From: Planctomycetota bacterium
GTDB lineage: Bacteria; Planctomycetota; Planctomycetia; Pirellulales; Pirellulaceae
Reading direction: 5' to 3'
Assembly: GCA_027619595.1 (NCBI GenBank)
Contig: JAQCHP010000044.1
Location: 1-34,948, forward strand
DNA length: 34,948 nt
In this document: positions 1-34,948 of the stretch, piece by piece
How positions within the stretch are numbered: the stretch's first letter is position 1
Layout: each line of letters opens with the position of its first letter
Notes under the pieces: generated by a model
What the model saw: the letters and a program-made list of their open reading frames with translations, nothing else
Database searches by the model: none
Told to the model about the DNA's origin: nothing
Made by a program: the position numbers and the translations under genes

Positions 1-15
1 CCCGCCCCCCCCAAG

Positions 16-483
16 CTACTGACTTCTTCCGCCCAAGGGACCGGCACCGCCCCCCCCCGGCTGAAGGGGGTAATAGTAGAAATGGGAATAATTCTGGTAG
101 CTCGCGTGCGCCGTCCCGAGAGGACCGCCGGACGTTGGCCGGAGCTGAAGTGTCCCGCGCCCGTTCCCGGTCCCGGTCCCGAGCAAAGTATTTTGGCTTC
201 CGGCATAGGGATCGAGTAGCACCTGCTGATGCAACTGGACTGTTTGACTGAGCTGGTTCACCTGTTGCTGCTGGAGTTGGTTGAATTGGTTCTGCTGCAA
301 TTGTGGCCGAACAAACGAAAAGTACTGGTTGGTTGCCCCCGGGTTGTTGTTGAAGAAACCTAGATAGGGACTAATGGGTGACCGAGTTCGGTAATTCGGC
401 ACGCGCTGCTGCGCACGTGCATCACCGCCCAGCAAACTCAACGAACCGGCCAGTACGAGGTAAGTCAACCATTGCCGTTTCAT
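16..483 (-). CDS. Gln-rich small secreted protein, unknown function
   Basis: This is a 155-residue protein read from the ATG at 483. An upstream in-frame ATG at 537 would place 18 non-hydrophobic residues before a good signal peptide, so 483 is preferred. The N-terminus (MKRQW, then a Leu-rich core and ARA at residues 22-24) looks like a Sec signal peptide cleaved after Ala24. The mature protein has a motif with SPYLGFF and YFSFVRPQ, a Gln/Asn-rich stretch at about residues 60-90, and a Gly-rich C-terminus encoded by C-tracts. I recognise no enzymatic domain. Short secreted proteins with SPYL and VRPQ motifs are, to my knowledge, common in planctomycetes, but the function is unknown. It is divergent from the export lipoprotein at 846, so its link to the polysaccharide locus is uncertain. 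Confidence 0.7.
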   Translation of the reverse strand: MKRQWLTYLVLAGSLSLLGGDARAQQRVPNYRTRSPISPYLGFFNNNPGATNQYFSFVRPQLQQNQFNQLQQQQVNQLSQTVQLHQQVLLDPYAGSQNTLLGTGTGNGRGTLQLRPTSGGPLGTAHASYQNYSHFYYYPLQPGGGGAGPLGGRSQ

Positions 484-845
484 GTGCCAAATCTCGCATA
501 AATATGAGGTATTTGGGGCGAAATCGCAGGTAGCCACGATCGCGCGAAGAACTACCGACGTATCGTCAGAGTCTTGGCGTCGGACTTAAGCGGTACCCCT
601 TAGTTTAGTCAGACGCCTCGGGGGACTGTCAAGCCAATCTGTACACGCCAAATCCCTAACCCAGACGGAAAACTCAACGCAGCCGCTGTCTCAACCACAT
701 TCGACATAAACCGAACCCGCAAGTCGGAATTTCGCCCAATTGCGATGAAACGAAGGCGGGGGATCGGAAACGCCGTCCGATCCTAAACCATGAGGAAACC
801 GTCTCTCGGGACGAGAGCTGATAGTCATCCAACATGGAAGTTACG
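484..845. promoter_or_regulatory. Divergent intergenic region upstream of the export gene
   Basis: This gap of about 360 bases separates the minus-strand secreted protein from the plus-strand Wza-like gene and must hold promoters for both. I see no convincing -35/-10 pair and no GG-N10-GC sigma-54 core preceded by T. A perfect 6-bp inverted repeat with a 3-nt loop (CTCTCG GGA CGAGAG, 803-817) lies about 30 nt upstream of the chosen start and could form a small hairpin in the 5' untranslated region. Confidence 0.4.
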
Positions 846-1913
846 ATGAGCCATATACACGGACGTCTCGGAAAACTTTTGGCCGCCCTCGCGTCCATCT
901 CTCTTGTAGGCTGCCAGATAGCGCCACCCGCTCGAGATTCTGGCCCTGCTTACCGCTTGCCTCCAGTTTTCCAAACGGTGCCTCGCGAACTGTCCAAAGT
1001 GTCGCTTCCGGAATACGTCATAGAACCCCCTGATATTTTGCAGATCGAGGGGATCCATATAGTCCCACGTCCACCTTACCGTTTGAAGACACTGGACGTC
1101 ATCACGGTGGAGGCAACGGGGGTACTTCCAGAAGAGCCGATTGCTGGCCTTTATTCGGTAGAGCCAGGCGGCGTGGTGAACCTTGGCGCCCCCTACGGCG
1201 CAGTGAAGGTGGCCGGGCTTACGGTTGACGAGGCTCGCGCCGCAATTTTGAAGCACCTGGAAGGGTTTGTTAACGAGGCGGACGCCACCGTGGCCCTGGC
1301 ACAACTGGCGGCTTCGCAGCAGATATTCGGGCAGTTCCTTGTGGCACCCGACGGAACAGTAACCCTGGGCAGCTACGGGTCGATCTACGTCGTCGGCAAG
1401 ACGCTAGCGCAAGCGAAACTCGCCGTAGAAACCCACCTTTCGCAATTTTTAGAGAACCCAGAAATTGCTCTGAATATATTTGCCTTCAATAGCAAGGTTT
1501 ACTACGTCGTCTTGCAGGGAGCAGGCCTGGGAGACGGGGTATTCCGTTTTCCGATTACCGGAAATGAGACGGTGCTCGACGCAATTTCGCAGGTCCAGGG
1601 ACTTGAGCAGGTCTCTTCCAAGAAAATCTGGATCTCGCGACCGTCGCGTGGCGGACGCCCTCCGCAGGTCATGCCGGTCGACTGGTTCGCTATCACGGAA
1701 GAAGCCGGCGTGCAAACAAACTACCAAGTGCTGCCGGGGGATCGCATCTTCATCGCCGAAGATAAGCTGATTGCCTGGGATACCAAAATTGCAAAATTCA
1801 CCGCCCCGCTCGAACGTGTGATGGGCTTTACGCTGCTCGGTACGGGGACTGCCACTCGCTTGTCAGGCCGAGTCCTGCAAGGTGGCGGCAACCCTCGCAA
1901 CCAAGGATTCTAA
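846..1913 (+). CDS. Wza-like polysaccharide export lipoprotein
   Basis: Outer-membrane polysaccharide export protein of the Poly_export/SLBB family, which forms the exit channel of Wzx/Wzy-dependent EPS systems. The start at 846 is chosen over the in-frame ATG at 834 because GGAAG at 836-840 is well placed before 846. It gives 355 residues with a signal peptide and lipobox LVGC, lipidated at Cys23. The Poly_export region follows at about residues 50-205. Its 'PxGxVxLG ... G.(T) x A' half appears twice in tandem (YSVEPGGVVNLG and FLVAPDGTVTLG). An SLBB-like segment lies at about 210-290 and ends with VLPGDRIFI. The next gene follows after 84 nt. It lies on the far side of the NusG-like gene from the main cluster but almost certainly serves it. 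Confidence 0.88.
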   Translation: MSHIHGRLGKLLAALASISLVGCQIAPPARDSGPAYRLPPVFQTVPRELSKVSLPEYVIEPPDILQIEGIHIVPRPPYRLKTLDVITVEATGVLPEEPIAGLYSVEPGGVVNLGAPYGAVKVAGLTVDEARAAILKHLEGFVNEADATVALAQLAASQQIFGQFLVAPDGTVTLGSYGSIYVVGKTLAQAKLAVETHLSQFLENPEIALNIFAFNSKVYYVVLQGAGLGDGVFRFPITGNETVLDAISQVQGLEQVSSKKIWISRPSRGGRPPQVMPVDWFAITEEAGVQTNYQVLPGDRIFIAEDKLIAWDTKIAKFTAPLERVMGFTLLGTGTATRLSGRVLQGGGNPRNQGF

Positions 1914-1997
1914 TCTGCAGTACCCCGCCCTTACCCGCAACAACCCCACCGATACCCCTCCATTTTCCGCTATCCCGTCTCGACATAGCGATCTGAC

Positions 1998-3380
1998 ATG
2001 AACAAAAAACTAGTCATTGAATTTGTAGCTCTGCAACGACTCGCGTCCGCGTTTGTCGCTGGGTGTGTTCTGACAACCACTGGCTGCGTGAAAATTGGAC
2101 ATGAAGTCCGTTACACCGAGCCGGGACGTGCGCTGAACCGGATTGAAGACCCTTATTATCACAGTCCGCAAACGGGGCGGATCGTGATGCGTCCGAAGAA
2201 GGCAGCCCAGTACTGCTATTCCGAGCCGGCATTCTACGGCTATGAAGCGACCTGCTGGCAACGTTGGCCCGATGGGTGGGTCGGTTGCCCTTGCCAAGAA
2301 GAAGAAATCGCAGTTGCCACCCCAATCCGTGGCCCGGAACAGTTGCCGGCCGCCGAAGCGGAGACTCCATCGCAAATCCACACTCCGCCGACATCCACCG
2401 CCCCCTCCACTCCACCGGCTGAACAGCCTTCCCCATCAGATCGCGGCAGCTATGACGATGCGTACGATCCAACGACGATTCCCGTCGAACCCCAAAGTGG
2501 CCTAGCGGATGCCACACGTACAGTTGAAGTACCACGGCCGTCCCAAGTAGAGACCGCCAACCTACCAACTGAGATTGCTCCAAAGGTCAATCAACAGGCG
2601 ACCAATCCGTCGCCTGCACCCATCCCCAACATCGACTCGTCCCCGCCGACACAGCGCCGAGCAATGCGGCGCAACATTCCTTCTCTGCCAGTAGCTGGTA
2701 CGGAGAGCATGCCCAAGTCCTCGAATGAGAAAACGATCGACCATGGGCCAGCCGGTATCGTCAATCCCTCCACTGAGCCAGCTCGCCCCACAACGGTAGC
2801 GACCACCCTGACGGACGATCACCAACCAGAATCGGCACCGGTAGCAATTCAGCACCTGTCCGATCCATTGGAGGAAGTTGATCCCCCGGTCCGTGAATGG
2901 AACGTCCGGGCAAACAGTAGCCGCGATGCCAAGCCCTCTTTCGCCGCGAACGAATCGGCGGAAGTGCCGTCGTTGACTCTGAGTGAAAAAACCACAGCAT
3001 CCACCCCGCTGGCACAATCGCCCAATCCGCACGCCACGGCTCATCCTCCAATCGAAGCGGCAACGACGGTGCCAACAACCCCGTTTGTCGCGATCTTGAC
3101 AGGTCCGATCGGCAGCGCATCGTCCAGAACGGAACGAATAATTTCGGATTCCGCCAATCAGCCGAACGCGTCGGAACTAAGGTTCGCGGCCACACAGGGG
3201 GAAGCAGCTCCCCTTCGCCATCGTTGGTCGCCGGAGCCTACAGATCCGGACACCGCGACGCTGGTATTTCGTCAGCAATCAGCGAACAACGGTATTGGCA
3301 ACGAAAAGAGACCTGCATCTCGGCCGGCTCTGTCAGCCAGGCCGAGCCCAGAATCCAAGAACGAAATACGGGTACGTTAG
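1998..3380 (+). CDS. Pro/Thr/Ser-rich lipoprotein, unknown function
   Basis: This 460-residue protein has an N-terminal lipoprotein-like signal, with VAGC giving Cys23 as the likely lipidated residue; TTGC at Cys30 is an alternative. A short conserved-looking head at residues 30-110 contains several Tyr, Trp and Cys residues (RYTEPGR, YYHSP, QYCYSEPAFYGY, CWQRWPDGWVGCPC). It is followed by about 340 low-complexity residues rich in Pro, Thr, Ser and Ala and probably disordered. I do not recognise a family. Its position after the export lipoprotein suggests an envelope protein of the same system, perhaps a peptidoglycan-spanning or stalk-like partner, but this is inference. Its stop codon overlaps the stop of the convergent NusG-like gene by 3 nt (gene overlap 4 nt). 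Confidence 0.7.
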   Translation: MNKKLVIEFVALQRLASAFVAGCVLTTTGCVKIGHEVRYTEPGRALNRIEDPYYHSPQTGRIVMRPKKAAQYCYSEPAFYGYEATCWQRWPDGWVGCPCQEEEIAVATPIRGPEQLPAAEAETPSQIHTPPTSTAPSTPPAEQPSPSDRGSYDDAYDPTTIPVEPQSGLADATRTVEVPRPSQVETANLPTEIAPKVNQQATNPSPAPIPNIDSSPPTQRRAMRRNIPSLPVAGTESMPKSSNEKTIDHGPAGIVNPSTEPARPTTVATTLTDDHQPESAPVAIQHLSDPLEEVDPPVREWNVRANSSRDAKPSFAANESAEVPSLTLSEKTTASTPLAQSPNPHATAHPPIEAATTVPTTPFVAILTGPIGSASSRTERIISDSANQPNASELRFAATQGEAAPLRHRWSPEPTDPDTATLVFRQQSANNGIGNEKRPASRPALSARPSPESKNEIRVR

Positions 3381-3934
3381 TCGATCGATTCGACTTGGTA
3401 ATCTTCAATTTCAACCGACACTCCCTGCTGAAGAAACTGGACAGCCAGCAGCAGTCGGGACTGGCCGCGGCGAGAAATGACGACCCCTTCCGCGCCAAGC
3501 ATCGGACCGGTCTTAATCCGCACCCCTTGCCCGGGCTCCAAGCGGCTCTCTAACGTCAGCGGAACTCCGCTGGTAATGAGTCGATCTAAATAGCGAAGGT
3601 CGCGCACCAAACGAGTCTGGTCAGGGACTTGTATTAGCCGAGAAATCCGATTCGTCGCCAAGACGCGAATTCGCTCCGATTCGGAGCCACAGACAAACAG
3701 GTACCCGGAAAACATCGGTACGTGAGACCGTGTGCGACGACCGCGGACCGCATTGTCTCGCTGAATCAACGGCAGGTAGAAGGGGACCTTCAATCCCAAC
3801 AGCGACCTGGCCAGGGCTTTTTCCTGACGCGATTTCGTGTAGACCGCCCACCATTGGCGATCTTCACCCAAGTCATGCTGGTTTTCGAGTACGTCCTCTG
3901 GAAACCGATTGGTTTCCTCATGCAAAATCGGCAT
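3377..3934 (-). CDS. NusG/RfaH-like specialised transcription elongation factor
   Basis: This 185-residue protein has an NGN domain at about residues 28-125 (WWAVYTKSRQEKALARSL, then PLIQRD and FSGYLFV) and a KOW-type C-terminal domain from about 134 (PGQGVRIKTGPMLGAEGVV). That is the architecture of NusG and of operon-specific paralogues such as RfaH, UpxY and LoaP, which bind paused RNA polymerase and suppress termination in long polysaccharide or natural-product operons. The housekeeping nusG normally sits beside secE and ribosomal-protein genes. A NusG homologue at a polysaccharide locus is therefore best read as a specialised antiterminator for the 27-kb run starting at 4634. The ATG at 3934 has a G-rich stretch (GGGGGCAAG) just upstream. 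Alternative hairpins lie in its upstream region at 3974-4005. Confidence 0.85.
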   Translation of the reverse strand: MPILHEETNRFPEDVLENQHDLGEDRQWWAVYTKSRQEKALARSLLGLKVPFYLPLIQRDNAVRGRRTRSHVPMFSGYLFVCGSESERIRVLATNRISRLIQVPDQTRLVRDLRYLDRLITSGVPLTLESRLEPGQGVRIKTGPMLGAEGVVISRRGQSRLLLAVQFLQQGVSVEIEDYQVESID

Positions 3935-3973
3935 CTTGCCCCCAGGTATCTACCACGAATGCCGTGTCATTTC

Positions 3974-4005
3974 AAATGGCGTGAAACGTTGCCATTTTGC
4001 AACGT
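3974..4005. promoter_or_regulatory. Inverted repeat with overlapping alternative stems
   Basis: ACGTTGC (3986-3992) and GCAACGT (3999-4005) form a perfect 7-bp inverted repeat with a 6-nt spacer. AAATGGC (3974-3980) and GCCATTT (3991-3997) form a second perfect 7-bp repeat that shares bases with the first, so only one stem can form at a time. It lies 40-71 nt upstream of the NusG-like start and about 190 nt upstream of the sigma-54-type -24 element. It could be an attenuator-like leader of the NusG-like gene, an operator, or an upstream activating site for a sigma-54 enhancer-binding protein. Confidence 0.4.
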
Positions 4006-4191
4006 ATCGTAGCGATCTGGCCGCGTGGCAACCACGGCGATCGGCTCGCGGCTTATGGCCAAACTCGTGGCAGGACCTCGCCGCAGGCCCGTTAAATATC
4101 TCCAAGCATTGACTTGGTAGGGACTTAGGTCTCGCCCCGCTCGTTGAGAGCTGATCCGCGGACGTCAGCCAGAAGGGGTGGCCGATTGGCA

Positions 4192-4207
4192 TGGCACGGC
4201 AAATGCT
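4192..4207 (+). promoter_or_regulatory. Sigma-54-type (-24/-12) promoter candidate
   Basis: The site reads TGGCACGGCAAATGCT. It matches the consensus TGGCACG-N4-TTGCW at every defined position except the first T of TTGC, and has the invariant GG-N10-GC spacing (4193-4194 and 4205-4206). Transcription would start near 4217-4219, giving a leader of about 415 nt before the exosortase start. Exosortase/EPS loci of the PEP-CTERM type in proteobacteria are known to be linked to sigma-54 and the PrsK/PrsR regulators, which makes the site plausible here. No rpoN or enhancer-binding protein gene is in the window. Confidence 0.5.
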
Positions 4208-4382
4208 TTTGGATGCTCAGCCAAGCCACCCAACATGGAAAACAAATCCAAGGTTCTACCCTACGCCAATGCCCCCCAAATGGATAAATCTCTGCGTTTC
4301 GAGTACTCCTTTATACCGTCGATCCTTGACGTTCGACACAAAGTCAATCAAAATTCAGGTTCATCAGGGAATGAATGAACGG

Positions 4383-4417
4383 GAAAGCGTCACTTCGAGT
4401 AGGACTCGAGCGCTTTC
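4383..4417 (+). promoter_or_regulatory. Leader hairpin 1 of the exosortase transcript
   Basis: GAAAGCG (4383-4389) pairs perfectly with CGCTTTC (4411-4417). Inside it, TCGAGT (4395-4400) pairs with ACTCGA (4404-4409) around an AGG triloop, with one flanking T-G wobble (4394/4410). The 3' strand is continuous and the 5' strand carries a 4-nt bulge (TCAC, 4390-4393). No T-tract follows, so it is not a classical terminator. Confidence 0.5.
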
Positions 4418-4434
4418 TCCACGGCGCAGTTCGC

Positions 4435-4461
4435 CAGGCGTTGTTAACTGTAATTCGCCTG
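4435..4461 (+). promoter_or_regulatory. Leader hairpin 2 of the exosortase transcript
   Basis: CAGGCG (4435-4440) and CGCCTG (4456-4461) are perfectly complementary with a 15-nt loop that contains GTTAAC. A competing small stem, GGCG (4423-4426) with CGCC (4432-4435), overlaps its 5' edge. No T-tract follows. Confidence 0.35.
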
Positions 4462-4568
4462 TACGGCACTGGCCGCTAGGAAAGCAAGCATAAGTCACAA
4501 GATTTTCCCCTGACGCACTCGCCACTGGCAAATGCCGGCTGCGGTGTTCTGAGATTGACCATGTTGCG

Positions 4569-4599
4569 GTTGTTCATGCTTGCGTCATACGCGAACAAC
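4569..4599 (+). promoter_or_regulatory. Leader hairpin 3, just upstream of the exosortase gene
   Basis: GTTGTTC (4569-4575) pairs perfectly with GAACAAC (4593-4599). Inside it, GCGT (4582-4585) pairs with ACGC (4589-4592) around a CAT triloop. As in hairpin 1, the 3' strand is continuous and the bulge (ATGCTT, 4576-4581) is on the 5' strand. It ends 34 nt before the exosortase ATG. Confidence 0.45.
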
Positions 4600-4633
4600 T
4601 TTCGCGCGCTAATCGTCCTATAAGAGTTGCATC

Positions 4634-5674
4634 ATGTCAAACACGTCTGGCAAAGGCAGAACTCACATTAAGCCGAGTCCTGGCTTACGTATGCAGTCGA
4701 CGTCGTCTGGCTCAACCGCAAGCACGGAAACTGCGCAGACACGAATGCGCGCTGTGATCATTTGGTCACTAGCGATTTTTCCAGTCTTTGCGTGGTCGTA
4801 TGCGAACACCTGGAGTGGCCTCTACGAAACATGGGACCGAGAACCAGACTATTCCCATGGCATGTTAGTTGCGCCGCTTGCGGCATTTTTTCTCTGGCTG
4901 CGTCGCGAAAAGTGTCCGTGGCATCGCATCGCCCCATCGGCTTGGGGACTGCTCGTGTTAGGGCTGAGCCTAGCACTGCGCTGGACCGCTGCACGGTTTT
5001 CACTCGACACAGTCGATGCATGGTCCATGATCGTCTGGTTCGCCGGATGGCTATGGCTCACCGGCGGGCACCGACTTGTCCTTTGGGCGCTCCCTTCTCT
5101 GGGGTTTCTGCTTTTTATGGTGCCGTTACCTTATCGATTGGAGAGTGTCCTCAGCGTTCCCTTGCAGAACGTCGCCACCCAGTTGAGCAGTTTCCTACTG
5201 CAATTACTGGGACAACCCGCCTTTGCGGAAGGGACAACCATCTTATTGGGCGATCAGCCTCTGCAGGTCGAACAAGCATGTTCGGGTCTAAGGATTTTTG
5301 TCGGCATCCTCGCACTTGCCTCAGCCACATTAATCCTGAGCGAACGCGAGTGGTGGGAACGCATCATCCTGATATTCGCCGTTATCCCGATCGCTCTACT
5401 GGCAAACGCAACTCGCATCGTGGTCACCGGCCTATTGTACCGGCACGTCTCTTCGGAGGCGGCGCGACATTTCAGCCATGACGTCGCGGGTTGGATCATG
5501 ATTCCACTGGCAGCATCCATGTTCCTTGCTACTCTTTGGTATTTGTCGCGACTCATGCCCGTAGTAGAGATTGTTGCCGTACGGAAGCAGCGGCAAAAAG
5601 GACGCTCAACTGCAGCGCGGGTGAGTGAACCTTCGGCGGATGTCGTGCCAAGCGTTTCCCATAACTCGACTTAA
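4634..5674 (+). CDS. Exosortase (EpsH-type membrane transpeptidase)
   Basis: This 346-residue polytopic membrane protein belongs to the exosortase/archaeosortase family, whose members cleave and transfer proteins bearing a C-terminal PEP-CTERM-type signal at the cell surface. After about 38 hydrophilic residues there are roughly eight membrane segments. The family motifs are present: DYSHG at 72-76, the catalytic Cys216 in QACSGLR, Arg261 in NATRIVVTG and His282 in HDVAGW, which together make the Cys-Arg-His catalytic set. The C-terminal 35 residues are hydrophilic. It lacks the fused EpsI domain found in XrtA; a separate EpsI-like gene lies at 12350. It may belong to the planctomycete-type exosortases, but the subtype cannot be fixed by eye. 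It is the first gene of the long run, preceded by a structured leader, with the next gene 70 nt downstream. Confidence 0.92.
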   Translation: MSNTSGKGRTHIKPSPGLRMQSTSSGSTASTETAQTRMRAVIIWSLAIFPVFAWSYANTWSGLYETWDREPDYSHGMLVAPLAAFFLWLRREKCPWHRIAPSAWGLLVLGLSLALRWTAARFSLDTVDAWSMIVWFAGWLWLTGGHRLVLWALPSLGFLLFMVPLPYRLESVLSVPLQNVATQLSSFLLQLLGQPAFAEGTTILLGDQPLQVEQACSGLRIFVGILALASATLILSEREWWERIILIFAVIPIALLANATRIVVTGLLYRHVSSEAARHFSHDVAGWIMIPLAASMFLATLWYLSRLMPVVEIVAVRKQRQKGRSTAARVSEPSADVVPSVSHNST

Positions 5675-5744
5675 CGATAAATCACCTGGCAACTACGAAT
5701 AACCGACTTACGATTACTAGCGAATCTTTGAGGTAACCATAAAG

Positions 5745-8015
5745 ATGACGATTGGCCCCCACGCACCGAAACCTACCGGCGCCCCAGAAGCAGCTCTAAT
5801 CGTGTCGCAGCAACCCATCGCGTACGCGCCGGTATTCCAGCCACCGCCGATCCGTCCGAACCGCCGCCACAATCAAGAGCCCGATTTAAACCCAGGGTTT
5901 TTGTGGTCAACCTGGAGTCATTGGTGGAAAGTCTTATTGCCTGTCAGCCTGTTGATCATGGTAGCAACGTGTGGTGTCGTGCTATTTATTACGTCACCGA
6001 AATACCGAGCGGAAGCCTATCTGACGATTACTCCCCAACATGACTTCCTCGTAACCCCGACTTCGCGTGAAGAAGGAAGCCGGTCGTTTGTGAATACTCA
6101 GATCGGATTCCTGCGAAGCCCGGTGGTACTGTCGAAAATTCTCGGACGGCCTGAAGTCGCAAGTCTCAAATTGATGAATCGAAATGACGCCGTAAAATGG
6201 CTTAGCCAACACCTCGAAGTGATCTCTAATAAAGACTCTGATTTGTGCATTGTCGCCGTAACAACGCCCGACCCGGACGCTTCTGCCGCGCTCGTCAACG
6301 CGATTGTGCAGACCTATCTACAATTGCAGGAAGAGAAAGAAGTCGCCAGAAACAGCTCCAAGGTTCGCACGTTATATAAAATCATGAGCGACCAAGAAAA
6401 GATCGTCACTCAAAAACAAGCTGAACTCAAGAACTTGTTGGGCGATGCGTTTGATAAAGATCCAAGTGCACGCACTCCGCTGGACCACAATATGATTGTA
6501 GAGTCCAACCCGCTTGCGGATTTGCAAAAGGAACTCCAAGACACAGACCTCGAAATAAGCATCACGAAAGCCGATATCGCCGGCATGAAGGATGGGACGC
6601 CCAAAGACAACCGTGGTGCTCAAGCGCACATCCATCGAACGGTAGAGTCTGACGAGAGCTTGGTGCAATTGAAACTTCAATTGAATCAAAAACGTGATTC
6701 GTTGACCAAACGGAAGGCTATCACCGAAGGAAAAGCCACCGGCGGCGGCAACACAAAGATGGAGCGTGAGGTGGCCGAAATAGAAAGGCGTATCGACGCA
6801 ACTCGTAAAAACCTCGTCAGAGACTATACAGAACAGTTTGCCACCTACGCGGAGTCCCAGCACCAAGACCTACTGAACGAAGCCACGCAGAACCTGAATA
6901 TGTTGACGGTCAAACGGGAGTATTTACATGAACAAATGGTCCAACGCAGGACCGACATGAAAGACTCTTCAGAGCATATCACTGGCATCAGTTTCGCTCA
7001 AAACAAGTACGATGAAGCCCGCGTGCTACTATCCAAGATTTCGGAACGACTCGCCCAACTCGAAACCGAGTCGGGAGCCGCGAGCCGCGTGCAGTTGATT
7101 GACCCTGCTGCCCGGCCCAACGTGCCGGAACCGATGGGACTGTGGAAAAAAATGTTGGCCGCCATCGCTGGCAGCCTCATCGTGCCCTTTGGGCTGGCTG
7201 TGCTGTGGGAACGTGCCGCGTGCCGCATTACCAGCGCTGACCAACTAGAAAACCAAATTGAACTGCCGGTGATTGGCGAAGTCGCACGCCTACCGCTCCG
7301 AGTTAAATCAGGCAATCGCACGCGAAATGCTTCAGCACGCAGCCTTGTGATGTTCGAAGAAAGCATCGACAGCATACGCACCAATTTGCTGCTACACAAA
7401 GAGAAAAACAATCTGCAGGTCATTGCTGTTTGCAGTTCGGTAGCGGCGGAGGGCAAGACAAGCGTATCATCGCAACTTGCGATTAGCCTAGCTCGCGCCA
7501 CGGGCCAACCGACACTGCTGATTGATGGAGATATGAGAGCTCCCGATCTGCACGGCGTATTTGAGATACCCAATGAAACAGGCTTGGTTCATGTGCTCGG
7601 TGGAGAGGCTACACCTCAGGTGGCGATCAATCGCGACTGGAGCGAGCATATACATATTTTGCCGGCGGGAAATCTGAATACGAGCCCCCATAATCTTCTA
7701 GGTCAGTCACAGTTCCAAAATCTCTTGGACGGACTGCGCACGCAGTATCGTTACATCATCGTGGATACTCCACCGGTACTAGCGGCCAGCGAAGCTCTGA
7801 TCATGGCAGCTGCGGCTGACGGTGTGCTGGTCTGCACGATGCACGAAAAGAGCCGGGGCGACCACTTGCGTCTCACGCACGAACGCCTTGTCGCAGCGGG
7901 AGCAAAACCCATTGGTACAGTGCTGAACGGAGTATCTACGCGGGCCTACGCCTACAAGTACGGGTCTTACTATTACGGAAATGGTCGTCATAACTACGCC
8001 TATAGCCGTTCCTAG
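5745..8015 (+). CDS. Fused Wzz-like chain-length regulator / BY-type tyrosine kinase
   Basis: This 756-residue polysaccharide co-polymerase is fused to a bacterial tyrosine autokinase (Wzc/CpsCD-type), which controls EPS chain length and export. After a Pro-rich cytosolic head there is a first membrane helix at about 62-83, a long periplasmic coiled-coil-rich region at about 90-460, and a second helix at about 468-488. The cytosolic kinase has Walker A ending G570-K571-T572 (AAEGKTS), Walker A' around D594-D596 (LLIDGDMRAP) and Walker B at D674 (IIVDTPP). The last 25 residues form a Tyr cluster (YAYKYGSYYYG, YAYSR), the expected autophosphorylation tail. GAGGT lies upstream of the ATG. It would act with the Wza-like lipoprotein and the Wzy-like protein. 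A matching phosphatase is not visible in the window. Confidence 0.93.
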   Translation: MTIGPHAPKPTGAPEAALIVSQQPIAYAPVFQPPPIRPNRRHNQEPDLNPGFLWSTWSHWWKVLLPVSLLIMVATCGVVLFITSPKYRAEAYLTITPQHDFLVTPTSREEGSRSFVNTQIGFLRSPVVLSKILGRPEVASLKLMNRNDAVKWLSQHLEVISNKDSDLCIVAVTTPDPDASAALVNAIVQTYLQLQEEKEVARNSSKVRTLYKIMSDQEKIVTQKQAELKNLLGDAFDKDPSARTPLDHNMIVESNPLADLQKELQDTDLEISITKADIAGMKDGTPKDNRGAQAHIHRTVESDESLVQLKLQLNQKRDSLTKRKAITEGKATGGGNTKMEREVAEIERRIDATRKNLVRDYTEQFATYAESQHQDLLNEATQNLNMLTVKREYLHEQMVQRRTDMKDSSEHITGISFAQNKYDEARVLLSKISERLAQLETESGAASRVQLIDPAARPNVPEPMGLWKKMLAAIAGSLIVPFGLAVLWERAACRITSADQLENQIELPVIGEVARLPLRVKSGNRTRNASARSLVMFEESIDSIRTNLLLHKEKNNLQVIAVCSSVAAEGKTSVSSQLAISLARATGQPTLLIDGDMRAPDLHGVFEIPNETGLVHVLGGEATPQVAINRDWSEHIHILPAGNLNTSPHNLLGQSQFQNLLDGLRTQYRYIIVDTPPVLAASEALIMAAAADGVLVCTMHEKSRGDHLRLTHERLVAAGAKPIGTVLNGVSTRAYAYKYGSYYYGNGRHNYAYSRS

Positions 8016-8075
8016 ACTTTGTCCTACCCCCCGTATTTTTCTGCTCTGTACTCGCTGCTTTGAGGTAGAAGCTCT

Positions 8076-11000
8076 ATGTCCAACCGTACATCGATGCAAC
8101 GCGTTATAGACCGCCGTTTCCTCGCAAAGTCGTTGGTCCTGGCCCTACTTCTCGTCGGATTAATTGCTGGAACCCACCGATACCAGCTCTACCGACTTTC
8201 GGGCCAGTTGCGTTCTGAGGCAACCCGTAATCGCGACGCGGGAAACTTTGGACGCGAAGCAAGAATGTTGTACAGTTATTTGCAACTTCACCCCGCCGAA
8301 CCTGAAGTGCTGGCCGACCTGGCCGTCGCGACCGATCGCTCAGGAACCAGTATTGGCACTGCCAATTCAGCAATTCAGTGGTATTACCAAAGCTTGGGAC
8401 ACCTCCCTGATCGCATTGACCTGCGAGGACGGCTCGCCGAACTTTTACTCAAAGTCGGACGTGTAGCTGAGGCAGCACAAGAAGCCGAGGCAGCGCTTAG
8501 CAAGAATCAACAAGATCCTGTATCGCTTCGCGTGCAGGCGATTGCCAAATACCGCGACGCACGCAATTCTGCTTCCAAGAGCCGCATATCGGAAGCCATT
8601 TCTACGCTAGAAACGGCTCATGCCAACCTTCCCGCCGCTCATGATGTCGTAGAAACGCTAATCGAAGCATACGAATTCCAAGGATTAGATCAGGACGGTG
8701 GCGGGACGAAAGCGACCGAAGCTTTGCACCAACTGGTAGCGTCCGCGGCCGACGCGCGGAGTCACATCGTCCGAGCTCGATACCGCCTGCGAAACAATTT
8801 TCCCGGTGTTTCTGAAGATCTCCACGCCGCCGCCGACCTATCACCCAAAGATCCGTCGTCGTGGCTTGCCGTCGCGATTGGCGCTCACCGATCAGGAGAG
8901 ATTCCCTTAGCCATCAAGTCGTACACTCGATTGCGTGATTTGGCACCAACGAACGTACAAGCGTATATTGGACTCGGCGAATGTGAGCGGGCGACAGGCG
9001 ATACGGATGCGGCGCAGAAAACATGGGAAAGCGGCCTTCAAAACTGCCCTCGAGACCAGTTTCCGCTGCTCTCGCGAATCGCTGAGTTGCACTTGGATCT
9101 TGGCGATGCGCAAGCGGCACGCATCTTTTTGGACCGCTCTGCCACAGACCTCGCCCAGCAAGTACCCACATTTGAAAATCGGGCGCAACGCGTCAAATGG
9201 CAACAGACATGGAGCCTACTTGAGGGACGCTGGCTTGTTTCGCAGCACCGGTGGATCGAAGCAGAAACAGCGATTGCCACCGTCCTGTATGAAAACGTGA
9301 GTGATGCAGAGGATGACATTGGAAGCCACTGGCGCGAACGTACTGCACGGTTGACAGTCGCTGAAATCTATCGACAAACGGGCCGTACGAAGGAGGCCGG
9401 CGAAGTGTTTTCGCAGTTGGCCAAATCGAATTCGGCCGACGCACCACGCGCCCTTTTGTCTTCCGGTATGTCGTTCGCGGAAAAAAGTGATATCGAACGT
9501 GCCATCAAGATTTGCGAGAAGGCCCTTGAGCACACCGATCCACCGGCTGAAGGCTGGCTACTATTGGCTTCACTTCAGCTAGAAAAATTGGCCCGCGAAA
9601 ACCCTGGTGATCGCGACTGGTCCACGTTTGACCGTTCGGTAAGAAAGTACCAAGCCGTTTCACCCGTGTCTTGGAAGGCAACCCTATTACGTGCACAGGC
9701 TGTCCTGCTTCGAAACCCGCGCCAAGTCGCCCCTGCCTTAGGGATGCTCAAGCAAAACGAGGCCACTTGGACACATGACGCAGAGGCCTGGGCACATATT
9801 GCGGCATTCACATCCCGACTCGGAGAAATCGACGTCGCACAACAGGCGGCTGAACGCTACTTCACGCTCATTGATGATCCCGCCAGCCGATCGCACTTTC
9901 AGGCGTTGCTGGCACTGCAACGCGACGATGTAACGTCAGCCTCGAAGATCCTTGATCAAATTCCAGCCAACAACTTGTCTTCGACCGAGCAGCAAGTAGC
10001 GAACGCGGAACTGCGTCGTCATATCTACGCTCGCATGGGGAATTGGCCGGCCGAACGAAATTCATTGTCAAGCCTCGTGAAACACGACGCAGCGGACCCG
10101 AATCATCTGCGGCAACTCGTGCAACGCTCATGGGAAATGAACGAACCATTAGATGATCTATTGAATCAACTAATTGCCCAGGAGGGATCCAACAGCCCCT
10201 ACGTCGCGATCACGAGCATTCGAGCTTGGTCCCAAAAGAATCCTAACTCCCCTCTCGACGATCCCGCGGCAATTCCAGCGGACATCCAAGAACGAATGGA
10301 ATCACTGCGTCGCCACTACTCTGAATGGCCCGTGCGACTCATCATGCTGGGAGAACTTGCTGAGCGTCATGGAACAAACTTGGATGCCGCCAATTACTAC
10401 TTGCAGGTCGCCAAGAGCGGATACCTTTCGACCTACTATCGCGCACTGGCTTTACGCTGCTTACTTACCGAAGAGACATGGCCGGCTGCGATGGTAGTCC
10501 TGGAAACAACGGACTGGAACGAATCCGCGACTCTCGTATCCTCCGATGCGAAATACTCTCCAACCGTCCAAGATCAACTTCTGAGGGCTCTTCGCGAATC
10601 GCAACTATCCGCCGGCCGTCAAACGAACGATTCCTCGATGGCCCGCTGGAACCTGGTCGTTGCAACCCTCTTGAAACGAGGGCAAGGCGGCACACCGCCA
10701 TTTCCCTCCTCTCCCGATGCGCAAACTCTGCTCGCAAAATACCCACACGATCAACTCAGCCAACTTGTCGGCCAGTGGTGCATTCGCTCCGAGTCCTCTC
10801 CGAATGGACCGATGGATCCGCTGCCTACCGCGTCCAAACAATCGTCGACGGCCTGGGATGCCGAGCACAAATTGCTTGCCGGCGAACCACAGCAAGCCAG
10901 AGACCTTTACCTCCACCTCCTTGATCGTCAAGACAGCGTGCCAACTCCACGACTGTGGGCCCTGCAGTTGCGATATGCGTCGCTCTTGGACCACACAGCC

Positions 11001-12272
11001 ACGGAAGAAAGACAATCGCTGTGGAAGACCGTGGTAAAAATCCCACACGCGAGTGAAACGGCACGACTCTTTGCCAGACAATTCCCCAGTCTGGGTGAGT
11101 CGCTGCATCATGCTACCCAGGGAATCGACGGACAAACATCCTTCCACGTTGGGCAAGATGTCCCCGAGCAACGATTGCTATTCGCAGACGAATTGGAGAA
11201 GAACGGACAGCTTCAGGCAGCTCGCGCAGAATACGAGCGGCTGTTAACGGGCGATCCGCAATTCGCCATCCATGTGGCTTACACAAGATTTCTGGTGAGG
11301 ACACAAGACTGGCTGGAATTAGCCAAGCAATTGCCCCACCTCAGCGCACTTCAAAGCGAAGCCTGGGAGACCACCTGGGCAACCGCGCACGTCAAATTTC
11401 ACGAAGGGCGCGTTTCTGAAGCAATGCAAGAAATCGACAGCGCAGTACAGCGCATGCTTGCTTCTGACCAAGATCCAATGTCTCTTGCTCAAGACCTAGC
11501 ACGAGCCGCCGAACTCTATACGGATCTGGATGCCAACGATTTTGCTCAACAAGTTTACGGCCTGTTGATCGAACAGGTGCCTTACCATATTACTGGCCTG
11601 GCAATGTCGCTTGGCAAAGAGGAACGCTGGCAGGACGCTACAGCACTTTGTCGGGCAGGAATTGACACCGAGCATGACTATCTAGCGATTCTAAGCCTCG
11701 CGAAACTGGCCGAACTTCCAGTACCAATCGACATCCTCGAATCCCAAGTCCTGCCCGAGGTGGAAAAGAAATTATCATTATACGGTGATAGGGCGGAGTT
11801 TCTGTTCCATCTCAGTAACATTCGTATCCGCCAGTTGAACTCGCCAGAGGCGATTGCACTCCTGCGGCAAGTAACCGAACTTGACCCTGGCCACGTGATT
11901 GCCTGGAATAATTTGGCCGCTCTCCTGGCCGAATCTCCCGCGACGCAAACGGAAGCAAAAAGGTGCGCCGAACACGCCATTTCATTGACGGCCGAACCGC
12001 TGGCTACCGTCCTCGATACGCTAGCACTGGTGCACTTGCATCGTGGCAACTTAGCCGAAGCCACCCAACTTTTGGAGCGCGTGACCACCTCATTTCAGGG
12101 AGACGACCCGCGATTTCACTTTCATCTGGCCTGGGTATACCAGCTGCAGAACGATCGGGAAATGGCGGCGATGGCCCTTACAAAGGCCCAACAATTGGAT
12201 CTCCCGACACGATACCTTACTCAGCTGGAACAGAACCGGTACGAACAGTTAAAAGCTGAACTAACCCCGTAG
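8076..12272 (+). CDS. Giant membrane-anchored TPR-repeat protein
   Basis: This 1398-residue protein has an N-terminal hydrophobic helix at about residues 15-31 that probably anchors it facing the periplasm. Helical tetratricopeptide-like repeats then fill nearly the whole length; recognisable units include ALAEL-, A..Y..LL- and DP-type turns such as LDPGHVIAWNNLAALLAE near the C-terminus. TPR proteins are scaffolds rather than enzymes. Exosortase/EPS loci of the XrtA type carry a TPR protein (PrsT) in a similar place, and the alginate system uses the TPR protein AlgK, so a scaffold for the polymerisation/export machine is likely. It is much longer than those relatives. GAGGT lies 11 nt before the ATG. 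It sits 60 nt after the kinase gene and 77 nt before the EpsI-like gene. Confidence 0.8.
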   Translation: MSNRTSMQRVIDRRFLAKSLVLALLLVGLIAGTHRYQLYRLSGQLRSEATRNRDAGNFGREARMLYSYLQLHPAEPEVLADLAVATDRSGTSIGTANSAIQWYYQSLGHLPDRIDLRGRLAELLLKVGRVAEAAQEAEAALSKNQQDPVSLRVQAIAKYRDARNSASKSRISEAISTLETAHANLPAAHDVVETLIEAYEFQGLDQDGGGTKATEALHQLVASAADARSHIVRARYRLRNNFPGVSEDLHAAADLSPKDPSSWLAVAIGAHRSGEIPLAIKSYTRLRDLAPTNVQAYIGLGECERATGDTDAAQKTWESGLQNCPRDQFPLLSRIAELHLDLGDAQAARIFLDRSATDLAQQVPTFENRAQRVKWQQTWSLLEGRWLVSQHRWIEAETAIATVLYENVSDAEDDIGSHWRERTARLTVAEIYRQTGRTKEAGEVFSQLAKSNSADAPRALLSSGMSFAEKSDIERAIKICEKALEHTDPPAEGWLLLASLQLEKLARENPGDRDWSTFDRSVRKYQAVSPVSWKATLLRAQAVLLRNPRQVAPALGMLKQNEATWTHDAEAWAHIAAFTSRLGEIDVAQQAAERYFTLIDDPASRSHFQALLALQRDDVTSASKILDQIPANNLSSTEQQVANAELRRHIYARMGNWPAERNSLSSLVKHDAADPNHLRQLVQRSWEMNEPLDDLLNQLIAQEGSNSPYVAITSIRAWSQKNPNSPLDDPAAIPADIQERMESLRRHYSEWPVRLIMLGELAERHGTNLDAANYYLQVAKSGYLSTYYRALALRCLLTEETWPAAMVVLETTDWNESATLVSSDAKYSPTVQDQLLRALRESQLSAGRQTNDSSMARWNLVVATLLKRGQGGTPPFPSSPDAQTLLAKYPHDQLSQLVGQWCIRSESSPNGPMDPLPTASKQSSTAWDAEHKLLAGEPQQARDLYLHLLDRQDSVPTPRLWALQLRYASLLDHTATEERQSLWKTVVKIPHASETARLFARQFPSLGESLHHATQGIDGQTSFHVGQDVPEQRLLFADELEKNGQLQAARAEYERLLTGDPQFAIHVAYTRFLVRTQDWLELAKQLPHLSALQSEAWETTWATAHVKFHEGRVSEAMQEIDSAVQRMLASDQDPMSLAQDLARAAELYTDLDANDFAQQVYGLLIEQVPYHITGLAMSLGKEERWQDATALCRAGIDTEHDYLAILSLAKLAELPVPIDILESQVLPEVEKKLSLYGDRAEFLFHLSNIRIRQLNSPEAIALLRQVTELDPGHVIAWNNLAALLAESPATQTEAKRCAEHAISLTAEPLATVLDTLALVHLHRGNLAEATQLLERVTTSFQGDDPRFHFHLAWVYQLQNDREMAAMALTKAQQLDLPTRYLTQLEQNRYEQLKAELTP

Positions 12273-12349
12273 CCGTGCAACTCATTTTTATGCGGGATTT
12301 TCCTTGGTGGACTAGGCCAAATCGACTACACTGAATCTCGACTACTTTT

Positions 12350-13078
12350 ATGTTTATTATGGTTCGAAAAATCATGTCCGACCGACCGACCGTCTATATT
12401 TTATTGGCTGTCATAGTCACGATTACGTCGGCTACGCTCCATGGGAGATTGGTGGGCCGTTGGACCTCACAAAGTGCGTTAGCAACGTTGGGCCAAGAGC
12501 TTGCGGGTCTACCAACAACCCTGGGCAGTTGGTATCAGGTCGCCACCAACGAACTGCCGAAGGAATCGGTCAAGATGCTGCAGTGCTCCGCCCACCAACA
12601 TCGGACGTACCGAGACTCGGTGACGGGCGCGACGATGGATCTAATTATCGTGCTCGGCCCACCGGGCCCCACCTCCGTTCACATACCGGAAATTTGCTAT
12701 CCGAGCCAAAACTATAAGATTGTCTCGCAGCGCAGTCGAAAGAATTTTTCAGACAAGCGATCCGAGCAGTTGCAGGACTCCGAGAAAAAGACATCTGTAG
12801 ACGAATTTTGGAAAGTGACTTTTAAGACCAACGACGTTGCAGCTAAGAATGTGCAAGTGTACTACGGCTGGAGTCAAGGCGAGCGATGGGAAGCGCCGGA
12901 GCAGCCACGGTTCCACTATTCGGGAAGTCCGTGGCTCTACAAACTACAACTGGCCACCAGTAGCCTAGACGACGCTTCGCAGAGAGACACCGAAAGATTT
13001 TTTCAGGAACTACTCCCTCAATTGCGCGACCACATGCAAACAAAGCTAACGAGCGCCAAAAAAAGCAACCAAGATTAA
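12350..13078 (+). CDS. EpsI-like exosortase-associated protein
   Basis: This 242-residue protein has an N-terminal membrane helix or signal (about residues 12-30) followed by an EpsI-type domain. Recognition rests on the HIPEICYPSQNY motif, which corresponds to the 'H.PE.C.P..G' signature of exosortase-associated EpsI proteins, the preceding LIIVLGPPGP strand, and the typical length. EpsI proteins accompany exosortases in EPS loci; their biochemical role is not settled. In XrtA the domain is fused to the exosortase, whereas here it is a separate gene 6.7 kb downstream. The start is uncertain: in-frame ATGs at 12350, 12359 and 12374 all lack a clear ribosome-binding site. Confidence 0.8.
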   Translation: MFIMVRKIMSDRPTVYILLAVIVTITSATLHGRLVGRWTSQSALATLGQELAGLPTTLGSWYQVATNELPKESVKMLQCSAHQHRTYRDSVTGATMDLIIVLGPPGPTSVHIPEICYPSQNYKIVSQRSRKNFSDKRSEQLQDSEKKTSVDEFWKVTFKTNDVAAKNVQVYYGWSQGERWEAPEQPRFHYSGSPWLYKLQLATSSLDDASQRDTERFFQELLPQLRDHMQTKLTSAKKSNQD

Positions 13079-13168
13079 CGCAAAATTATATTGTCAACAG
13101 CCACTTCAGATGAATGTGACGAATCATTGATGATCTTCACTGATTGATATTTAAAGGACGAACATCCG

Positions 13169-14044
13169 ATGCCCTCCAGTGTGAAAAACTATAACACTCA
13201 AGAGAACGCAACTACGCGATTGGACGCTGTTATCAACACGCACGTTCCAACCTTTCGCTGCAAGACATATGTCATAGAGCGGCTTATGGGACTGTTGTTT
13301 TTAATCATCGCGTGCCCCGTCATTGTGATGCTCGCTGTCTGCGTGCGTATGACTTCGCATGGTCCGGGCCTTTACCGCCAGATTCGCGTGGGACGCCACG
13401 GCCGTATCTTCACGATGCTCAAAATTCGAACGATGACTGTAGACGCAGAAAGCCTGACGGGTCCGCAATGGAGTCGCGTCAATGACCCGAGAATTACGGC
13501 TCTTGGACGGTTCATCAGAAAGTCCCATTTGGACGAATTGCCGCAGCTTTGGAACGTGGCATGTGGCGACATGGCACTCATGGGACCGCGACCAGAACGA
13601 CCCGAGTTAGTCCACATACTGGCAGAGTACGTGCCAGGCTATCTCAATCGATTGGCGATCCAACCAGGAATTACCGGACTCGCACAAATCAATCTGCCAC
13701 CCGACACCGACGTGGAGAGCGTTCGGCGAAAGCTGGTGCTGGACATGGAATATATTAGCACGGCCACTCTCTGGCTTGATTTCCGCATGTTCGTTTGGAC
13801 AATCTTGCGGCTAGTTGGTTGCCCGGCCCGGCTAGCAACGCCGTTACTAAGACTGAGCCGCCAAGTACCTTGGAGCCCCACAGGAACATCCAGCGAGCCC
13901 CTAACCATCGAAGCAATCTTGGCTATTGAAGAACAACGGCAGTCGCAATTGCACGACGTTGACTTTCCTTCTGCGGACGAGCCCCAAGACCTTTCGGAGC
14001 GGGAAGTTTCCACCGTAGGGCTGCGGAGCGCTGCCGAAGCGTAA
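13169..14044 (+). CDS. Initiating sugar transferase (monotopic phosphoglycosyltransferase)
   Basis: This 291-residue member of the bacterial sugar transferase family transfers a sugar-1-phosphate from a nucleotide sugar to undecaprenyl phosphate, the first step of repeat-unit synthesis at the inner face of the membrane. It has one hydrophobic re-entrant helix at about 38-60 and the family signatures YRQIRVGR, MLKIRTM (83-89), the Asp-Glu catalytic dyad D122-E123 in DELPQLWN, and MGPRPERPE near 138-146. The long multi-helix N-terminal domain of WbaP/WcaJ proteins is absent, so this is the minimal type. About 60 extra residues follow the domain and look disordered. AAGGA precedes the start, and the deacetylase begins 11 nt after the stop. 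Confidence 0.93.
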   Translation: MPSSVKNYNTQENATTRLDAVINTHVPTFRCKTYVIERLMGLLFLIIACPVIVMLAVCVRMTSHGPGLYRQIRVGRHGRIFTMLKIRTMTVDAESLTGPQWSRVNDPRITALGRFIRKSHLDELPQLWNVACGDMALMGPRPERPELVHILAEYVPGYLNRLAIQPGITGLAQINLPPDTDVESVRRKLVLDMEYISTATLWLDFRMFVWTILRLVGCPARLATPLLRLSRQVPWSPTGTSSEPLTIEAILAIEEQRQSQLHDVDFPSADEPQDLSEREVSTVGLRSAAEA

Positions 14045-14055
14045 GAACCGTCGCC

Positions 14056-14931
14056 ATGAAGTGTTTGTATAATGCATTTACGGTCGACGTGGAGGACTAT
14101 TTTCAGGTCTCCGCGTTCGAGAAGACCGTTCGTCGCAGTCAATGGTCGAACTACGATTTGCGTGTGGTCGAAAGCACAGAGCGGTTGCTGGAGTTGCTCG
14201 GTCGCCACAATGTACGTGGCACATTTTTTATTTTGGGTTGGATTGCCCGGCAGTGCCCGCAGCTTGTACGCAAGATTGACGAAGCGGGACACACGATTGG
14301 GTCCCACAGCTATTGGCATCGCCTCGTCTATGAGATGACCCCTGATGAATTCAGAACCGACCTGAAAATGTCCCGGCAGGTCTTAGAAGATCTTACCGGT
14401 AAGACGGTAACCAGTTATCGCGCGCCAAGTTTTTCGATTACGCGCAGGTCTTGGTGGGCACTGCAGATCTTGGCGGAAGAGGGATTTAAGTATGACTCCA
14501 GCATTTTCCCGGTCTATCATGATCGGTATGGTGTCCCCGACGCCCAGACGGAGATCCACACAATAGAAACCGAAGCAGGGACCCTCCAGGAATTCCCACC
14601 CGCCGTATATCCTATCGCCAAATGGCGACTTCCTGTATCGGGCGGGGGATATTTCCGACTGTACCCGTATCGAGCTAGTCAACACATGTTACGCCAGGTG
14701 AATCACAACGATCGTCCATTCGTATTCTACGTACATCCTTGGGAAGTCGACCCCAACCAACCTGTCGTTAAGGCTGGCTCCCGCATGTCCCAGTTCCGGC
14801 ATCGGGTCAATCTGAAATCCAATTACGCCAAATTGGATCGGCTATTGAGCGATTTCCGTTTCACATCGATGGAAAGAGTCCTGGAGGGGGCCCACACAAC
14901 CCAGGTTGTGAACTCGTCTCAAACGACCTGA
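14056..14931 (+). CDS. Polysaccharide deacetylase, exosortase-locus type
   Basis: This 291-residue NodB-homology deacetylase removes N- or O-acetyl groups from sugars using a divalent metal. The motifs are complete: FTVDVEDYF supplies Asp11 and Asp14, HSYWH supplies the metal ligands His84 and His88, YRAPSFS follows at 121-127, and a late HPWEVDP motif ends the barrel. The combination of TxDVEDYF at the very start, YRAPSFSI and HPWE with a short C-terminal extension matches the deacetylase subgroup regularly found in PEP-CTERM/XrtA EPS loci. There is no signal peptide, so it probably acts on lipid-linked or nucleotide-bound intermediates in the cytoplasm (inference). It follows the sugar transferase after 11 nt and is followed by a 210-nt gap with a terminator-like hairpin. 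Confidence 0.9.
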   Translation: MKCLYNAFTVDVEDYFQVSAFEKTVRRSQWSNYDLRVVESTERLLELLGRHNVRGTFFILGWIARQCPQLVRKIDEAGHTIGSHSYWHRLVYEMTPDEFRTDLKMSRQVLEDLTGKTVTSYRAPSFSITRRSWWALQILAEEGFKYDSSIFPVYHDRYGVPDAQTEIHTIETEAGTLQEFPPAVYPIAKWRLPVSGGGYFRLYPYRASQHMLRQVNHNDRPFVFYVHPWEVDPNQPVVKAGSRMSQFRHRVNLKSNYAKLDRLLSDFRFTSMERVLEGAHTTQVVNSSQTT

Positions 14932-15046
14932 ACACAACCACGGTCCCCAAAGCCAGTACAGCCGGTAAATCCACTAGGCCGTATCGTAACGGTTGTAGCA
15001 AAAATACCGAAATCAAGTGGAAACTGATGGATCAACCACTTCGTGG

Positions 15047-15080
15047 GCCCGTCCACGTCAATCGTGACGGGCTACGTTTT
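15047..15080 (+). terminator. Terminator-like hairpin inside the gene run
   Basis: GCCCGTC (15047-15053) pairs with GACGGGC (15066-15072), and ACG (15055-15057) pairs with CGT (15063-15065) across a one-base bulge, leaving a 5-nt loop. The stem is followed by TACGTTTT, so the T-tract is short and slightly displaced. It sits in the only large gap between 4634 and 28572 and could reduce read-through into the glycosyltransferase gene. Confidence 0.4.
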
Positions 15081-15141
15081 AACTTAATGCCCGTCGTACT
15101 TACCGGTCGGAAAATGCTTAATTGCACCCGACGGGAACGGA

Positions 15142-16242
15142 GTGCGCGCTGACCGCATACATAGCATGAGATCAACTGAGCCATCTCGGGTAACGACAGA
15201 GCGTGTTTCCCACGATGATTTTAATGACAGCCCGTCGATCTCGGTCATCGTCCCCGTCCGCAACGAAGGCCAACACCTGGCGAACACACTCGACATGCTT
15301 GCCAACCAGTCCTATCCCAAAGATCGTTTCGAGATCATCGTTGTGGACGGCGAGTCTACCGACAACACTCGTACGATTGCGCAAAGATATTCTGAGGAAT
15401 TTACTAACATCCGCTGGCTCCCGAATCCCCAGATCTGGTCGAGTTCTGCGCGAAACATCGGAATTCACGGATCACACGGCGAAATCGTACTTATTGTCGA
15501 CGGTCATTGCCAGATATCTGGCGACCAACACTTGCAGAGTATTGCGAACGGATTTCGCGATCCCACGATTGCCTGCCTGGGACGCCCTCAGCCGCAAGAC
15601 GTTCGGCAAGCGACACTTTTACAGCAGGCGATCGCAGCAGCCCGTTCCTCGAGAATCGGACATCACCCCAATTCATTTATTTATGCGAAGCAAGCGCAAG
15701 TCGTTCCTGCACATAGCGTCGCGGTCGCATATCGCCGTACCGTATTCGATATTGTGGGTTACTTTGACGAGACTTTCGACGCATGCGAAGACGTTGAACT
15801 CAACCATCGCATCGACAAAGCGAACCTTAAGTGCCTTTTTGATCCGCGTGTCGCTGTTGCTTACCATCCACGATCGAATCTCAGCGGACTGTTTCGGCAG
15901 TTATCACGCTACGGTCGGGGCCGCATTCGACTTGGGCGAAAACACCGCGATACCCTCAGCATCAAGACATTGATCCCGGCCGGGTGGCTGATTTACATGG
16001 CGATGATTCCGTTTGGCGGCTGGTTTCCAGAACCGATTCGTACTGTCTATTGGACCGGCGTAGGCATCTATTTCTTGACCATTCTACTGGCGTCGATAAG
16101 CAACGCCCGCCATAAACATCGCCTTGCGCTTTTATTTTGGTTACCGGTCGTTTTTCTGACAATTCATGCAGGGGCCGCCTGGGGGCTTCTCAGTGAGTTG
16201 CTGTGGCCACAAGTCAGTCCCCGTCCCGAAATGACGGGCTAG
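15142..16242 (+). CDS. Family 2 glycosyltransferase with C-terminal membrane helices
   Basis: This 366-residue GT-A fold enzyme has SISVIVPVRNEG at about 32-43, the nucleotide-binding IIVVDGESTDNT at about 65-76, the VDGH metal-site region near residue 115, and CEDVELNHR as the catalytic-acid region near residue 215. Two or three C-terminal membrane helices (about 275-350) tether it to the membrane, as in ExoA-like EPS glycosyltransferases. It should add one sugar to the undecaprenyl-linked repeat. The start is ambiguous: GTG at 15142 has GGGA just upstream, whereas ATG at 15166 has no clear site. The next gene starts 10 nt after the stop. Confidence 0.88.
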   Translation: MRADRIHSMRSTEPSRVTTERVSHDDFNDSPSISVIVPVRNEGQHLANTLDMLANQSYPKDRFEIIVVDGESTDNTRTIAQRYSEEFTNIRWLPNPQIWSSSARNIGIHGSHGEIVLIVDGHCQISGDQHLQSIANGFRDPTIACLGRPQPQDVRQATLLQQAIAAARSSRIGHHPNSFIYAKQAQVVPAHSVAVAYRRTVFDIVGYFDETFDACEDVELNHRIDKANLKCLFDPRVAVAYHPRSNLSGLFRQLSRYGRGRIRLGRKHRDTLSIKTLIPAGWLIYMAMIPFGGWFPEPIRTVYWTGVGIYFLTILLASISNARHKHRLALLFWLPVVFLTIHAGAAWGLLSELLWPQVSPRPEMTG

Positions 16243-16252
16243 AACAGCGGTT

Positions 16253-17617
16253 ATGTCAGCATTCTCAACAGGCTATTCGATTTCACCAACTTACGGTCAT
16301 GAGGCCACTCAGCTCGTAGGACCACACGATCAAGTTCGTAAAGGAATCTGGCCGGTATCGAACTCGATTTGGTTCTCCTGTTTTTATATCGCGGCATTCA
16401 TCATTCGCCCTTGGGAAAAATTATTTCCCTGGTTGGAAGCAGTACGTTTTGAGCGATCCTTTGTCATTCTATTGTTCTTAGTTGTTTTGACGGACCGTGG
16501 TTTTCGCATCGTCTTCGATAAGCAGACATTGGCTTTTCTAGGACTGATCATGGCACTAGTGATTTGCACAGTAACTGCCACCGATCCCGGTGAAGCGTGG
16601 GGCGGAAATCGCGGGTTATACACCTATTTGACGACCGCGTTCGGATTTTTCCTCTTCCTTTCCGTCATTCGCACAAAATATGAGCTTACCTTCCTGGTTA
16701 CTTGCCAGCTCGTGGCTACTGGACTCTATCTTGGTAAGAGCCTCTGGGAATTTCACCTTCACGGTGCCGGATCGACATCCATGGGCGTACATCGGCTCTC
16801 GGGTATCGATATCATGCATTCCCACCCGAACTCCGTTGCTGCGATGACAGTACTGTCGCTTCCCATTTGGAGTTTCGTTTGGAACGCACGAGAAACGTTT
16901 GCCTCGACTTGGCCCCCATTTTGGCAAACATGGTTTACTCGCTCGCTTAAGTTCTACTTAGTCATCGTGGTCCTGACACTGATGGGTGCCAATAGTCGAA
17001 CCAGCTATGTAACGGCCACTTTGTTCGGCGTCCTGTTCATCCGCCGCCACAATTCATTCAATCAGCAAATTAAATATTTGATTGGATTTGTTGCCGTTGC
17101 GGTTATGGTCTGGGTGTCATTGCCACAAGCCTCACGTGATCGAATCGAGTCGATCTGGAACGAAAAGGCCTCCAACGAAAGCGCTAAAGAATCGGCTGAC
17201 GGTAGAATCCTTGGCTTCAAAGCGGGAATGGAGATGTTTCGTCGTTCTCCAATTGTGGGGATTGGCGTTAACAATTTCATGCCCTATCGGGATCAGCGCA
17301 TCGACGGCGTGAAACTCGTGGCCCATAACGCGGCGGGAGAAATACTTGGTCAAACGGGCCTCGTGGGGGCGACTGCGTTTGTTGTCTTTGTCGTCGTAAT
17401 GATCGGCAACGCGTATCAATTACTACGCACGCACCCCGACAGGGCCATGACTTCGTCGGATTTCAATACCAATTTTGGCTTGATGGGGCGCGACACCGTG
17501 ATCCTTCTCCTGATACACGGCCTCACGATGGACACTCTTTTTCATTATAGCTGGGTTTGGATGTCGGCTTTCCTGGCGATAGCCGTCCAACAAAGTCGGG
17601 ATGAAATGCCCCACTAG
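16253..17617 (+). CDS. O-antigen ligase/polymerase family protein (Wzy-like)
   Basis: This 454-residue protein with about ten membrane segments carries the signature region of the Wzy_C/O-antigen ligase family. GANSRTSYV (about 243-251) is followed by a large loop with DGRILGFKAGMEMF, PIVGIGVNNF and AHNAAGEILGQTGLVG (about 320-380); Arg and His in this loop are typical of polymerases and ligases. In this context it most likely polymerises repeat units on the outer face of the inner membrane. Related proteins in exosortase loci have been annotated as putative O-glycosylation ligases, so transfer of glycan to a protein is an alternative. It lies between the GT2 and flippase genes with short gaps, as in Wzx/Wzy clusters. 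Confidence 0.85.
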   Translation: MSAFSTGYSISPTYGHEATQLVGPHDQVRKGIWPVSNSIWFSCFYIAAFIIRPWEKLFPWLEAVRFERSFVILLFLVVLTDRGFRIVFDKQTLAFLGLIMALVICTVTATDPGEAWGGNRGLYTYLTTAFGFFLFLSVIRTKYELTFLVTCQLVATGLYLGKSLWEFHLHGAGSTSMGVHRLSGIDIMHSHPNSVAAMTVLSLPIWSFVWNARETFASTWPPFWQTWFTRSLKFYLVIVVLTLMGANSRTSYVTATLFGVLFIRRHNSFNQQIKYLIGFVAVAVMVWVSLPQASRDRIESIWNEKASNESAKESADGRILGFKAGMEMFRRSPIVGIGVNNFMPYRDQRIDGVKLVAHNAAGEILGQTGLVGATAFVVFVVVMIGNAYQLLRTHPDRAMTSSDFNTNFGLMGRDTVILLLIHGLTMDTLFHYSWVWMSAFLAIAVQQSRDEMPH

Positions 17618-17637
17618 CTGCACAGGAATCCCAGTAC

Positions 17638-19191
17638 TTGTTTAGTGTTATCTTCAGAAATGTTGCCTTCAACTGGATCGGATTCTCGATCCAGGCCGTA
17701 ACGACTTTTGTCCTGACGCCAATTGTCATTCGCAGCCTCGGGGAATCTCAGTACGGTTTGTGGGCCGCCATCACTGGCCTTACCGGATACTACGGAATCG
17801 TGGATTTGGGACTGCGGGGTGGTACAACTCAGTTCCTTACCCGTTACCTCGCTCAACGCGACTACGTTCGTCTCAACCAATCATTCAACAGTTCATTGGC
17901 GGCCCTGGCGTGCATCGCGTTAGCAGTTATCTTGCTCAGTGTGTTTCTCGGTTGGATCGTCCCGACTTCCTTGGCGCTACCTGACGGAATTTCCGCCAAT
18001 ACGGCGATGCTTTGCATTGTGACAATTGGCCTGGGTGTGGCTTCGCAGTTTGTCCTTTTTCCGTACTCTGCTTTATTTGTTGCCACGCAGCGTTACGATC
18101 TTTCCAATGCTATTGGAATCTCGATGCGCATCCTGTCAGCAATCGCCACTTATTGGGCGCTGCAACGTGGCCACGGACTACTTGCACTGTCACTTGTCAA
18201 CGGAATATCGAATTTCGCCGAGTATGGAATACGATGTTTTGTTGGCAACCGCCTTGTGCCACAAGTGCGCATTTCGATCGCTGACATCGATCGAGAACGA
18301 ATCCGGGAATTCCTATCCTATGGATTATGGAATTCTGTAGGTTCGCTCACCCACGCGCTGAGGGACGGGACTGACTTGATCATGATCGCATTCTTCTACG
18401 GCGAACTAGGCGCAGCGGTCTCTAGATACAAGCTCGCATCACAATTGACGAAGTACCTTACCGACCTGATGGGTAGCATGACGATGGTCTTCTTCCCCAC
18501 GGCAACGGCGCTACACGCCCGCGGCGACCGAGACGGCCTCTTGTCACTCTGGCTGAATGGAACTCGCGCCATTTTGCTGGCGTTGGCGTCGTTCGCCATT
18601 ATCGGTTGGCAATGGGCGCCCGATTTCTATCGCTTGTGGCTGGGAGAGAGCCTATCTGATACGAGTCTTCCCGGAGTTTCGGCGATCTTTCGCGTACTCT
18701 TACTCATAACAGTTGCTGCGTTTATGGGTGGAGTCGGCCGACAAGTACTACTCGGCTGCAAACTCGTTCGAATCTCATCCTTGCTCACCCTACTCGAATC
18801 GATCTGTGTCTTAGCAATCAGTTTCGCTTTGGGATACTATTACAGAATATGGGGCGTGGCCATCGGAACATTGATTTCCGTCGTGGCAGTACGCGTGGTC
18901 TTGGAACCTATTGTCGTCGCCCGACAACTCAAGGTTTCCTTGTGGCGCTACTGGACTCAGTCGGCCACGCGTCCGGCAATGGTGGCGATCGCACTCTACG
19001 GAGCGACGACGATGCTCCGGGATTCAATGCCTTCCGCAGCAAATTTTTGGCAGTTACTTCTCTACGGAGGAATTGCCGCGGCGATAGCCTTGCTATTGAT
19101 CGGATTTGTCGGGATTGACTCGCGTGAACGGGAACTTGTTCTCCGTGGGCTCTACCGTCGCCTTCGACCATTGCAACCGGAAGCGCGGTGA
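17638..19191 (+). CDS. Wzx-type polysaccharide flippase
   Basis: This 517-residue multi-pass membrane protein of the MOP/polysaccharide-transporter superfamily has 12-14 hydrophobic segments and the typical N-terminus (VAFNWIGFSIQAVTTFVLTP, IVIRSLGESQYGLW) and GYYGIVDLGLRGG loop. It would flip undecaprenyl-linked repeats to the periplasmic face for the Wzy-like protein. The start is an unusual TTG at 17638, chosen because AGGAA lies 9-10 nt upstream and the sequence matches the family N-terminus at once; no ATG is available before the first conserved helix. The following gene starts 5 nt after the stop, which indicates tight co-transcription. Confidence 0.9.
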   Translation: MFSVIFRNVAFNWIGFSIQAVTTFVLTPIVIRSLGESQYGLWAAITGLTGYYGIVDLGLRGGTTQFLTRYLAQRDYVRLNQSFNSSLAALACIALAVILLSVFLGWIVPTSLALPDGISANTAMLCIVTIGLGVASQFVLFPYSALFVATQRYDLSNAIGISMRILSAIATYWALQRGHGLLALSLVNGISNFAEYGIRCFVGNRLVPQVRISIADIDRERIREFLSYGLWNSVGSLTHALRDGTDLIMIAFFYGELGAAVSRYKLASQLTKYLTDLMGSMTMVFFPTATALHARGDRDGLLSLWLNGTRAILLALASFAIIGWQWAPDFYRLWLGESLSDTSLPGVSAIFRVLLLITVAAFMGGVGRQVLLGCKLVRISSLLTLLESICVLAISFALGYYYRIWGVAIGTLISVVAVRVVLEPIVVARQLKVSLWRYWTQSATRPAMVAIALYGATTMLRDSMPSAANFWQLLLYGGIAAAIALLLIGFVGIDSRERELVLRGLYRRLRPLQPEAR

Positions 19192-19196
19192 GCTAG

Positions 19197-21335
19197 ATGA
19201 CGCTAATTCGGATATTGAAAAAGGCAGCAACTGCTAGTCCGCACGAATGGATCACGCGGACACGTCAAAAGCTCTACGAGACACAACTGGGATACTCTGT
19301 TCGATTCGGCAAGAGCGCGTATGCAACCGACCAACACCGCCAATCGCTTGGCTTGTCATCGATCGAAGAATTGACACGGTGGTGGAAAGATCAACCCACT
19401 CGATCTTGGCTGTCCCCAAAGACCTTGAGCGACTCCAGCAGTCCACCGCACGGACTGGACGAACTGGCCGCTCGAACACGGCAGCTCCAAGATGGCACGC
19501 TGTGGCTCTTTAGCGGCACTCCTTGGCAGTTTGACCAACCAAATCGTTGGCATCGCGACGCCTCTTCGGACCGAGAGTCACCTCCCGCCTTTTACGGATC
19601 GATCAAGTACCTTGACGCCGCGCGTGTTGGCGACAGTAAATACGTGTGGGAACCCAATCGTTGGGGATGGGTCTTTCCACTTGGCGCATCGTACCAGACC
19701 ACACACGACAACTCTTGCTTTCATACATTTCGTGATTGGGCTAGTGACTGGTGCGTTCACAATCCGTACCCAATTGGGATCAACTACTGCTCAGCGCTGG
19801 AGCAACTATTTCGCGCGTACGCTGTTCGCTGGTCATTAGAGCTGTTTAGACATCCCTTGACGGAACCTGAAAACGCCGTTCTGCTCGACTCGCTGTTTCG
19901 AATCCTCTGGACTTCCTGCCGCCACGTTGAGTGGAATTTGTCCTGGTATTTCGCGCCCAATACGCATCTCATGGGCGAAGCCTTCCTACTTTATATGGTC
20001 GGGACAAGCCTACCGGCTTTTCGTGAATCAGCACGCTGGCGGGAACTAGGACGTCGAATCCTCCTGAGCGAAGCGGGTCGCCAATTCCATGAGGACGGCA
20101 CACACAAGGAACTCTCTACTTGTTATCACCTGTATGCAACCGATTTCTATCTGCATGCGCTGTGGATTGCTCATCAAGCAGGGGATAACGAACCTGAACT
20201 GGAACAAGCAGCCTTGAAGTTGGCTGGTCGCCTTCGCGACCTCACACCAACATCAGGATTTCTTCCGCCGCTCAACGATTGTGATGGAGGTCGTCTAACA
20301 TGGTTTGCTGGCAAGACACTGGACGCACGTCCTACCCTGCTGTTATCGCAACAGCGTTGGCCAAATTCGTTTGACAGCTTGAAGAAATGGACGTGTCAGG
20401 GGGACCATCAATGGATGACGTTTGCCGCAGCGGAGTCCGCTGCAACCACACGCCGGCCGACCAACACCAGTCCGATACCGGATACGCACCACGATTCTGG
20501 CATCGTAACGTACCAGAACGAATGGGGTGACTATGTCCTCTTCCGTGCCGGCCCCTTCGGTTACCACGATTGTCCTCATAGCCACGACAACCAATTAGAA
20601 ACGTTAATCGTGTTGGCCGGCCAAAACGTACTAGTCGATTCGGGCACCGGCGCGTACACGCAAGATATTTCGCTGAGAAATCAGTTTCGCGGCGCTTGTG
20701 GCAAGAATACTCCACTTGTATTCAATTGCGGCCCTAGCGAGCCAGCTGACGCGTTTTCTTGGGTGCGCCGCACCGATGCACACCTGACGGATGTACACTG
20801 TTCCAACGGATCATGGAATGCAAGTGGGCACCATAGTGGCTTTACAAATCGACATGGATTCCCGATTCGCATTATTCGACAAGTTCATGCCTTCGCATTT
20901 GGGACGGTCGCCATCTTGGACGAATGGGATGCCGCAAATGAAATTGAAGTGATTATCCCGTGGACACTTTCGCCGGAGTTACAATGGGCCAACGGTGGAT
21001 GGCAGGCACCGAATGGCAAGTTCTTTCATGTCTTCATGGAAACGTATTGCGAGGATTCTCCGGAACGCGAGTCGCCAACCTGCAAGGTAACTCAAGGCCC
21101 TTACTCGCGTGATTACGGCTGGAATGAATCGACTCACGTAGTTTCGATTGCTCCTCCGCCCAGTCGTCGGGGATCTTGCTTGACACTCTTCACTCGTGGG
21201 GAACACCCAATTCGCCGCGACGGTGCTTTTACGTATTGCATTCCGTCACCTGAAGGTGGTTTTGTGCTGGAATGGAAACCTGCCAATGCCAATCCAATCA
21301 AAATTCAACCCATCGGAGCAATGGCGAATCGGTAG
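19197..21335 (+). CDS. Heparinase II/III-like polysaccharide lyase
   Basis: This 712-residue protein has the two-part architecture of heparinase II/III and alginate-lyase (PL12/15/17/21-like) enzymes. An alpha/alpha-toroid domain spans about 120-420 (YPIGINYCSALEQ, WYFAPNTHLMGEAF, FHEDGTHKELSTCYH). A C-terminal beta-sandwich starts near 430 with the GIVTYQNEWGDYVLF strand, CPHSHDNQLE (His461, His463, Asp464) and LVDSGTGAYT. The family cleaves uronate-containing polysaccharides by beta-elimination. I see no signal peptide, which is odd for a lyase; a periplasmic or membrane-associated role would need another export route. Family members in EPS operons may trim or edit the polymer. The substrate cannot be told from sequence, but the AlgD-like gene downstream suggests a mannuronate-containing chain. 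Confidence 0.8.
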   Translation: MTLIRILKKAATASPHEWITRTRQKLYETQLGYSVRFGKSAYATDQHRQSLGLSSIEELTRWWKDQPTRSWLSPKTLSDSSSPPHGLDELAARTRQLQDGTLWLFSGTPWQFDQPNRWHRDASSDRESPPAFYGSIKYLDAARVGDSKYVWEPNRWGWVFPLGASYQTTHDNSCFHTFRDWASDWCVHNPYPIGINYCSALEQLFRAYAVRWSLELFRHPLTEPENAVLLDSLFRILWTSCRHVEWNLSWYFAPNTHLMGEAFLLYMVGTSLPAFRESARWRELGRRILLSEAGRQFHEDGTHKELSTCYHLYATDFYLHALWIAHQAGDNEPELEQAALKLAGRLRDLTPTSGFLPPLNDCDGGRLTWFAGKTLDARPTLLLSQQRWPNSFDSLKKWTCQGDHQWMTFAAAESAATTRRPTNTSPIPDTHHDSGIVTYQNEWGDYVLFRAGPFGYHDCPHSHDNQLETLIVLAGQNVLVDSGTGAYTQDISLRNQFRGACGKNTPLVFNCGPSEPADAFSWVRRTDAHLTDVHCSNGSWNASGHHSGFTNRHGFPIRIIRQVHAFAFGTVAILDEWDAANEIEVIIPWTLSPELQWANGGWQAPNGKFFHVFMETYCEDSPERESPTCKVTQGPYSRDYGWNESTHVVSIAPPPSRRGSCLTLFTRGEHPIRRDGAFTYCIPSPEGGFVLEWKPANANPIKIQPIGAMANR

Positions 21336-21372
21336 CTCGGCCACCGAGTCTACGTGGAACGCTCGAACGAAC

Positions 21373-23292
21373 ATGTGCGGAATCGCCGGATACATGAATC
21401 GCGATGGCAGGCCAGCCTCTCAAGAGATTGTGCGCCGCATGCACAGCGCGCTTATACATCGCGGACCCGACGACTCGGGCGATCATACCTTTCGTTCGGC
21501 CGCGATCGGCCATCGCCGATTGTCGATCGTCGATTTGGCGCGCGGGCATCAGCCGATGCACCTGGAGGGCACACCGCTTCACATAGTCTACAACGGCGAG
21601 ATCTATAATCACATGGATCTACGACAAGCCTCGACCCAATATCGAACGACCTGTGACACCGAAACACTCCTCACCAGATACCGTGACCTGGGGCCCACTT
21701 GCCTCGATGCGATGGTCGGCATGTTTGCCGTCGCAATCTACAACGATAACGAGGAATCGCTCTGGCTGGCCCGGGACCGCATGGGAATAAAGCCACTCTA
21801 TTATTACCTCACGGACCGGTTATTCGCCTTTGCTTCAGAAATCAAGGCGTTGTTGGCTCATCCGGACATCAAAGCACAAGTCAATATCTCTCAACTTCCG
21901 GTACAGCTAGCGCTGAAGTACACGCTTGACGATCAAACACTCTTTCAAGGCGTCCGGAAACTAATGCCCGGCCATTGGATGGAAGTGAGCCGTACGGACG
22001 TTAAGATCCACCAATACTGGAACATCTATTTTACGCCCAAACATAAATTTTCCACACTGGAGGAAGCGGCGGAGGAATTCGCAACTCGGTTTCATACGTC
22101 CGTCCGACGCCGCCTGATGGCCGATGTACCTCTCGGTGTGTTCCTTTCCGGAGGGATCGACAGCTCAGTCATCGCGGCATCTATGGCTCAGCAGGTGAAA
22201 GAACCGATCAAGTCGTATTCAGTTGCGTTCGGTGAAAAGGGCTACAGCGAACTTCAATATGCACGAGATGTAGCGCAACATATTGGTGCCGAACAGCGTG
22301 AAATCGTCGTTTCGCCCGAACAATGGCTCCAGGCGTGGCCGCGGATGGTCTACCATGAAGACGAACCGATCGCGCATCCCTCATCAATCCCACTCCATTT
22401 TGTTTCTCGCTTAGCTGCCCAAGAGGTAAAGGTGGTCCTTACGGGCGAGGGCTCGGACGAATTATTGGCGGGCTATGAACGCTACTATCAAACCCTAAAT
22501 AACCTACGCATGGGTCAATGGATTCCAGACCGACTCCGGCGTTTGACTCGCTCTATGATTGATTTTTTGCCCGATACCTTCCTGCCGAAGCGAAAGGCGG
22601 TTCGTACATCGCTCTATCTGCCGGGAGACATCGACACGTTGTTCCTCGACAACTATTCCGCTATGCCGCGAAGCATTGTTGCCGCGGCGTTACAACCAGG
22701 GCTGGAAGGCGACATTGACAATATTTACGCGGAATTTCGCCGGTTAATGGAGCAATGCGATTCGTCGGACACTCTCGATCAGCTTCTGTACGCCGATATG
22801 AAGACGTACTTACTGGAGTTGCTGATGAAGCAGGACCAAATGTCGATGTCCGCGTCGATCGAGTCACGTGTACCATTTTTAGACCACGAACTTGTCGAAT
22901 TTGCCTGCAAACTCCCCAGGCACTTCAAATTGCAGGGATTGCAAACCAAACGGATTCTGCGCAAGTCACTTGGGCACACCATTCCAGCCGGCATTGTCAC
23001 GCGTTCAAAAAAGGGGTTCCCCACTCCAATCAAACAGTGGTTTCGCGGACCGTTTTATGCGTCCTTGGAATCCCTGCTCCTTTCGCCCGACAGCCTAATT
23101 CAGTCGTACATACAACCGGAATTTACGCGACAACTTCTCACTCGTCACAAGAACGGAACTTGGGACTTGCATGAAGCCATCTGGAGCCTGGGAAATCTGG
23201 AACTATGGTTGCGAATATTCTTAGACGGACAACATCCGGATGTGCTGTCTGAACAACTATGCGAACCACTTGCATGCAACTCCTTTGGCTAA
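21373..23292 (+). CDS. Asparagine synthase-like class-II amidotransferase (first copy)
   Basis: This 639-residue protein has an N-terminal glutaminase domain whose nucleophile must be Cys2, so the start is the ATG at 21373 (MCGIAGYM) although the frame is open back to 21196. HRGPDD, YNGEIYN and LARDRMGIKPL are the glutaminase signatures. The synthetase domain has the ATP-pyrophosphatase loop SGGIDSS at 259-265, with LTGEGSDELLAGY and SRVPFLDHELVEFA following. AsnB-type proteins make asparagine, but those in polysaccharide loci are thought to amidate sugar carboxylates (WbpS-like) or related groups. Here a uronate amide is plausible. It starts 37 nt after the lyase, and its 3' end overlaps the next gene. 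A second copy lies at 28686. Confidence 0.9.
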   Translation: MCGIAGYMNRDGRPASQEIVRRMHSALIHRGPDDSGDHTFRSAAIGHRRLSIVDLARGHQPMHLEGTPLHIVYNGEIYNHMDLRQASTQYRTTCDTETLLTRYRDLGPTCLDAMVGMFAVAIYNDNEESLWLARDRMGIKPLYYYLTDRLFAFASEIKALLAHPDIKAQVNISQLPVQLALKYTLDDQTLFQGVRKLMPGHWMEVSRTDVKIHQYWNIYFTPKHKFSTLEEAAEEFATRFHTSVRRRLMADVPLGVFLSGGIDSSVIAASMAQQVKEPIKSYSVAFGEKGYSELQYARDVAQHIGAEQREIVVSPEQWLQAWPRMVYHEDEPIAHPSSIPLHFVSRLAAQEVKVVLTGEGSDELLAGYERYYQTLNNLRMGQWIPDRLRRLTRSMIDFLPDTFLPKRKAVRTSLYLPGDIDTLFLDNYSAMPRSIVAAALQPGLEGDIDNIYAEFRRLMEQCDSSDTLDQLLYADMKTYLLELLMKQDQMSMSASIESRVPFLDHELVEFACKLPRHFKLQGLQTKRILRKSLGHTIPAGIVTRSKKGFPTPIKQWFRGPFYASLESLLLSPDSLIQSYIQPEFTRQLLTRHKNGTWDLHEAIWSLGNLELWLRIFLDGQHPDVLSEQLCEPLACNSFG

Positions 23293-24524
23293 AATCTGAT
23301 TACATCGTACCTCCTGACACGGGTGGTAAGATCCGAACTTACAACTTGCTCCGCGAGCTGCGGAAGCTGTGTGATGTTACCTACGTATCGCTCAAAAGCA
23401 GCGATACGCCGAATACAGAACCCTTGATGCAGGATTGCGCCGACGAAATAGTTACCGTACACCGCACAGACGAAATCAAGCAGGGAATCGGATTCTATTC
23501 CCGCGTCGTACGCCGCATCCCGTCCACATTGCCCTATATCGTGCAAAAATACCGCTGTCCTGCGATTCGCCGCTTCCAAAAGTCCTGGCCACCCGCCAGC
23601 AAGTCTACCGAACCTGCCGTGATTGTCTGCGACTTTCTAGAGATGACACAAAACATCGACTGGTCCACCCCGTATCCGAAGGTACTGTTTCAGCACAACG
23701 TGGAATCACTAATCTGGAAGCGATATGTTGAGCACGAGTCAAACCAAATGAAGCGTGCCTATTTTTCTTTTGAAGCCAACCGGATGCGACGTTATGAATC
23801 CAAGGTGTGCAACCGTTTTGATCTTGTCTTGACTGTGTCGCAAGAAGATCGTGCCCTGCTGCAAAGTGAATTTGGCGTTAATCGCCCGATGGAGGTCATA
23901 GAAACGGGCGTCGATATCAATTTTTTTTTCCCACGGCCAGAGACCACCCCTGTCCCCGGTAAATTGGTGTTCCTGGGCAGCCTCGATTGGATGCCCAACA
24001 TCGATGGTACACGCTGGTTTATTCACGAGGTCTACCCCCATGTTAAATCCCAGTTTCCTGGCGTCACGCTGGACCTCGTTGGCAGGCGCCCGACGGCAGA
24101 AATCCGGCGATTCGCCGCACTGGATAATAGCATTGGCCTAATCCCTGACGTTCCCGACGTCCGACCCTACATTGCGCAAGCTGATCTATTTATTGTTCCG
24201 CTACGAATCGGTGGTGGTTCACGAATCAAAATATACGAGGCAATGGCGATGGCCAGACCTGTCGTATCGACTCGCATCGGCGCCGAAGGGTTAGACCTGG
24301 TGCCTGGCCATCATATTGCCATTACCGATGAAGATCCCGTGGCCTATGCCAACGAATTAGTGCGTTTACTGACCAATCCATCCGCCCGAAATGCCATCGC
24401 GCAACAGGGCTTCCATTTTGTCGTGGAGAATTTCCCATGGAGCCGCATTGCTCAAAAGTTCCACCAGCTATGCCTGAACCTAGCACAGCAACCGCACAAA
24501 GAAAAATGCCACAAACCCTTCTGA
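23274..24524 (+). CDS. Family 4 glycosyltransferase, exosortase-locus type
   Basis: This 416-residue GT-B enzyme begins MQLLWLKSDYIVPPDTGGKI, as in the PEP-CTERM/EpsH-associated sugar transferase group (stp1-like). LFQHNVESLIWKRY near residue 145, GSLDWMPNIDG near 230 and the nucleotide-binding GGGSRIKIYEAMAMARPVV near 315-335 support this. The start at 23274 fits the family N-terminus; an in-frame ATG at 23259 would add five residues. The gene overlaps the end of the amidotransferase by 19 nt, so the two are probably translationally coupled, and it overlaps the next gene in the same way. A run of nine T (23921-23929) inside the gene encodes Phe-Phe-Phe. Confidence 0.87.
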   Translation: MQLLWLKSDYIVPPDTGGKIRTYNLLRELRKLCDVTYVSLKSSDTPNTEPLMQDCADEIVTVHRTDEIKQGIGFYSRVVRRIPSTLPYIVQKYRCPAIRRFQKSWPPASKSTEPAVIVCDFLEMTQNIDWSTPYPKVLFQHNVESLIWKRYVEHESNQMKRAYFSFEANRMRRYESKVCNRFDLVLTVSQEDRALLQSEFGVNRPMEVIETGVDINFFFPRPETTPVPGKLVFLGSLDWMPNIDGTRWFIHEVYPHVKSQFPGVTLDLVGRRPTAEIRRFAALDNSIGLIPDVPDVRPYIAQADLFIVPLRIGGGSRIKIYEAMAMARPVVSTRIGAEGLDLVPGHHIAITDEDPVAYANELVRLLTNPSARNAIAQQGFHFVVENFPWSRIAQKFHQLCLNLAQQPHKEKCHKPF

Positions 24525-25840
24525 CTTCCGTGTCCGTTTGTGGACTTGGCTACGTTGGTGCCGTAACCGCAGCCTGCCTTGCTGAACGCGGCTTCCAGGT
24601 AATCGGCGTTGACGTTAGCCAGCACAAGGTCGATGCGATCAATGCCGGCAGGGCACCAATCATTGAAGCAGAGATTGCAGAACTCATTCAGAACAATGTG
24701 CAGCAACGTCGCCTTACCGCAACTACCGAACTCCAGCGGGCAATCCATACCACTCAAGCTACGTTGGTTTGTGTCGGTACGCCGTCTCAAAGCAACGGCG
24801 GACTCGACCTAACCTACGTCCGACGTGTAGCTGAGGAGATCGGCGAAGCACTTCGTGACAAGTCGGAATACCACACAGTGATCCTCCGCAGCACGGTTTT
24901 GCCGGGGACCACAGAATCTGTCGTGCTACCGATCTTGGAACGTGCCAGCCAAAAGAAATGTGGGGTCGATTTTGGCTTGTGCTTTAATCCCGAATTCCTG
25001 CGTGAGGGATCTTCTGTCAGGGACTTCTACGCACCACCATTTACGCTGGTCGGAGCACGCTCGGCACATGACGCATCGGCAGTGCACGCGTTGTATGGCT
25101 GGCTTGAAAGTGAATTCATCTTGGAAAGCATCCCAGCAGCAGAAATGGTCAAGTACGTCAACAATAGCTACCATGCAGTAAAAGTCGCATTTGCCAATGA
25201 GGTCGGACGACTGTGTGGTGCACTCGATATCGACTCACATCGAGTAATGAATGTGTTTTGCAAGGACACGAAGCAGAATCTTTCCAGTTATTACCTTAAA
25301 CCTGGTTATGCGTTTGGGGGTTCCTGCTTACCAAAAGACCTGCGAGCAATTCTTTACTTGGCAAAGTCCCACGACGTTACCATGCAGCTTTTTCAATCCA
25401 CCTTGACATCCAATCGCACGCAAGTAGAACTTGCCGTGAAGATGGTTCAAGATGCCGGCCACAAACAAATCGGCTTACTGGGACTTTCGTTCAAAGCCGG
25501 AACGGACGACCTACGAGAATCGCCGCTGGTGACGCTCGTAGAGACACTACTTGGACGAGGCTACGACCTCCGTATCTATGATGCCAACGTGTCGTTGTCG
25601 AGATTAGTCGGATCGAATAAGGCCTACATCGAACAGCAATTGCCGCATGTCGGCCAACTCCTCTGCGAGTCGCTCGATGAAGTGATCGACAAGAGCCAAA
25701 CCATTGTGATCGGAAACAACGACCCTCGATTTTCTGTGGCCCTCAACCGCATTCCAGCGGGAAAAACGGTCATTGACCTGGTACGGATTGTGAAAGAACT
25801 CGACCACGTTCCGCCGGGTTATCAGGGAATTGGCTGGTAA
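24506..25840 (+). CDS. algD: GDP-mannose 6-dehydrogenase-like enzyme (AlgD-like)
   Basis: This 444-residue NAD-dependent nucleotide-sugar dehydrogenase carries out a four-electron oxidation of the sugar C6. It has the Rossmann motif GLGYVG (13-18), ICVGTP-like LVCVGTPSQSNGGLDL, NPEFLREG (161-168), and the catalytic Cys274 in FGGSCLPKD. Several long stretches match my memory of Pseudomonas AlgD closely, including LLGLSFKAGTDDLRESPL (324-341) and the NKAYIEQQLPHV region. The Leu after the catalytic Cys also fits AlgD better than UDP-glucose dehydrogenases (usually Phe). The product would be GDP-mannuronate. UDP-hexuronate synthesis remains possible. ATG 24506 is chosen over the ORF extension to 24437, and the gene overlaps the preceding glycosyltransferase by 19 nt. 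Confidence 0.85.
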   Translation: MPQTLLTSVSVCGLGYVGAVTAACLAERGFQVIGVDVSQHKVDAINAGRAPIIEAEIAELIQNNVQQRRLTATTELQRAIHTTQATLVCVGTPSQSNGGLDLTYVRRVAEEIGEALRDKSEYHTVILRSTVLPGTTESVVLPILERASQKKCGVDFGLCFNPEFLREGSSVRDFYAPPFTLVGARSAHDASAVHALYGWLESEFILESIPAAEMVKYVNNSYHAVKVAFANEVGRLCGALDIDSHRVMNVFCKDTKQNLSSYYLKPGYAFGGSCLPKDLRAILYLAKSHDVTMQLFQSTLTSNRTQVELAVKMVQDAGHKQIGLLGLSFKAGTDDLRESPLVTLVETLLGRGYDLRIYDANVSLSRLVGSNKAYIEQQLPHVGQLLCESLDEVIDKSQTIVIGNNDPRFSVALNRIPAGKTVIDLVRIVKELDHVPPGYQGIGW

Positions 25841-25888
25841 GCCCATCTCCTTCTGCCAAAATTCCTTCAGGTATCGCGTACGAGCAAC

Positions 25889-27034
25889 GTGCCTCCCATT
25901 CCGATCACCTACGTTGTCGCCTCGATGCAGACCTCGGAAGCGGGTACCGAAGGTCATTTGTTGCGGCTGATTCGTGGGCTCGATCGATCCAGGTTCTCGC
26001 CACGATTGATTGTTCTACAGTCAAGCCAGTGGCTTGATCGGTTTCAGGATGACCGTGTTCCCGTGGATTGCCTGGAATTTCAATCGTTCTCACGTCTTCG
26101 AGACTGGAACTGCTTGGGACGACTTTCGCGACACTTCCGTCAGTATTCCACACAAATCGTGGAACTCCATTTCACGGACGCCCATTTTTTAGGTAGCCTG
26201 GCGGCAAGACAAGCAAGGATCCCCGTCGTTATCTCGTGCCGGCGGGACCTGGGACACCAACATACCTCGAAGAGTCTGTTAATGACGCGGTTCGCCAACC
26301 CATGGATTAGCCGGTTCCTGGCTAATTCTCACCTTGTGGCGGAGCGCATGTCACAACGGGAAGGGGTTGCGCGACATCGCTTCGACGTCATTCCCAATGG
26401 CGTCGATCTTGCTGCGTTTGACTTGCATACACAACGAGAACCCTCACCAGAGTTTCTACAGGCAACACAGGGAAAGCGAATTGTTACACTCCTGGCCAAC
26501 CTTCGGCCCGTCAAGAATGTCCAGGGATTCCTGGCCGCAGCACAACAGGTCGCATCGATTATTCCGGATGTTTGCTTTGTAATTCTCGGACATGGGGAAC
26601 AAGCCGATGCATTGCGGGCTCAAGCTGAACAACTCGGGATTGCGCGTTCGATTTGCTGGATGGGATCGGTCACAAATCCCGCTGCCTATTTGGCTCATTC
26701 CCACGTGGGATGCCTGACTTCTCACGCGGAAGGATTTTCTAACGCTATCGTCGAATACATGGCGGCAGGAATTCCGGTAGTAGCGACACGTGTTGGGGGT
26801 GCCGAAGAGGCCATCGTCGAAGGAATCACCGGACATTTGGTCGATCCAAACGACATGCCAAGATTGGCGCAATGTATTGCGAATCTCTTGCAGGACGAGA
26901 CAAGACGAAGCACAATGGGGAGGGCCAGTCGACAAAGGGTCGAAGAGTTATTCACGCATCAGATTCAACTGGCTGCATATCAGGCGTATTACGAACGCCT
27001 GCTGAAAGCGGCCGACCAACGCGAGTTGGCATAG
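25889..27034 (+). CDS. Family 4 glycosyltransferase
   Basis: This 381-residue GT-B enzyme starts from a GTG at 25889. The start is supported by the immediate first beta strand (PITYVVASM) and donor loop (SEAGTEGHLL). The C-terminal half has the typical NLRPVKNVQGFL, VILGHGEQ and the E-x7-E-type donor site EGFSNAIVEYMAAGIPVV with GGAEEAI. It would transfer one sugar of the EPS repeat, donor unknown. It lies 48 nt after the AlgD-like gene and 50 nt before the next glycosyltransferase. Confidence 0.9.
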   Translation: MPPIPITYVVASMQTSEAGTEGHLLRLIRGLDRSRFSPRLIVLQSSQWLDRFQDDRVPVDCLEFQSFSRLRDWNCLGRLSRHFRQYSTQIVELHFTDAHFLGSLAARQARIPVVISCRRDLGHQHTSKSLLMTRFANPWISRFLANSHLVAERMSQREGVARHRFDVIPNGVDLAAFDLHTQREPSPEFLQATQGKRIVTLLANLRPVKNVQGFLAAAQQVASIIPDVCFVILGHGEQADALRAQAEQLGIARSICWMGSVTNPAAYLAHSHVGCLTSHAEGFSNAIVEYMAAGIPVVATRVGGAEEAIVEGITGHLVDPNDMPRLAQCIANLLQDETRRSTMGRASRQRVEELFTHQIQLAAYQAYYERLLKAADQRELA

Positions 27035-27084
27035 TAGTACAGTCTTCCGCCGCGAACCTTCGGTCATCTATTGAGCCTCAGGGA

Positions 27085-28572
27085 ATGGACGAGCCTTCTT
27101 CCACAAATACCGACGAGCGTGCATCGACTAAGTCGCGGCGTCTACTCCTTATTTCCCATCCGTTTCCGCCTCGTGTACAACCGGGTGGATTTCGCTCTCT
27201 GCGATTCCTGAGATATCTGCCAAAAATGGGATGGGATACGCAAGTCCTTACGATGAAACATACGTCGGCCGGGCGACCGATTCCAATCGACGAAAAACTG
27301 CTGCAAATGGTACCCCACTCTACCCATGTCGAACAAACCGGCGCGTGGAGGCCCTATTCCTACTTGGTGCAAGCCATCAAACGGCGAAGAAGTTCTCCCA
27401 CAGCATCCCAGGATTCGCACAGTGGAACCGCCTCTGTTCACAACTCGTCACGCTGGAAACAACGATTCGACCATCTGCGGAACTTGATCCTGGCCACCCC
27501 CGATTCGGAAATCGGTTGGATTTTCCCAGCCATATCGCGTGGATTGACCATGATTCGCCGCTTCCGACCTCACGTGATGATGGTCACTACGCCTCCCCAT
27601 TCGGCGCAATTGGTTGGATACTTCCTGAAACAGTTGACCGGGATTCCGCTCGTGCTGGATTTTCGCGACCCCTGGTCACGAGCGCCTTGGCAAAGTTCGG
27701 ACAGCTGGGCTAGGCGATTCACAAATCGAACACTCGAGTCATTGTGCGTTCACTCGGCCAACCACATCCTGTTGAATACTACCCAGCTGCGAGATGACTT
27801 TCGAGCCTACTACTCGCGAATCCCTGGCCCGCGATTCACCACGTTAATGAATGGCTACGATCCTGATCTCAAGGACGTAATTGATGGTTTGACAGCCACT
27901 TGCCGGGAAAACAACATCGATCGGACTTGGCGCCTTGTTCACGCCGGAGGACTTTATGGCCAACGCAATCCGGATGGCCTCTTTGCGGCCATCCGTACGC
28001 TAAACGATGAAGGAATATCGGTTAGCTTTGAGCACTACGGAACGATTCCCGATGAGTCATTGGTATACGATTCGATCCGTAGGCACCAGGTAGAATCCTT
28101 CGTAACACTCTCGCGACCATTGCCTCACCGCACTATGCTTGAACGACTTGCTTTAAGCGACGGGATCTTGATCTTGCAACCGGACACACACCTACAAGTA
28201 CCTTCCAAATTGTTTGAATCGATGTTGTTCAATAAGCCACTACTTGGCTTATGCGGTCCTGGTGCGACGCGTGAGATTATGGAGACTTACGGCTTGGGAG
28301 CAGTAGCCATGGCGAACAATCCGGGCGAGATAAAGTGTGCGATCCGCAGTTTGATCGAGGCGCCGTCCAACATGCCTGCAGAATCGAGACGGCAAGCCGA
28401 TGCACTTCACGATTTTCATGCCAGGTCGTTAACCCAGCAATTGCATGAAGCTCTGTCCCGCTTACTGCCATCACATCCACCCCAATCGAATCTTCCCCAT
28501 TCGCTGGTCCATCGACCACAAGCGTCTGCTTCGGAGGCGGATCAAAACGGCAACCGCCACGTGCGGCGGTAA
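27085..28572 (+). CDS. Glycosyltransferase, GT4-like
   Basis: This 495-residue protein starts at ATG 27085. The frame is open upstream to 26872, but that part overlaps the preceding gene and lacks a start near a conserved strand. After about 18 polar residues the GT-B fold begins with RRLLLISHPFPPR and GGFRSLRFLRYLP. The segment VLDFRDPWSRAPW near residue 190 and the C-terminal VHAGGLYGQRNPDGL and PSKLFESMLFNKPLLGL are characteristic of GT4 enzymes of the WbuB type. The C-terminal 60 residues look disordered and His/Arg-rich. A terminator-like hairpin begins 13 nt after the stop. Confidence 0.82.
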   Translation: MDEPSSTNTDERASTKSRRLLLISHPFPPRVQPGGFRSLRFLRYLPKMGWDTQVLTMKHTSAGRPIPIDEKLLQMVPHSTHVEQTGAWRPYSYLVQAIKRRRSSPTASQDSHSGTASVHNSSRWKQRFDHLRNLILATPDSEIGWIFPAISRGLTMIRRFRPHVMMVTTPPHSAQLVGYFLKQLTGIPLVLDFRDPWSRAPWQSSDSWARRFTNRTLESLCVHSANHILLNTTQLRDDFRAYYSRIPGPRFTTLMNGYDPDLKDVIDGLTATCRENNIDRTWRLVHAGGLYGQRNPDGLFAAIRTLNDEGISVSFEHYGTIPDESLVYDSIRRHQVESFVTLSRPLPHRTMLERLALSDGILILQPDTHLQVPSKLFESMLFNKPLLGLCGPGATREIMETYGLGAVAMANNPGEIKCAIRSLIEAPSNMPAESRRQADALHDFHARSLTQQLHEALSRLLPSHPPQSNLPHSLVHRPQASASEADQNGNRHVRR

Positions 28573-28584
28573 TGCGGAAGTAGC

Positions 28585-28614
28585 TTTACCCCCCGTCGGA
28601 AGGGTGGTAAATTT
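28585..28614 (+). terminator. Terminator-like hairpin between glycosyltransferase and amidotransferase genes
   Basis: TTTACCCCCC (28585-28594) pairs with GGGTGGTAAA (28602-28611) at nine of ten positions (one C-T mismatch) around a 7-nt loop, followed by TTTG. The stem is strong and the T-tract is short. It lies inside the gene run, 13 nt after a stop codon and 75 nt before the next start. Confidence 0.5.
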
Positions 28615-28639
28615 GATTGAATCCACGAGACTAGGGCAG

Positions 28640-28683
28640 CGCCAACTTCGCTAACATTGGCGAGAAGAATTTCAGAGACTTCT
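28640..28683 (+). promoter_or_regulatory. Two further hairpins just before the second amidotransferase
   Basis: CGCCAA (28640-28645) pairs with TTGGCG (28657-28662) around an 11-nt loop. AGAAG (28663-28667) pairs with CTTCT (28679-28683) immediately before the ATG at 28686, so the second stem could hide the start region. Both stems are perfect but short. Confidence 0.3.
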
Positions 28684-28685
28684 GT

Positions 28686-30584
28686 ATGTGCGGTATTGTA
28701 GGGCTGTGTCTCCAACGTCGAGCAGTTCACGTTGGGGACCTCGAATCCATGAACTCTACCATCCTACACCGGGGGCCCGACGGTACCGGAGTTCATATTG
28801 ATGGTTCAACGGGCATCGGCATGCGCCGCCTGTCGATCATCGACCTACACGGCGGATGGCAGCCAATCGCCAATGAAAATGGTCGCATCCATGTGTTGCA
28901 AAACGGCGAGATCTATAACTTTCGCGAGCTTCGCAAAGAGCTTGAGGCACGGGGCCATGTTTTCCGCACAGAGAGTGATACTGAGGCGATTGTGCACGCC
29001 TACGAAGAATGGGGTGGTCGCAACTTTGCGAATCATTTGCGTGGAATGTTCGCGATTGCGATCCACGATGCCGAGCGTGGTGAACTGTGGTTGGTCCGTG
29101 ATCGCTTAGGCATTAAACCGTTGTATTTGGCAGAGACGCCCGCTGGCTTTGGATTTGCGTCCGAGATCAAGGCGTTACTCGCCAGTCCAATTTTGGAAGC
29201 AAAGGTAAACCCCCGTGCGGTGTCCCAATACCTCGCTTTTGGCAGCTCTGGTCACGGCACGTCGTTCTTGCAAGACGTCCAATCGCTCCCGCCTGGACAT
29301 GTTGCTTGTCACAAACAGGGGCGCACGGAAATAACGGCCTATTGGGAATTTCGTATGCAGCCGCAGGAAAGTGGCTGGAAATATGAAGATGCTCGGGACG
29401 AACTCCGACATCGTCTTCATTCCGCTGTTAAGAGCCACCTAGTATCGGACGTACCTGTAGGAGCGTTTTTGTCGGGCGGAATCGACTCTTCGATTGTTGT
29501 CGGTCTTATGGCTAAAGAACTAGGTGCCTCGTTCAAGACTTTCTCAATTGGATTTCACGTCGATGAATTTAACGAACTTCCCCACGCGAAACAGATCGCT
29601 GACAAATGGGGAACCGACCATCACGTGGAAATGGTGACGCCAAACGCCGTTGATATCGTAGAGACGCTGGTGCGTCATTTTGACGAGCCCTTTGCCGACC
29701 CTTCCGCTATCCCGACTTGGTATGTCTCCCAGCTCGCGGCCCGGCATGTCAAGGTCGTTCTTTCCGGCGATGGCGGCGATGAGCTCTTTGCTGGCTATGA
29801 TCGTTATACGGAAGCGAGCCGAGACCAGTGGATCGACGGAATCCCGCAATTCTTGCGGACTGCAATTGCACGCTGCGCTCGGTTCATGCCCGATGCGGCT
29901 CCTGGCCGGTACTTTCTCGACTACTTGCAATACGATCGAGGAGGCAGGTATGCGTACCAGCTTGACCTATTCCCAAGACCATTGCGTCAGCGACTCTTAC
30001 GGAATTCCTGGCATCCGGACGAACTTGAAATGATCGACCCAACTCATGAGCGCGCCGCACTCTTGCGCAATTCTGGGGCTCCCGATCTCATTGGGCAATG
30101 CTCGTATTTGGATACGAAACATTACTTGCCGCTGGATATCTTGACCAAGGTGGATCGCATGACGATGGCGCACAGTATTGAGTCTCGTCCACCGTTACTC
30201 GACCATGAACTTGTCGAATTCGCGAGCCGCCTTCCAACTCGATGGAAAGTCAACGCACAAGGAGTCCAGAAACATATCCTCAAAGATTCGGCCCGGGACC
30301 TGATGCCGACGAACATCGTGAAACGCAAAAAGGCCGGTTTTGCGGTGCCGTTTCAGAAGTGGTTTGCGACCGACTTGGCAACCATGTTTAGCGACACAGT
30401 AATGGACAACGCCATGTGCCATGAATACTTCGACCCTCAAGTGATCCGCGAACTTTTCGCACAAAATCGCACAGGGCGCCGAGATCATGGCATGAAATTA
30501 TGGAGCTTTCTTGTATTTGAGATCTGGCTAAGAAGTTTGCGGGATTTATCGCGGCCAACGACCACCCCCTTTGTCGTGCACTGA
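28686..30584 (+). CDS. Asparagine synthase-like class-II amidotransferase (second copy)
   Basis: This 632-residue protein has Cys2 of MCGIVGLC as glutaminase nucleophile, which fixes the start. HRGPDGTG, QNGEIYNF and LVRDRLGIKPLY complete the glutaminase domain. The synthetase domain carries SGGIDSS at 263-269, LSGDGGDELFAGYDRY and SRPPLLDHELVEFA. It is closer than the first copy to the amidotransferase family regularly associated with exosortase (XrtA) EPS loci, by eye only. It presumably transfers ammonia from glutamine to an activated carboxylate, of a sugar or an amino acid. The gene is preceded by three hairpins in a 113-nt gap and followed after 35 nt by a glycosyltransferase. Confidence 0.9.
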   Translation: MCGIVGLCLQRRAVHVGDLESMNSTILHRGPDGTGVHIDGSTGIGMRRLSIIDLHGGWQPIANENGRIHVLQNGEIYNFRELRKELEARGHVFRTESDTEAIVHAYEEWGGRNFANHLRGMFAIAIHDAERGELWLVRDRLGIKPLYLAETPAGFGFASEIKALLASPILEAKVNPRAVSQYLAFGSSGHGTSFLQDVQSLPPGHVACHKQGRTEITAYWEFRMQPQESGWKYEDARDELRHRLHSAVKSHLVSDVPVGAFLSGGIDSSIVVGLMAKELGASFKTFSIGFHVDEFNELPHAKQIADKWGTDHHVEMVTPNAVDIVETLVRHFDEPFADPSAIPTWYVSQLAARHVKVVLSGDGGDELFAGYDRYTEASRDQWIDGIPQFLRTAIARCARFMPDAAPGRYFLDYLQYDRGGRYAYQLDLFPRPLRQRLLRNSWHPDELEMIDPTHERAALLRNSGAPDLIGQCSYLDTKHYLPLDILTKVDRMTMAHSIESRPPLLDHELVEFASRLPTRWKVNAQGVQKHILKDSARDLMPTNIVKRKKAGFAVPFQKWFATDLATMFSDTVMDNAMCHEYFDPQVIRELFAQNRTGRRDHGMKLWSFLVFEIWLRSLRDLSRPTTTPFVVH

Positions 30585-30619
30585 TCTAAACTAACGCGTT
30601 CAAGGAAGACGACCTGGCG

Positions 30620-31759
30620 ATGCGGGTACTCGTTCTAAGTCCGGTTACACTCGATACACCACGCAGCATCTCGTTCGCAACGGTTCAACTCATCCAATCG
30701 ATCGCGGATCTTGGCCACCAGGTAGACGTTCTGTGTTGTCAACAAGGATCAACACTTCTCTCGCGTACATCCCCGGGCAACTTGGCCACCGACTGTGCCT
30801 ATGCAATCCAAAGATGGCGTGCTCACTCCCTGCTTTTGCGGAAATGGCTTTACTACCCTGCACGGCGTCAGGTGCAATTGATCCATTCGATTGATGGCAC
30901 GGTCGTCCCCGCGGCGATGTGCCAAATGCTATTTGGAATCCCTTTTGTCCATAGCATGTTTAATGCGCAATCCGATGAATACGATATATCGCGACAATCT
31001 CAATTCTATCGTGCCTCGGGTTGGGAGTTATGGGCATCTGCCCGTAGTCTAGGCGTCTTCGTGCACTGTCAATCCCTGGCTGAGTTAGCCGTCCGGCGGA
31101 ATCGCAATGTACCAGTCATTCGCGCCGATTTGACGCGAGTTGATTCGACGGAATCCCATCGCACTCAATCGATTGAAAACTGGCCGACTACCGGCGAACA
31201 AGTTGTCATGTACGTCGGTGAGATCGGTCGGGACCAACGACTACTGCTCGACGCCTTTACTTATCTGGTGCACTACCGAGCGAATGTGAAACTCATATTG
31301 ATTGGCGGGTCTTTGCGCGACGTTAAAAGCGGCCAAGCCCGCGCACAGACACTAGGTATCGCCAATCGTGTCAGCTTCCTGGGTCAGATTCCCGCCGATT
31401 CCATCGTCAACTATTTGCGTCAGGCAACAATCCTTGTGGCTGCGAGTGCCGGCGGACAACATGTTCCACTAAAAATCTATTCTTATCTCGCCGCTGGTCG
31501 ACCGATTCTTGCCACGCGAATCCGCGCCTACACGCAACTGCTTCATTCCGGACGTGCCTGTTTCGTTGAACCAACTGCGCTAGACCTATACTTAGGCATG
31601 CGCAAACTACTTGCTGATGCGCCGCTTCGCCGCGACATGTCAGCACGCACACTTCTTGCGGCGCAAGCCACTGCACGTCTTCCTACTGAACGATTCGGCC
31701 TCGCACAGCTCTACGAAAAACTCGACGACTGTATCACTCGCGACGCCGCATCTACCTAA
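30620..31759 (+). CDS. Family 4 glycosyltransferase, last gene of the run
   Basis: This 379-residue GT-B protein begins MRVLVLSPVTLDTPRS. The C-terminal half has the GT4 layout: VVMYVGEIGRDQRLLLDAF, LILIGGS, RVSFLGQIP, then PLKIYSYLAAGRPILATR at the donor site. The classical E-x7-E acidic pair is degenerate: the donor-loop Glu positions are replaced in HVPLKIYSYLAAG. Activity or donor type may therefore differ from the other GT4 enzymes here. AGGA lies about 14 nt upstream of the ATG. A gap of 224 nt with a G9 tract follows, so the co-directional run probably ends here. Confidence 0.8.
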   Translation: MRVLVLSPVTLDTPRSISFATVQLIQSIADLGHQVDVLCCQQGSTLLSRTSPGNLATDCAYAIQRWRAHSLLLRKWLYYPARRQVQLIHSIDGTVVPAAMCQMLFGIPFVHSMFNAQSDEYDISRQSQFYRASGWELWASARSLGVFVHCQSLAELAVRRNRNVPVIRADLTRVDSTESHRTQSIENWPTTGEQVVMYVGEIGRDQRLLLDAFTYLVHYRANVKLILIGGSLRDVKSGQARAQTLGIANRVSFLGQIPADSIVNYLRQATILVAASAGGQHVPLKIYSYLAAGRPILATRIRAYTQLLHSGRACFVEPTALDLYLGMRKLLADAPLRRDMSARTLLAAQATARLPTERFGLAQLYEKLDDCITRDAAST

Positions 31760-31762
31760 CCT

Positions 31763-31771
31763 GGGGGGGGG
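31763..31771. repeat. G9 homopolymer tract
   Basis: Nine consecutive G start 3 nt after the stop of the last glycosyltransferase. Such tracts are prone to slippage, but this one is outside any coding sequence I can support. Confidence 0.6.
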
Positions 31772-31785
31772 TTTCCATCTGTTGC

Positions 31786-31813
31786 GCAATCGTTACAATG
31801 CAATCGTTACAAT
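31786..31813. repeat. Tandem 14-bp direct repeat
   Basis: GCAATCGTTACAAT occurs twice head to tail with no spacer (31786-31799 and 31800-31813). Each copy contains TACAAT, one mismatch from a -10 box, but I find no good -35 at the right distance. The repeat lies about 170 nt upstream of the CAP-domain gene and may be part of its promoter region or a simple duplication. Confidence 0.6.
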
Positions 31814-31983
31814 GGGACCGTCAGCTATGGCCATGCTGTTGGAACTTTTTGGGGCTGTCTTGTTCCCATTCGTGGAACGGTCTCGTCAAACCGCACTCGT
31901 CACTTGATGTAGTTAAATCGCGCGGCCGCCCATTCTTGGGGAGACAGAGTTTTCTACTTGTTTTTATATAAAGGAGTCTTCGT

Positions 31984-32409
31984 ATGGACCTGCCAAGCCT
32001 TATATTCCTTGGTGCTCAAATTATCAGCTCGGTTACGGTGGGAAATTCCACCCCGGCGGCTGCGCCGCCAGTCGAGATGCACACGACAGAACTGCAATTG
32101 GTGGAGTGCACCAATGCCGAACGTGTGCGACACGGATTATCACCCCTAGTGCTTGATCCGGGTCTACTGCAATCGGCTCGTAGGCACGCCGCCTGGATGA
32201 CGCGCAATCGAGTCCTGAGACACACGAGTGCTGCCGTGGCAGAGAATATTGCGATGGGTCAACCGACTACGGCGCACGCCATTCAAGACTGGATGCATTC
32301 GCCGGGACACCGTGCGAACATCTTGAATCGCTCTTACACACGTATCGGTGTTGCCGGCTATCGCGCACCAAATGGCACCGTGTACTGGTGTCAGCAGTTT
32401 CTGCGTTAA
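31984..32409 (+). CDS. Small CAP-domain (YkwD/SCP-like) protein
   Basis: This 141-residue protein is almost entirely a CAP domain: NAERVRHGLSPL opens the fold, His68 lies in ARRHAAWM, Glu87 in AENIAMG and His109 in SPGHRANILN, and the last strand has YWCQQF. The N-terminal 28 residues are hydrophobic but poor as a signal peptide, with no basic residues. Bacterial CAP proteins are usually extracytoplasmic; their function is mostly unknown. AAGGAG lies 7 nt upstream of the ATG, preceded by an AT-rich TTTTTATATAA that could serve as a -10 region, so it is probably transcribed on its own. A link to the EPS locus is not established. Confidence 0.87.
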   Translation: MDLPSLIFLGAQIISSVTVGNSTPAAAPPVEMHTTELQLVECTNAERVRHGLSPLVLDPGLLQSARRHAAWMTRNRVLRHTSAAVAENIAMGQPTTAHAIQDWMHSPGHRANILNRSYTRIGVAGYRAPNGTVYWCQQFLR

Positions 32410-32445
32410 CCGAATGCGGTAAACCAATGCGATGATCGCAGCTAA

Positions 32446-32473
32446 GGGGCGATGAATCTAAAGTCATCGGCCC
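32446..32473. terminator. Hairpin between convergent genes
   Basis: GGGGCGATGA (32446-32455) pairs with TCATCGGCCC (32464-32473) at nine of ten positions around an 8-nt loop. It lies between the CAP gene and the convergent rhomboid gene and could terminate from either side. No T-tract follows on either strand, so the call is weak. Confidence 0.35.
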
Positions 32474-32544
32474 TCGAATGCATCGAGACCCTTGTTGAAA
32501 GTTACGTCAACACGCCATGTCTTTTATCGACTGGCGTAGTCTCT

Positions 32545-33330
32545 TTACCGGTTGCGCTGCGCTATTTTTCGGGCCGCTATGTCCCCGTTGGTCGAGCGTC
32601 CTAAAAGAAACGGCTTCGCCAGAACAACCCCCGCGACGAACCCGCCGATGTGAGCGCCGTAGGCAACTCCGCCGCCAGTTCCCCCCTGCGCGCCCAAACT
32701 GCTTACCACCTGAAAGGCAAACCACAGCCCAACCGCTACAAAACCAGGTACCTCGGTCACAAACCGGAACAGCAAGACCGTCACCCGACGCTGCGCATGG
32801 AGCAGCAGGTACGCACCCATAACACCGGAAATCGCTCCCGACGCGCCAAGACTGGGGACCAAATAGGACGGATTTGACTCGTTGGCATTCAGCAGTACGT
32901 GACACAAAGACGCCAATATGCCCACGACTACGTAAAACGTCAAATATCGGCCACGACCAAGATCCTGCTCGATGTTGTCGCCAAAAATCCAAAGGAACCA
33001 CATGTTTCCTAATAAATGCATGATCCCCCCATGCATAAACATGGACGTCAATAGCGTCAGGTAGACGGGAATTGGAGTCGGCTGCAATCCTGGCACACTT
33101 ACTTGTTGTTGACCCTCCATCGAATTCACGACGACGGCACGATCTTCGGTCACCGCATCGCGGCCGGTCACAATTTCTGCCGGCACCGTGGAAAAGGCCA
33201 TCGTAAATCCGTCGTTCTTGCCGATCCCTTGCAAGAACACAAATACCAAGATGTTGGCGACGATCAATGCCACCGTGACCACGGGAACCATCGTGCGGTC
33301 CGAATTATCGTCACCGAGGGGAAAAACCAT
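32545..33330 (-). CDS. Rhomboid family intramembrane serine protease
   Basis: This 261-residue polytopic protein has six or seven membrane segments. Rhomboid signatures are complete: HGGIMHLLGNMWFLWIFG (100-117) with Asn109 in the oxyanion region, GASGA with catalytic Ser164, and AHIGGFVAG with catalytic His227. Such proteases cleave membrane proteins within or near the bilayer. The loop between the first two helices (about 35-88) is longer than in the Escherichia coli GlpG core. The gene faces away from the RidA-like gene and converges on the CAP gene. Nothing in the sequence ties it to the EPS locus, although a role in surface-protein processing is conceivable. Confidence 0.93.
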   Translation of the reverse strand: MVFPLGDDNSDRTMVPVVTVALIVANILVFVFLQGIGKNDGFTMAFSTVPAEIVTGRDAVTEDRAVVVNSMEGQQQVSVPGLQPTPIPVYLTLLTSMFMHGGIMHLLGNMWFLWIFGDNIEQDLGRGRYLTFYVVVGILASLCHVLLNANESNPSYLVPSLGASGAISGVMGAYLLLHAQRRVTVLLFRFVTEVPGFVAVGLWFAFQVVSSLGAQGGTGGGVAYGAHIGGFVAGVVLAKPFLLGRSTNGDIAARKIAQRNR

Positions 33331-33578
33331 GACGTACCCTATTTTTGAGGATCACATTCGTGTCAACAGCAGTATATACCATCCACGGTCCGCAACCAGG
33401 GTTTCCACGCGCCTCGATACGTTCGCGGTCCTGAATCCGACGAGAGATTGCCGCAAATCAGGTTAAATCATCGGCACCCATGCCCCTGCCAAAGCTGCAT
33501 GCTTCTATTAGAATACGATCTCGATTACCGACCTACTCGGCACGCAATTCCACTCGTCATCATCAGGAGAAATTTATC

Positions 33579-34016
33579 GTGAGTCCAGAAGCAAAGGCCA
33601 AGTCATTAGGAATTGACTTCTCAAAACAGGAACCGGGATATTTAAACCTGTGCATTCGTACCGGCAACTTGTTAATGACATCGGGCCATGTGAGCGATAC
33701 GAAAGGAATCCTGGGTGCAGGATTATCGGTTGAACAAGGTTACGCGGCCGCCAAGGAATGCGCCCTGAAAATCTTGCAGTCAGTCCACCATACCCATGGG
33801 ACGCTGGACGGATTACGTGTCATCAAGCTGCTGGGATGCGTGTACTCTGCGGGTAGCTTTACCGACCAGCATCTCGTCACCAATGGTGCCTCCGACTTGA
33901 TGCACGAAATCTTCGGCAAGACGGGCGACGGCTATCACGCCCGCAGTGCGCTCGGATTCGCCGCGTTGCCAACGGGTGCGGCGGTCGAAGTCGAAGCAAT
34001 CTTTGAGATCAAATAG
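33579..34016 (+). CDS. RidA (YjgF/YER057c) family protein
   Basis: This 145-residue protein starts at GTG 33579, supported by AGGAG at 33565-33569 nine bases upstream; the frame is open to 33480 but that extension is basic and unlike the family. Family features are YLNLCIRTGNLLMTSGHVSD, GYAAAKECALKIL, VIKLLGCVYS and ARSALGFAALPTGAAVEVEAIFE. Canonical RidA proteins deaminate reactive enamine/imine intermediates using an Arg in the late segment; here Arg lies in HARSALG, as in the longer subfamily, so activity is uncertain. A 248-nt gap separates it from the divergent rhomboid gene. The transporter starts 20 nt downstream. Confidence 0.9.
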   Translation: MSPEAKAKSLGIDFSKQEPGYLNLCIRTGNLLMTSGHVSDTKGILGAGLSVEQGYAAAKECALKILQSVHHTHGTLDGLRVIKLLGCVYSAGSFTDQHLVTNGASDLMHEIFGKTGDGYHARSALGFAALPTGAAVEVEAIFEIK

Positions 34017-34036
34017 ACCTCAAGCTGTCTCATGGC

Positions 34037-34948
34037 ATGACACGAAACACCCTAGCATGGCTGCGTGGCGCGATCAACGTCGAAGCCTCTGACGTGCCGA
34101 ACCTCTTTTGGAGTTTTCTCTGGTTCTTCTTCGTACTCGCAGCATTTTACACTGTCCGGCCGATGCGAGAGACGTATGCGACTCGTGTTGGCGATGTCCA
34201 GCAACTTTTTCTTGCGACCTTCATCTGCATGTTGCTTGCATCCCCTGTGTATAACGCCTTGCTTGATCGCGTCAGTCGCGCCAAACTTATTCCGATCGCG
34301 TACCGTTTCTTTTCGTTGTGGCTGATCGGATTCGCGATTGCAAGCATTGTTTTTCCCGAACCCCCTTTTGCTTTTTGCGCAATATTCTTCGTGTGGGTTA
34401 GCGTATTCAACTTGTTTGTTGTTACGATTTTTTGGAGCGTCCTCTCCGACAGGTATTCCAGCGCACAAGGCAAGAAATTTTTTGGCGCTATCGCTGCGGG
34501 CGGTTCGCTGGGAGCCCTCGCAGCCTCACTCCTCGTAAGCAACTTTGATTCCCGCTCCGGCAATTGGCTACTGCTGCTGCTGACGGTGGTACTGCTCGAA
34601 CTCGCAATCTGGTGTGCTTATCGGCTCGAACAGAGTCCGACGACTTTCGAAACTGGAGACACCCCAGTTGCCCTATTGGAGCAAGACCAACCCGATCAGG
34701 TCGCCATGGAACCGGGAATTTTGTCTAGTTTCGTGAGTGTGTTCCAATCGCCCTACTTGCTGGGTATTGTCGGATTTCTCCTGCTGGGCAAATGGTGCGC
34801 GACTTCGGTCTACCTGGAACAGGTGGACATGGTAAAACAGCAGGTGTCAGACGCCGCCGAACGGCAGCAAATGTTTGCTCGTGAGAATTGGCTTGTCCAA
34901 ATCGGCACACTCATCTTTCAGTTGGGTCTGACCCGCCCGCTCATTCGA
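34037..34948 (+). CDS. Multi-pass transporter, NTP/NDP-exchange (Npt-like) or MFS type, 3' end cut by window
   Basis: From the ATG at 34037 the frame is open for 304 codons to the window edge, so the gene is truncated by the window and not necessarily in the genome. The translation has at least eight hydrophobic segments. FYTVRPMRET after the first helix, FWSVLSDRYSS and KKFFGAIAAGGSLGA resemble transporters of the nucleotide-exchange/MFS-like group found in free-living bacteria. An alternative start at 34032 is out of frame. Substrate unknown. Confidence 0.65.
   Translation, partial: MTRNTLAWLRGAINVEASDVPNLFWSFLWFFFVLAAFYTVRPMRETYATRVGDVQQLFLATFICMLLASPVYNALLDRVSRAKLIPIAYRFFSLWLIGFAIASIVFPEPPFAFCAIFFVWVSVFNLFVVTIFWSVLSDRYSSAQGKKFFGAIAAGGSLGALAASLLVSNFDSRSGNWLLLLLTVVLLELAIWCAYRLEQSPTTFETGDTPVALLEQDQPDQVAMEPGILSSFVSVFQSPYLLGIVGFLLLGKWCATSVYLEQVDMVKQQVSDAAERQQMFARENWLVQIGTLIFQLGLTRPLIR

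Follow-up and report, generated by a model that had tools for sequence, protein, structure and literature searches.

A leader element linked to a specialised NusG paralogue in Planctomycetota: a probable RfaH/ops-like system at an exopolysaccharide/exosortase cluster

The window analysed in this work, a 34,948-nt stretch of planctomycete DNA, raises the question of where and how a NusG-like protein encoded beside a long exosortase and exopolysaccharide (EPS) gene run could be recruited to the polymerase that reads it. The features concerned are the following.

3377..3934, minus strand: NusGp, a specialised NusG paralogue with NGN and KOW domains, 185 aa (Pfam, genome census, AlphaFold2, Foldseek)
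4634-5674, plus strand: exosortase (Pfam Exosortase_EpsH, 2.8e-60)
4634..14931, plus strand: first half of the run, with exosortase, Wzc-like kinase, TPR protein, EpsI-like protein, sugar transferase and deacetylase (Pfam and family-model matches)
15042..15076, plus strand: terminator-like feature separating the run halves, a strong hairpin with TTTT after it (z -3.7)
15166..31759, plus strand: 16.6-kb co-directional glycan run, with the element described below at its head

A census of the host genome found two genes with a NusG domain, one of which is NusGp; it carries NGN and KOW and differs from the host's housekeeping NusG. The Pfam NusG match reaches 37.5 bits, the single AlphaFold2 model shows an NGN fold and a KOW region predicted entirely as strands, and Foldseek with this model returned matches to NusG and RfaH. 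The standalone NGN-KOW gene divergent from the exosortase run, described in an earlier note on this DNA, is thus confirmed by the Pfam match, the predicted fold and the exosortase at 4634-5674. Such proteins are common in planctomycete bacteria (219 of 396 genomes of the order). The top-scoring named family is UpxY of Bacteroides capsule operons (NF033644, 83.2 bits), but below the cut-off of 100; the scores with the curated RfaH model (64.4 bits, cut-off 144.5) and the LoaP model (NF033641, 26.1 bits, cut-off 125) are below their cut-offs as well. In the excerpts consulted, UpxY proteins are encoded with polysaccharide operons (PMC7593976, PMC7819879). The RfaH residues touching ops are K10, H20, R23 and R73, and the ops hairpin is C-GGTA-G (PMC5995543). 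In an alignment with RfaH, K34 of NusGp stands at the position of K10, NusGp does not retain H20 and R23, and the R73 region aligns ambiguously with N95/R96.

A 31-nt element with the core ACGGGRACGGAGTSYGCGC recurs, behind a hairpin, in the sequences that precede related exosortase operons. De novo discovery in 66 exosortase upstream regions, with L070 left out, gave 10-mers present in up to 13 regions, and in one shuffled set any 10-mer occurred in a maximum of 4. A matrix built from 33 sites detected 74 unique sites above 20 bits in 1.65 Mb (training sites included, and the 1.65 Mb made up of partly overlapping loci), and the reversed matrix detected none. In the 396 genomes of the order, the element with at most one mismatch is present in 100, and the reversed pattern gave 4 matches in all. 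When two mismatches were allowed in 60 genomes, 91 matches were found vs 47 for the reversed pattern, so about half of the weaker matches may be due to chance. The copy in the window has the following parts.

15123..15153, plus strand: ops-like leader element TGCACCCGACGGGAACGGAGTGCGCGCTGAC (39.2 bits with the matrix from exosortase leaders of relatives)
15103..15135, plus strand: hairpin before and overlapping the element, GTCGG 15106-15110 / CCGAC 15128-15132, extended by CC/GG (fold)
15135..15145, plus strand: core mini-hairpin GAAC-GGA-GTGC; the window copy has an A.G mismatch (mutual information; analogue of the ops hairpin C-GGTA-G)

This copy is the one close match (1 mismatch) in the 5.18-Mb draft genome of the host, inside this cluster and about 11 kb from NusGp. 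It lies, together with the terminator-like hairpin, within the widest gap of the gene run (234 nt, 14932-15165), directly before genes for GT2, a Wzy-like ligase, ORF517, heparinase, AsnB, GT4 and UDP-sugar dehydrogenase, followed by GT4, GT4-like, AsnB and GT4. Its position points to the glycan run 15166-31759 as the main target, and the recruitment site in the window is likely 15123-15153, before the second half of the run. Relatives have the element ahead of the exosortase, of NusGp itself or of other EPS units. Upstream of it, a promoter-like TTGAC-N16-18-TAnnnT occurs at 21 of 115 sites vs 1.0 in shuffled sequence (maximum 3). Polysaccharide families are the commonest Pfam matches in 88 ORFs downstream of it; this count has no control scan beside it, excludes two tandem sites (those of L225 and L240) and lacks some sites that gave no ORF. 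Terminator-like hairpins show no excess near the sites, either downstream (23 vs 24.1 ± 4.0) or upstream (28 vs 23.3 ± 2.9), and an attenuator directly after the element was rejected on this ground. No Rfam covariance model, JUMPstart (RF01707) included, matched the window at the gathering score, the sole Rfam match in 10 element-bearing loci was one tRNA, and the papers listed by a literature search with the motif letters look unrelated. The candidate RNA Rhodopirellula-1 (Weinberg 2010) is listed for Proteobacteria and Planctomycetes, and we take its table entry, the part of the source drawn on here, to mean possible cis-regulation; compared by description only, the element may overlap it (PMC2864571). 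With regard to that range, no record among the 53 exact-core matches is titled as a proteobacterium.

The distribution of the element follows that of NusGp. NusGp is present in 94 of the 100 element-positive genomes vs 125 of the 296 others (table 94/6/125/171, odds ratio 21). The odds ratio is 30 within exosortase-positive genomes (78/3/85/98), and that of the element with the exosortase is 2.6 (81/19/183/113). Conversely, the element with at most one mismatch is absent in 125 of the 219 NusGp-positive genomes, and NusGp is not detectable in 6 element-positive ones. Among the matches listed (150 NusGp places and the first element places per genome, with the repeated copies of G278 left out), 23 of 126 sites lie 11-833 nt upstream of NusGp on the same strand, where 0.02 were expected, and 6 lie just downstream, also on the same strand; of the 30 listed sites in the neighbourhood of NusGp, 29 share its strand, and 83 of the 126 have no listed NusGp on their contig. 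At three divergent loci (G003, G004 and G033) the sites face the exosortase instead. The association could reflect shared membership of EPS operons, and the position before NusGp itself makes autocontrol possible.

The hairpin at 15103..15135 has a z of only -0.5 in the window copy. Because the hairpin loops are too variable for MAFFT to align the 5' arms, an arm-swap test across sites was used, in which own stems scored 3.49 vs 3.07 ± 0.09 for swapped ones, with a maximum of 3.39 in 5000 permutations. A stem of at least 5 pairs ending at the tested anchor was found at 25 of 116 sites vs 13.7 expected by swapping. In majority-class sites the own arm pairs no better than minority arms when G-U is counted (3.04 vs 3.27), and with Watson-Crick pairs only the values are 3.04 vs 2.46. 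Across sites, this comparative test supports covariation in the hairpin before the element. Within the core, columns 13 and 21 have the highest mutual information of all pairs; they form a canonical pair in 55 of 116 sites, and A.G is as frequent as G-C.

We hypothesize that NusGp and the element quite probably form a planctomycete RfaH/ops-like system, in which the element would probably load NusGp onto RNA polymerase so that very long sugar-coat clusters are read to their end. From the sequence comparisons we infer pausing, NusGp binding and antitermination as its steps. RNA polymerase in the leader of a polysaccharide cluster would meet the RNA hairpin and then ACGGGRACGGAGTSYGCGC, and would pause at the element as at a consensus-type pause (G-11 ... 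T-3 ... Y-1 G+1), relative to which the core is placed much as ops is. NusGp would then read the C-GGA-G mini-hairpin, most likely in exposed non-template DNA, like RfaH on ops, take the place of NusG on the polymerase and sustain elongation through the long run, with antitermination probably achieved by excluding Rho/NusG-dependent termination. As in RfaH/ops/JUMPstart of gammaproteobacteria, a specialised NusG paralogue is combined with a short leader element at long polysaccharide operons; the core is GG-rich and pause-like, with C-GGA-G at -8 to -4 vs C-GGTA-G at -9 to -4 in ops, and NusGp keeps the K10 equivalent. On the other hand, NusGp remains at 64 bits against the RfaH cut-off of 144.5, its KOW is predicted as strands unlike the alpha-hairpin KOW of RfaH, its gene sometimes adjoins the element (29 of 126 listed sites), and the element is longer than ops, has its own upstream hairpin and belongs to another phylum.

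Recruitment at the RNA level, with NusGp contacting the nascent hairpin instead of the non-template DNA, in the manner of LoaP on the dfn hairpin, is the alternative that survives best, and we regard it as possible rather than probable. LoaP, a NusG paralogue of Bacillus that serves long operons whose leader contains a hairpin, binds an RNA hairpin, according to the part of the source used (PMC12691694); here too a hairpin with covariation support stands directly before the core. However, the best-conserved letters lie after this hairpin, in the core, which shares its layout and pause register with ops, NusGp scores only 26 bits against the LoaP cut-off of 125, and unlike in the LoaP system intrinsic terminators are not enriched around the element. 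We also propose, tentatively, that the element joins both modes, with a nascent-RNA hairpin (LoaP) directly before a pause-embedded non-template DNA hairpin (RfaH). The element and the protein fall into subtypes, a GCAA-type element occurring with K/R34 and R96 and a GTCAC-type with L/M/I34 and C96. This association was examined in 28 pairs: in 27 of them the element adjoins NusGp, and the last is that of the window, where 11 kb separate the two. With L243 and L214 left out as duplicates, together with any NusGp row that was short or gapped at residue 34, residue and element subtype are associated at Fisher p 2e-5 for residue 34 and 1e-6 for residue 96. In a tree-aware view there are only 2-3 independent pairs and the sign test is not significant, so the correlation is not proof of a code.

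It is rather improbable that another factor, e.g. CsrA on the GGA loop, reads the element and that NusGp is a fellow member of the EPS operons. A GGA presented in the loop of a hairpin is typical of CsrA sites, and CsrA was found in every one of 60 relatives (3-14 copies per genome). For the same reason, it cannot explain the presence or absence of the element, which tracks NusGp also among genomes of equal exosortase status; moreover, CsrA needs far fewer conserved positions than the approximately 30 of the element.

The earlier note had placed the site of action at the exosortase leader of the window (hairpins 4208-4633), from which NusGp would take the polymerase past terminators inside a single 27-kb operon. 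This leader contains the following features.

4192..4206, plus strand: sigma-54-like promoter TGGCACGGCAAATGC (one mismatch to consensus, 427 nt before the exosortase ATG)
4326..4354, plus strand: weak sigma-70-like promoter TTGACG-N17-CAAAAT (pattern match)
4381..4419, plus strand: strong hairpin in the exosortase leader (z -4.0, without a relative in the sampled loci)

The divergent orientation of NusGp, a sigma-54-like site common to two relatives and one strong hairpin speak for this model. The GG-N10-GC promoter pattern 427 nt before the exosortase ATG is indeed present: 4192-4206 fits the -24/-12 consensus, invariant GG and GC included, with one mismatch, and RpoN was found in the host genome. 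One-mismatch matches in the window are near chance (4 vs 1.74 ± 1.38 expected), whereas 6 of the 66 upstream regions of exosortase relatives, the window itself included, contain a site no more than one mismatch away from the consensus vs 0.8 in shuffled sequence (maximum 2), with perfect matches in two relatives with divergent NusGp (L041 and L138). A sigma-54 input at the exosortase, common to these two relatives, is therefore plausible at the level of promoter patterns. Sigma-70-like matches of the kind listed are not above chance (9 found vs 11.1 expected). Of the three strong hairpins claimed for the leader, 4381-4419 stands out, but the 426-nt leader as a whole folds with a z of -1.8, and 6 of 100 shuffles are equally good. 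Conservation of the leader, proposed as a check, did not hold in the fetched loci, where neither blastn (best E 0.11) nor nhmmer found a relative of region 3935-4633. The matrix search found no element in this leader and gave no support to a degenerate copy spotted by eye near 4419; the leader hairpins were rejected as the recruitment site for the lack of an element and of such relatives. Within the run, terminator-like hairpins are about as frequent as expected by chance (19 vs 16.5 ± 3.7 and 20 vs 18.7 ± 3.4), and a single 27-kb operon is not established, as the 234-nt gap at 14932-15165 holds the hairpin-TTTT (15042-15076) and the element. We thus consider action at this leader unlikely. 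What the comparative evidence supports of the earlier proposal is the idea of a NusG paralogue recruited via a leader element to an EPS/exosortase cluster; its specifics, the exosortase leader and the internal terminators, are not supported. A double-stranded operator or mobile recombination site is very unlikely. In favour of it, G278 has 29 matches, with copies in a cassette-like array on the two contigs inspected; against it speak the maximum of 3 matches in every other genome, the shared strand of 29 of 30 listed NusGp-near sites, the promoters upstream of the element and the hairpin covariation.

In a source seen in excerpt, the recruitment of operon-encoded NusG paralogues was called unknown in 2020 (PMC7593976). 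With a defined element tied to a single paralogue family in many genomes, the recruitment mode becomes directly testable, and as an RfaH/ops-like system, NusGp and the element would give a handle on the control of polysaccharide and exosortase genes in Planctomycetota, for which none of the papers listed seems, by its title and abstract opening, to deal with antitermination. The planctomycete system would also be an independent evolutionary case for comparison with RfaH/ops. If the element does join both recruitment modes, its co-varying subtypes would represent a natural specificity code by which elongation factors are directed to separate glycan operons throughout a phylum.

The window is contig C130 of the host draft genome (5.18 Mb, 281 contigs, 96.4% complete), in which two NusG-domain genes were found, one of them encoding NusGp, the specialised NusG paralogue. 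The relevant features are as follows.

3377-3934, minus strand: NusGp, an NGN-KOW protein, divergent from the exosortase gene
4634-5674, plus strand: exosortase gene, first gene of a co-directional EPS run reaching 31759
15042-15076: strong hairpin with a trailing TTTT, ending some 46 nt upstream of the element
15123-15153, plus strand: 31-nt ops-like element with the core word ACGGAGT
15166 (likely ATG), plus strand: GT2 gene, first of the glycan run, preceded by the element

As the earlier note had it, the NGN-KOW protein (ORF 3377-3934, minus strand, versus 4634-5674) is divergent from the exosortase run, and a sigma-54-like site is present in the sequence 427 nt 5' of the exosortase ATG; two relatives with divergent NusGp (L041 and L138) have it in perfect form. 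Transcription of the exosortase half (4634-14931) probably begins at a separate start, which is perhaps sigma-54-dependent. Of the strong hairpins attributed to its leader, one was recovered (4381-4419), but the whole leader fold reached just z -1.8, and the leader had no relative in the fetched loci. The terminator-like hairpins proposed inside the gene run occur in numbers expected by chance. The strong hairpin at 15042-15076 may end the upstream transcription unit. The glycan run also contains two asparagine-synthase-like genes (PF00733; 21196-23292 and 28686-30584) and a heparinase-like gene (19197-21335). A rhomboid protease (32545-33330, minus strand) lies beside the exosortase cluster, its similarity to rhombosortase being weak (33.5 bits, cut-off 84).

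The element emerged from a comparison of 66 upstream regions of exosortase relatives, the window included. The word ACGGAGT was present in 35 of them, the commonest 7-mers of one shuffled set being GC-rich words in up to 24. Longer words were shared too: CGGAGTGCGC, GGACGGAGTC and similar 10-mers occurred in 12-13 regions, whereas no 10-mer of the shuffled control exceeded 4. A 31-nt matrix built from 33 aligned sites, none from the window, gave 74 unique sites above 20 bits, a count that includes the training sites, in 1.65 Mb of loci that overlap in part; the reversed matrix gave none there. The window site, which played no part in defining the motif, scored 39.2 bits and sits in the largest gap of the gene run (14932-15165). 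With up to three mismatches, the host genome contained one close match to the pattern (15130-15149 of the window, one mismatch) and one further match elsewhere with three; the reversed pattern matched once. The window has no match to an Rfam family, and 10 element-bearing loci gave one tRNA only.

The exact 20-nt core, searched against 84,980 species genomes, was found in 53 stretches, 47 of them planctomycete by title (Pirellulales, Gemmatales, Phycisphaerae, Sedimentisphaerales and others), including a Kuenenia stretch, which we take to be planctomycete. The others were by title four Streptomyces or Nocardiopsis, one Nealsonbacteria and one uncultured bacterium. In the four actinobacterial and the Kuenenia matches a good part of the conserved flanks was missing (18.0-23.8 bits), and the remaining best sites scored 25.3-44.9 bits. 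With at most one mismatch the element was present in 100 of 396 genomes of the order Pirellulales, and the reversed pattern gave 4 matches in total. Allowing two mismatches in 60 genomes gave 91 matches versus 47 for the reversed pattern, so these matches are a mixture. One genome (G278) carried 29 core matches with at most one mismatch; on two of its contigs (L248 and L249) the copies sit among arrays of short ORFs, most being preceded by a TTGCTT-N17-TACGAT-like promoter and followed by a CAATGG...CCATTG inverted repeat. By their layout these arrays appear to be cassette or integron-like, with units carrying the element. Two loci (L225 and L240) have tandem elements about 50 nt apart 5' of the exosortase, one GTCAC-type and one GCAA-type, and in two others (L131 and L133) two outward-facing elements lie on opposite strands upstream of the exosortase, as if one region served two divergent operons.

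The element follows NusGp more closely than the exosortase. Among the 91 two-mismatch matches, 25 had NusGp or exosortase no more than 5 kb away, where 0.25 would be expected, and 15 of these had NusGp at that distance; the exosortase share is not independent because the motif was derived from exosortase leaders. Over the 396 genomes, counted as both/element only/partner only/neither, co-occurrence was 94/6/125/171 with NusGp (odds ratio 21) and 81/19/183/113 with exosortase (odds ratio 2.6); exosortase is a poor predictor of the element. The association with NusGp was present in exosortase-positive (78/3/85/98, odds ratio 30) and exosortase-negative genomes (16/3/40/73, odds ratio 9.7), although the p-values are overstated, since genomes are non-independent and drafts miss genes. 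The six element-positive, NusGp-negative genomes each have one NusG-domain gene unmatched by the NusGp profile. Among the 126 sites listed, 23 lie directly 5' of NusGp on the same strand (11-833 nt), 6 directly 3' on the same strand, and 1 near it on the opposite strand. A further 6 are no more than 15 kb away and 7 share its contig at a greater distance; the contigs of the remaining 83 have no listed NusGp.

NusGp was present in 45 of the 60 genomes made up of the host and 59 relatives, and in 219 of the 396. Among named families UpxY scores highest (83 bits, cut-off 100), followed by RfaH (64, cut-off 144.5) and LoaP (26, cut-off 125); each model was matched by all six members of NusGp alignment A2. 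The AlphaFold2 model (mean pLDDT 80) has an NGN fold with strands in the KOW region, and its structural neighbours are NusG, RfaH and Spt5, with modest TM-scores. NusGp lies within about 3.3 kb upstream of exosortase in 18 of 65 fetched exosortase loci, five of which were obtained via NusGp; 9 are divergent and 9 co-directional. The same 60 genomes all carry CsrA, with 3 to 14 matches each (host 8), which is unusual by comparison with the single copy of E. coli.

Of 115 element sites, 21 have a promoter-like sequence 66-344 nt to the 5' side, against 1.0 in shuffles, and therefore the element is probably inside a transcribed leader. A hairpin immediately 5' of the core uses motif positions 3-8 as its 3' arm, and the arms covary (TGGGTT/AACCCA, TCGGTT/AACCGA, TCAGTT/AACTGA, TCATTT/AAATGA, TCGTTT/AAACGA). 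Stems of at least 6 pairs ending at position 8 were found in 20 of 116 sites (4.5 in shuffles), and when 3' arms were exchanged among the 116 sites the observed mean pairing was never reached in 5000 trials. Against the hairpin count the few stems of at least 5 pairs (25 of 116, 13.7 expected) and, in majority-class sites, the lack of preference for the own arm with G-U counted (3.04 versus 3.27); with Watson-Crick pairs only the values were 3.04 versus 2.46. The window stem (15103-15135) forms no better than shuffles (z -0.5). Inside the core, GRAC-GGA-GTSY is foldable. Out of 465 possible column pairs, mutual information peaks at columns 13 and 21, where 55 of 116 sites have a canonical pair (31.4 in permutations, maximum 42), although A.G is as frequent as G-C (43 each). 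Of the 116 sites, 102 have a core ending in T-(G/C)-(C/T)-G and every one has G at column 12, features that would fit the elemental pause consensus. C-GGA-G spans -8 to -4 in the pause register and is complete in sites with the seven-letter word; single-letter variants, for example ACGAAGT, are few in the matrix set. The ops element agrees with the consensus pause according to PMC7819879, and its hairpin, with C3 paired to G8 around GGTA according to PMC5995543, is placed at -9 to -4, whereas that of the planctomycete element is at -8 to -4.

By comparison with the RfaH contact residues given in PMC5995543, NusGp residue 34 aligns with K10, and residue 96 falls within the counterpart of the RfaH 70-75 loop. 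In 28 element/NusGp pairs, including the window's own, K/R34 and R96 accompany GCAA-type elements, and L/M/I34 and C96 the GTCAC type, with exceptions (e.g., L052, L066, L225) and just two or three independent tree pairs bearing on this link.

Searches of an open-access library listed no paper that, judged by title and abstract start, deals with planctomycete NusG paralogues or ops-like elements, and the stem 'planctomyc' is absent from the available main text of PMC7593976, PMC7819879, PMC12691694 and PMC13015549. The Rhodopirellula-1 candidate RNA, one table row in PMC2864571, could overlap the element.

A Pfam scan of 88 ORFs downstream of pattern-found sites gave 83 families; the commonest among the 25 listed were epimerase/dehydratase types (11/88), Polysacc_synt_2 (10/88), UDP-sugar dehydrogenases (5), exosortase, GT1-type glycosyltransferases and Wzc-type AAA domains (4 each), and DegT, GT4 and Wzz (3 each). 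Of ten downstream ORFs viewed singly, some encode NeuB, GH92 and glycosyltransferases, but others an ABC transporter and a protein resembling amine oxidases. Terminators are not enriched near the element, so suppression of Rho-dependent polarity appears more likely than hairpin readthrough. The parsimonious reading is that NusGp would be a specialised elongation factor of the RfaH kind, recruited through an ops-like element, and in the window the element at 15123-15153 would head the 15166-31759 run as its recruitment site.
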